Source: Watersipora subatra
Lineage: Eukaryota; Bryozoa; Gymnolaemata; Cheilostomatida; Watersiporidae
NCBI RefSeq assembly: GCF_963576615.1
Contig: NC_088711.1
Location: forward strand, 10,286,869 to 10,350,868
Reading direction: 5' to 3'
Length of the DNA: 64,000 nt
The position numbers and the translations under genes were made by a program. Each line of letters opens with the position of its first letter. The first letter of the stretch is position 1. The notes under the pieces were generated by a model, which worked only from the letters and a program-made list of their open reading frames with translations, was not told where the DNA came from and did no database searches. Below are positions 1-64,000 of the stretch, piece by piece.

Positions 1-67
1 AATGAATAACAAACATGCCGACAAATTTCGCGAAGAATTTTTACGTTTCAGTCAGAATGGAAATAAC
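1..67 (+). other. possible upstream TM7SF3 exon, cut by window edge
   Basis: An open frame runs from the window start to a plausible donor (AACAG then gtattg) at 67/68. It encodes a charged stretch containing DKFREEFLRF, of the kind expected before the TM7SF3 exon at 621. The phase (2) does not join directly to the phase-0 exon at 621, so another small exon or a different reading would be needed. Weak. 68-620 otherwise shows nothing I can assign. Confidence 0.25.
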
Positions 68-620
68 AGGTATTGCAGTTGTCTCTTGCAATGATAAAAT
101 TCATTGCAATCGATAATGGACTGTTATGGACTATGAATGCATTGTTATATTTCTTTTTATTCACATGCATCACAAAGTTAAATTACCTTTATATATTATA
201 TTTCTTTTGAATTTCAACAAATATATACATATTTCATTTTTTTATTCTGTAATAATAGAAGCATACAACGATGCAACACAAAAGGGTGGGATCAATACTG
301 AAGGCAAAAAACTTAGAGAGAATTGATAGATTGGATTGGTATCCGGATCAGCTCTTGCATTTCAAATTGTGGCATATCTAGTTAAAATACCATGAATAAT
401 TTAGTTCATCTAAAGCCTAAACAGCAGTTGGCCTCTTTCAATTTTTTATTTTTATAGAATAGTCACCCATCTCATTGTTTCGTTTTCATTGCTTTCCAAT
501 ACAATGTAAAAAAAGTGGAACAGCCTGCCAGCCTTTTACATTTATCCTATGGTGTTATTGCGTTGTCAATACTGGCTATTTTCGGTCTATATCTAGATAA
601 TAGAACACACCCAGGCACAG

Positions 621-3600
621 TCGAACAAGCCCGCCCTTGTGGTCACCTCCTACCCAGACCAGGGTGTCTTTATAGCAGTTATCGTCGAAGATAAGTTGAC
701 CGGTCACAAGTCAGCCTATGTTCCACGAGTCTCATATGGCTGTGACATTGATAGACACACTTCAGGGCATCCGTGTCAAGGTATAGCCAACATACCAGTT
801 TCCAGTCATGACATAAGATCATGTGGTGACATATTATTGTAGCGAATCATGCGTGTAGGAAATGAAAATATTTGTGAGTCATGAATATATATTAGTAATG
901 CTCCGGCTGTGCCCTTTGTGTCCCTGTTATTCAGATTTAGCTTGGCTGTAAATATCGTCGCTTGTTGCTGAGGAAGTTTTTGACTCGTTTATTGGTTATC
1001 TTTTTATTGTGTGTTTCTAATAGACCTGACATCATGTGGAAAATATAGCCCTAATTCCGGTAGATAGACCATAAAAAGTTTATTGGTACAATGGCAGTGC
1101 AATGACTGAGTGACAGCCCAAATACCACAAAATCTCTATTTGAACGCCATGGCTCTCGATTTTCCAATCCTTCTCTTATAGTGGCTTTCAAATTAAGGTG
1201 GCTTTCAAATTAAGGTGGCTTTCAAATAAAGGTGGCTTTCAAATAAAGATGGCTTTCAAATAAAGGTGGCTTTCATTTAGAGATTTTACAGTATCTCTTT
1301 CATGTAATTGAAGGCCAGATAGGTCATTTTAAAATCATCCTTCTGCCAAAACTTTCCGATTGCCTCGTCGGTTTGAACCCATATTTATGTCAATGTTACC
1401 TGCTATGGCACTTCATTCTTAGTAAGCTTTCAGTCTACTATTGTAGTTCAGTGGTACTACTACTTGCTGGCAGCCGTGATCACTGTTGCTGGCCTTTTCA
1501 TCACCTTCCTTGGACACAGATTCTTCGCATATGAACTTTTTATAATGGGATTTCTAACTGGACTGCTTTGCGGCTTTATAGGACTGCTTGCTGCTCGGGT
1601 GTCAGTCATAGGTAAGAAGTGTCTGTTTGTGTCAGTCATAGGTAGAAAGGGTCTGTTTATGTCAGTCATAGGTAAGAAGTGTCTGTTTGTGTCAGTCATA
1701 GGTAAGAAGTGTCTGTTTGTATCAGTCATAGGTAAGAAGTGTCTGTTTGTGTCAGTCATAGGTAAGAAGTGTCTGTTTGTGTCAGTCATATGTAAGAAGT
1801 GTCTGTTCGTGTCAGTCATAGGTAAGAAGTGTCTGTTTGTGTCAGTCATAGGTAAGAAGTGTCTGTTTGTGTCAGTCATAGGTTAGAAGTGTCTGTTTGT
1901 GTCAGTCATAGGTAGGAAGGGTCTGTTTATGTCAGTCATAGGTAAGAAGTGTCTGTTTGTGTCAGTCATAGGTAAGAAGTGTCTGTTTGTATCAGTGATA
2001 GGTAGGAAGTGTCTGTTTGTGTCGGTCATAGATAAGTGTCTGTTTGTGTCAGTCATAGGTAGGAAGTGTCTGTTTGTGTCAGTTATAGGTAGGAAGTGTC
2101 TGTTTGTGTCAGTGATAGATAGGAAGTGTCTGTTTGTATCGGTCATAGGTAAGAAGTGTCTGTTTGTGTCAGTCATAGGTAAGAAGTGTCTGTTTGTGTC
2201 AGTCATAGGTAGGAAGGGTCTGTTTATGTCAGTCATAGGTAAGAAGTGTCTGTTTGTGTCAGTCATAGGTAGGAAGTGTCTGTTTGTGTCAGTCATAGGT
2301 AGGAAGTGTCTGTTTTTATCGGTCATAGATAAGAAGTCTCTCTTTATGTCAGTCATAGGTAAGAAATGTCTGTTTATGTCAGTCATAGGTAAGAAGTGTC
2401 TGTTTGTGTCAGTCACAGTTAGGAAGTGTCTGTTTGTGTCAGTCATAGGTAAGAAGTGGCTGTTTGTGTCAGTCATAGGTAGGAAGTGTCTGTTTGTGTC
2501 AGTTATAGGTAGGTAGTGTCTGTTTGTTTCGGTGATAGGTAGGTAGTGTCTGTTTGTGTCAGTCATAGGTAAGAAGTGTCTGTTTGTGTCAGTCATAGGT
2601 AAGAAGTGTCTGTTTGTGTCGGTCATAGGTAGGAAGTGTCTGTTTGTATCGGTCATAGGTAAGAAGTGTCTGTTTGTATCGGTCATAGGTAAGAAGTGTC
2701 TGTCTGTGTCAGTCATAGGTAGGAAGTGTCTGTTTGTGTCAGTCATAGGTAAGAAGTGTCTGTTTGTATCGGTCATAGGTAAGAAGTGTCTGTCTGTGTC
2801 AGTCATAGGTAGGAAGTGTCTGTTTGTATAGGTCATAGGTAAGAAGTGTCTGTTTGTGTCAGTCATAGGTAAGAAGTGTCTGTTTATGTCAGTCATAGGT
2901 AAGAAGTGTCTGTTTGTGTCAGTCATATGTAGGAAGTATCTGTTTGTTTCAGTCATAGGTAGGAAGCGTCTGTTTTTATCGGTCATAGATAAGAAGTCTC
3001 TCTTTATGTCAGTCATAGGTAAGAAATGTCTGTTTATGTCAGTCATAGGTAAGAAGTGTCTGTTTGTGTCAGTCACAGGTAAGAAGTGTCTTTTTGTGTC
3101 AGTCATAGGTAAGAAGTGTCTGTTTGTGTCGGTCATAGGTAGGAAGTGTCTGTATGTATCGGTCATAGGTAAGAAGTGTCTGTTTGTGTCAGTCATAGGT
3201 AGGAAGTGTCTGTTTGTGTCAGTCATAGGTAAGAAGTGTATGTTTGTGTCAGTCATAGGTAGGAAGTGTCTGTTTGTGTCAGTCATAGGTAAGAAGTGGC
3301 TGTTTGTGTCAGTCATAGGTAGGAAGTGTCTGTTTGTGTCAGTTATAGGCAGGTAGTGTCTGTTTGTTTCGGTGATAGGTAGGTAGTGTCTGTTTGTGTC
3401 AGTCATAGGTAAGAAGTGTCTGTTTGTGTCAGTCATAGGTAGGAAGTGTCTGTTTTTATCGGTCATAGATAAGAAGTCTCTCTTTATGTCAGTCATAGGT
3501 AAGAAATGTCTGTTTATGTCAGTCATAGGTAAGAAGTCTCTGTTTGTGTCAGTCATAGGTAAGAAGTGTCTGTTTGTGTCGGTCATAGGTAGGAAGTGTC

Positions 3601-6600
3601 TGTTTGTATCGGTCATAGGTAAGAAGTTTCTGTTTGTATCGGTCATAGGTAAGAAGTGTCTGTTTGTGTCAGTCATAGGTAGGAAGTGTCTGTTTGTGTC
3701 AGTCATAGGTTAGAAGTGTACCTCTACACTTGAAGTTGCACTACCATCCCTCACTTTGTTTTACAAGGTTTGAAGTTAATTCAAACAAAATTACTTCGAT
3801 ATGATTTTTCAACCACCTAATTGTAATTGTCAGCTATGGCTAACTAAAATTTATTGTGGTAAGTTAATAACATTATTCCTCAAGTTTTCGTTCCATTGTT
3901 TATTACATGTTCATTCTTCTTTGTGAGAAAGTCATATTCTTTGCTATGTGCACGGAGTTCTTTCGATCAAGCTCGGAAAAGGCTTAGTGTGGCTGACATC
4001 GTTTTTTGTTATAAACTTAACAGGTTTGGCCGGTGGTTCCACACTAATTGGTCTAGCTTTTGGACTTTTGTGGGCTCTGCTTTGGCAGTGTGCTGGTGTG
4101 GTGCTTCTTTGTCTGATACTGCCAGCAGCCAATGGTGGATTCCTGATCGCCTCAATAATCACTTATTCTCCACTTGGTGAGTCACTTACATTATTAGCTT
4201 TAATAATACACCTATTTATCACTGAGTGTGCAAGTATTATTCACTAGCTAATCCTCCATTGAAGGTTGGAGATGACACGTTGAGTTCGCTTCAATCTTTT
4301 TTGTTTGAAAGATTCGTTATTCAACTAAATAGCTGATCAAAATGAATAATTTTTGAAGTTATTAGCTGATGACTGAAAATTTGGAGTTTTTGATTAATGA
4401 CCGCTGGTTATAGCTTTCTGGAGATAAAGATATTGTTACCTCTATTTATTGTAGCATTACTTCTTACCTTCTCCATTGTTAGTGGTAATGCTACGTCATA
4501 TATAGGAACCAGAGGTACTCGCTGCTTGACCTGTGCATAACTGTAATAGTCACTGTCACACAGTACTACCACATTTAATCATTGATGTCATCGTCATTCC
4601 ATCCAGTTCTTCGCTTGAGTAGTGTTTGAGTAGCGCCTATTGTTCGTAATAACTTATCTATACATATGTATTTGGCTTCATTTGTTTGCTTGTATGTCCT
4701 CTATAGAAACCAAGTTTGTAACAGAATGGTCTGAAGTTTTGCATGTGGTTTTCTTTGATACTCCCGTCAGTTTGACGTTGCCCCCAAACGATTTTGGGTC
4801 GTTAGGACCATGAAGATGTTTTTGTGAATGAAAATGATGTTAAGAACCATTTCGTAAAGACTCAACTAAAAAGTTGGGCCAATTCAGGGTTTAGGTCCAT
4901 GATTCTCAGCTTATTAAACTCGGGCTTTAACCGACTGAGCTGATTGGCCACCTTCCAAAGCTTCAGATTAATTGTGCCAATCAAAGGTAAAGATTACGTA
5001 TTTATATCTTTGTTTTGTTTATTTGGTTGAAAATTACTAGAATGAAAATTAAATATTCGAGTTGTATTTTTCATCCGGGTATGTCTGCTTGTAAGCATTA
5101 TGCGACCATTTATAGATGTACTAACCGAATGACCGGCGTTGCACGGGAAATAAAATAATTACCCAATGAATTCGAGTAACTTATCTCATAAGCTAGTAGA
5201 TGAAATCTTTATTAAAACAATAGCCATGTTTGGAGACATCTTAACTATCGTTGCGTTACGTAAGGCGAAACGATCAAACGAGCTAGTTGAATATCTCAAG
5301 CGCATTAAGCATGGGTATTTTAACCGAAGTAATGAATGTTTTCGCTATTATTGATTGCTAACTATTATTGATGGGCAAACTTGCCCCTGCCAGAATTGAA
5401 GGTTCTGAGATCAAATCCTAAGTAGAGCGGATTTTTTTTCTCTAAAACTTTATTGTTGTAACTGGACACATGAACAGACTAACAAACAAAAGACAAATAT
5501 TGAGATTTATATATAGATTGTTCACAACCTCATGCCAGCTACAATGTTATTCACAACCAGCTTCAGGTTGTGTCAGAAACTTCAATGTTTTATAGATAAA
5601 TAATTCTCTGTTGCAGTGAATATTAAGATGTTCGACAGCTGGGAGTTATGGCTCATAGGCGCAGCTATTATGGTTTTTACATTTCTGGCCATAGTGATCT
5701 GGAGTAAAAAGGTATCTTCGTCAGCTTAAGACCTTTTTTCTAGGTTCTGTCTATTGCTGTAGGCAAATGATCATAATTAGGAGTAACTTATGTCACTTCT
5801 GATAAATTGGTCTCACGACCTTGACTTTTTAATTGGCAGGTAAATATTGTAATCTGTTCATTCCTGGGAGCATACGCCATAATAGCTACAATATCGGTGT
5901 ACTGTGGGGCCTCCTTGCACCATATTGTAATAGAAACAGTGAGGAGAGCTTCTGTCAAAGAGTACAGTGACAGTGTCTTCTCAGCCCCCTTCAGTGTGGT
6001 TGGTGAGTTGAATATGTATGTCAAAGACCTTTTCACAGACTGATTCGATATGTTACACCACTGCAAGCTTATCTGTGAGCATAAGACATAACATTCAAGC
6101 GGTAGCTGTGCATCATATCTTAGTACATATACAAATTGTGCTTTCTGGAGATATGAGGGTCACAATTTCAGTATCATTTAATTAACTTAATCTTTCTTAA
6201 ATTTACTGCCAGATATTGTGGAACTGCGTTGCATTAGTTAAAATAAATTGTGCCTGGATGTCTGATGGAATTCTAAGAAGAAATTGAAGGCAGCATGAAA
6301 TAAATGCAGGGCAGCATCAGTGGCAGATTTTGCAATGTTCAAAAACTTCATGTATGCTTTTTCATTGACCTCTTAACAAGCAATATTGTTCTTGTACAGT
6401 GAGCACCAGCAGCAAATTTCGAGTGCCAGTAGTCTAAATATAGAGTAACAAATGGTATAAGAAAGTTTCGAAATAAAGTTGCATCCTCGAGTTACGATGT
6501 CCCTGTTATACGATTTTTTTACCTTATGCAATGGAACACGATGTTTTTTTCGTTCCCTTAATATGAAATTTTTTCTCCATACGACATCAACCAAAATTTC

Positions 6601-7981
6601 TCTCGACATCTAAAGTTGGCAGTTGGTGTGCTGATTATGTCGGAACAACGAAGATGCTGATATGCTATTTGCTTACTTCCCTCCTACAACGCCTAAAAGC
6701 GATATAATGCTCGCTCTCTCTCTCTCTCTCAGTTCACTGTTATTCATTACAAGTTGTAGTGGGAATAAAACCGGAAACAGATAGGTGTTGAAATTTTAAA
6801 CAATGACAAAATTAATGTTTAGTGTAGTAACATACATACTGAAACTTACCTTCACGTGTGTGTTTAATAAGTTAAGTTAATAGAAATCATTTAAATTAAA
6901 CTCAAAGTTAATGTTATACATCAGTATGTCCCTATGGTACATACTGCACATAGTACATTGTGATGGTACATTTTATTGCAGATCTTAACCACTAAAAACC
7001 CTAAAGTAACTGTAATTATAGTTAGTAAGGTTAACATACTATTTTGCTACTAATTTTTAATATGTACAGTACGTATATAATATTGTGATGTTTTTGACCA
7101 GGGGGTGTTTGCATTAGATAATTACTTATGAGATACTATACCCCTCTATACGACATTTTTACCTTGCGATACCAACATCAAAACGAATCAATATCATAGG
7201 GTCCACTGTATGTAGAAGTATTGCTGCAGCAGTCTTTAATAATATATATATCTTCAAGATGGGGACACGTTATTCAATACCAAATCATCAGAGATATAAT
7301 TGAACTGATTCAGTGATCAGAATGTTGCATTGTAGTAGTTCGCGCACCATATGCGAGTTTAAGATTTTAACAGTATTGATCAGATTTGAGCTGATAGATG
7401 TCACAATGCAAAAACAGCAGTGTATTATCAATTCTCAATGGATGGATGTTGAGAACTAAGCACTTAAGCAATGAGTTAAGGAGAACATAAATGTTATTCA
7501 TACATTTCATAATTAAAATTCCAACTCCTAGTTATTTGTAATGCATGGTGTTATACTATTTTGTTAGGATGAAACCCTACTCCAGTAGACAAAATATCTT
7601 ACTGCTCTTTTTAGATGGCGTGTTGGTTGGATTATGGGCCACTCTAACTGTTGTTGGCTATGCAGTACAGTTCTACACCGAAAAGAGTAAGCCAGATTTT
7701 CCAGTATCACCAAGAAAAAAGAGGCTCTCTCGAAAACTCAATGGTGAGCAGCAACTAATGCTTCTCCGTTTGTTGCTGATGATTGTTGGCAATCATCTGC
7801 ATGTCACTGAATAACAGTTGTGTATGTTCTGAATTGGAAATACCAGCACAAAAGCAGTTAACTAAAACACGTTTTTACTACACATTCATATTCATTTGTA
7901 GCGGAACTGGAAGAACGTGAAAGGCTGCTGAATGACCCAAATATAAGAAACGCCGATGAATATGGGACACTGCACACTTGA
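621..7981 (+). CDS. TM7SF3: TM7SF3 (transmembrane 7 superfamily member 3), 5' end incomplete
   Basis: Exons read at 621-780, 1447-1611, 4024-4176, 5617-5711, 5840-6002, 7615-7743 and 7902-7981 (stop TGA). All junctions are GT-AG and every phase agrees across introns. The first exon encodes the end of the extracellular domain (motif SYPDQGVFIAVIV). The next carries TM1 and the LGHRFF/ELFIMGF block, followed by a helix-rich exon ending TYSPLG, the WELWLIGAA helix, a VNIVICSFLGAYAI helix with a VRRASVKEYSDSVFSAPF loop, a final helix, and a short basic tail (PDFPVSPRKKR ... EERERLLNDP). This order matches TM7SF3 (DUF4203-type membrane core) rather than TMEM198. Known family role: a seven-pass membrane protein reported as cytoprotective in mammals. 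The N-terminal extracellular exons lie left of the window or were not recognised. Intron 2 (1612-4023) is mostly a minisatellite built from its own donor. Intron 3 holds a Helitron-like repeat and intron 5 a DNA transposon. Confidence 0.88.
1118..1290. mobile_element. MITE copy (CTGTAAAACCTCTATTTGAA family) with internal 18-bp tandem repeat
   Basis: The region contains the CTCTATTTGAACGCCATGG end block seen in three other copies (29140, 30420, 57859) and closes with a block ending in ATTTTACAGTA. Inside, 1182-1275 has five to six tandem copies of an 18-bp unit, GGTGGCTTTCAAATAAA with variants. It lies in TM7SF3 intron 1. Confidence 0.6.
1599..3718 (+). repeat. 30-bp minisatellite, about 70 units, each carrying a splice-donor-like sequence
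   Basis: The unit is GTGTCAGTCATAGGTAAGAA followed by GTGTCTGTTT, tandemly repeated with scattered variants (GGTAGG for GGTAAG, TCGGTC for TCAGTC). The first unit overlaps the last 13 coding bases of the TM7SF3 exon ending at 1611, so the array was born from the exon-intron junction. The period is 10 codons, which leaves long stop-free runs on both strands: SVIGKKCLFV on plus, MTDTNRHFLP on minus. Higher-order copies are visible. The block with GGTAGGTAG around 2506-2556 recurs at 3346-3396, exactly 840 bp later. A distinctive TTTTTATCGGTCATAGATAA block occurs at about 2311, 2971 and 3451. One unit near 2030 is shortened. Confidence 0.97.
4700..4965 (-). repeat. possible tRNA-derived SINE
   Basis: On the minus strand, 4960 down to about 4880 reads TGGCCAATCAGCTCAGTCGG, a good polymerase III A-box context, followed by a degenerate B-box-like block (GGACCTAAACCC). 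No tRNA cloverleaf can be completed. It sits in TM7SF3 intron 3. I see no second copy of this exact unit in the window, so the SINE call is tentative. Confidence 0.4.
5121..5517 (-). mobile_element. Helitron-like non-autonomous element H1
   Basis: Read on the minus strand it begins TCTATATATAAATCTCAA and ends with a GC-rich hairpin (CCCGTGCAACGCCGG) a few bases before the terminal TTAG (CTAG in sister copies), between host A and T and without target duplication. Inside, about 5369-5415, is a tRNA-like stretch with a B-box-like GATCAAATCC on the plus strand. It lies in TM7SF3 intron 3. Compare the copies at 38543, 38956 and 51323. Confidence 0.7.
6478..7208 (+). mobile_element. TA-targeted MITE family X, copy X1
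   Basis: The 5' end resembles GCATCCTCGAGTTACGATG and the 3' end GGGTCCACTG followed by TA. It shares long interior blocks with copies at 26732 (minus), 27541 (plus), 41215/47263 (plus, split), about 51778 (minus) and 56954 (minus). Interior landmarks are GATTATAACCACTAAATACA-like and GGGGGTGTTTGCATTA blocks. CAG-type ends and TA duplication suggest a Tc1/mariner or pogo/Tigger relative. No transposase is encoded. It lies in TM7SF3 intron 5. Confidence 0.7.
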
Positions 7982-8217
7982 CTCAATGACTATCATACTC
8001 TAACCATTTTCTTTGTGCATTTATAAACTCTCTACTCGTTACTGTCTAAAATCTCAGTTGTTATTAACAAAACTTTGTTGTCTGTTTTCAAAAGCAATGA
8101 TATTATTATTACAAATAACACAAATGAAATGATACACCACAACTGTTTGATGAACATAATGCTGTATGAATTCAATGACTGTAAAATGATCTTGCAATGT
8201 GGAAACCACTCCACGAC

Positions 8218-11200
8218 TCAATATCTGCCAGAACGGCCTCTTCTGTCCCGATCGCGAGACCTTGATCGTCGTCGATGGCTCCTGTCTCTTGATCTCGATC
8301 TTGAACGTGATCTGCAAGAGTCAAAACAGGCTATTTGAGAGTGAATAAACATTGTTCCTTGACAGTAAATAAACAAGCAAGACGCATTATGCACTACTGA
8401 AACAAAACAACTAGTTTTAAATTTCAATTTGTCAAAATTTGTCAGCTATTTGCTCCAGCAAAATCTTTTCTCAAGCCACTAACACCATAAGTGACATGAT
8501 AGAAAAATGTTGATACAAACTCTTTCACATTCTTTAAACAACAGCCCTTTCATATTATAAAATACTTGGAGATTATCTCCTCAAAAATTTCTCATAGCAT
8601 AACAGCTCTGCAAGTGAAAGTAAAGAAGCCAGTACAAACTAAAACTATTAAAAAATGTATAAACTAGGTTACCCAAGTGTAGCACATCTAGCTAATAACT
8701 TCATATCTATAAGTAAATATGTGTAATGTCACACATTTTTATTACTCGCTCTTCTACTAAACTATATATTAAACTGATGTATTAAACCCCCATTCACATG
8801 ATTCTCACTAAGGCAATGAAAAAAACTTTGTTACTGACTATTACTATCAATTTAGTTTTTACATACATTAGTTACATAATACATATGATTTTTGCTTTAA
8901 TACTACATGAGATTATTTCAAGTATTTGCCGTTGTTTTTGAGTCTGGAACAAACTAATCAACAATGCAAGACTATATATTACTTCATGAATATCTGCTCC
9001 ACAATGTGACGGTTTTGACATACGAAACAAATATCAGATTGGAGCAACTTTGAACTGAACAGTCAGACATCTACTTTTGACCACTTTTCTAAAACAATAT
9101 GAGCAAATATTTAATTTTACAGCAGAAGTAATATCTGACATACAGGACTCAATTAATCTCAGAACAAGTCATTTATATAATCAGAACAAATGCATGTAGT
9201 TTTCTTTGACTAGTTTAGCTTCTTGGTGTTCAAAAACATCAAACAGTACTTCACTATCTTCCTTTTTGCTTTAAAATAATGGACTTCGCAGACGGGAACC
9301 AATGGTCGCAGTGGTTAAAAAAGGATAAACGCAACGCTTTTCTTTGAATTAAAGCAAGGAAATATAAAAACGCGCATCACCACATTTGGATAAATTCTTT
9401 AACAAAAACTGCATCAGTCTAGGAATTATCGCAAAAATGAATAAAAAGTTGAAAATACCTTAAAATTAGTAAAAATTAGAGAGGCTGGAGATGATAATCC
9501 AAACTAGTGTATCAAAAAATTTAAAAACATGGAAAAAGGCTAAATAGACCAAGTTAATTTAAAGTTTACCTAGTCTAAATGAGACTAACTTTGTTCCGTT
9601 ATCTTTACCTACGTACACACCACCTTTACATCTCTATTCGCATGTCTCTAATGCTATAGCAAAGTGACTGCTACTTCATTTAGTTTCTTGAATATGAATT
9701 TTTTGATGAGTTTTCCACCCTAGCTTTACATAACACAATTGTTTCACAGCTCTGTCTAATTACCACAAGTATTTGTCACCAACGTTTTCAGCTGTAGAAC
9801 TATTAGATGCTCCAGCATACAACACTTTATAGAGATACATCTTAAAAGAAAACATCAGAACATGTTCACTTGGTATGTTGACACTGTAAACTATATATAT
9901 CAGAAGGGCCCAGTTTGATACCATCAAATACTACTCTCGTAAGTGTTCACACACGAGCATAGAAGGAGACTAAGAGCCCACTCCGCTTAATAATGCCTCT
10001 CAGACCATCGATAACAAACCTTTTGTACAAACTTCATAAGTTTTATCCGTGCAACCATAGAGACCGCATATTAAGAGAACTCACCTTTTCTTTGATCGGC
10101 CGTACAGCCTCTTTCTTAAGTCTCTAGAGATTGGCTTGAGATGCATGAAATTGCAGAACCCTCCTCGAGTACACTCTCTGTAAAAACAGAGAATCATGAA
10201 AAAAGTACATTTGACAGACGTACAATGAACTTAATACATTGAGACAGTAACAAAACTAAAACGCACCCAAGTTCATATTGCCTGCAACAAGCTTCCCTAA
10301 AGTCAGTCACCGGTGACAAGTCACAAGTAAGAGGACGTCCATTAAACCATCGCTGGTTCAAAGCATTCATAGCCTTCTCCGCATCCTCTTCCCGACGAAA
10401 CTGTGCAAAAGAGACAATAAAGCACGCATATGTAGAGTTTTCCTATAAATATGCCAGTCTTGCCTGCACAAGTTATTCAGGTTGAAAAATACCATGTTTA
10501 TTAGTCTTTAAAAATAAGAAAAATCGAACTTGAAATCATATGATGATCATTCAGTATTGTCTACACATATCTTGTCTACACAGACTAGAGACAGTTGCAA
10601 CATTATATCTCTGTGTACAGAAAAGCTCTGCAACCTTATTAGATTTTTGCGCTCTCTCTTTCCCAAATTGTCTGGACAATACAAGCAATACACTTCATGG
10701 AAGTCATTAGAATTTCTTATCAGTCTTTTTGCTCAAACTTCCTGGATATGTAAATACCTGCACCAAGCTGAGGTAAAGAGTATTACCCTCATTTGCAAAC
10801 CCTACAAGTACCATTTGTCCAACACAAGATTTAGGCACTTGATATTCGCAAAAAGCCTGCAACTGGAACCAGGTTCATGAGTTTGTAAAGGCTGAATATT
10901 GTACTTTATACAAGCCACACATTGAAATATTTTATAAAGTGTGATTTCATAATATTACAGGATATTACTCATGTTTTGTGGGCAGTGTACATCTATGAAA
11001 CTGGGTTGTTACGCAATGCTATTTACTATGCTCTACTACATGAGTTGCCTTCTCATGCTAATAATAAAATTGTCGCATTGAACACGAAAGGAAGGGAGGC
11101 ATTTTACTACATGTAATTGACCAACTCAATAGGGAATTCTTTGCGATTGTCCCTGTCAGGTTGTTCAAAAGATGTCAAGTTTCTCTTGAAGCAACTGTGT

Positions 11201-14200
11201 GTAATGGATAATGAAACTCCAATCGAAAATCTCCTAATCTGGGACTGCCGTGATGACATTTAATTTGACAGCAACATTAAACAAGACACTGAATTTTGTT
11301 TACACTTGTCTCATTTGGAAGGAACCATGGTTTTATTGATTATAGGATAATTCATGGACTAACCTTGACATAGACATTGCCCACAAGATGGTCACCGAGG
11401 TTGTCACAAACATTCATTTCCTCAATCTCACCGTACTACAAGATAAACTATAAATTGTTTGAAAACTGCAAAAGGTTGTAGGTTACAAAAAAGCAAGATA
11501 GTGCATCGACCTAAAACAAGATGTATAAACAAGCTATTTATGCGAGCATAAATTCCTCTGAAATCACATGATGACAATAATAGTAGTGTGATAATATGAT
11601 AGAGCTATAATAATTTGGCCAAATAATCAAAGATTAAAGGTTCATTCTACAATATGTGCATCTGCAGTAAATTTTGTTCTGGAAAAATCCTGACGTGAAC
11701 AGCACCTAACCTACAAACTGAATTGGAAACCTGTGTGTGGCATACTAAACCTGCGTCATTCATCGTCTTGCAACCTAGATTCTACAACGAATCAGTTACA
11801 TTTGGAAAGAAAGACATCTATAGTCTGTAGCCGTTCTGCATCGTTACCTTATCCTCCATCTCTACAAAGATCTCTTCAAAAAATTCATCAAAGTGGAGCT
11901 GAACTTCAGCATCGCTAATCACCGCTGAAATGAAACGAACAAACATAGCAAACAACCTACAAAGACAGCAACTGCAGCACAGTACCAGCTGTATTGCAGA
12001 CAATCAATATTCAGTGCAAGCGATTCGTCTTCACTAAAAATAACATCCACCCATCGTCGAGACTGATGTTAAAGCATCTAGACACTAATTGAACTAATAT
12101 AAACAGGTATCTTTTTTAAAAATACAATGAAAAATGTTATGAAGCAATTTATCATTTATGCCTAAAGCTGACATGGCAGCATAGTATTAACATTAGCTAA
12201 ACCAAGACAGAAGAACGCCAACTAAATAACAGAATTACATTCTATTCAACAGTCACAACAATGCGCAGAGCCGTCATCAGAGAAAATGGGATGACCAATA
12301 TAAATGTGAGTCATATTCTTGAATATTTAAACCATAACTGCCACATACAACTTTTATCTTATTTTCTAGGTAAATCAGACACGCTGATTCCGATTTTGTA
12401 CTAAAAATAAAGCTTGATCCCCAACTTTCCAAGTCATGAAGGCTTTTTCAAGCGTTTCAACATCCGTCTCGAAAACAACACAATCAGCATAACAAGCTCC
12501 GCCGATAAATATGTGACGTATACTAGCTTTTTATGAACAGAAGTTATGGATGTTTAGTCCGGTTTAGAATGATAGAGATGGGCGTCTTAAAAACCATTAT
12601 TATCTAAATTCAGTCTTCAAAATAATCTCAGTCTTTTATGAAAGGTAGATAAAGCTATTTAATATTGTATATTTAAAAATGTGCTAAAAAAATGCGATAA
12701 TAACGCTAGCTTGTGATAAAATCGCGCTTTAAGAGCTCATTTTTTTCGGCGTTCAGCCTATTAAACATCCTGTAACAAACTACGAGCATTTTTAAATAGT
12801 TTATCTACCTTTCATAAAAGACAGAAGATTTTGCAGGCTGAATTTAGATAATAGTGGGTTTTAAGTGAAGGTAAAAACCTTTATCATTGATTATTACTTT
12901 TTTAATTTAGCATTTTATTCATAAGTTTATCTTTTTGCATTTAATTTTTGTCACATAATTCATAGGCATTGTTTTAATGCTATGTGTAATTACCTGCAGA
13001 ATTCACTAAGCTCATAGGGTTTTGAGATGTGGAACAAATTAGACAGATCACAGTGTATTCATATAAGAATATTTGCTTCAACGATTTTAACACCTAAGAA
13101 TGCAAGTAAGTAGATGTTTGAATGATTACATCTAGCTTTAAACAAAGCCTATCAACTATGTCAGTACAATTGACACCCATTAACAAACTTTCACACTCAC
13201 ATTCCCTTGTTAGAATCTAGATCAAACCTGATACTCAATCAAAAGGATTTAGACGCTATTAATTGGCGCATTGCTCTGCCTATTCAACCTCTAAAATGTG
13301 ATACTTGAAGACATAGATATAATAAACCCTCATATTATTTATTATATCTATGGTTGAAGACTACAAACAACACTATTACGCTGGAAGCCCCTAGAAACAA
13401 CTGTTGTATTCTTATACCTCTATACAAGTTCTCCAATTACAACCATCAGCCTTTTATAATAGATTGTGTCACAATTTTATTTGCCCATTTAATAGGTAAA
13501 TAAACATAAAATCTTTCTTGATCAGGGAAGTTGTATTTTTCAAATTTGAATGCAAATATGTGTGAATTTCAACGACCAAAGTATGAATTGTAACTATGTA
13601 TTTTTATATTTTCACCCTGACTATCCTGTGCACGCAACCTTCAGATGACGTTAGAGCCAACATATACCACTATCAAGCATGAAAAATTTGAGTATGCTGG
13701 GGTTCAAAGTTCTGATGCTAATGGGAATAGAAAATCATGATTTGTTCGATAGACAATGACAACTAGTTCAATGAAATACATATATAATTAGAATGGATAA
13801 CTGGATGTTTAAAAATTATCTAGGATGAAATATTCACATGCTCGAGCCACAATTTTTCAATCACTTCACACAAAGCATACAATAAACATTGCGCTCACAC
13901 GAATGTGTTGATGCTAGCAATACTTACATTCTGTTTGGTTGTGCTGAGGGTTGGAATAGACATTGGGCATCACAATTGTCTACATGAAACATACAAATGT
14001 TGTAAAATATGTTTTCAACAAAATCATGTTTCCAATTATCACCAATAATGTAAAATAACCATCTAAAGCAACTCATGTCAAATTGAAAAACATGCTGGCT
14101 AAACGCAAAAATAAGGAGGTAACTCCGCAAATGGTCTACCTTATACTCACTCAACTTTTAAGCTACATCTCAGTAGATCAATCCAAAAGCTACAAAATTT

Positions 14201-14803
14201 ATCAATCTATACATGATCTGTAACTATGATAATTCCATTATTGACAGTAAATCGTCAGATACTTTTAACGGAACATGTGATAAAGAAGTGGCACTATATG
14301 TTGCGGCCATTTGCTTATCCCTGATATCCCTAAGAAATGGTTCTCGAGTCGACTTTCGATCAGCTGTTGTGCAAACAGAGCCTACCTACATTAAAGAAGA
14401 ATATCCTGCCTAAGTTGTAATAATAACGCCAATTCAACTTTCAATGCCTCGATACATCGTTCAATATACAGTGCGTATTTCAATTAACTCATGTCGACGG
14501 ACTCTACACAATTATACTCTGAAAACTAAAAACATATCCAAATGTAAATAATGTAGCGAGTACCTCACCTGACTGAAGGTTGGCTTGTTATGTAATCTTG
14601 AACACTTGTCCCCATGACGGCAAGCGCCAATTTTGAAATAAAACGAACAGTTTACCCTGAAAACAAAGCAACGTATGATATTTGACACAATAATAATATA
14701 GCACAAATAGACAGTGCTTATTTCTTTTGTTGATGTTTATATAATGCAAACCAACATACTTATCTTTTTCAGTTCCAAAAATTGACGCGAGATATTCCGC
14801 CAT
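8218..14803 (-). CDS. U2AF1: U2 snRNP auxiliary factor 35 kDa subunit (U2AF35)
   Basis: Complete gene on the minus strand, 217 aa. Coding exons are 14760-14803, 14569-14656, 13928-13979, 11848-11924, 11364-11435, 10267-10400, 10085-10177 and 8218-8311. They sum to 654 bp, with all phases consistent. The protein starts [20 protein letters not shown]. It has a first CCCH zinc finger ([16 protein letters not shown]), a UHM/RRM with [20 protein letters not shown] and [20 protein letters not shown], a second CCCH finger ([20 protein letters not shown]), and a short RS tail of about 31 residues ending RRGRSGRY. The family reads the AG of the 3' splice site, in the nucleus, as partner of U2AF65. Two differences from vertebrate U2AF1: the third exon is 52 bp, which shortens the linker after THE first finger (THNKP/FSQ to NPQ), and the glycine-rich part of the tail is missing. 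The gene lies tail to tail with TM7SF3, with stops 236 bp apart. Confidence 0.97.
12584..12866. mobile_element. short inverted-repeat element (MITE) in U2AF1 intron 3
   Basis: The arms are about 70 bp each. The left one begins CTTAAAAACCATTATTATCT and runs through CTTTTATGAAAGGTAGATAA. The right one is its reverse complement with a few mismatches, ending GATAATAGTGGGTTTTAAG. Total about 283 bp with no coding capacity. I could not settle a target duplication, so the superfamily is open. Confidence 0.7.
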
Positions 14804-15215
14804 ACTGGTTTTGGTTGAACGCAGCCGAATGGAGGGAAACTACGATGCCGCTACAAAATCTGCATAAAAGTAGTCTGTCGTAAAACATATTCGTAAGATA
14901 TATAAATGTCGCGATATTCCTGATGTCGCATAAACATATTTCTATTTTCGTACAAAATGAGTCGAAAGTGGTAATTAAATTGTGACCTTAGCTTGACATT
15001 GGAAAGATATACGAGTTTAGCTCAACGTATAGCTGTCTTATCGCAGGCTGCTCTCATTTTTAGACTGAATGGTTCCTTAAAACGCTAGCACTTCATCGCA
15101 TTAAGTGTTTGTGTCTTCAATTTCATGTGGGAAGAAGTGTTTTTAAAATTTAAGTAAGTGTACGATTAAAATGTTAGAATGAGCATTTAAAATAAGAGGT
15201 AAATCACATTTCTAT
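14804..15215. other. intergenic, probable U2AF1 promoter side
   Basis: This stretch lies directly upstream of the U2AF1 start codon (14803, minus strand). I see no coding sequence and no clear TATA box. The U2AF1 promoter presumably lies here, but I recognise no specific sites. Confidence 0.4.
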
Positions 15216-15955
15216 CTATCTATCTATCTATCTCTGTAAAATATCTCAAGTGGCCGCTAGGCCTGTAGAAATAAAATGGAGCATTAGGCATAAAAATAAG
15301 ATCACAAATAAGCATAGACTTATTTATCTAAGTCTGAAGGATAAAAGTATAAGATCGCTTGGTCTAGTTATAAGAGAATCAGATGTTAAAATTTCATCGC
15401 ACGGTTAAAAAAAGAGTGTTTCATTGCACTTGTATTGATTGTGTGTCTGATATTGGAGCCTCGAGTAAAATAGGATGAGTTCTTAATTACAAATCTATTA
15501 AAATCGACCATTAGGTCTTGGCTTAAAATTTTTTGCAGTGTGCTTTCGTCCTTGATGCGTCTTCTCTCTGCAAGTGTTTGCCATCCCATTTTCACCATTT
15601 CTGATGATATACTATCAAATTTTCTTAAATTGTTGGCCCACCTAAAAGCTTTTCGGTTAATGGATTCTAAATCTTGTATACTATAATCAAAATGTGGACT
15701 CCAGATTTCCGAAGCGTACTCTAGCAGTGGACGACACACACTATAGTATGCTGTCCTTTTGACATTAGGAGATGTTTTCTTAAGGGTCCGCATAAGCATA
15801 AAAAGAGTGCCGTTAGCATTTGATAGCATCATAACACATTTTACATCTTTGTTGCTTATTTTGGTATCATTTAATCGTGAAGTATTAAAACTTGATTTAT
15901 ATTTTTGTTTTTTTGTTATTTGAATAATAGTCGATGGCAATCTAGTGGAAAGGAG
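15216..15955 (-). mobile_element. 3' end of a non-LTR retrotransposon (CR1/L2-like), decayed
   Basis: The minus-strand frame 15940-15386 (184 aa) has the C-terminal signature that follows reverse transcriptase in CR1/L2/Jockey-type LINEs: YYSVCRPLLEYASEIWSPH, then INRKAFRWANNL, a MGWQTLAERRRIKD block, and a terminal SFFNRAMKF. The catalytic RT core is absent (5' truncation). Downstream of the stop the element ends in a tetranucleotide tail, seen on plus as (TCTA)n at 15216-15233. A microsatellite tail in place of poly(A) is typical of CR1/L2 groups. The assignment to a named clade is tentative. Confidence 0.8.
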
Positions 15956-16710
15956 TACTTTATTTTTCTTGATAATGTTTTTTGTTGATTACATTGGCTT
16001 CCTACTGTGTTTTCTTTACTGTAACCTATGAAGAAGGCTTTATGGGACATTAATAAAAGCATAAAGTGTTTTTGAAATCATAAAATATCACAAAGTGCTT
16101 AGGCAAATGCTTTGTATTTGCGTAAATACCTTGTATACACTTTATGAGCCCAATCATCAGTCAACATACATTTGATATCAGTCAACGCACAATATTCGTT
16201 CGCATTATTTAAGGCCTACACGTTCCATCAAGATACTAGTACTGATTAGGATTAGGCACAATATATAACGAATATGGATATTTCATATTCACAGCTATGT
16301 TACAATTTCTCATCTAGCTCAAAAGTTGTTACATTTTAAACTTAGTGTTCCGTTTAGAACTCGGAATTCTACCTTTCCATAGAACAGATGAAAAGCGACA
16401 AAATGTTTATATTTGTATTGTACTTTCTTTATTTATTAATTTAATTTTAAAGAGTGGTTGAAAAACCCATTTCTTTCAAGAATAGTTTACTAATTTGATG
16501 TTGGTCATGTTCGGATTAAGCAAGTGTTTATGTTAAGCTGTTAATAAGTACATGTAGGCTACATGTATCTAATTATGTACATACATCTGTTAGTATGTTC
16601 ATAGACTATTTTGGCAAAGTGGTCAAACACTCATCTAAATTCAATAGCCCAGTGTAAAAAAACATGTATTTAAACCTATTCACAAGGAGTTTAGCTATTT
16701 TGAGTCGGGA
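15956..16710. other. intergenic, no recognisable feature
   Basis: AT-rich sequence. I see no ORF with family features, no RNA gene and no repeat shared with the rest of the window, apart from the inverted-repeat arm that starts at about 16711. Confidence 0.4.
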
Positions 16711-18360
16711 AAATATTTCATTTTTGACCATCCTCAAGGTGTGGCTAGTTGTTATTGTCCTTAAAGGTTGACTTGCAACAAAATTCACATTACAGTTATT
16801 TGGTATCAAAAGATTCACCATGTCTTACTCTGCTGTGTTGTAGGTGCAAAATATGTGGAAATTTGATTACCAGCTCTTAAAAGCTCAAAAACGAACAGTT
16901 AATCGCTGCCATCACGAAACTGCTGTAGATTAGAATCCCTTTCCAAAACGGCTCAAATGATATGTAGGCTGAACAAGATGGCTTCTGTTTACACTTTCAT
17001 GCAACCTCATTTGTCGAAATATTTTCACAAATATACTTCACGCATTCAATAAAACCATATCTATTGTCCTTACGCGTCTATTTCATCATCATTGTAAATG
17101 CTCTTACTTTGAGTACTGATATTTTAAAACCTACCATAAAAATTTCTTAATCTTAGCTCGAAGGAGTGCATATCATCCTCTGATTAACATGCCGAGCCTG
17201 TTGGTCACCTGTGATAGTCGAAAAATGCTGTATAAATTATTCGTGCTGTTTGTCAAGAAGTATGGGTCACATGATCAGATTGCGATTAGACCAAGCCGAA
17301 ACAAAAGGTGAAATTTATAAACAATCTATTTCGGCATAGATGACATTTAGACCGCCTATTATTAAACCGGAAACAATCATGTTTTGATACAAGATTCCCA
17401 GAAATTTTGATGGGAGATATTGTGAAAAAATGTTCGCAGTTCATCTTCTTTAGTGTTCTTAGTTGTCTAGAGTTTCTAACTCGTTTCTAAGCGATCTTAT
17501 ACAACCTCCCAGGTCGTAACTAGAATCGGGTTTGCATCATAAAATTAAATATGTAAATGGTATGATCAATGAGATGTCAGTAAGATTATTTAGACAGGTA
17601 AATGATTCGAGGAGTAGCTGCCAAGCAAGACTAATACTGACATGATGTTTTTTTCTTGGTTTCTTTAAGCCTTTAAGGTATAGAACTCCAACCAAGAATT
17701 CTTGCCTTAACATTGACCTACATACCACCAAATACTAGTGTCCGAGAACGTTTGCTCGTAGCTCATCTTTTTTTATAAAGCTGTTGGCCTCTTCCAATGA
17801 AGATAAGAACAGTGCTGACATTTTTTCACAATACCTCCTATAAAAATTCCCGAGAATCTTGTATCAAAACATGACTGTTTCCGGTTTAATAATAAGCGGT
17901 CTAAACGTCATCTATGCTGAAAGATTGTTTATAAATTTCACTGAAACAAAACTGTAAAGTAGCGAGCATCTATATTTGATACTGGCTTTTTGGTAGAACC
18001 CGAAGTGTTTGTCATAAACTTGTGCTACGAGACGTTTTATATTGAACCTTTTATTGGCCTTTCAATTCGCCTGAGAACATCACGTGTCAAAACAATAACC
18101 AAATCGTTTGAGTACGTCAGAGAAATAAATTGATTCCAATCTATGGCGGTTTTGTGAGGGCTGTGATTAACTGTTCGTTTTTGAGCTTTTAAGAGCTTGT
18201 AATCACATTTCCACATATTTTGCACCTACAACGCAGCTGTGTAAGACATGGTGAATCTGTTGATACCAAATAACTGCAATGTGAATTTCGTTGCAAGTCA
18301 ACCTTTAAGGACAATAACAACTAGCCACACCTTGAGGATGGTCAAAAATGAAATATTTTT
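16711..18360. mobile_element. large palindromic DNA element P1 (long terminal inverted repeats)
   Basis: The left arm (16711 to about 16925: ATTTCATTTTTGACCATCC, then AAAGGTTGACTTGCAAC, then CACCATGTCTTAC, then GCTCTTAAAAGCTC) is repeated as reverse complement at about 18178-18360. A shorter relative at 59069-59953 begins and ends exactly at AAAGGTTGACTTGCAAC. There is no transposase ORF, so it is non-autonomous. A second element (17307-17942) sits inside it. P1 ends about 95 bp upstream of the first conserved PEN-2 codon. Confidence 0.75.
17307..17942. mobile_element. Mutator-like non-autonomous element nested in P1, 9-bp target duplication
   Basis: The element is 636 bp. The ends are GGTGAAATTTATAAACAATC and, reversed, AGTGAAATTTATAAACAATC. 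The inverted repeats exceed 100 bp. It is flanked by a perfect direct repeat GAAACAAAA at 17298-17306 and 17943-17951. The related element at 59069-59953 has the empty site, with a single GAAACAAAA at about 59608. Long arms plus a 9-bp duplication fit Mutator-like elements. hAT (8 bp) is less likely. Confidence 0.85.
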
Positions 18361-18424
18361 TGACTCCTAAATGTATTTCGGGTACAATATGTGCATTTGT
18401 ATAAAGTTATAGAACTTTTTATTT

Positions 18425-20163
18425 ATGAAAACATCGCTATCGGCTTTCATTGTAGTGGATTTATCTAGAGCATCCAATGAAGAGAAGCTGAATATCTGCC
18501 GAAAGTACTATTTGGGTAAGTATTTGGGATGTTCTGTGATGTTGGTGGCTCAATATTCATATTTTACATATATGCATCTGTATATATATACAGGTCCGTG
18601 AAAATAATTCTTAAACTATTGCATGGATCTGAAACTAGCTTGCCCATTACAAGCTTGGCTGACAAAAAAGTTTTAGTTACCATAAAATAAACAATCGTCA
18701 ACTTGGTATTTGAAGTTTTATGACGAGCTATGGTTTCTAGTCGGCTCAACTGATGTCTAGAAACTGGCATAAAATCACTTTCATTTCCTTTAGCAATTCG
18801 TAAGGTTTTTGATTAGACATCAGTTTACAACACGAGTCCTAAGTGTTTGGTTTTATTCGTTAGTGCAAAAATAAATTCAGAATAGGGTTCCATCTGTCTG
18901 GAGCAGAAATAGAATGAAGTCAGCTATGTTGAGCAACGATCGGTTTTCAATGTACCATATGGCATATTTGTGTTTCCTCTTTATCCTGTTGCACCGTAGT
19001 TGTTTCAGTCTGGTTTTTTATATAAGACTGGCATTTGACTGAGTTTGTTTTTTATCAGACTTATACGACCTCCTTGCAAGCTACTTGTCCATGTGGCTGC
19101 ATCTATATTACTGAATTCCACTTTTTCATTGCACGTGTGCGTTTGTTAGTCTTTGTAAACGCTATGCAATTTCACATTTTTGGCTGATTTCATCCAAACT
19201 TTACACACATGTGCCCTGTGCCCTCCACCAGTTCACTAAAAATATTTAGCCTCAAAACTCTGTCTGGTTCCTGTGAACCAGCCTTTCAAACACCCACCTG
19301 CTGGCTGTCTGATTGAGAAGGAAATCCTGAGCATCGCCCTGCTTACTGGTAGCATATAATAAAAGTGATAGGTATTGCTTTTATTATAAAGTATATACGT
19401 AAATATGTTATATGGACAAACATGTTTAGAAGTACAAATATATTATAAATATTTATATATATAATATAGGTATATGTATCTATATACACAGTACATATCT
19501 ACGTATATGAATACAGATATACACACCCATGTGCGTATCTATATATAATCTATCTTACTCAGATATTTCAATAAAAAAAAACTTGCTCTATGCTTTTTTT
19601 GGTTGACCGTTTGTAGCTGGATTTGCTTTTCTTCCTTTTCTTTGGGCAGTGAATGCCGTGTGGTTCTTCAAATATGCTTTCAAGACTACAGAATTTCCGC
19701 AACAAAAAAAGATCAGATCATGTAAGTTATCTATGATCGACTATTTGTCAATTAATCTGTTTTATTATCTGTTAACTGGAAGCTCAGATAGCAACATTTA
19801 TATTTTGACTAACTGCAACGTAAGGCCGTACTACATTTATCTTAAGTGTTGTAGATTCTTCTCTTGCTTACGTTGTCTTAACACTTCCTAACATGTTTCT
19901 TTATGGCATATAGTTAGAGTAAAGAAGATGCATTGTCCACTTGTTGGGGCCTTTCAGCACCTGACTACAGTAGTTAATAAGTTATTTATCGTCACTAATC
20001 ACGTAGGATGGTTCTATTTGCAGATGTTATACAGTCATTTGTTGGAAGTCTGATATGGTTGATAGCGTTGATTATATGGATCTCTCTATACCAGCTCAAC
20101 AGAGTATCATGGGGCATCATTGGTGATCAGATTTCCTTTATAATGCCAATTAACAAAGTCTAG
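18425..20163 (+). CDS. PSENEN: PEN-2, gamma-secretase subunit (presenilin enhancer 2)
   Basis: Exons are 18425(or 18456)-18515, 19617-19721 and 20024-20163 (stop TAG). The phases join as LG/A and S/Y. Motifs are NEEKLNICRKYYL, AGFAFLPFLWAVNAVWFFKY (first membrane segment), QQKKIRSYVIQS, and a second hydrophobic segment (GSLIWLIALIIWISLYQLNR), then WGIIGDQISFIMP. The family is the small hairpin membrane subunit that stabilises and activates presenilin in gamma-secretase, the Notch and APP protease. Start: the only in-frame ATG (18425) gives 111 aa with an unusual MKTSLSAFIV extension. Joining an upstream exon ending in A to TGGATTTATC after the acceptor ttcattgtag (18455) gives MDLSRASNEEK and exactly 101 aa, the usual family length. 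I favour the second reading, but the first exon is not identified. Confidence 0.93.
19430..19560. repeat. AT-rich low-complexity run in PEN-2 intron 1
   Basis: TATATA-type purine/pyrimidine alternation with TACGTA interruptions. No other feature is seen. Confidence 0.6.
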
Positions 20164-21941
20164 TGACAATAGACTCAGTTTGTTTCAAGTAACTCATACT
20201 ATTTATCTAATGTTATAATAATCAAATTTGACCTTATTAAGTTCCAATATTCAAAGAGCCAATCACCATATAATGTTCTTATGACTAACCTGTTTCATTT
20301 TCTCATTGATTATAACACAACCTGTATTTATCACTGAACCAAACTCACTTTACTGGTACAACTAATCGAGAGTGAGAACTTAACTCTTCATTGGTGGTTT
20401 AATTGAAAGATGCTGAAGTACTCTATCAGGGTCGTGGATGATTTCTATCAGTGTTTCATTTAAGAGCTCAGCTTGTCTATATTTTGCGGCACTGGTATGT
20501 AACAGCATTGAATAACACATGGCAAATGTAGTACAATTGTTTTTAAATCTTGACAGGTTTACCTGAAATATGGAAAAGCTGCATATGTTACTTGTGCTAC
20601 ATATTCTAAAGTGGTGGCAACGAAACTAGCCAATCATCTGAACTTGCCGGCAAATAAACTCCAAACAAAGTTTTATCTTATCATGCAGCTAAACCTCTTA
20701 TCTACTCCAATACCATGTTTTTTTGTTTAAGTAGGTGCCATACTACAGTGAAATTGTGATGTTTCCAGTTCACCAAATCGGTAGAAGCAATAGTATTAGT
20801 TACCGTATTCAGATTAGAGCGGAACTCGCTCATTGGTGTTGTTGAAAATTTAGCTACATGTATAGATAGCTGATAGAGTAAACGAGATTGATTAATGGAA
20901 ACGATCAACTTTTTGATAAAGTGGGTGGCCCTAAAGTGCATCGTTAGGTGAAGCAAGAAACCAAAATTCAAGAATGCTTATCAGGATAAAATTGGCATTG
21001 GCTAGTGTCAACTACCACCACAAAATGAAATAATTTCTGCTCGTTTGATTGCAGAATTCGCTGTTAGATGGGCCATGGCATAAGGCTATTGCAAAATTCC
21101 TTACTAGCTCCAAACTTGGTCAGTTTTTCGTAACCGACTCTGAGGTGCGGTAACTTGGGCTAAAAGAGCTCAAATAAGTGGCATATATGTCTGTGCATTT
21201 TAAAGGTGTTGATCCCAAATAAGGACTACCAATAGTTCAAGCAGGAGCATTCCCAAATCATTTCCGATGCTAACACTGCGCCGAATGAGCAAGTGATCAT
21301 AGTGTAGTTCACTTTCACTGTTTTAAAAACAATTGTTTTATTATCGAAAAATAGAATTGGTCGACTTAGAGTTCATAAATCAAGTTGATTATATTTATAG
21401 AAGCCAATTATGAGATGAAAAAGAAACTGATCCAATGCAAACTGATGCAACTGTATCTGCTATTCAAACTATGCTCCTGGACCATAGAACAGTTTTCAAG
21501 GCGTGTGTTAAAAATGATTTCGTGCAATATACACGAAGTGGTAGGTTCTGATATGTAACTGTGGAAGTTAAAGGCTGTTTTTGGTATAAATTTTATTAAT
21601 TATTTTGTTAAGTGAAGAAAAAATCAAGTAGCTTGTTTATAGATATGGCAGAATGCTAAAAAAGTCATTCAATTTGATAAATTTCTGCATTGCATGATCA
21701 AATTAGCGAAAGGAAAACAAGTGATCTCATTTCTCTAATTATCTAGGCAGATATACATTATCCAAAAGCTTCACAAATATATGTATAAACAACTAATAGC
21801 AAATGCAATACAAAATTGAAAATCTACAAAACTAGCGTTATTTAACAAAGCTAAAATTTTATAAAATATATGAATTTTGCTACAAAACTAATATTTATTC
21901 GCGCATGGGTTGCTAGCTATTGCTACATATCAAGGTCAGCA
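20164..21941. other. intergenic between PEN-2 and ADA-A, ancestral copy of a duplicated block
   Basis: No gene is seen. Most of this stretch recurs at about 49277-51014 with roughly 90 percent identity by eye and small indels. It therefore belongs to the segmental duplication and is not a dispersed repeat. Confidence 0.6.
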
Positions 21942-24900
21942 TTATTGCTTGGAATTTCTTGGTCCATAGGCAGAGGACAGTCTCATCAGCAAGTCACGCT
22001 TATCCTCATCAGAAAGGAATGCATTCTCAGCTCCATCAAATATCTTGAAAGCAAATTGAGCTTCACTACGTAGACAGTATTTGCACGCTTTAAACACCAT
22101 ATAGTAGTTCACATGATGATATTAAGCAACTCCATCGAACTCTTATCCTCGGTAACCGTAATTGAAATAATTCAGACTCAAGGCTTGGCCAAAATTGCTG
22201 GGATTTGCACTGACACAAATGATATACCAAATAGTTTCTTAGTTTATTGTTAATGAGGCCTGTCACTCCAAAAGACTCTCTCACCACACTATTAGCTATT
22301 ATTACTTTGGCCAAATAAAGTAAGATCAACTGTAACATTATGGTTGACATTATTAAATTGGTTAATCTACTTGCTATAATAGATATTTGTGTTTAACACA
22401 TCAGCATAGCCTGGGTTCACAAACATCAAATACACTAAAGGGCTAGTCAGTGGCAGTCTACTAGCCAAAAGTGTATAAGTCACACTCTAAGGAAATAAGT
22501 AGCGAAATGTAAACCGAGGTCTAATTAATTGGTATTTGATAACACAATTTTTCTAAAATGTGAGTCAAAACACCTTTAGCGCATGGCTCAATTGTATATA
22601 ATTATAATCACTCAGTACGCAACAGAGTCTTGCATTTATAATAGTACAATTTCTATCAATGGCTGAAGGAGCATCGTAATGATTTTAAAACCACTTTTTG
22701 TTCTTGCTTTGGTTTACATTTGGACACATCTTACTGTAGTATTAGACTACAGGCTACACAGAAGACTAAACTCTTAGTACAATTTATCAACTTTTTACCA
22801 CAAATATGAGAAGACAACTCCACTTACGGTCTGTATCAGCCGCTCTTTATTGACCCCTATTTTAGTTTCCACGATGGCGAACTCATCATTAAGCGTTGTG
22901 CCTGTAACTATTGTATCATCCGTATTGATGGAGAAGCTGAAGCCATCCTTTGCAAACCTGAATCGAACGTAGCTAGCTATTCATTGCAGAGACTGAGTTG
23001 GAAACGAATCACGCTCAATATTTTACTAATGTGAGTTGCAGAATATTTATTGCTAATCAACGTTTGAAGTAAATTGGCAAGTGAGAGTATCCCAGCTTGT
23101 TAAAATAGTTATGAACATCTGAACAGGCATTAAATGATGTGAAAGCTAAGGTAAATAATAAATTTAGTCTGATATCTGTGACAACTGATGATTTATAGGT
23201 TACTTATCCCAAGCGGCCCTGACAAGAATAACAGTTTACTGGAGTTCAGGTGAAATAAACTAGAAAAATTAACAGCAACTCAGCTTCACATTTATTTATC
23301 CAAATTCTAGGTTACATCCCCAAACTGCCTCTACCACTTACACAAACTTACGTTTTAATAGGGTGCTTTGAGAAGTCAGGTTCACAGGCTCCAGTAAAGA
23401 CACTAGAACAAGGACAGCACTCAAAGTGCATTCGTTCAGCTTTTAACCTATCATAGAGTTCTTTATCTGGCAGCACGCGATATCCATGACCTATTCTATT
23501 GGCAAACAGCTTATCAACTGCCTGTAACATATTATGTCAGCATCGTATCGCACAGTGTGTAAGAGATAAACCTTTTGGAGTATTCATGCAATTAACAAGT
23601 TCCTTCATCCCTGCAAAACAGTGTATTTTGTACATGATCACTCAACCACAAGCTGGTATCTTCAGTCTCCCTAAAAAACAAGATCTTAAACATACCTCTT
23701 TGATGACTGCGGCTGAGCCATTCTCCCCTGCATGCACAGTTCGATATATATTCTTTTCTTTGGCAAGCTAGAAAAAATGGTTACACACCTGCCATTGAGT
23801 GTCACAATAAATCCTACCATTTCAATCCTATACTAAAATGAAGGCTACAACCTTCCGTTGTGTAAATTGCAAGATTGGCACAAAATGATCCTATTTCAGA
23901 AACTGCTAAGCTTTTAAATGAATAAAAATTGGCAAATGCTTCAATACTGAAAAATACTCATAATGATAAGACTTGAAAAACACGTAAAAACTTAATTCTT
24001 CGTCATAAGTAATTTGTTGTCAGTAGTAAGCGTAGATTATAGATTGTGTTTGTCTACCTCAAAATACCACCAAAATACCAGGAAAAAGGACACCGAAATA
24101 ACAGAAAAAAGATTAACCAAGTGGAAACTTTGAAAAAAAGTTGCCAAGATCATATAGTCTACTAAAAAGACAAACTTTAGACAATGTCAACCAGAACAGA
24201 TAGAGTCTTATACAGTATATAAACATGGGTAAAAAACTACACATAAAACCAAATTACACGAAAGAGACTAAATAAATAAAACAATAAATATAGATGATTA
24301 AATTAAGGTGATATACATTAAGGAGATAAGGTAGATGGACTGCGTATAGGTGAAGATGCTAAGAGAGAACATGAACTTTAAATTTGTAACATAATTCATA
24401 TATTTTTACTGGTATATTTGACAGTTCTCTTTTTAGTAGTATTATTAATTATCATGGCTGGCCATAATAATTTCCCTGATTGCAGTCTTTTTGTTCAGTT
24501 TCATTTATTTCCTCTGAACAACTACTGGACAGCTTATAAACTTCAGATGTCACATGTAGGAAATTACTTTGTAGATCGTGACAAATATTTGCTTTTTCAA
24601 TTTCATGTCAAAAGAGTTGTATGCTCAAGTAATCAAAAGTCGAGGTTTGACTGAATAGGCAATATTATAAAGTGATATGAGGACAACTGTAATTCCAGTA
24701 GCCATTGGGGCATTCGGTGCGATACTACACCTACACATCAAATGCCAGTAACAAAAATCAGCCGTTGAGGCAGCTCAAACTCGCAGGTCTTTGATAGAAG
24801 ACCCAGCTTGAGTGGCCATTACCACCCCACTCGCGTTACGAAGAGTGAGGAAATAATTTTTTAGATATTTATATACAGCAGACGTACAACCTATATAATC

Positions 24901-27900
24901 CGTTTTGGGAACGTTTATGTTATAAGGATTTTGCATTAGCAACAGTAAATTATGTGTAAACTGCCTAGTCCATTCTAAGATCTTCCCAAACTCACCCCTT
25001 TGACACTTAAAAAAGAAAAACAAAAGTAAAGACTTTTTAATTTAATGACAGTTCAGTAGCTGCTTATTCTCTGTGCATTATCGACACACCTGACGATCTC
25101 TCATGGCGAACTAAACTGCTAGGGCACTCGCATAGGCTACATATAAATAATAGAGATAATCCTATACATCGTTAAAAAAGCGGTGATTTTACGTCTAACT
25201 ACGAAGTTCTCATTATTCCAATAAAATTTGAAAACTTGCACCAACTTGACACTTTCATTCAGTTATACGAAATCTTTTACGCAGTACGAAGCAAAACTTT
25301 ACATAAATTCTTTACAGTATGTGAAATTTACGTTATATGGAAAAAAACGTTATAGAAGCATAAACTGTATATACAATATTGCCCATACAGTCAAACCTCA
25401 AGTTGAGATCACTTCAACATACAAATCTTTCAATATATATATATATATACATTTATATATATATACATTTATAGCTTGAAAGTTAAATTTGATTTTGTTT
25501 GAATTTTCATTGTGTTCTAGTTAAACATGTTGAAATATTACAAAAAACAGCAAATTAAAAATCTATCATTTCATTTTTAACTGCACTAGAAATACAAAAA
25601 CACTATATTTTTTACTATGTATGAGATATTGCGGAAGCAATAGCATAAATGTATAATCGACAGCATTTAAAAGCACTGACGTATGAAGGGCAGACTGAGG
25701 ACAAGAAATCTAAAATTTGATTTGAACATAAATACAATCTCAAGTCTGTGTAAAGTTTGTAAAATTTGTGTGTCATGCCTCCTTCAAGGGCGGACTTCAC
25801 AACTTCCTTAAGTTCCAATGTTTTACCTTAAAGGCTTTAAAATGAAGATCATCAGTTGGGGCTCCATTCTCCGTTTGATTTTCGTCACCAGCAATGTCAA
25901 TGGCCACCACACCTTTGTCTTTAAACTTTTCACAAAGTCGCACGATATCGAGGGAAATGTCTGTAAAATAGAAAAGTTCTGCATTAAAATTGAATAAGCT
26001 TTTAAGATGGACTTACAGACAATTTCTTTGTAGATTTTACCAAACAGTATCGGTATTTTTCTATCATTTGTGAATGTTTTGATGTTTGAGGTGATCTGAT
26101 TGCCAGGTTGTTTTAAGATTAAAATCGATGAAACTTGATCGAAATTAGAACCTCAAATGAACTCAAATAGAAAGTGCGATTATGTCTATAATTGTAAAGA
26201 GACCGACAGAAAGAGACACAGAACGCTTCGACTTGCATGCAATAGCCGACATCAACTATCGCAATGATAGCAACTACGCATGTATCCTTCTTCTGAGCAT
26301 TTTAATCGCAATCAAGGTTTATTGCTTTTAATCTAAAAACGTCTTGGCAATCACATTACTTTAAATATCGCAAATGGAAAAAAATACTGATACTTCCTGA
26401 TAAAATCTACAAATTTTTTGTGAAAGGTCATCTTTAATTATGGACTAATGACAGGAAAGAGGCATGGTTGAACTGGATTGGTCAGATGCCTTGCAAAAAT
26501 AAATAACAAGAGCAGCTAGTAGTCCTATATAAATACTTCCAGAATTGGTCAATGCAAGACCAATTTAGCTGCTATCTTAAAAAAGATAACCTCAAATAGT
26601 TAAACCTGGAACAGGTTACGCAATTACATGTTTGACACCAACATTAGATATTAGATTCAGCAGTAACACTGCGATTAAATAAGTAATATTAAGTATTAAC
26701 TCTAAACAACTTACATTTTTATTTGAATATACAGTGCAACCTCAGGATACGATTTTGATCTATTCCAGAGTCGGCATCATCGCATGGTGAATAAATCGTA
26801 GGTAGGGGTATAAAAACCTCAGTAATTATATAATGCAAACACCTCCTGGTAAAAATTGTCAAAATTTTATGTAAGTGCTGTACATATTAAAATTTAGTAA
26901 CAAAATAATAAGTTAACCATAGTAACTATAGTTACCCACAGTAACTTTATTGTATTTAGTGTATGTAGTGGTTATGATCTGCAATAAAATGTAACATTAT
27001 AATGTACCGTTTGCAGTATGTACCGTAGGCAGTTCTTACCTTCAAGACAGACGTACGTATAACATAAACTTGGAATTCATCCCAAATAAGTTCAGCTTAC
27101 TAAACACACAAACTTGAAGCTAAGTTTTAGTATGTATTTTTCAATATTTTACTGAATTTCAACTTTTTATCATTTATAGTTTTCTGTCTTCACTTTCGCT
27201 AAAACCAGTAGCAGAGTTGGAGTTGCGATCCCTTCAAACATAAGGTTTGTGGTCAGGCAACTTGTGGTCAGGCAAACAAAAATCCACTTCATTACAAAAA
27301 TGGCATCATTCGAGCTTTCTTGCCAAATTAGGTTGAAAAAGATTTTAAATTAAAAGTTTGCTAAAAATTATAAAGGAAAGATTTAATATATTTAATATAT
27401 TAAATATATTACATAATATAATAATATAATTAATATATAATATAATTATAATTAAATATAAGTAATATATAATATAATTATGTAATAATATATATTACAT
27501 AATTATAATACAAAATATAATAATTTAGGAAATACATGTACAACGCACCCTCAGGGTACGATTACCCTGATGTGCCATTTTTTCACCCAACGAAGGAAAA
27601 CATGATGATTTTTTCACCTCACCATATGGATCTCATCTCACCATACAAATTCAACAAAATTTTCGCCCGAGTTCAATATGACAGTCGGTATGCTTATTAC
27701 ATACGCCAAAATAACAAAGACACCGAAATGCTGTTCGCCGAAAATATTTTCACAACGCCCGAAAGAGACACGATGACCGATTTCTCTAAGTTCAGTAATT
27801 CTCGTGTATAAAATGGTATTATTTCCCATTAAAACCAGTAGCGAAGTTGGAGTGAAAATCCTTCAAACAGAAGGGCAGTGATAAGACAAATTCTCTTAAC

Positions 27901-30900
27901 CTGCTAACAAAAAATTAACTTCATTACAAAAACAGCATCGTTCGAGCTTTTTGCCGAATTAGGTTGAAAAATGTTTTAAACGGGTCCGTTAAAAGTTATA
28001 GTGAAAGCGAAAATAGAAACTGATAAGCGATAAAATTTTAGTGATAAAAAATTGAAATTCAGTAAAGTAGATAAAAATACATACTGAAACTTAGCTAAGT
28101 GTGTGTGTTTAGTAAGCTAAACCTATTTGAGGTGAACTCAAAGTTTATGTTATACGTACGTCTGTCTTGAAGGTAAGAACTTTCAACGGCACGTACTGCA
28201 CATGGTACATTATAATGTTATATTTTATTGCAGATTATAACCACTAAATACAATAGAGTTACTGTAGGTAACTATAATTACTAAGGTTAACATATTATTT
28301 TGTTGCCAATTGTTAATATGTACAGCATTCCATAAAATTTTTGACGATTTTTACCGAGTGATGTTTGCGTTATATAATTACTATGGTTTCTATACCCTCT
28401 ACATACAATTTTTTCATCATACGATGCTCAACTCTAGAGCGGATCAAAATCGTATTCTGAAGGTGTACTGTAATAAAATAAAACGTAATCTTTAAAAAGT
28501 CTGCTAAGGTTTTCATTTTATTCTTGCCACAGTCAAAATCTGCACTGTTCTATTGAGAGCAGACAATTCCGTGCGTGGCCTTGCAGTGTGTCAAGTAAAA
28601 TGAGAGTTGTTCAATGCACCTGGCATAGAGCGAATGCAGCACAGAATTGACCGAAGTTTTATATTAAACTTTTTCTCCGCTTTACCAAACTCGTCACACA
28701 CAGCTTCCACAATTTCATCCGGTGTAAGTTCGGAATCACCGATCTACAAAAGACCAAATTCTCTTTCACCTCAATCAACATAACATTACCAATACAAATA
28801 TAAGTCCTAGTAGTATTAGGACATAGTAGTACTAGTAGGTTATAGTAATAGTAGGTCATAGTAATAGTAAGTCATAGTAATAGTAGGTCATAGTAAGAGT
28901 AGGTCATAGTAATAGCAGGTCATAGTAATCGTATGTGCTAGTAATATCAAGTCATAGTAATAGTAGGTCACAGTAATAGTAGGTCATAGTTATAGTAGGC
29001 CATAGTAATAATAGGTCATAATAATAGTAGGTTATAGTAATAGTAGGTCATAGTAATAGTAGGTTATAGTAATAGTAGGTCATAGTAATAGAAAATGAAA
29101 CTAACAACAGAATTAGTCCAAAGGTTGTAATCAAAATGCTGTAAAACCTCTATTTGAATGCCATGGCGCTCTATTTTTCTACTCTTCCCTATAGTGGCCT
29201 TTAATAATTATAGGTGACATTCAAATAGAGGGTGGCGCTGAAATTTTCAAATAGCTTGTCACAATTTTGGGAAGATAAATCTAACCCTTTTACAAGTGAA
29301 GCGAATGTCACCTATATTTTTTCACTCTCCTTCCGGCGGAGCGACATTAATCCTTTTAAATGCAGGAAATCTGGTAACTTACCTACAACTTGTCGTAGAT
29401 CTCTATATGCACATACATTGGGAAGCTAAGAAATAACTCTACCAGTTGATATCTATTGCTTACAATTAGCCTGCGATGATATTATAGCCTGCGTCCTGCG
29501 TTGCAATTTGTCGGAGCTATCAATTTTTATTTTATTTTAAATTTAAAGGCATAGGTTTGTTTCATAACTATATTTACCAATGCTGCATAAAGGCTCATTG
29601 CACTCATTGCTATGTTTGCAACAGTTGGCAGCCACAACTGGCTTTTTATGTGCAATAGAAGAGGGAGTTAAGAGCGTCGATCCACTGTAAGCCGAGTTTA
29701 GATAACTGCAATGATGCTATCAAATAATATGCTACAAATCTGCAAATTTATAAGTTATATAACAATAAGCAATCAAACGCTACAATATACATTTAAGAAA
29801 AAGTGACATAAACAAACGATGTTTATAATATTTTTGAAACAAAAACTGAAATTTTTGAAACAAAAATATTTGCATTGTTTGCTCGGTCAGTTGCTTTATG
29901 ATCGTTACTTTCGTTTGAAACCATTTCATCTTTTCTGGCTGTTCAATACCTTCCACAGTATCTTTTGACCTCAACTCTTCTTCTGCACTACTGAACTAGT
30001 CGATATTAGCGTCCAAACAATTTTTGTAGCAGAGCAAAACTTTTATGCGTTGCTTTTCATACAAATAATGAGAAACCTTTAGCCGCATGCACGCTTAGCA
30101 CAAATTTTAGCTTGAAATAGTAGTATAGATTCCATCATTGTTGCTCATCGTTGTCCACATACGTCAAAGTTTCAAGACCACGTTAAACAAGGCACTACTA
30201 TTAGTCTGATACAGTAATTGATTATTTCTATGGTGCTGCTTTTAAAGTTTTAACGAAAAAACCAAAAAGCTTTGGGGTTAGAAAACGGACTTCGATATGA
30301 ACAGAGACAACGAAAGAATTGTTATTGAATTTATTGTTATTAATGCAACCGAGTCATTATTAGTAAGATTTGTAGACACTTTTCTACTGATCACTTGCTA
30401 TTATGGGTTCGTAAAGATCTAGGAATGTCAGAATGGCGGTCAAATAGAGGTGGCGTTCAATTAAAGGGTGGCGTTTATTTTTCAACCCTTCTCTTAGAAT
30501 GTCAGTCAAATAGGGGTAGCTTTCAAACAAAGGTGTTGTTCAAATATAGGTTTTACAGCAATATCCAAGAACATAAACTGATACCACTATAAAGTGAAGA
30601 GGGTGTACTACACTTACCAGTAGGTGTGGACAGAATCTAGCTTCAGTGTATATTATATTATCAGCAGCGATGTCTTCTGCAAACTCTGCAGCAAGTTGTC
30701 GAACTGCATCTAAACACCCTCTACATAACATATTCGCCTTGACATCACAAATTATGTACAATAACATATAATAAGATAGGAAAATATTGAGCTTGTAGCA
30801 CTAAGAAAGTTTTAGCTTCCACAGCTTCAGTACTTTGCAGGATAAAAATATTCATTAAAAGTCAAAGAAAATAGATAAAAGTAAAAAAAACTAGAAGACA

Positions 30901-33900
30901 TAAAATACATAAATCTCTCTCATATTCTGACCCAGTGGGAGCTCTCTGCTAGCATTATTGTGATAGCAGTCGTTGTGGTTCACTGTTCTCTTGTTATAAT
31001 TTGTGGTGTAAAAGTGCAAAGTCCTGGTGACATCTTTGATCATGCCTCTTAAACACCCGTAACACTCAAACACATCTAATGAACCAAAGAAAAAGAGGAA
31101 AATACTTACGATTAGCGAAAAACTGACTTAATTAAATATGAGTTTATTAGTTTATAATTTCGCAGATTTTCTCTTTCCAAGGGTGCAGGTTTCAATTAAC
31201 TGTGACAAATGAAAGATTACTGTATATTATTACAAATTCCATGAGAAGAACTCTACGTTGAATCCATCCATATGCCTAAATTATGATGCATGTTACTTTT
31301 CAACAGCGACTAAAACCAAATTTTAGAGCTGATATGTTATTTACAATGTACAAGCAACATGAAATGAAATACATAAAATGAATATATGAAGTAAGAAAAA
31401 ACTAATTTAATAAATATGGCTAGTAGGGAAAAGTGAGAAAGCAAATTATTTGAGCAGTTGGCAGTAGATGTTTCCTTGTAATCATTAATAACTGACAGTG
31501 AGCCTGGTGATACCTGAGATTTCTTCCATATTCAATAAGACATCCAGCAGGTGGGTGTTTATTAGGCTGGTTCTCAGAAACCAGATGGAGTTTTGAAACC
31601 AAATGTTTTAGCAGCCTGGCGGATGGTACGGAGCATTTGTGTGCGAAGTGTAAATGAAATCGGCCAAAATTGGAAGTGAAAATGCATAATATTTACGTAG
31701 ATTAACTGACATACAGACGGACATCGCATAAACACTATGACAAAATGAGATTTATTAACCATTAATGATAATGACAAGCGACGACCTGTAATCACGCTCA
31801 GTGATGAAATGTTTGATAGCATCTCGCATGCTAAATAAATATTTCTAGGCTAAGGTTGAACCAGATGGCTCATATAGCGTAAGCACAGTATCAGATCACC
31901 GGTGAAAAAAATGTACGATTGTAGTCTGAAGCAAACGAGAATGTTTGACCTGGTCAAAGTTTTCTGCTTTGCTTGTACACCTTGGTGGTATCAGATGGTA
32001 TCTCTGTAGATGAAGTTACACAATGTTAGGTATAAACAAGAAAGGGACATCACCTAATATTTCGTACAAATTATTGTAACACAGTCTACTCATTACTTGA
32101 GGGTCTGATATGAATGAAAGAGAGAACAACAAGCCTGTTGTACTTCATTGTAATTATCTCATGACAACATGTAATTGTAACATCTCTCCTTGTAACCATC
32201 AACAAAATTAAGCTTGTGGTGATTATCACCATTTTTATCATCTTTAGAATAGACTTCAAGGACTTGGATCTACCCTAGGACACTTATATTTCGCTAGTAT
32301 TTAGTTTCGTGAGTAGCATACAGAGTAAAATTTCGCTGGAACTTAATTTCGCAGCTCTGATGAGTGCGAAAATATAGTGATGTGAAAATAAATGCAGTGG
32401 AACAAACATTAGATTCCTCAGGTCCAGTTCAATGGTACGAAATATTTTTTCAATTTGGGACTATCGTACTGTTTGGACTATAAATCGCACCTCTATATAA
32501 GCTACATGTGCTTTATTTTCCAAAAAACGATAATAAAACAATACATAAGCCGCACCTTACTATAGGCCGCAGAACTAAGGACTGTGCTTTTTAACGCCAT
32601 TTAAAACGGAACAGTGCAGAACGGCACAGTTTCGTATTATCCGACGCTTTTTAACTTAGTGCCTAACGGGACAGTACCGTGAGGCATTGTTTCGTATTTT
32701 CTTTCACAGCTAAAAGTGCACTAATTGGAGATTCCCGTTAGTGCGCCCTAGCGGTGAAAGAAAAAGCCACAGTAATTAGCCGCACCCTTGTAGGCCTACC
32801 TATGAGCCGCATGGCTCAAATCATCAGAAAAAAGTAGCTGCTAATTGTCCGAAAAGTACGGTAGTTTGTATTTGTGAACCGCAGGTAGAAATGTGTAGGC
32901 TAGATCAATAATGTAATTTGATCGCTTGCTGCCATTTGTTTCCTAGACTATCAATGGCGTCAAAGCCGCAGTGACTGATTGGTACCAATATTAGAATTCA
33001 AGTATTTATAGCACGCAGTGCCGCGGTGGCCATGGCACCGGTTGTTATTGCTTTTGGTTGGTAATAAAATTCATCACCACAATAATAATTATTCAATTTT
33101 ATGACTTTTCCTACCAGACTGTCATCCTCATCAGTTACAAATTCAATGACTAAACTAATATCATCATCTTCTTCATTTGTCTAGGCTTTTCCAAAAAAAA
33201 TTTATTATCTTAATTTGTTTTGCCAAGCTGCTCAGTCGGTGTATTAGCTATAATGAGTTTAGCAAAACTTGCCCAATGAGCCAACCACACACGAAAATTG
33301 CCTGCATTTCTAATATGACGATTTTATTGTGAATATCCATAGATATATATACCTATATATCTATGTGAATATATATGTATGTGGTATATATATCTATGTG
33401 AATATCAATGAAGAAAGCCATTTATTTTCGCGTTTTCGCTCGTTCGTTATTATAGTTCAGTTTCGCTCATGAAATTTTCGCGAGAGGCTGTTGCCGCGAA
33501 AACGCGAAAGTTAGATGCCGCGAATACATAAGTGTCCTAGGATATGTAACATGCATTCTCTGATAATTAGCAGGAAATCAATAATTCAATTTGTAACTCC
33601 ATATATGGTTACACAGACAGTATGAGCAAGGTCTCTACCTCCCTCTCTCTCTCTCTACCTCCCTCTCTCTCCCTCCCTTTCCATCCCTCTCTCTCCATCT
33701 CTCCCTGTCCTCTCTCTCTTCCTCTCTCTCTCCCTCCTCTCTCTCTCCCCTCAACTTACGTATACGCTGGAAGAGCATAGGTTGTGAGTTTCTTGAGAAA
33801 TGTAGTTAGAGTTTCAGGGTTCGTCATAACTACCGCCTTCTTTAGCTCCTCCTCGGTGGAAACAGGAAAGTTAATACCTCGCTTCCTGTTTGAAGTGTAC

Positions 33901-35250
33901 AACATACGATCAGTTCAGTGATCTCAACTACCGGATACAGCCAAGTGAGTGGATTAAAAACTACAAAAATGTTCATATAGCGACACACAGAAGCAGATAT
34001 GAGGGAAAGCGAGATTAGATCAGAAGTTCAGACTGAAGCAACAGGTGACAGGCATGTACATGTAGATACCATGACACAAATACCATAAATTTGTTAATAA
34101 ACGCTATAGATGGTCAGCAAATAGATGCAAATAGTCTCCTTCAAGACTGATCTAACCTGACCAATGGAAGTATCGAGGATAGCCTTGGAGATCCATCCAG
34201 GTGAACATGCAACTGTACCTAGAGAATACAAAGTCTAGCATTATCAACCATAAGCAATGGCCTTGGAAACACAATTCTTGCTGTTACATAGCATAATGGA
34301 TCTTAAATGGGATACGCATGACTAATTAAAATTTGCACATCGCTAAGTAAAATTTATTTTCATTGAAAATATAAAGTTTAAGTAGGCATGGCAGTAACCA
34401 AGTTTCAGCATTTTAGGAAAATTACTACGAGATAAAAACTTTGTTATAGTTTAAAGTAATGTTATTATAAAAAAATGTAAACACTGCCTTGCTATTTCGT
34501 ATACAGATAAATATAATAAGCTGAGAAGACAACTCTGTATTCAATCAAATACTTCAGGCCTGTTATCCTATGCTACAAAATGAGTAATGCATTGCAACAC
34601 TCTAAATATTTCGAGAGTCAGTAAGATCTAAAACTAATAGAACTACTTTTAGCTTTTAATTAGACATGTAAAATGTTATGGAAATAAAATGTATAAGCTC
34701 TCTTTTTAGATAATTTGGCAATATAATAACAAAGCGACTTTTTAATTCCTTGCTACACTTGTGACTTACTGTGTAGGCAACTCTACATATGTGTAAAAAG
34801 CAGAAAACCCTAAATTTAGTTTTAGCTTCAATCAGAAAATAAAAAATTGGTTGCTTGGTGAAAATTACAAGTGTTTTGTCACATTTTCTTTAATGCCTTT
34901 GCAATACACTTCCAATGCTAAACCAAAATAATGAGAGCTTGATGAAAACTAAGAAATAAAAATCCGCTAAACAGAAAAATTTCACAATGACCAGTTGTCA
35001 TAAAATAATATATTTGTGAAATCCGTGTGAATCTTCGTTCGATAAAAATAGTTCAAATATCTAGACTACAAAAATTGTATGAAGCAGGCCACGCAGAAAA
35101 CTGCTGCTATTAACCACTGGCCTTCACCAAATTGTTCATCAACATTGCATTATGCATGATCAGATGACTTTGCTATTCATTGCTCACTAACTATTTAAAG
35201 GAAAGGTCACTCACTTTAACAGTTATATCTGGAGACTCACTCTGGCTCAT
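21942..35250 (-). CDS. ADA: adenosine deaminase, copy A (complete)
   Basis: Ten coding exons on the minus strand: 35215-35250, 34157-34218, 33760-33885, 30618-30720, 28620-28743, 25827-25960, 23696-23767, 23352-23521, 22828-22957 and 21942-22043. The total is 1059 bp, 352 aa, with all phases consistent. It starts MSQSESPDITVK and runs straight into VQLHVHLDG, which supplies the two zinc-binding histidines. Other landmarks are GINFPVSTEEEL, EARFCPHLL, LRSILCCIRSMP, VVAIDIAGDE, RTVHAGENGSA (zinc His and catalytic Glu), ANRIGHGYRVL (catalytic His) and SFSINTDD (catalytic and zinc Asp pair). It ends KRDLLMRLSSAYGPRNSKQ. Family role: zinc hydrolase converting adenosine and deoxyadenosine to inosine forms, mainly cytosolic. 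Exon 2 is 62 bp, as I recall for vertebrate ADA. Oddity: the residue after the Asp pair is Thr (DDT), where the family and copy B have Pro. Confidence 0.96.
24300..25826. other. ADA-A intron 6, nothing identified
   Basis: AT-rich intron sequence with a short TA dinucleotide run near 25436-25465. I find no exon or recognisable repeat here. Confidence 0.4.
26732..27350 (-). mobile_element. MITE family X, copy X2 (truncated)
   Basis: It starts TA then CAGTGCAACCTCAGGATACG and runs through the family interior in reverse orientation relative to X3, fading into an AT-rich tract (27380-27530). Head to head with X3 in ADA-A intron 5. Confidence 0.7.
27541..28470 (+). mobile_element. MITE family X, copy X3 (full length)
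   Basis: Bounded by TA on each side (27539-27540 and 28471-28472). The left end is CAACGCACCCTCAGGGTACG and the right end, reversed, CAGTACACCTTCAGAATACG, giving inverted ends of about 22 bp. 930 bp, no transposase. It gives the cleanest boundaries for the family and supports a Tc1/mariner-pogo type TA target. Confidence 0.8.
28796..29095. repeat. 16-bp tandem repeat in ADA-A intron 4
   Basis: The unit is TCATAGTAATAGTAGG with variants, about 18 copies. It lies about 50 bp upstream (in transcript sense) of exon 5. The same repeat occupies the matching intron of copy B (58967-58997 and 60475-60680), so it predates the ADA duplication. Confidence 0.9.
29140..29245. mobile_element. MITE copy, CTGTAAAACCTCTATTTGAA family
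   Basis: It begins TGTAAAACCTCTATTTGAAT, continues GCCATGGCGCTC, then has the family GGTGACATTCAAATAGAGG block. Degraded, in ADA-A intron 4. Confidence 0.6.
30415..30560. mobile_element. MITE copy, CTGTAAAACCTCTATTTGAA family (reverse end preserved)
   Basis: GGCGGTCAAATAGAGGTGGCG, an ATTTTTCAACCCTTCTCTTA block, and a closing CAAATATAGGTTTTACAG. It lies about 60 bp downstream (transcript sense) of ADA-A exon 4. Confidence 0.55.
32274..33542. mobile_element. inverted-repeat DNA element Z with a second element inside it
   Basis: Outer ends are CCTAGGACACTTATATTTCG and, reversed, CCTAGGACACTTATGTATTC. An inner element (about 32467-32873) has its own ends TACTGTTTGGACTATAAATC and, reversed, TACCGTACTTTTCGGACAAT, with GCCGCACC blocks near both ends. 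Neither encodes a protein. It lies in ADA-A intron 3. The superfamily is not assigned. Confidence 0.65.
33636..33755. repeat. CT-rich microsatellite beside the ADA-A exon 3 donor
   Basis: Runs of CTCTCTCC and CCCTCTCTCT end four bases from the donor of exon 3, so the transcript carries a GA-rich tract from about position +10 of intron 3. Confidence 0.85.
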
Positions 35251-35454
35251 TGTAATACTTTATATTGACAGTCCAGCAGCCTGCAATATTATCCAGACCT
35301 GGCTTCGACCCTTCTCTGCTGTACGATAAAAATGAAGTAAACAGCCTTGACCTTAAAACATACACTAGGATCATAAGCTGCTTCGGAACTAAACCAGTAG
35401 TATCAGTAGGCCAAAGTGTTGGAGCAGCAATTTGACAGGTGCTAAGACTTTGAA

Positions 35455-37320
35455 ACAAAGTAATTTTCCATGCAACAGATGTGGCTATTTGAACATACAA
35501 GAAGAACATGCCCTAATAAGGATACCAAGGATAGGTCTCGAGGAAAAGTTGGTCGCTTTACAAAGATGTGTAGATCGAAGCCCAAGCCTAGTGTAGAAGA
35601 CCCTGAACAAATATTTTTTGGAGAGCTGAAAACATTGTGGGTGTATGTACAAAAACTTATCTGTTGAAAAGATGTTTTCATACAACCAAGTGTCTTCTGC
35701 AGACATGTAGCTTTTCATGAAACAAACAAACGTTTTGTAGGTCCAGGTCACACTAAAATAGCTGTATTTCGACCATTCAAGGCTTTCCTTTTTGTCAATG
35801 TTTTTCTCGCTGAAACCTCGTATGTAGTGGATCAAACTAAAGCCATAATCAGTTAATGAGCATGTGGCAAACTAGGATTAATATTTTGTGAATGTGATTT
35901 AGATTCTGTTTTTGATACCACTGAACCTTCTTTACTTCGCAGAGAATTTCGTAAACTCTTTCATGGTCTAGCTAAAATGAATCAAGTAGGCATAGAGTTG
36001 TGTCCTGACTGCAAGCCCTTTGCCATCAATACAAGTTCGTGCCCTATTCTCCTCCCCATTGCCTAGTGCTAAAAGTGAGTTAAATGGTATGGTTTTTAAA
36101 GGTGCTGTATTGCCTGTAACTGATCCTACTGATTGGTGTGCCCCGATGTTAGTTGTTGCCAAAGCTAACAGACGCGCCCACATTTGTGTCGATTATACTG
36201 AATTAAATTAAGTCGCTCGATGAGAAGTTCACCCAATGGCTAATGTTAAGTGAAGTTTTGCTAAACTTAGGAATGGCATAGATTTTACAATCTCTGATGC
36301 AAATTCTATTTTGTACCAAAATCTTTTGTCCCCTAACACAAAACTGTTAATCGTTTATTAAAATTGTTAAAACAAATGCGTTTAAGCGTTTGCCCTTTGG
36401 GTTTTACTTTAGTCCAGTTTTGAATTCCAAGATCGCATCCTGAGTTCTTAAAGGTCTCAATAGTATAATAGTTCACATAGATGAATGTATGCATATGGAG
36501 AACGTCTATTGCTGAGCATGATGTAGAGTTTGTGCTTTTCTGAGTCGGATGAACAAGGTTGGTATGACTCTAAATGTTGATTAACAATTGCAAACTTTTT
36601 TGCAACAGCATAAAATTTTTGAGCCGTGTCAAATCTGCCTTTGGTATTTATACTAACCCCGAGGTTGTTCAGGCATAGAGAGTTTTGCAACACCAAAGTG
36701 TGTTAAAAGTCGTTTGTAGTTTTTTAGGTTTAGTCAATCAACTTAACAAGTGTACTACAAAGCTTGATGAACTTTGTGCTGCATTGTGTGAAGTGTGGCA
36801 CAAAAATTCTGTGTGGCTTAAGGATAAAACGCAAAAGCGAGCGTTCAATAATATCGAGGAAGAGCTAAAGCACTTGGTTGAGCTTGTACCACATACCACT
36901 TGCCGTGAAACAGTGATTCACACAGATGCCGCTCGAGGGGGCATTGGTGCTACCTTGTTTCAAATGCAAGATAGTAATGATCTATATTCAGCCTGTTCGG
37001 CTTCTCAAGTAGTTGATAAAGCTGAACAGCTGAAAACTGAAAAAAGGAACCAGGCCCATAGTTGTACCTAATGGCACACAGATTTTTCCCTCTAGAGAAT
37101 GGTCTCTTTACCCGTACAGCAATGCTGTCCTTGCCCTCTGTTCTCACACCCAAAAAGCCTGATTTGGACAATGTCACGGCAAGAGTTCTTTCGTCGAATT
37201 CACAGTAAGGCAAATATTGATGAGAGACACCGCATTGCAACTCCACTATGTCCTAGTCCAGAATCTAATGTACGCATTCGAGAATTGAAGCAATTGTGCT
37301 CTCTCTCTCGCTACCCCCCC
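35455..37320 (+). pseudogene. Ty3/gypsy retrotransposon remnant 1 (gag end to RNase H)
   Basis: Broken by frameshifts and stops. A zinc-knuckle-like region (CNRCGYLN, then CPNKDTKDRSRGKVGRFTKM in another frame) lies at about 35470-35590. The reverse transcriptase N-terminal block PTDWCAPMLVVAKANRRAHI followed by CVDYTELN lies at 36126-36210. The thumb/RNase H region at 36685-37071 has FLGLVNQLNK, then IHTDAARGGIGATLFQ with the RNase H acidic residue. The YxDD core is not readable. No LTRs are seen. It begins about 200 bp upstream of the ADA-A start codon, so it abuts that promoter. Confidence 0.8.
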
Positions 37321-38542
37321 CCTCTCATTGAGTTTTGGCTGAATGATTAGGTCGTATAAACTTTGGAATTTGTAGAAGACTCGATATTTATTTCCATGTA
37401 ACACCTCTCGTTCTTGATAACCCTGTAAGCATTTTTATTTTGACTAATGGTTTTGCCACTTTATGTAATTGTAGTAGTTTTATTCATATAGTGTTTAACG
37501 CTTTCTTTTGACGCTGTTTTTTGAATAACCTTCCGCAAAAAAGGAGATGATGTATACATATCGTAATACGTTTTTAAAGACTTTTATGTGTTGCTACTGT
37601 TTAGCCGTGCTCATGCTATTGAGATTTGTTCTCGGACAAGTTGAATTTCGTTCTGAAATAAATGATAATAGGATGATTACAAACGTTTGTAACGAGCCAC
37701 CTCTTTTTCATTGTTGGCGTCTGCAAGCAATTACATAATAAAAGCGAATGTCTATTTTACTATCAACAAGTCTACATCACGAGTCACGGCATGAAACAGC
37801 AAAATTACAAAAACTGCAAAAATGACGCATTTTAAAAGGTTAAACCATAAATGCATTGTTTTGTCATATAGGGCATTTCCTTCACATTCCGGGTTTGAAG
37901 CCTTCAAAGGCTTCTAAAGTACAGTATTGACTAGCTTTGTCGCGGTCAAACCTATGGAGTACATATACTGTAGTTGAAACGACAGCACGTGATTGGCGGA
38001 GAGGGCGTTTTGCCGGAAATACAAAAACTATTTCAGAAAATTCAGTACGGTCCGAAAGATATTCATACCGCAGGCGCCTAATGAATTTTGCGCTTGCGGT
38101 GTGAAAATAAATTCCGCCCTAATATAACAGATTCCGCTATAACAGATTCCTAGCTAATCAAACGCTGAACTCGCGGAGTCTCCCGTACATAGTTACATCC
38201 TTTGCGCTCTAAAATGGCCCCAACTTTTGCAGCCCATTGACTGGTGTTACCAACGTCATCCTCAGCTTGTTATCGTGAAAACAACTCCAACATTGTAACA
38301 TGAATCTACATGTATTAGTGCAGATGTAGATCCGTCACTATATAATATTACTGGCCATTACTGGCATTACTAGACTTGTGCCACCCACATAATTTGTTTA
38401 AAGTCTAATACTTATTGAAGCTGAATGCTAAAGGGAGTCTAAAGCTTTCTACCATTGTCACATGGGCAAGCCAGAGGAGTACCAAAGACCAGATCTTTAG
38501 TGAACCACTGCTATACTATACTATTGCAGCTATAGTACAGTA
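37321..38542. other. intergenic, no gene recognised
   Basis: No coding or RNA feature is supported. Short inverted blocks (for example ATTCCGCCCTAATATAACAG with AACAGATTCC repeats near 38110-38150) suggest old transposon debris. Confidence 0.35.
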
Positions 38543-38955
38543 CTAGCTGTGCTTCCCGGCATTGCCCGGGTATTAAAAATTATCTTATAAACAATTAGAA
38601 GTAATGAAAGTTGCCCGCCACTTGCTATTAGCTTGGCACATTGCCAATGGAAAATTTGATTAAGCTTACTAATAAGAGCTATTCGTCTCTGTTCACAATT
38701 CGTTACGCAATACCCTATGTAGTACGCAAAGCCGTTGGGTATTTGCTCTTATATAGCGACATATATCTGCTAGCGAACATATCAATCTTTATGGCCTAAT
38801 AGGTACAGCGTTGGACTAGTGAACGATAAGGTCTGAGATCAAATCTTTTTTGGTACGGGTTATTTATTCCAAGATTCTAATAATAGCTATTGTTGGACAT
38901 ACTGAAAATAGAAAACAGATGACAAACAACAAACTTTGAGAAATATAGCTATAGA
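38543..38955 (-). mobile_element. Helitron-like element H2, first of a tandem pair
   Basis: On the minus strand the 3' end is a near-perfect hairpin CCCGGGCAATGCCGGG followed by AAGCACAG and terminal CTAG. The 5' end is TCTATAGCTATATTTCTCAA. The internal tRNA-like stretch (plus strand) is TGGCCTAATAGG at 38792-38803 plus GATCAAATC near 38838. No Rep/helicase, so non-autonomous. Confidence 0.75.
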
Positions 38956-39341
38956 CTAGCGTAATGTCTGGCATTGCACAGGTATTAAAAACAGCTTGTA
39001 AAACAGTGACAGATGATGTATTTGCCTGCCACTTGCCATTAGCCTGGCACATTGCCAATGGCTAATTTGAGTAGACTAGTAATGTACTAATAAAAGCCAT
39101 TAGAGCAAGCTTTAATCACGCTGCATAACACATAGCCGTATTTTCACCCAGATATTCACTCAGGTCGCCCAATGAATCTATCAATCTCGCGTAGCTCAAT
39201 GATTTAGTGAGTCATCTGGCAAAAGGAAGGTTCCAAGATCAAATCTGCAATACGGATTCTTCATTCCAATATTTTAATAGGTATAGCCGGACATATCGAA
39301 GGACATATACACACACAAACTTTGAGATTTATAAATATAGA
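38956..39341 (-). mobile_element. Helitron-like element H3, second of the tandem pair
   Basis: It starts with CTAG immediately after H2 and carries the hairpin block CTGGCATTGCACAG, a tRNA-like stretch (GCGTAGCTCAATGA and GGTTCCAAGATCAAATC, about 39193-39252), and the 5' end TCTATATTTATAAATCTCAA (minus). Another CTAG follows at once (39342), hinting at a third truncated unit. Confidence 0.72.
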
Positions 39342-39739
39342 CTAGACCATCAACTCACACTCTAACTCAGATCAAAAGGGTTTTGTGATATCGTTAACGT
39401 TGTTGGTATGAAACTCGAGAGACAGATTATTGCTGGGTTTGCATTATTTAATTAGTATTTCTAACAGAAGCCCATCACACAATCAGGTAATAGCAAACCT
39501 AAAGAACACAAACAAAAAAGTGTTGAGTGTGAGCAGTGAAACAACATAGACAAATGCAATGTTATATATACATGGCATAAACAGTATTAGTAAACACGAT
39601 GATGGACTCTATTGATAATTTCCCATCTCTCCCTTTTTAGTTGTAAGCCCACGGATTATTCGGATTGCCTTTGGGGTGACGCATGAGTTGGCTAGAACGC
39701 GTGGTCATTTTAGGCTCTCCGTCAAAAGTGTTGCTGAAA

Positions 39740-41194
39740 TTACTTCACGACACTCCTGACAGATGACAGTGTCAGACTCATCAGCAATATTCGGTGGAGT
39801 TTCGGCTGGCTCGGATGGCTATCGAGCTGTTGGTGTGTGAACCTCCGGTGGTCGAGGAGAAGGAGGACTCTCGATATCTCATGCTTGTGAGTTTTCATTT
39901 GATTTAGTAGTCTGGAGAAGGTGTTCTCTTGTTCTTCTGTAGGAAGTCCCAGCAGCGTCCTGCACAATATATGAGCTATTGGTGGGACCTTGGGAGATTA
40001 CATGTGCTTGTTTTCCATAGCCCTGGTAATTCTGGCTGCTGAAGGAAGCCCGTTTCTGTCTACCCTCAGCAAGCTTGTTCTGGATATGTTCGTTGTTGAC
40101 TGCAATAAGGAGGGGTAGTTTAGCTCTTTGACTGATGTTGCGTTGTGCAGGTGATCCTAGTTCACTCTTAGAATTGTTGCGAAAGTTAAGGAGTGCCAGG
40201 TATAAATCTCCCTCTTTTTGATAAGTCTTCTCTATGATTTTCTTGGCTGTCTGAACAGCTCTTTCTGCAAGGCCATTAGGTTGACTGTGCTTGGAAGAGC
40301 GAGTGGTGTGTTCGATGTCCAAGACTGAGTAAACTGCTTGAATTCTCAAAATGAGAATTGTGGGCCGTTGTCTGAGATGAGTTGCACAGGACTCCAAATC
40401 TTGCAAAATGTGCCTCGGTCTAATTGGAGAAAGAATCCACGGTAACAAGGTAAAACTTGTTTTGCCATTCAAACAGATCTGAGGCATCAATCGCAAAAGG
40501 TTGGCTTGGGATGGGTAGTGGTGTACTGAACTCTTCTGCTGATGACTTCTTGTTTGTTGGCAAATCCCCACACTGTCAAACTTAACTCTCAATATCAGAA
40601 GACATGTTAGGCTAGTACATTATCTCTCGAGCTCTACTTCTTGTGGCTTCTATACCAGAGTGTCCTTGGTAAAGGATGGATAAGTAATTCTCTCTCAGAT
40701 TATCTGGAACTATGATGCGCATACCTCTGTAAAGTACTCCTCTGGCTTGTCCCATTTCCGTAATGGAAAGTATAGTTATGAAAACTCATGAAGCGATGCA
40801 TCAGACTTTGGCTACCCTCGAATGCACAGTTCCATGAGATTCCGCAGTGTAGCATCTGATGAAGAGGCTCTCTGTAGTTCAACCTATTTAGAGTCTGTGA
40901 TTGACACTGAAGATAGGACAACACAGTCATCAGCTTCTAGCTCTGATACATAATCTCTGGTAAGTGGGCCTGAGAAAGTGTGTCAGCGATGAGCACATCT
41001 TTGACCTTTTTATAGACTAGGTATATAACGCACCCGTGGAGAAGGAGAATCATCCTCTGCAATCTAACAGGAGCTGCAGATAGTGGTTTCTTCATGATAG
41101 AGATGAGTGGAAGGTGGTCAGTCTTCACCGTTACTTGAGGGTTGCCGATGATGAAATCACGGAATCTGTAGCAGGCAAAGAAAACAGCGAGCAT
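39740..41194 (-). pseudogene. Ty3/gypsy retrotransposon remnant 2 (RNase H to integrase)
   Basis: On the minus strand, 41194-40937 encodes the end of RNase H (VTVKTDHLPLISIMKKPL, RLQRMILLLHGCVIYLVYKK, ADTLSQAHLPE). Degraded zinc-finger/integrase entry sequence follows. Then 40592-39879 holds the integrase core tail (EHTTRSSKHSQPNGLAERAV, GDLYLALLNFRNNSKSELG) and the C-terminal chromatin or DNA-binding region. The frames are shifted and the D,D catalytic part is corrupted. It lies opposite in orientation to remnant 1, 2.4 kb away. Confidence 0.85.
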
Positions 41195-41214
41195 TTATTT
41201 CTCTATTTGAGAGC

Positions 41215-41274
41215 AGTGAGTCAGATTTTTTTTGCCTTACGATAAATAACACGATGTTTTTTTGTTCCCGCCGT
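41215..41274 (+). mobile_element. MITE family X, copy X4, left part (split by BEL element)
   Basis: The block TTGCCTTACGATAAATAACA followed by CGATGTTTTTTTGTTCCC matches X1 at about 6520-6560. The remainder of this copy lies beyond the BEL element, from 47263. Confidence 0.65.
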
Positions 41275-41818
41275 TGTAGGGAATTGCACAGCATCAATGC
41301 CTAGTGGCCTTCCCCATCAGCCTGTTTTTTGCTGTGACTGTTTTGATTGTGGTTGTGTCAGCAATGAAGGGATGTTCATAGGTTAATTACTTTATGATAA
41401 ATGCAACTTGTCTTTTGTTTTGTAAGCAAGTAAATCAGTTCTTAGCATACAGCTACGCTAGTAACATCAGAAAATGTAACTTTGATTTCTTGTTATTATG
41501 CTACATACATATAGCCAACAGATCACTGATATAGAAATATTACAGAATAAACTGAAACACTAACTACTCTCTAGAAGACCACAATAAGGTATGATTTGTG
41601 CTATTCATCCACTTTATAATGCCTATTGTTTTATTTTGAATTTGAGCTTGAATTTATTGCACTGCATGCTGTCACTTTCTATTTTATGCTCGGTGCACAT
41701 ATTATTTCGTATTGCCTTTAATTATAGTGTCACGGTTGGTTGGAACAATAAACAGGTATATAAGACTACTCATCCATCTAATCAGTCTACACTGTCAAAA
41801 TTCAGAGGGATAGTTACA
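41275..41818 (+). repeat. 5' LTR of the BEL/Pao element
   Basis: TG...CA bounded, 544 bp. It matches the 3' LTR along its length. Confidence 0.93.
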
Positions 41819-42605
41819 GTGACACTTATTTGGAGAAGGCGCGACGGTGTACCATCGACATTTATTTGGAGAAGACGGCGAGCCAGTACCGTATATTCAA
41901 CATAACTCCAAACAAGCTACATATACACCATTAACACTCCATGCAAGTAAACTCTACGCCAGTGGCAGCAGCTGACCTAGAAAGTTAGTACAACACAAGA
42001 TTGATACGTTGGCAAATTTCCAACCTCACACTACCTTTGATGAGTCTAACAGATCACAACTACTACTCAACCAGAGAAACGCAGACCAGATAAGTCTCCA
42101 AGGCTCTATGTTGCGAGTGTTTAATTGTGATAACCATTGACACTGAATCTGGTATTAGTGAGCTTACATCTGAAACACACTCAACTAATCTAATAACTGC
42201 TAATATTTTTTGCTACCGCTGCGCTGCTAGCTACGAAGGCCCAAATTCTAAACAAGCATTCACATTCAAAGACTTTTAATATTTTAACATCGGTGATTGA
42301 TAAAATTGGTTATTTCCTATTCTATTTTATCTCAGAGAATTGATGTAAACATCTTAGCCATTACTGACCACAATCGTACTCAGTTGATCAAAACAAAGGG
42401 CTGGTGTTATAAAATAGCCATAAGCTTGTTTCCAAAATTGGAGGGGTGGCTGGTATTTGACTTGTTTGTGTATTCCTTATGGTTAACCCTGGGGCTTGAT
42501 CACCTGAGGCTACATACAGATTTCTGAAGTTAACACAGCAATCAAAATATTTCCTTTCAAAGAACATTGCTGACTGCTGCCAAACATTTTTGGTGAAAAC
42601 AAATT

Positions 42606-44858
42606 ATGGAAGATATTTTTGAGACTACAAAAGGTAGGTGCTCAAAACGAGTACAGAATTTAGAAAATACTAAAGCTCTGAATGAAAACATAGAGTCTAT
42701 TAGCCATTCTATCAAGCATTACAGATCAGAGCTGACTAATATCATTACCCCTCCTAGAAATGATAGACTAAGACAGATCTATGTTGAACTAAGTCAAATG
42801 CTCTCAAACCTAAACGAAATCTATGAGCAGGTAAGGAAAACAACTCCAGATATTGATAGGGCTATAGTGAGAGATGTAGATGCTATATCTGAGGAAATTA
42901 GAGCATTGCAAGGCCTTGTTTTTGATAGACAAACCAAAAGGCCAGCAAATGTGGAAAAAATCTTTTCAGCCACATTGTTGACAGATATTGGCCATGCTGC
43001 CATCACTGGTGAGACAGATGAACCTGCTGCACTGGTAACTAATAAAAACTTTGGTGCTGCATCTGTCCACTCAAGCAGAACACCTCGCAGTGTTACATCG
43101 CGCAAGTCATCAACCTCCCGTGACACCAGTAAATCATCTACCAGCTCTGCCCTTCGATTTCAAGCATCTATGGCCAGAGCCAACATGGAGGCAAAGAGAA
43201 CACAACTCCAAGCCTTGCAGGAAGAAGAACATCAAGAAGATGAATTAGAAAACTTAAACCAAGAAATGCAGGCAAGAATAGCAGAAATGAACCGCGAAGT
43301 TCAGAGAGAAAGGAAGGAAATGGAGATGACAAAACTTCGAGCTGAAATAGCTGCTGATGAGCGACGACAGCAAATGCTGGAACAAGCCGCAGCAGAAGAA
43401 GATTTACCGCCAGTTCTAAAACCACCGACAGTAGTCCAAAGGTACATTACACAAAATGCTAACACCACACAATTACCAGCCTCATCTTTTGAACAACTGC
43501 GAGAGGGACAATTTACAGAACTGCAAAGATCACAACTATCAACAAATAGACAAGGTAAGACACAATCTATACACGAAAACGCCCATGAAACCAATCAAGC
43601 GTTAAATAGGCCAGTTATCACAACCACTCCCATCAACCTTGATCAGTATTCAGACCGCACTGAATACCAAGCTCCAACTAGCACACCACAACCGCCCAAA
43701 TCACATCAAGAGCCAAATGTCTCTGATACTCCCGTAAAAATGTCCCGCAACACATTGTCTCGAGTTTCAGATGAAGCAAGTTTGGCCAATGCCATATTGG
43801 AAGCCATAAACCAATCGAAGCTGCCACCTCCTCAGCCATTTACTTTCGACGGTGACCTTCTACAATACACCGATTAGAAAACCTCATTCATCGAACTTGT
43901 AGACAGAAGGCCTGGTGGAGCAGCAGAAAAACTCGCGCTGCTAAAGAGCTACTTGTGCCTCGACATACAAAAGCAGATCAGCGGGTACTGCACCCTATGA
44001 ACCACAGATGCTTATTGAGAAGCCTTGAACATGCTCGATGAGCAGTTTGGAGATCTCTTTCTCATTGGAGCTGCATTTGGATGAAAGCTGGAAAACTTGC
44101 CAAGGATACCAAACCAAGACGGAGCAGCTTGGCGTAATTATGTTGCATTTCTCAAACAATGCGTTGCCTCGATGGAAAAGATACACACACTCCAATATCT
44201 CAACACTGTTAAAGAAATAAAGAAAATCATCGAAAGGCTGCCAAATTATCTTGAAAGGAAATGGATCCGGGAGTCGACCAAATACCAAGAAAAACATGGT
44301 AAGTTTCCTAAACCTCAAGACCTTTGTGACTTTCTCAGACTTGAAGTCAAAGTTGCATGCAATCCTTTGAACAACCTGAAACACTATGATAAACCCCAAA
44401 CAAACAGTAAAACCTCGCTTGAAACCAAAAGGCCTGCTTTACCTAGAAGATCCCATGCATACAACATCACTGCTAGCAACAGTCAACCATCACTCCCAAC
44501 TCAGCCTTGTCAAAATAGACAAACAAACCCGAAACCAATGTATTGTGGTTACTGTAAAAAGGAAAACCACGAAACAAAAGACTGCTTTCATGAAGGAAAA
44601 CTATCTGTAGCAGAAATAGAAAAGTTCTTCACAGACAATAATCTTTGTTTTAAATGCGCAAGAGGCAGACACAGCTCAAAACAATGCAGAAGCAATCTTG
44701 GGTGCAAAGTCAAAGGCTGTGAACAAGCTCATGCTACAATCAACCACCAAAGGTATACCAACAAACCAAAAACAAACCAAAACAATGCGCTCAAAAATAA
44801 ACCATCTGCAAATGCAATCACACCTGAAAAATCACTCTACTGCAAACCAGCAAGTTAA
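42606..44858 (+). pseudogene. BEL/Pao gag (coiled coil, DUF1759-like, zinc knuckles), with stop codons
   Basis: A single frame runs from the ATG at 42606. Residues 1-423 are a charged, coiled-coil-rich Gag N-terminal region with a Glu/Gln/Arg stretch near 43180-43400, ending PPPQPFTFDGDLLQYTD at an in-frame TAG (43875). The same frame continues with SFIELVDRRPGGAAEKLALL, is broken by further stops near 44000-44030, and reopens at 44097 with RIPNQDGAAWRNYVAFLKQC and ERLPNYLERKW. This is the DUF1759 region typical of BEL/Pao. Two zinc-knuckle-like clusters follow (YCGYCKKENHETKDC, then CFKCARGRHSSKQC). The stops make this copy defective. Confidence 0.85.
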
Positions 44859-46341
44859 ACAAACAACAAATGCAATTATGACAGAACAGGAAACTTCGTA
44901 CCAACAGCAACAAAGAGTTGAACCGAAGAATCAATCTATTCAACTCCAACCAACTGTAGAACCACGGGAAACGCCAGCCATCCCAGGAGCACTGCCAAAC
45001 ACAAATCCAACCGATACATCTAAAGGTGTGTCTGGACAGTGCTACAGTATCCGCAGCATAAAATCAAATCTCAGCTTGATGGTTATGCCAGTCTATGTAT
45101 CATACAATGGCGAGGAGAAACTCACTTATGCCTTAGTAGACTCTATGTCTGACAGCTCATACATAAGTGAAGGACTGTTCAGATCGCTAAATATCCCACG
45201 GAGTGCTGTCAAACCGAAGCAGCTTACGCTTACAACCATGAACCACATATCTACAGATACTCGGCTAGCCATACGAGGACTCAAACTGAGAGGATATGGT
45301 GAAAGCTATGTGGTTAAGTTGCCAACAATGATAACCACTCTAGAAAAGATGGAAATCAACAAAAGCTACATCCCAACTGCACAACGAATATCAAGCTGGC
45401 CACACTTGAGAGATGTTGCAAAGAAGCTACCACCAGAACTCAATCTCAACATCGATATCCTATTAGGAGGAGACTGCAATGCTGTACATCTTCCACTCGA
45501 AGTAGTAGCATCTTTGCCAGAGCAGCCACATGCTAGACGCACTGTTCTAGGTTGGACAGTCATGGGTAGCCATCACGAAAATAGCGACAAACAGGTATAC
45601 AGTTACAAAATGTTAGCAAAGAAAGTAAACAGTGGTGCCGCTAACTCACGATGCTCCGTGCCTTTTGAATGCAATGTGGAACCAGAGCCACAACTACCCA
45701 CACCTGAATCCATAGTCAGGATATTGGAATCCGATTTCACAGCCACAAGAGAAGAACCAGGACTTTCCATCGAAGATCACCATTTCATCGCAAAACTTGA
45801 AAACAAAATCAAGAAAGATGAGGGAGGTTACATAAGCATGCCACTACCATTTCGCACCAGACCAACAGGAATGGGATGGAAAACAAAACGAATGGCAACT
45901 CATCGACTAAACATGCTCTTAACCATGAAGTCTCATGTGGTTTTGCCACCTCCAGGTGAATTTGATGATACAGATGTATATGCCCGCAAAAGATGGCGTC
46001 AAGTGCAGGGTCTCGCAGATGCCTTCTGGCAAAGGTGAAGAAAAGAGCATATACAAAGCTTACAGAGCCGACAGAAATGGATAGAGAAAAGAACTCCACC
46101 TCAGATAGATGACATAGTCTTACTTAAGGACGACGTTAAACGCATGAATGACTGGCAAATGGGAAGAATCACACAACTTCTCCCAAGCAAGGACAAACAA
46201 GTTAGAAGGGTGCAACTTGTGTTAGCCACTGATAAACTCCACATAAATGGTAAGCCTGTTGATCAGCGAACTACTTTTGAAAGGCCAGTTTATAAATTGA
46301 TTACCATGTACAGACCAGAGAAAGAGTTAAGTAATAGCTAA
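44698..46341 (+). pseudogene. BEL/Pao protease region fused to integrase C-terminus by internal deletion
   Basis: The frame is +1 relative to gag and overlaps it by 160 bp. About 45080-45600 encodes the DUF1758 aspartic-protease-like domain (YALVDSMSDSSYI with D-S replacing the usual DTG/DSG, then LLGGDCNAVHL and RRTVLGWTVMG). After SMPLPFRTRPTGM, where reverse transcriptase should begin, the frame jumps at about 45867-45885 to HRLNMLLTMKSHVVLPPPGE and RKRWRQVQGLADAFW. That is the far C-terminal part of pol, so several kilobases of RT, RNase H and integrase core are lost. A stop at 46036-46038 interrupts the tail. The same frame then continues to 46341 (DDIVLLKDDVKRMNDW, DUF5641-like). Confidence 0.85.
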
Positions 46342-46719
46342 GATATGTCAAGGATACGTTAGAGATCTCCGCACCAAGGTAAGTAAGTATACTCTTGATG
46401 AAACTACCCACACTGACATACATAACCATAGCCATTATGCCTTATCCACCACTAGTAGTAGTAGCTTTGTACCATTTATTGCTATAATAAAACAACAACA
46501 ACAAAAAAAGGAAATAAAATAAGGGAAACAACAACAAAAGGGTAAACAAACTATTAATACCCACATTATAGTAATAATCTTAGAACTAAGACCGTGACAA
46601 CAATCTTTAGCATGGTAAGTATGTGGCAGCATAAGACAATATTCAGTGCTTTAATTCAATGTAGATACAACTTCAGGAGTTAATTTGCCTGTGTCAGGTG
46701 GTCAAATTAAAAGGGGGAG

Positions 46720-47262
46720 TGTAGGGAATTGCACAGCATCAATGCCTAGTGGCCTTCCCCATCAGCCTGTTTTTGCTGTGACTGTTTTGATTGTGGTTGT
46801 GTCAGCAATGAAGGGATGTTCATAGGTTAATTACTTTATGATAAATGCAACTTGTCTTTTGTTTTGTAACCCAGTAAATCAGTTCTTAGCATACAGCTAC
46901 GCTAGTAACATCAGAAAATGTAGCTTTGATTTCTTGTTATTATGCTACATACATATAGCCAACATATCACTAATATATAAATATTACAGAATAAACTGAA
47001 ACACTAACTACTCTCTGGAAGACCACAATAAGGTATGATTTGTGCTATTCATCCACTTTATAATGCCTATTGTTTTATTTTGAATTTGAGCTTGAATTTA
47101 TTGCACTGCATGCTGTCACTTTCTATTTTATGCTCAGTGCACATATTATTTCATATTGCCTTTAATTATAGTGTCACGGTTGGTTGGAACAATAAACAGG
47201 TATATAAGACTACTCATCCATCTAATCAGTCTACACTGTCAAAATTCAGAGGGATAGTTACA
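46720..47262 (+). repeat. 3' LTR of the BEL/Pao element
   Basis: 543 bp, preceded by the polypurine tract at 46709-46719. A second GTTACA occurs shortly beyond the end (47277-47282), so the 3' boundary could be read about 20 bp further. Confidence 0.9.
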
Positions 47263-48314
47263 TTTAGATTACAGATTAGTTACATTTACATAGGATACCA
47301 CATTTTTCTCACCATATGACATCAAAAAATTTTTCTCGAAATTTAGATTTAGTAGTCGGTGTGCTGATTATGTCGGAATAACGAAAATGCTGTATGCATT
47401 GATGCCGTATACATTTAAGAAATATGCTATTTGCCTACATCCCTCCTACAACGCCTGAAAGAGATACAATGCTCTCAGTTCAGCGTTATTCCTTGTAGTG
47501 AAAACCAAACTGGAAACAGATAATGGTTTAAATTTTAGACGATGACAAATTAGTTTTTAGTAAAGTACATACTGAAATGTAGCTTCAAGTGTGTGTTTAG
47601 TAAGCTAAATTCACTTCTTCATTCAGTTAAATTAAACAGATATGTTATACGCCTGTTCCGAAAGTAAGAACTCACTACTGTATGTAGTGCACAAAGTCCA
47701 TTGTAATGTTACATTTTGTTGCAGATCATAACCACTATATACACTAAAGTTACCGTAGGTGATTATAGTTACCAAGGTTAACATATTATTTTGTTTCTAT
47801 CTTGTAATGTGTGCAGTACGTATTCAATATTTTAATGATTATTACCAGGGGGTGTTTGCATTACATAATTACTATGGTTTCTATATCCCTCTGTGTCATT
47901 TTTTACTGTACCATATATAGAAGTATTGCTGCAGCAGTCTTTAATAATACATGTTTCTTCAAGACGAGGACACGTTATTCAATATCAAATCATCAGAGAT
48001 ATAATTGAACTGATTCTGTCATCAGAATGATGTTGTAGTTTGAGCATTACGTGCGAGTTTGAGCTTTTGATAGTATTGATAAAATTTGAGCTGATAGATG
48101 TCACAATGCAAAAACGGCTGTGTATTATCAATTCTCAATGGATGGATGTTGAGAACTAAGCACTTAAGCAATGAGTTAAGGAGAACATAAATGTTATTCA
48201 TACATTTCATAATTAAAATTCAAACTCTTAGTTATTTGTAATGCATGGTGTTATACTATTTTGTTTGGATGAAACCCTACTCCACTAGACAGAATATCTT
48301 ACTCCTCTTTTTAG

Positions 48315-48713
48315 ATGGCATTTGATTGGCTTACGGGCCACTCTAACTGTTGTTGGCTATGCAGTACAGCTCTACACCAAAAAGAATAAGCCAGATTTTC
48401 CAGTATCACCAAGGAAAAAGAGGCTCTCTCGAAAACTCAATGGTGAGCAGCACCTAACGCTTCTCCAATTAATTCCCGCATTGATATAGCTATGATGCCT
48501 GTTGCTGATGAGAATTGGCGATCATCTGCATGTCACTGAATAACAGTTGTTGTGTATGTTCTGAATTGGAAATACCAGCACAAAAGCAGTTAACTAAAAC
48601 ACGTTTTTACTACACATCCATATTCATTTGTAGCGGAACTGGAAGAACGTGAAAGGCTGCTGAATGACCCAAATATAAGAAACGCCGATGAATATGGGAC
48701 ACTGCACACTTGA
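48315..48713 (+). pseudogene. TM7SF3 last two exons, duplicated fragment
   Basis: The exon copies are 48315-48442 (from 7615-7743) and 48634-48713 (from 7902-7981). The first has a one-base deletion near its start plus substitutions, so the frame is lost. The second is identical over its 80 bp including the stop. There are no upstream exons and the left neighbour is the BEL element, so this is a non-functional fragment. Confidence 0.88.
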
Positions 48714-48956
48714 CTCAACGACTATCATACTCTAACCATTTTCTTTGTGCATTTATAAACTCTCTACTTGTTACTGTCTAAAATCTCAGTTGTTATTAAC
48801 AAAACTTTGTTGTCTGTTTTTTAAAAGCAATGATATTATTATTACAAATAACACAAATGAAATGATACACCACAACTGTTTGAGAAACATAATGTTGTAT
48901 GAATTCAATGACTGTAAAATGATCTCGCAATGTGGAAACCACTCCACTACTCAATA

Positions 48957-48980
48957 TCTGCCAGAACGGCCTCTTCTGTG
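48957..48980 (-). pseudogene. last codons of U2AF1, breakpoint scar
   Basis: TCTGCCAGAACGGCCTCTTC matches the 3' end of the U2AF1 last exon (8222-8243) and then switches to sequence matching 19866 onward. It marks the inner deletion junction of the duplicated block. Confidence 0.8.
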
Positions 48981-49142
48981 CCTCTTCTTCCTGTCTTAAC
49001 ACTTCCTAACAAGTTTCTTTTTTGCTATGTATTTAGAGTGAAGAAGATGCATTGTCCACTTGTTTGGGCCTTTCAGCACTTGACTACAGTAGTTAATAAG
49101 TTATCTATTGTCACTAATCATGTAAGATGGTTCTATTTGCAG

Positions 49143-49276
49143 ATGTTATACAGTCATTTGTTGGAAGTCTGAAATGGTTGATCATTGATTATATGGATCT
49201 CTCTATACCAGCTTAACAGAGTATCATGGGGCATCGTTAGGGATCAGATTTCCCTTATCATGCTAACAAGGTCTAG
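49143..49276 (+). pseudogene. PEN-2 last exon, duplicated and frameshifted
   Basis: It matches 20024-20163 and the acceptor TTCTATTTGCAG is kept. A 2-bp loss in the membrane-segment codons shifts the frame and leads to an early stop, and a further small deletion lies before the terminal TAG. There are no other PEN-2 exons nearby. Confidence 0.88.
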
Positions 49277-51014
49277 TGACAATAGGCTCAGGTTGTTTCA
49301 AGTAACTCATACTATTTATGTAATGATATTATAGTCAATATTAACCTTGTTAAATATCAATATTCAAACCTGTATCATTTTCTCATTGATTAATAGCAAG
49401 CACGCATTTTCAGAGGATGTGACTCCCTTCAATGGTACAACTAACTGAGAGTGATAATTTAACTTTTCTTTAGGAGCTCAGCTTGTCTATATTTTGTGGC
49501 ACTGGTAAGTAGATGTTATTGAATAACACATGGCAAATGTAGAACAATTTTTTTTAAATCTTGACAGGTTTACCTGAAATATGGGAAAGCTGCATATGTT
49601 ACTTGTGCTACATATTCTAAAGTGGTGGCAACGAAAATAGCCAATCATCTGAACTTGCCGGGAAACAAACTTCAAACTAAGTTTTATCTTATCATGAAAC
49701 TTTCATCTACTCCGATACCATGTTTTTTTGTTTAGTAGGTACCATACTACAAAGGAATTGTGATGTTTCCAGTTCACCAAATTGGTAGAAGCAATAGTAT
49801 TAGTTATTCAGGTTAGAGCGAAACTCACTTATTGGTGTTGTGGAAAATTTAGCTATAGAGAGCTGACAAAGTAAATGAAATTGATTAATGAAACAGAACT
49901 CCTGTTTGATAGAGTTGGTAGTCCTAAAGTGCACTGTTAGAGGCAAGAAGAAGGGCAAATTCAATAATGCTTATCTGGATAAAATCGCCATTGGCTGGTT
50001 CAACTACCACATAATGAAAATATTCTCGTCTTGCAAGATATGTTGGAGTATTTGCAGAATGTGATGTCAAACAAACCACGGCACACGGACGGCTATAGCG
50101 AAATTCCTTATTAGCTCTAAGCTTAGATGGTTTTAGGTTACCAACCCTGAGATGCGATAACCGTGAGGTACCATAGGGCATGGTAAGGTGGCATCAGTGT
50201 GTCGATGCCGTCCATGGTTGCTGATCCCCAAGTAAGGGCTACCAATATTTTCAGCAGTAACATCACAAATAGGAGCATTACCATACCCAAATCATTTCTG
50301 AAGCTAACATTCTGCTGATAGTGTAGTTTCCTTTCATGTTAAAAAACATATGCGTCATTAATTTTATCTTAGGAAAATAGAATTGGCAGACTTAGTGTTC
50401 ATAAATGAAGTTGAGTATTTATAGAAACAAATACTTTCCAATTGTTAGTTGAAAATGAAACTGATCCAATGTGAATTGATGCAGCTTTTGTTTGCGGAAT
50501 GCGTCTTTTTCTGGTATCTACTATTCAAGCTATTCTCCTGAACCATAGAACAGTTTCCAAGGCGTGTGTTAGCAATGATTTTGTGCAACAGGCGCAAAGT
50601 TATAGGTTCTGATATGCATCGCTGGAAGTTAAATGCTGTTTTTGATATAAAATTTATCAATTTTTTTTGTTAGGTGAAGACAAAATTAAATAGCTTGTCT
50701 TTAAATATGGCAGAATGCTAAATAAAGGTTGTCATTCAATTTGATAAATTTCTGCATTGCGTGATAAATTTAGCGAAAGAAAAGCAAGTGATCTCATTTC
50801 TCTAATTATCTAGGCAGATATACATTCTCCAAGAGCTTCACAAATATATGTATATAACAACTTATAGCAAATGCAATACACAATTTAAAACAACGAAACA
50901 TGCATTATTTAACAAGGTGAAAATTTTATACATGTAAGATATATGAATTTTACTACAAGACTAATATTTATCCGCGCATGGGTTGCTAGCTATTGCTACG
51001 TATCAAGGTCAGCA

Positions 51015-51116
51015 TTATTGCTTGGAATTTCTTGGTCCATAGGCAGAGGACAGTCTCATCAGCAAGTCACGCTTATCCTCGTCAGAAAGGAATGCATTCT
51101 CAGCTCCATCAAATAT
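51015..51116 (-). other. stranded ADA terminal exon, intact
   Basis: This is a copy of the ADA-A last exon (21942-22043). On the minus strand it has acceptor TTTTAAG, then an open frame from GAENAFLSDEDKRDLL to RNSKQ and stop. Only one difference from the original is seen, a synonymous GAT/GAC. It lies 2.7 kb downstream of the ADA-B terminal exon on the same strand and has the same entry phase (0), so it could serve ADA-B as an alternative last exon. Alternatively it is simply too young to have decayed. Confidence 0.8.
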
Positions 51117-51322
51117 CTTAAAAGCAAATTGAGCTTCAGTAGAGAATATTTGCACGCTTTGAACACCATATAGTCGTTCACATGGTGATATTCAGCAACT
51201 CCATTGAACACTTGTCCTTTGTGACCATAATTAAAATAATTCAGACTCAAGGCTTGGCTAAAATGGCTAAAATTTACACTAACACAAATGATAAACGAAA
51301 TAGTTTCTTGGTTTATCGTTAA

Positions 51323-52580
51323 CTAGATGAATGCCAGGCGTTGTTCAGGTAATAAAAAATCTTTGCACAAAACATTTATTTTTATTTAACATATAACAAC
51401 AGTTACCATTCTAACCATTTAACTCCATATCATGAAAAAAGTGTTTTGTGCACTTCAAATAAATTAGGAGAAAAAAATAAAACAACTAAAGGTTTTTAAA
51501 CTTTTTCAAACAACTGTAACTCCTAAACTTCATATCATGAAAAATGGTTTTCTACAGTTGAAATTAATTAAGAAAAAAGTAAAACAACTGTTAAGGTGTT
51601 TAAATGTAAATGTGAAATAATTAGCAAATAATGGCAAAATAAAGTCTGTTTTGTTAGAACTACAATAAAAATGAGTTGGTAATGATACAAATAATACAAA
51701 CTGAGAAAACAAAATAAAAAGCATGAATTTGTTGAGCTAACTAATAATAACAATTAATGCATAGAAGTGTGTGCATATAAAAGTTACTATACAGTAACTT
51801 CAGTGTATTTAGCGGTTATGATGTGCAATAAATTATAACATTACAATGTACGACGTGCAGTACGTCCCATAGGGAGTTATTACCTTCAAGACAGAAGTAT
51901 AACATAAATGTTGAATTTAACTTAAATGAATTTAGCTTACTGAACACACTTGAAGCTAGGTTTTAGTAGTGTATTTTCTAAACCAAACTAACTTTGTCAT
52001 CATCTACAACTTTATCACCGTCTACAATTTTATCAACTGTTTTCTGTTTCGTTTTCATTATAATTTACAACGAATAACGCTGAAATGAGAGAGAGCGAGC
52101 ATCGCATCCAATCTGGTGTTGTGAGAGAAATTTCAGCAATTAGCGTATCCGCATTTTCATTATTTCAACATAATCAAAACACCAACTGCCAAATTTTATT
52201 TTCATGAGAAATTTTTGTTGATATCGTATGGTAGAAAAAAGTCGAAAACATTTGTTTTGCTCATATGGCAAGGACGGAAAAACATCATGTTCCATATTGT
52301 ATGGCGACAAAAATCTTCTAACAGAGGCATCGTAACCCGAGGGTCCCCTGCATTAATCAATAATTTAGCATGTCGTGTACAACCGTAAAAAGGATATACG
52401 GTATATAATAAGAGCGATGGGTGTGAAAAGAATGGCTTAGCCTTGTGGTTACTTGCAGTTGCAATCTTCATGAGTACAAATCCAGTTGGAAGCGCATTTT
52501 TTGTTTCTGAAACTATCAATATAACTAGACAGAAGAACAACAAACTTTGACATTTATATATACGTATAGATGAATATAGA
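51323..52580 (-). mobile_element. Helitron-like element H4, with a family X MITE inside
   Basis: The paralogous empty site in the original block reads TTAATGAGGCC (22250-22260). Here TTAA is followed by CTAG... and closes ...ATAGA then TAAGGCC. On the minus strand the element runs TC...CTAG between A and T with no duplication, the Helitron rule. The tRNA-like stretch GGCTTAGCCTTGTGG with ACAAATCC lies at 52431-52491. A reversed family X copy fills about 51778-52355. Confidence 0.82.
51778..52355 (-). mobile_element. MITE family X, copy X5, nested in H4
   Basis: It carries the family interior in reverse (GTATTTAGCGGTTATGATGT, TTCAAGACAGAAGTATAACA) and ends near ATCGTAACCCGAGGGTCCCC. Confidence 0.65.
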
Positions 52581-53855
52581 TAAGGCCTGTCACTCCAAAA
52601 GACTCTCTCACCACACTATTAGCTATTATTACTTTGGTCAAATAAAGTAAGATCAACTGTAACATTATGGTTGACATTATTAAATTGGTTAATCTACTTG
52701 CTATAATAGGTATTTGTGTTTAACACATCAGCATAGCCTGGGTTCACAAACATCAAATACACTAACGGGCTAGTCGGTGGCAGTCTACTAGCCAAAAGTG
52801 TCGAAGTCACACTCTCTAAGGAAATAAGTAGCGAAATGGAAACCGAGGTCTAATTAATTGGTATTTGATAAGACAATTTTTCTAAAATGCGACTAAAACA
52901 CCTTTAACACATGACTCAATTGTATATAATTATACTCCCTCAGTACGCAACGTAGGCTTGCATTTACCATGCTACAATTTCTAGCAAGAAATGTCAAGCA
53001 AGATAGGAAATCAACAGAAAGTTCACTCTTTTATATCACCAAATATTGTTTGCTGTAATGCCGATAGTCGAAGCGTTTCACTGCGACTTGAACACCATTT
53101 CAATTAACATTGAAGACAGCCATAGCTTGTTCACAGACGCATTTCTTTTGTTGAATCCAAGGACCATTATGTAGATATTTTGTTGTAAGGAATAGATTTT
53201 TGTTGTCTCGCACAAAACGTTCCTATAAAAAATTATTTTGCTGTCCTTTAATAATGATACACACATCAAATTAAAAGTGGCTTGCGCAATCGTTACCAGC
53301 TTGTCTACATGTACAACTACTGGTTAAAGGGATCTACATGTATAAGTACATGGATATTCAGTAAAACTACTAGTCTCTGAATGTGTCTGTTGTGAACGTT
53401 AGTTCGGGGATACGATGCGTTCACAAGCTTACCATTTAATCCTGGTATAAAAATGTTTTAAAAATAAAATTTTAAGAATGTTTCACATGATAAACCGAGT
53501 AGTGAGTTATATTGTTGCAAGAAATATATGGTAGACACACAATCCATCATAATCTATTCGCAAAACATGAAGTCATATATAAAATGACTAAACTATAAAT
53601 GTCTATCAATACAACCACATAAGCCTACGATGTAAAAAAGGTAACTAATAAAAATAGTTCATCGGATCTATTAAGATTGTCAGAGAGAGAGGGAGAGATT
53701 GCTCAGTCTCGTAAGAAAGTTATCATAGTTATACAACAAAGCCATTCAACAACAGCGAAAAACTAACATTACAGAAAACAGAGATATAGATTTATGTCAT
53801 AGCCTGAGCTCCAAAAAATATAGGACTCCGTTGTGGCCTGAGTTCCAAGAAATAT

Positions 53856-56800
53856 TTACTGATGACAATGTTGTCCAGTTTCATAAATGGCACTGAGGTG
53901 TTTCTGTAACTCACTTTTTTCATGCGGCAAAAGAAATGCATTTTCAGCTCCATCTAATATCTAAAAAAGAAAGAGACAGGTTATAACAGAGGATATTTTT
54001 AGTAATTAAATTTTATTGTTATGAATTCAAAGACATTTAATTCCTGACCCAAAGTTGCCACAAGATATTTTCTAGTTCAAGTTTACTACACAAGAAAAAT
54101 ATGTTAGATATTATCCAAAATCACTGTCTTTTAATATTCAATGTACCGATAAAAAAATAAAAAGCGTTCTCAAAGAATTAGGTAAAATAAATACAGAAAA
54201 CAGTGCTATACTGGTCAAATAGACCACTGCAGAACAACATGAGAACCAGGTGACTGAACAGAACCAGACCATTGCCGAAGAGAGCTTTCTCTCACTAACG
54301 AGCAAGGCAAGTGTGAATGTTTCTACTACAAAAATACTCGGTTTTCAAGTGTGCTAACTCGATGATCTAAACTCACATCAGTTAAAGACCCATTCCCTCG
54401 TCCTACACTAACACTGCCAAACTCCACCTCATCTGACCCACTTTATCTATACACACCGAGTCAGTTATTTTTAGCAAATCTGCTTCGCACAGTTCATATT
54501 AGCTTTAACGCGAAACATCCTGATTAACTAGTCACACTTAAGGCCACGGCTTCCTCTCAAACGTAATATTTTTAAAAAGCTTTAAAGTTTCTTTAAGAAG
54601 TGGGGTGAGAACTTCGGACTTGATGAGAACAGTTCGATGATGCAACTAAGATGTGGTTGAGATTGTTAAAAGGTCACCCAATGTTCAAATTAACTCCGTA
54701 TGAATAACATAGGAGGTCATTTGTACACACTGGAACCACAGAGCGCTTCAAGTCACACTAGGGAAATAATTTAACAGACAGATATCCCTAATGTGTACTA
54801 CCTGCTCCAGCAATATAATACAATATAAAAGTTTTACAGAAAAATTTGATCTCCACAAACTAGTACTAGCAATAGTGCAACTACATGCACAGACAATTCC
54901 ACTTACGGTTTGTATCAGCCGCTCCCTCGCGATGCCTACTTTAGTTTCGGCGACGACAAACTCATCACTGAGTGTTGTGCCAGTAACTACTGGATCATCT
55001 GTGTTGAGGGAGAAACTGACGCCATCGTTCGCAAACCTATAAAAAGGGAAGATAACTATCACAAAGAAAGTTGCTTAATATGTCTTAATCCAAGCAAGGA
55101 GATTAAGGAAATCTCAAAAAACTAGCTATGACTTAGTTTTATTGAAATGAGAGTATATATGCTGAAGATCATATGCAGAGAATGTTTTTAGTCTCAAAAT
55201 TTATTAGGTTGTAAATCTGAGGTGCCTAAACATTGAGCAATTGGAAAGTGATGAGAGGTAATATCGACAGACCAGTAGGAACCTTCATAAAGATTCGTCA
55301 CGGCAAGCTTACAAAAATATGAACAATTAATGACGCGTAAGCCACCTATTACAAACTTACCGACAAGATCCACAAATGGTACAGCTAACTAATAATAACT
55401 TCTAACGAGCCAGGTTATTTATCAGAGACTTCCTACACAGAGTGTATGTTACCTATGGTCAACAGCCTTATCAAACATTAAACAATATAAAGGTAGCGTA
55501 ACCTTGTCTGATATCAATGACAACTGATGATTTATAGGTTACTTATCACCAGTAGCCCTGACCAGGATAACAGTTTACTGAAGTTCAGATGAAACAAACT
55601 AGAAGAAGTAACAGTAACTTAGCTTCACATTTATTTATCCAAATTCTAGGTTACATCCCCAAACTGCCTCTACCACTTACACAAACTTACGTTTTAATAG
55701 GGTGCTTAGAGAAGTCGGGTCCACAGGCTCCAGTAAAGACACTAGAACAAGGACAGCACTCAAAGTGCATTCGTTCAGCTTTTAACCTATCATAGAGTTC
55801 TTTATCTGGCAGCACCCGATATCCATGGCCTATTCTATTGGCAAACAGCTTATCAACTGCCTGTAAAAGAAACACCACAATGTATAACAGGCTATTTAAG
55901 AAAGAACCTTTTTGGATTCTCTGTATTGTTACAACGCCTATGTCTAACTGTGTACAATATAGTATCACATTCCTTTTGGACATACAAACCTCCTCGACGA
56001 CTGCCGCAGAGCCATTCTCCCCCGCATGTACAGTTCGATATATATTTTTCTCTTTGGCAAGCTATAAAACAAAACTATACATTAACATTTGACAAAGGTA
56101 TAAATTCAGCAATCATTAACCCTTTGACCGGGTATAAGCCCCCCCAAAAACAACCGAGACTCGTGTAATTTATTTTCGAAAATTCAAAAAAATCGATATT
56201 TTATGAACATGCATAGCTCAAATCTTAAATTTAGTTCAATGAACAAAATTTTTTGTACATATACATTCATTCACATATCTACTACTCAAAAAAAATTACA
56301 ACCATGTGCAATTGTCCCTTTATGAAATGCTTGGAAGCATCTTTTTCGGTAGAGTCAAACGCTATAACGTAGCCCTGCGAGCCACCATAACGATCGTTTT
56401 CTCTGAATATTCCAAGTATATTAAAAGTCGAAAAAAGTTTACATCACTTTTATCATTTGAATTAATTTTATTCTGATCAGACAAAAAATCACTAACGATC
56501 GCAGGATAAAATAATCTTTTATTTTACCGTTTTGAAAGTCGAGCCGACGTTGACTGGTTTTTCCAACTTTTAATCTTTTCCAAGGAATCGCGATTTGTTT
56601 AGCTTTTAGCACAAAGCAACGCCTCTCAGATAATCGTTTCATATTGTAAATCATCGACTGATATCTTGTTGATGATATTTAAAACTTACTAGTGTTCATA
56701 TCCTTTGTTTAACGTTACTATACGACAGCTTTATAAACGTCTACCGAAATAGACATAAATGTCGTTTCCCCACGCAACCGGTAAACGACATTCTGGTCGT

Positions 56801-59800
56801 TTCCCCTGTCAAAGGGTTAATAACACATTATTATAAAGCTAGTCAAGAATTACTCAGTTGAGGAAAGATAACTCCATGATTGTTCGAGATTGCCAACCTA
56901 ATGGTTAAAAGAACACAATTGAAAAATGAACTGATTATATGAATATATAACTACAGTAGACCCCTGCATAAGAGTTAGTGCAGTGGAACCCGCCATCGAG
57001 ATTAATTCTTTCTGGTGCTGGCATAGTGAAGCGAAAATTTCGTAGGGGTTATAAAAACCAATAGTAACTATCTAATGCAAACATCCCTGGTAGGAAAACA
57101 GCAAAATTTGATATACGTACTGTACATACTAAAAATTAGTAACAAAATAGTATATTAACCTTAGTAACTATAGTAATATTAGTGTATTTAGTGATTTTAT
57201 GATCTGCTTACAATTATTGTTATGATTTTTACTTTTTCCTTCAACGCCGTTATCAATCTTAGGACACTTGCCTAATGACTTAGCGTTATTTATGTAGTTA
57301 TATACGTATAATAAATTAAAGTTCATAGTAAATATTATAATAAACACTAAAATGCATAATAAATTTTCACTTTCACTAATTTTCGTTTCACTCACGAAAT
57401 ATCAAACATTTACGAAACACGAATAATGCTGAAATGAAAGAGGGAGCATCACTTTCAGGCATTGTAGGAAGAAATTCCTGCGAATAGCATATCAACTTAT
57501 TCGTTAATCCGCCATATGCAGCACACAGACCGCCAAATTTGAATTTCGAGAAACACTTTTATTCATGTCGTATTGCGAAAAAATCTCGTAAGGGACAAAA
57601 AACATAGTGTTCCACACCGTAAAGCGAAAAAACCGTAACGCAGAGTCATCGTAACTCAAGGATGCGCTGTAATGCATTTTGTTCTTTTAACAGTTCCTGG
57701 ATAGGCAATCAAGAATAAGATATACTTATGTCATCAAGGTATAAAACTAGCCACACAGTATCGCGATGATTTGCACTCTTGTTTCCTTAATAAGACCGAA
57801 TAATGGACAAACTTGAGCGGGGAAGGGAAGTTCAAGGCATCACCACTAGTTTGGAGTACTGTAAAACCTCTAATAATCTAATTGAACACCACATTCATTT
57901 GGATGCCGCCTCCATTTAACCGCCACTCTAGGAGAAGGGTCGAAAAATAAAGCGCCATGGCGTTCAAATAGAGGTTTTACGGTATATATATTTATGGAGC
58001 CTTTAAAATGGTTTGTATATAGAAGAGTCCGTTTTTTAAAATTATTTATCCGCTATCATTTCATCTTGAACAGAAATGGTTTCCAAACTATGTCATACAA
58101 GCTTACAGTTGTAGATTGGCCTACGTCATATCCATGTCTGTGTAGGAATCAAGCTTGTCATTCATCGTGTCCCCTACCTTGAATGCTTTGAAATGTCGCG
58201 GATCTGTTGGATGTCCATGCTCTACAGCGTTTTCATCACCAGCAAGATCAATACCAACAACTCCACGATCTCTGAATTTTTCACACAGTCGCACCATATC
58301 AATAGAAATCTCTGCAACATTTCAATAGTGTCATTGACCATTAAAAGAAGATAATCCTCCAAAAAATGGAAACAGCTAGCAGTTGATAACACCAATGCAG
58401 GCTCCCTAAACTAACGATCTCATGGCTACAGTTGTGATGATGAAGGTTTCGGTGAGAAGAGAGCAGATAACTTCACCTGGCATAGAGCGCATACAGCACA
58501 AGATTAATCTTAGTCTTATGTTCAACATTTTCTCTGCTTTACTGAACTCGTCACAAACAACCTCAACAATGTCATCAGGAGTGAGTCGTGCTCCACCAAC
58601 CTGCAAAATATCAAATCTTCTACTTTAATGCACAGCATATAACGACTCTATACTCTGTAATAAATTTCAATACATTATTATATATTTACCCAAATTTGAT
58701 ACAAATTTCATGCTGTGTTGTCATATATTTTACCGAGTTACTGTCATTAGCTAATGCTGAAGCTAAATACTCATAAATAGACCATGAATATGGTGAAGAC
58801 TTACCCCATCAGATAGCTTACAGACCGTGTGTGGTCTTGCAACAGTACTAGCATATCAACTGATTGGCAATTAGATGAAAATTATCTACTTGCTATGTAG
58901 AATGCTGGAATGCTCACCGCACGTGAAAGCTTGAGCTTTTAAAAATTAAAAGCACCTGTATTGTAGTAGGTCATAGTAATATCAGGTTATAATAGTACAG
59001 TCATACCTCTACATACGAGCTTAATGCGTTCTGAGACTGAGCTCGTATGTCAATTTACTCGTTTCTCAAAGGTTGACTTGCAACAAAATTCACATGACAG
59101 TTATTTGGTATCAAAAGATTCACCATGTCTTACTCTGCTGTGTTGTAAGTGCAAAATATGTGAAAATGTGATTACAAGCTCTTAAAAGCTAAAAAAACGA
59201 ACAGTTAATCGCAGCCATCACGAGACTGCCGTAGGTTAGAATCTCTTTCCAAAACGGCTCAAATGGGACGTAGTTGTACAAGATGGCTTCTGTTTACACT
59301 TTCAAGCAATCTCATTCGTCGAAATATTTTCACAAATATACTTCACACATTCAATAAAACCATGTCTATTGTTCTTACGTGTCTATTTTATCGTCACCGT
59401 AATGCTGTCACTTTCAGCACTGATATCTTATAAACTACCATGAAAATTCGTTTAATATTTTAACCATAGCTCGAAGGAGTACATATCATTGTCTAATAAA
59501 CATGACGAGCCTGTTGGTCACCTGTGATAATCGAAAAATGCTGCAGGAATTATTTGCGAAGTATTGGGTCACATGATCAGATTACAACTAGACGATTAGA
59601 CCAAGCCGAAACAAAACTGTCAAGTAGCGAGCATCTATATTTGATACGGGCTCTTTGATAAAACCCGAAGTGTTTGTCATAAACTAGTGCTACGAGAAGG
59701 TTTATATTGAGCCTTTTATTGGCCTTTCAATTCACGTCAGAACATCACGTGACAAAACAATAACCAAATTTAATGACAACATCAGAGAAATAAACTGATT

Positions 59801-60893
59801 CCAATCTACGGCGTCTTTTCGTTTTTGAGCTTTTAAGAGCTTGTAATCACATTTCCACATATTTTGCACCAACAACACAACAGTGTAAGACATGGTGAAT
59901 CTTTTGATACCAAATAACTGTAATGTGAATTTTGCTGCAAGTCAACCTTTAAGGTACTATTTCTTATATAAAACAACTAAATACAAATTGATCCGTTACT
60001 ATACTATGAAAAACCCAACATTAAACAAGATATTATGGAGGAAAAACGTTCTTTAGTTGTTGTAATTTAGTGCCTACGCTGAAAAAATGTAACAAGTACG
60101 TAGAAAAACTTTGAATTTAACCTAAATTAATTTAGCTCACTAAACACACACTTGAACCTAAGTTTCAATCTTTCACTAAACTCACTCTAAGTTTGTCGTC
60201 TAAATTTTCTATTGTTTCCGGTATTGCGCCACTAGCGAAAAATATAAGGTAAGGCGACTGCCTAGCTAGTAGGCTGCTCATTACTCTGTAATGATGAGTT
60301 ATAAAAACCAACTCCTGGACAACGCATACCATCGCTCAGGGTCATACATACTTAGACCACATATAACGAGTGGCCAGCTCGAATGCTCGTATCTCAAGGA
60401 ATAAATTTGCTCAAAAGTCAGCTCATATCTCAAGTTTCTCGCAAGGTGGGCACTCGTATGTAGAGGTCTGACTGTAGTAGGTCATAATAATAGTAGGTCA
60501 TAATAATAGTAGGTCATAATAATAGTAGGTCATAATAATAGTAGGTCATGGTATTAGTAGGTCATAGTAATAGTAGGTCATAATAATATTAGGTTATAGT
60601 AGTATTAGGTTATAGTATAGTAGGTCACAGTAATAGTAGGTCACAGTAATATTAGGTCACAGTAATATTAGGTAGCAGTAATAAAATATGAAACTACAAA
60701 CAGATTCAGTCTTAAAATTGTAATCTAATTAATATTCAAGAACATAAACTGATACCAGTATGAAGTGAAGAGGGTGTATGATAAACTTGCCAGTAGATGT
60801 GGACAGAATCTAGCTTCAGTGTATATTATATTATCAGCAGCCATGTCTTCTGCAAACTCTGCAGCAAGTTGTCGAACTGCATCCAAACACCCC
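53856..60893 (-). CDS. adenosine deaminase, copy B (exons 4-10; 5' exons beyond window)
   Basis: Exons on the minus strand are 60791-60893, 58477-58600, 58178-58311, 55990-56061, 55691-55860, 54907-55036 and 53856-53960. Each internal exon has exactly the length of its ADA-A counterpart (103, 124, 134, 72, 170, 130). It keeps EARFCPHLL, LILCCMRSMP, VVGIDLAGDE, YRTVHAGENGSA, ANRIGHGYRVL and SFSLNTDDPV, so the zinc and catalytic residues seen in these exons are present and the gene looks functional. Its own last exon (ILDGAENAFLLPHEKSEL ... GQHCHQ stop) differs from copy A. Exon 4 ends in a GC donor (CTG|gcaagt). Exons 1-3 are expected to the right: intron 3 of copy A is 3.0 kb and only 3.1 kb of window remains. 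Introns carry piggyBac-like, family X and Tigger-like insertions. Confidence 0.92.
56120..56816. mobile_element. piggyBac-like MITE in ADA-B intron 6
   Basis: Flanked by TTAA on both sides (56116-56119 and 56817-56820). The ends are CCCTTTGACCGGG and, reversed, CCCTTTGACAGGGG. 697 bp, no transposase. TTAA target and CCC ends are the piggyBac signature. Confidence 0.87.
56954..57669 (-). mobile_element. MITE family X, copy X6
   Basis: It starts near CAGTAGACCCCTGCATAA (a second, similar start CAGTGGAACCCGCCATCGAG lies 26 bp in) and ends ATCCTTG/CAGCGCATCC at 57669 followed by TA. It lies in ADA-B intron 5, reverse orientation. Confidence 0.68.
57859..57982. mobile_element. MITE, CTGTAAAACCTCTA family, best-preserved copy
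   Basis: TA on both sides (57857-57858 and 57983-57984). The ends are CTGTAAAACCTCTA and, reversed, CCGTAAAACCTCTATTTGAA. 124 bp, with an internal near-palindrome around GCCACTCTAGGAGAAGGGTC. It lies in ADA-B intron 5. Confidence 0.78.
58998..60474. mobile_element. Tigger/pogo-like TA-targeted element, 1477 bp, non-autonomous
   Basis: The ends are CAGTCATACCTCTACATACG and, reversed, CAGTCAGACCTCTACATACG, flanked by TA (58996-58997 and 60475-60476). Its interior shares blocks with family X (TTAGCTCACTAAACACACAC). It contains palindromic element P2. Confidence 0.82.
59069..59953. mobile_element. palindromic element P2 (relative of P1)
   Basis: It begins AAAGGTTGACTTGCAACAAA and ends with the reverse complement, 885 bp. 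It lacks the Mutator-like insertion found in P1 and so provides its empty site. Confidence 0.78.
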
Positions 60894-63800
60894 CTACAAT
60901 AACATAGTCGCCTTGACATTACAAATGTACAATAACATATTGAAGGTTCGCTTTTAAAACCAGATAGTTGTGAAAATGATAGCATAGAATGGTTCTACAC
61001 AACTAGACAGTTTGGTATATCATAGAGTGTACTTCTTAAAGAATAGTCTATAAATAAGCATAGTACTTCAAATAATAAAGTTACCCTACGATTGATCGAA
61101 GGCGAAAAACACATCTAATGTCAAGGAATCTAAACTAATTTTCCAAAGTTATGCAAATCACAGCTGTGTGCACCTGTGCATAATCGATAATTCTCATAAG
61201 GTCATAATTGGGATAACTGATTACAAAAGGCAATTGTAAAACATTTTCGTTTTTCAAAGACAAAAACAATGAAATCTGAAGAGAATTTTCAAACCATGAT
61301 GCATCATAATAAGGTTTCACTGGCTTGCTAGCAGTGTTGGCATTTGTAAATTAGGAGCTATCGAGTATTAATGATACACAATGGATATTTAATATGCTGA
61401 TAATGCAGCATATCGCTCAGGAGCATTCATGTGTGTGTAGCTACAGCGGAGGTCTACGCTATCAGTAGCATAATGATTCATGCATGTAGCTACAGCCGAG
61501 GTCGACGCTATGATGCATTCAGTCAGTGTGGGCCGAAAGAACATGAGTGGGACACATTAACGATTTTTCTAAAAACCATATAAATGTTGAGCACATGACG
61601 ATAGCATCGGTCAACGCTGTTGAACTTTAAAGAATACACAATTCTACTCACTAGTTGAAATTACACCATCCGCTGCTAAAGATCAGAGACAATTGGAGTG
61701 CCATATATGGCTGCGCTATTTAAAATATGACTACATCTCACGATTTTATGCCAAGCAGTTGAGAAACTACTCTCAAGTACTTGTATTATGCTGTACCCCA
61801 GTCTTCTCCATGGAAAGTGAATGTTTGTCTCACCTTACAATATAATGAACGAAAAACTTTTGAAGTAAAATAACTTCAGCTTGACTCACACCTGACCTTA
61901 AAAGGTTTGTTTCACATTCCAATATTATCAACTCTTGTAAAACTTGATAGTCCTTAACAGGGTCAGAGAGGTGAAAGTAATGATCAAGGGATTATGAGAG
62001 AGTGAGTGAAGTACAAGAGAAAATTAAGCTAAATGATAGCGAAGCTGAGAAGATCAGGTGATTGCAAATCGGTAGAAGGTAACAACAGTCATTAAGCTAC
62101 GCAGGTCGGAGGCTTTGGCTGACTGGATGCACTTTCTATGCACTCAATGATAAATATGCTGCCAAACAATAAGGCAGAAGTAAAACTTTAGTGATAACAG
62201 GCAAAGCCTATGTTGAAAATGGAGAGCTGCTGAAGTGAAAATCTGATAAGGCCGCACTGGGCGGGTGTCATAACCCAGACAAGAAGATGATTAGAAAGTA
62301 GAAAAAAAGGAAGAGGCCTTAATAGGAAAAGCGTGATTGAAATTCCCCAAGAACTAAGGCAGCTAGCCTGCAGGGAATATCTTTAGCACATGTTTAATGA
62401 TGGTCACGTAATGAGTGAAGCTACATTGTCATCAACAGAAGACTTTGATGAGTCATTGTAGTCAAAGGTGAAAGGCTGAATAAAAAAGAACAGCATAGGT
62501 TGTGGTAAGCTTAGTTGAGTCATAAACAATCAAATCTTGATTTTAGTTAAACAATTTTTAATTAAAAAAATACCATTTTTGTTTAATGTTTTTAATTGCT
62601 ATAAGTGAAATTGCGGGAAAATGGAATTTAATAACTTAAACAAACGATATTACATGATTTATTATTAAAAACCAAATTTTCCCTAATTTTTCTCTTACGC
62701 TTTATTGACGTTGTGTATATGCTATGCAAGCATTCAAGTGTGGGATTGTCTCAAAATTTATTGCAATACTGGTTGGCTGCCAAATCTTTATTTTTAAAAC
62801 AGGAAGTACTAAAGATCTCTCTTGACTTCTGTTATAGCAACATCAGTTCAACAGAACAAGCAATGATCACAAGTTTCAGATATTGAATTTACATTAAAGT
62901 GATCAGGGAAGGACAATGTTTGTTATAGACATGAGGGAAGGTAAAGATAGAGAGGAGAAACGAAAAGGAGGAATAGATAAAGAGAGTGAGATAGAAAGAA
63001 TAGGCGGAGAGGAATGAAGAGAGGGGAATAGAGGCAAAAGGGAGGAAAATAGGTACCAATGGTAGGGCAGGGAAAAAAGAAGAGAGAAAATTGTTTGCTT
63101 AATAAAAATGAATACACTTGCTATACGGCTCGGCGTACGAGTCGAGGTCTAAAGTTTGGTTTAAAAATCCTGGTTTTACATGTACCAGCCATATAGTCCC
63201 GATTCTCTAGCTCAAAATCATTTAATCGCTAATAGTTCAATAGGCATCAGAGGCGTGTGATGCATAGCTGAAAATGTGGCATTCAAAAACGCCATTAGCA
63301 AAATGCCGATGCTTTTGTGCCGCCAGCAATGCGTACAACTAAAAAAAGAACAACTGTACAACAACTAAAAAAGGAACGAGAGCCGACAGTTCTAGTGAAG
63401 ATTACAAAGCACGAAAAACAATACTTGACCACCCTATCAGCTTGCCTCACCAATAGAATGAAATTGCCACCTTTAATAATTATGTAAGTTTTCAACAGAA
63501 AAGCCATGCCGCAAATCGTGATTCATGCACAAGAAAAAGGATGGATAGACGATAGTGGATGTGTGAAATGGATTACCAAAGTGTGGGTATGTAGGCAGTT
63601 ACAACGAAAAAAAGTATTAAATTTGAAAAAACTACAGCATTCCAGAAGAGAATCCTAGTGATGACAATTTGAATTGTAAAGAATGAGACTTCGAGTTCGA
63701 TCCATCTCATGTTGAGTAAGATTACTAGTATTTCACTATTTTACAATAACTCCCTATATGTCATATCATTAATTTTGATTTACGATGGTTTTTTGAAGTT

Positions 63801-64000
63801 GCACTTTACTAGAATTCGTGTCATGAAAAACACGACCCCGTTTAAGTCAAGGATGGATTTTTAAGCTTGAGATTTAATGTCAAATTTTTGACTAAAACGG
63901 CGGAACTTACGGTATTCACTCTACATACGGATTGGCTCTTATGACTAACTCTGTCTTCCAAGCTATCAGCCGTACACCAGAGGTAAATGCTTTATATCGT
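60894..64000. other. presumed ADA-B intron 3, no exon found
   Basis: I searched the minus strand for the exon 1-3 landmarks (HVHLDG, GINFPVST) and found none. A purine-rich tract lies at 62930-63080, comparable in place to the CT run of ADA-A intron 3. Near-repeats GTAGCTACAGC(G/C)GAGGTC occur at about 61436 and 61485. Nothing else is recognised. Confidence 0.45.

Follow-up and report, generated by a model that had tools for sequence, protein, structure and literature searches.

The window analysed here, a 64,000-nucleotide stretch of the Watersipora subatra genome, contains coding exons of a TM7SF3-like gene, one of whose exon-intron junctions lies within a long minisatellite; the features located in it by coordinates are on the + strand. 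The exons on either side of the affected intron, 1447-1611 (ending in ...RVSVI G) and 4024-4176 (donor TTG/GTGAGT; edges set by eye), jointly match the Pfam family PF13886 (TM7S3_TM198) with an E-value of 7.9e-9, above the family cut-off, and join in phase across 1611/4024 as G/GT, as judged by eye. A further exon of this domain lies at 5840-6002 (edges by eye), where a match at 5837-5974 reaches 24.5 bits, below the family cut-off. A probable preceding coding exon was found at 613-780; its start is uncertain, its open frame ends in ...GHPCQ, and its donor (AAG/GTATAG, phase 1) joins TTCAGTGG at 1447 by eye to give ...CQVQWYYYLL. The original prediction had placed the array inside intron 2 of TM7SF3. 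At the level of the TM7S3/TM198 domain this assignment holds, whereas an ectodomain check of TM7SF3 versus TMEM198 gave no Pfam match better than E 0.09 for the two upstream candidate exons. We take PGGCNLEFNFENDPNI to resemble TM7SF3. The 10-kb stretch lying upstream of the window contains open frames that resemble earlier exons, so the number given to the intron is unsupported. A PF13886 relative in the same genome (contig C1) is too distant to show an array-free junction. According to a title cited in PMC12116422, TM7SF3 controls TEAD1 splicing.

Tandem Repeats Finder (TRF) reported the minisatellite at 1599-3719 with a period of 30, 70.8 copies, 90% matches and a score of 3360. A unit-by-unit parse resolved it into 71 consecutive 30-bp units, two of which are incomplete: unit 15 (starting at 2019) is 3 bp short, measuring 27 bp, and unit 71 (starting at 3696) matches over ~24 bp before unique sequence sets in. 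The 71 units fall into 31 types, unit 1 is identical to the array consensus, and multi-unit blocks recur: units 25-27 and again units 47-49 are of types 13-14-2, and units 63-65 are of types 13-14-28. Inspection of the flanks (left CTCGG/GTGTCAG, right GTGT/ACCTCT) revealed a 24-bp core common to both outer edges, GTGTCAGTCATAGGTNAGAAGTGT, with GTGT at both of its ends. On its left side, the array takes in the last 13 nt of exon 1447-1611. Of the intron (1612-4023, 2412 nt), ~2.1 kb is array, and the ~304 nt that lead up to the acceptor are unique. Searching the 784-Mb genome for the unit with up to three mismatches returned 63 matches, all of them inside this array, which rules out a dispersed repeat; a 25-base stretch of the unit had no exact match in viral contigs. 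We also rejected a special RNA structure, as the 300 nt from position 1572 fold with a z-score of -1.41 and 20 of 200 shuffles fold as well or better.

The real exon-intron junction at 1611/1612 (ATAG/GTAAGA) lies inside unit 1, the exon tail ahead of the junction GT reads GTGTCAGTCATAG, and the frame continues into the exon at 4024, as judged by eye. Among the 71 units, the donor string is TAGGTAAGA in 36, TAGGTAGGA in 19, TAGGTAGGT in three and another in 13. The GT is retained in 64 units and AGGT in 62, while GGTAAG occurs in 37 and GGTAGG in 22, so that 59 units keep one or the other. Selection on the donors within the array was rejected, since diversity at donor positions is no lower than elsewhere (non-consensus cells: 37 of 414 in the donor hexamer vs 83 of 1656 in the rest of the units). 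The array stays open in the exon frame until a TAG at 1884-1886 in unit 10. Because this is the first in-frame stop, donors 1-10 keep the frame and donors 11-71 carry a stop; in-frame use of units 2-10 would add 10-90 residues (VSVIGKKCLF repeats). Taken together, the main outlines of the original prediction are confirmed, namely a 30-bp minisatellite of about 70 copies at 1599-3718, a first copy that is the genuine junction, and GGTAAG or GGTAGG in most units. The left edge is where the proposed growth from the junction would put it, a birth that we infer. The description of the donor copies as in-frame applies to ten of the 71 and fails for the rest.

Comparable arrays occur elsewhere in the same genome. 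We inspected 18 further donor-bearing minisatellites, the first along contig C1 among the matches listed and hence a non-random set, in which the start of one array (L055) was not reached. Six of the 18 start at the 5' splice junction of an exon, and five of these six exons have database homology: a MAM exon (Pfam, E 2.5e-10), a CC2D2A exon (Pfam, E 1.5e-6), an mGluR exon (phmmer against PDB, E 1e-9; the match ends 11 residues before the junction), an Fy-3/FERRY3 exon with an array of three donors (Pfam, E 1.6e-8) and a Sulfotransfer_2 exon (Pfam, E 5e-4). The sixth, at L044, has an open exon frame in which no homology was found. For the MAM, CC2D2A, Fy-3/FERRY3 and Sulfotransfer_2 exons the Pfam match ends no more than one residue short of the junction. 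Inspection of the first unit revealed no recognisable exon in 11 of the 18 arrays. The six junction arrays (L040, L041, L042, L044, L052 and L053) have units of 22, 36, 33, 34, 25 and 38 bp, respectively. They resemble the TM7SF3-like array in that each begins with its exon's 5' junction as unit 1 and repeats the exon tail in its units: an automatic rule found 10-25 nt of tail repeated in six of the seven junction arrays, TM7SF3 included, and for the MAM array, which failed this rule, an alignment shows unit 2 agreeing with the exon's last 11 nt at 10 positions. In the frames displayed for the six arrays, an in-frame stop is reached by the first or second intronic unit. By computed U1 pairing, later donors in the mGluR and L044 arrays pair better than the first, so choice of the first donor is not explicable by strength alone. 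Under a uniform rule (the longest frame entering the array has a Pfam match at E<=0.01), 3 of 17 donor-array flanks scored, whereas none of the 51 flanks taken from 26 sampled arrays did (Fisher p 0.014), the donor-array flanks having received more manual inspection than the control flanks. This rule recovered three of the six junction exons; it took the wrong frame for CC2D2A, and mGluR and L044 had no Pfam match at 0.01.

The original prediction knew of no described case, a claim that the six arrays above and known systems contradict. The human CBS gene carries a 31-bp VNTR, c.1444_1467+7(16_21), which spans the exon 13/intron 13 boundary in 16-21 copies (PMC2630376); like the TM7SF3-like array, it consists of ~30-bp tandem units over an exon end and donor (PMC2630376, PMC1395315, PMC5188458). 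By its name, the CBS unit comprises 24 exonic and 7 intronic nt. Its copy number varies between people and its unit is not a multiple of 3, whereas the 71 units seen here in one assembly have a length that is. Alternative donors within the CBS repeats are reportedly used. Here, too, the repeated segment reaches across the end of the exon and its 5' splice site, unit 1 is the real junction, and most units keep a donor that is usable by its letters alone (GT in 64/71, GGTAAG or GGTAGG in 59/71). The TM7SF3-like array is real, and it is a larger form of the CBS-type junction repeat already described. The polyubiquitin gene UBC, whose tandem repeats form an array of dual-specific AGGT splice sites, likewise has AGGT per unit (PMC10809524); there, each repeat is a coding monomer and the intron spans a whole number of repeats, whereas here only ~13 nt of exon are involved and the 2412-nt intron ends at an acceptor (4023/4024) ~304 nt past the array. 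AGGT tandem duplication, as in the Rogers model, the 24-bp repeats of fission yeast and ATP2A1 (PMC4974935), also leaves short AGGT copies in an intron. It creates a new intron within an exon, however, with both splice sites duplicated, while here an existing intron was lengthened and the acceptor lies outside the array. The 38-bp VNTR in TERT intron 6 is another intronic minisatellite tied to splicing, but it lies >1 kb from exon junctions and reportedly works through RNA pairing rather than through copied donors (PMC3948165 and PMC11830802). Minisatellites and splicing are also the subject of a C. elegans paper (PMC4039745). Among the titles and abstracts listed, our literature search showed no junction-born donor array beyond CBS, UBC and AGGT intron gain, which does not prove absence.

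From the anatomy of the array, its frame, its single genomic place and the comparable arrays at the ends of six other exons, we consider it likely that the array was born by tandem duplication at its own 5' splice junction, has kept unit 1 as its main donor and is tolerated as one of a recurrent class. We infer the birth event, the role of unit 1, neutrality and the direction of change, i.e., a gain of the array. The founding segment, from GTGT to GTGT, would have comprised the last 13 nt of one TM7SF3-like exon and about the first 11 nt of its intron, plus a CTGTTT spacer. Further unequal copying, including that of multi-unit blocks, would then have brought the array, growing into the intron, to its 71 units. 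Such an array would be tolerated because the first copy remains the real donor and the rest is discarded as intron; the TM7SF3-like array is probably neutral. The spliceosome could use the donor of unit 1 or of any other unit up to the tenth, and every unit further along would insert ten more residues while keeping the frame. In a minisatellite-rich genome, junction-born donor arrays may arise repeatedly in this way.

As a measure of the minisatellite load, in 284 kb sampled we counted 41 arrays (period 8-100, >=60 bp), and GGTRAG was present in the consensus of one, the TM7SF3-like array itself; donor arrays are thus a small part of the minisatellites. In favour of 5' splice sites as preferred birthplaces, e.g. 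through R-loops or U1-bound RNA, donor motifs exceed reversed ones: 12981 vs 2225 matches for AGGTRAG x3, 660 vs 190 for CAGGTRAGT x3 and 3274 vs 314 for TAGGTAAG x3, with the single AGGTRAG about equal to its reversal (54 vs 57 in 282 kb). Among the matches listed, TAGGTAAG likewise formed eight distinct arrays in 24.1 Mb compared with four in 116 Mb for its reversal (p 0.0002). However, the permuted motif GATAGTGA x3 has 2705 matches and its reversal 3721, and the eight donor arrays in 24.1 Mb do not differ from nine permuted ones in 35.9 Mb among the matches listed (p 0.62). We therefore do not accept a genome-wide donor enrichment in minisatellites. As donor arrays exceed the reversed but not the permuted motif, chance births in a genome this rich in minisatellites are sufficient; with an assumed intron number, they alone would roughly predict 300-1000 junction-spanning arrays, and favoured birthplaces appear quite improbable. 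Long tandem arrays are difficult to assemble, and the array could have been collapsed, inflated or misplaced. Yet its exon frame resumes exactly beyond it, it holds 31 unit types and it has a single genomic place, so that an artefact is extremely improbable.

The donors might instead compete, units 2-10 lengthening the protein between membrane segments and units 11 onwards leading to a stop and mRNA decay, so that copy number would tune output. Seven of the first ten donors share the nine-base string of unit 1, and the computed U1 pairing of the array donor (-9.7 kcal/mol) beats six of the seven other scored candidate donors of the gene, with candidate exon ends set by eye and an assumed U1 end. 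Higher repeat numbers in human CBS are associated with lower enzyme activity (PMC5188458). Since donor positions are not conserved in the units and comparable arrays exist at six other exons, we regard such competition as unlikely. Each AG/GT could also act as both acceptor and donor, the array being removed by whole units with the same product whichever steps are taken. UBC does so with an AGGT per repeat, and tandem-repeat genes are reported to be enriched in introns that are spliced via sites of this kind (PMC10809524); here, 62 units offer AGGT. By eye, however, the unit lacks a strong pyrimidine tract or branch site, and adjacent sites are just 30 nt apart, which makes recursive use very improbable. 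Broader still, hundreds of genes might carry junction-grown donor arrays as working multi-donor fields, with copy number as a fast-mutating output dial, a prospect that we hold to be distinctly unlikely. If it were true, copy number would determine how transcripts divide between in-frame and stop-carrying forms, and the TM7SF3-like array would be the longest junction array examined and the one with a frame-extending unit.

How one 5' splice site is chosen among equals is an old question, usually approached with constructs that carry few sites. The arrays described here offer natural counterparts with three to 71 near-identical, evenly spaced donors in seven genes so far, each with its own junction first, and from FERRY3 (three donors) to the TM7SF3-like gene (71 units) they form a natural length series. 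Exclusive use of the first donor would mean that position on the exon side outweighs number and strength; if other donors are used as well, copy number would be a fast-changing control of expression. The arrays also show that minisatellites can arise repeatedly over splice junctions while the exons of the genes concerned retain open frames.

The minisatellite at the 5' splice junction of the TM7SF3-like gene spans 1599-3719 (TRF; period 30, 70.8 copies, score 3360), near to the repeat originally predicted at 1599-3718. Cutting it yielded 71 units, with unit 15 being short by 3 bp and unit 71 truncated. Unit 1 is an exact copy of the consensus and carries the exon-intron junction 1611/1612, as had been proposed for the first copy. 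GT is present in 64 of the 71 units, AGGT in 62, GGTAAG in 37 and GGTAGG in 22, which agrees with the claim that most units keep one of the latter two hexamers. The units fall into 31 distinct types, and blocks of them recur (e.g. types 13-14-2 at units 25-27 and again at 47-49). Searching the genome (784 Mb, 239 contigs) with the unit returned 63 matches at up to 3 mismatches, every one inside this array.

The window holds further minisatellites. A 17-bp repeat, GTGGCTTTCAAATAAAG, lies at 1181-1275 in the intron before exon 1447-1611, with a similar unit at 30434-30475. Two 16-bp arrays (28827-29091 and 60475-60673) share the same unit in rotation; the former lies ~1.5 kb before an ORF at 30540-30800 and the latter close beside an ORF at 60725-60994, both on the minus strand. 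These ORFs are similar to each other and presumably adenosine-deaminase-like, and arrays and ORFs together are perhaps a duplicated segment. Open frames at ~36700-46300 resemble what we take to be retroelement pieces.

Joined in phase, exons 1447-1611 and 4024-4176 match PF13886 (TM7S3_TM198) with an E-value of 7.9e-9, above the family cut-off, and a third piece of this family matches at 5837-5974, below the cut-off. Upstream of the window, the stretch L009 contains candidate exons resembling a signal peptide and an ectodomain, so that the label "intron 2" for intron 1612-4023 is not supported. A Pfam search with these candidate exons gave no informative match, and the host gene is therefore likely, yet not proven, to be TM7SF3 rather than TMEM198. 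Translated in the exon frame, the unit reads VSVIGKKCLF, and seven in-frame stops occur in the array (1884, 2514, 2544, 2829, 3354, 3384 and 3711). The stop at 1884 lies in unit 10, and the frame is therefore open for donors 1-10 only: judged from the sequence, these would add 0-90 residues without a frame shift, while donors 11 onward would bring in the unit-10 TAG. The predicted in-frame donor copies thus hold for 10 of the 71 donors and fail for donors 11-71.

The left edge of the array lies 13 nt inside the exon and its right edge ends after GTGT. As read from the sequence, both outer edges share a 24-bp core with GTGT at both ends and the junction in its middle, CTGTTT being the rest of the unit. 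Edges and core fit a birth by tandem duplication at the junction; we infer that a short duplication would have come first, followed by unequal copying. Within the units of this array, we found no sign of selection on the donor: non-consensus cells amount to 37/414 in the donor hexamer versus 83/1656 elsewhere (69 full-length units before the last), and distinct derived alleles to 7 in the 6 hexamer positions versus 23 in the 24 others. A17G makes up the bulk of donor variation (27/70 units) and hardly alters pairing computed with what we take to be the U1 5' end (-9.7 to -9.4 kcal/mol).

The original prediction that no case with this many in-frame donor copies had been described was too strong, because this kind of array is known. 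Human CBS carries a 31-bp VNTR, c.1444_1467+7(16_21), in which the last 24 exon and first 7 intron bases are present 16-21 times (PMC2630376), and a higher number of units is associated with lower CBS activity (PMC5188458). Likewise, AGGT dual-specific sites form a tandem array with stochastic splicing in UBC (PMC10809524), and in fission-yeast genes, introns extend across 24-bp AGGT repeats (PMC4974935). The array studied here is a large one of the CBS type, differing from these systems in copy number, in a frame open through ten units and in its recurrence within one genome. The initial observation is confirmed and its interpretation partly supported.

On the plus strand of contig C1, a search for three consecutive AGGTRAG motifs gave at least eight distinct arrays within the first 2.14 Mb; CAGGTRAGT added at least two and TAGGTAAG at least eight more. 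These 18 donor arrays are the first along C1 among the matches listed, and their start was reached in 17 (L055 excepted). Six, not counting the TM7SF3-like one, begin at an exon's 5' junction as judged from hand-read 5' flanks. The exons match CC2D2A (L040; Pfam 1.5e-6), MAM (L041; Pfam 2.5e-10), mGluR (L042; PDB phmmer 1e-9, Pfam 7tm_3 just 0.063), FERRY3 (L052, minus strand; Pfam 1.6e-8) and sulfotransferase (L053; Pfam 5e-4, slightly under the family score cut-off), while the exon at L044 (minus strand) has no match in Pfam or PDB. In four of these arrays, the Pfam match stops no more than one residue from the junction, and the mGluR match ends 11 residues before it. By an automatic rule, an exon tail of 10-25 nt recurs in the units of 6 of the 7 junction arrays, the TM7SF3-like one included; the MAM array was missed, and its printed alignment matches 10 of the last 11 nt.

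Reading the 5' flanks of the other 11 arrays (L036, L037, L038, L039, L043, L045, L048, L049, L050, L051, L054), we recognised no exon at the first unit. The L038 array lies ~320 bp into an intron whose preceding exon weakly matches DUF4457 (0.0016), and the L048 array in an intron preceded by a PI-PLC exon (1.2e-15). The L045 array (C1:3480598 to ~3483878, minus strand, 5' end within L045) has at least ~117 copies, as estimated from its length (3.28 kb / 28), with a perfect CAG/GTAAGT donor, and is apparently a large field of consensus donors away from a junction. At L055, a 23-bp TAGGTAAGGGGAATTATTGATAT array runs on the minus strand from C1:24105696 to beyond 24109000 (>140 copies by length). 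The 36-bp units of L051 (585-780, minus strand; e.g. CCTTGACCTCTCCCTAGGTAAGT) end with a pyrimidine-rich run ahead of TAG/GTAAGT, and each looks like a putative complete recursive splice site.

Hand reading was more generous than a uniform flank rule, since the latter missed 3 of the 6 junction cases. As a control, 22 stretches of 10 kb taken irrespective of repeats, including the two upstream of the window, provided 26 arrays of period 15-70 and three or more copies, with 51 flanks. An open frame of at least 30 residues ran into the array in 27 of these flanks, none of which had a Pfam match at 0.01. For 17 donor arrays, whose starts were placed by eye, the same rule applied to the 5' flanks yielded 12 such frames and 3 Pfam matches (3/17 versus 0/51 flanks, Fisher p 0.014).

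Minisatellites might favour donors as such. The reversed motif GAATGGAT has 314 matches versus 3274 for TAGGTAAG, and, counting distinct arrays by eye among the matches listed, 4 in 116 Mb versus 8 in 24.1 Mb (p 0.0002). The permuted motif GATAGTGA and its reversal, with 2705 and 3721 matches, are however about level with the donor motif, and the former has 9 distinct arrays in 35.9 Mb among the matches listed (p 0.62 versus donor). This genome is rich in minisatellites, as the 284 kb sampled hold 41 arrays (period 8-100, at least 60 bp), and a single one of them, the TM7SF3-like array, has GGTRAG in its consensus. Random birth predicts some 300-1000 arrays over 5' junctions, assuming 100,000-200,000 introns. 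Random birth plus tolerance is enough to explain the donor arrays.

Most likely, the first donor would be used and the remaining units would leave with the intron. In the mGluR and L044 arrays, computed U1 pairing is better for later donors than for the first, and in all six other junction arrays the printed frames meet a stop by the second intronic unit at the latest, so that these genes would need a first-donor preference independent of strength. The recurrence of junction arrays in this genome is more interesting than the single array, and a first-donor preference not resting on strength is the point of interest that lends itself to testing.
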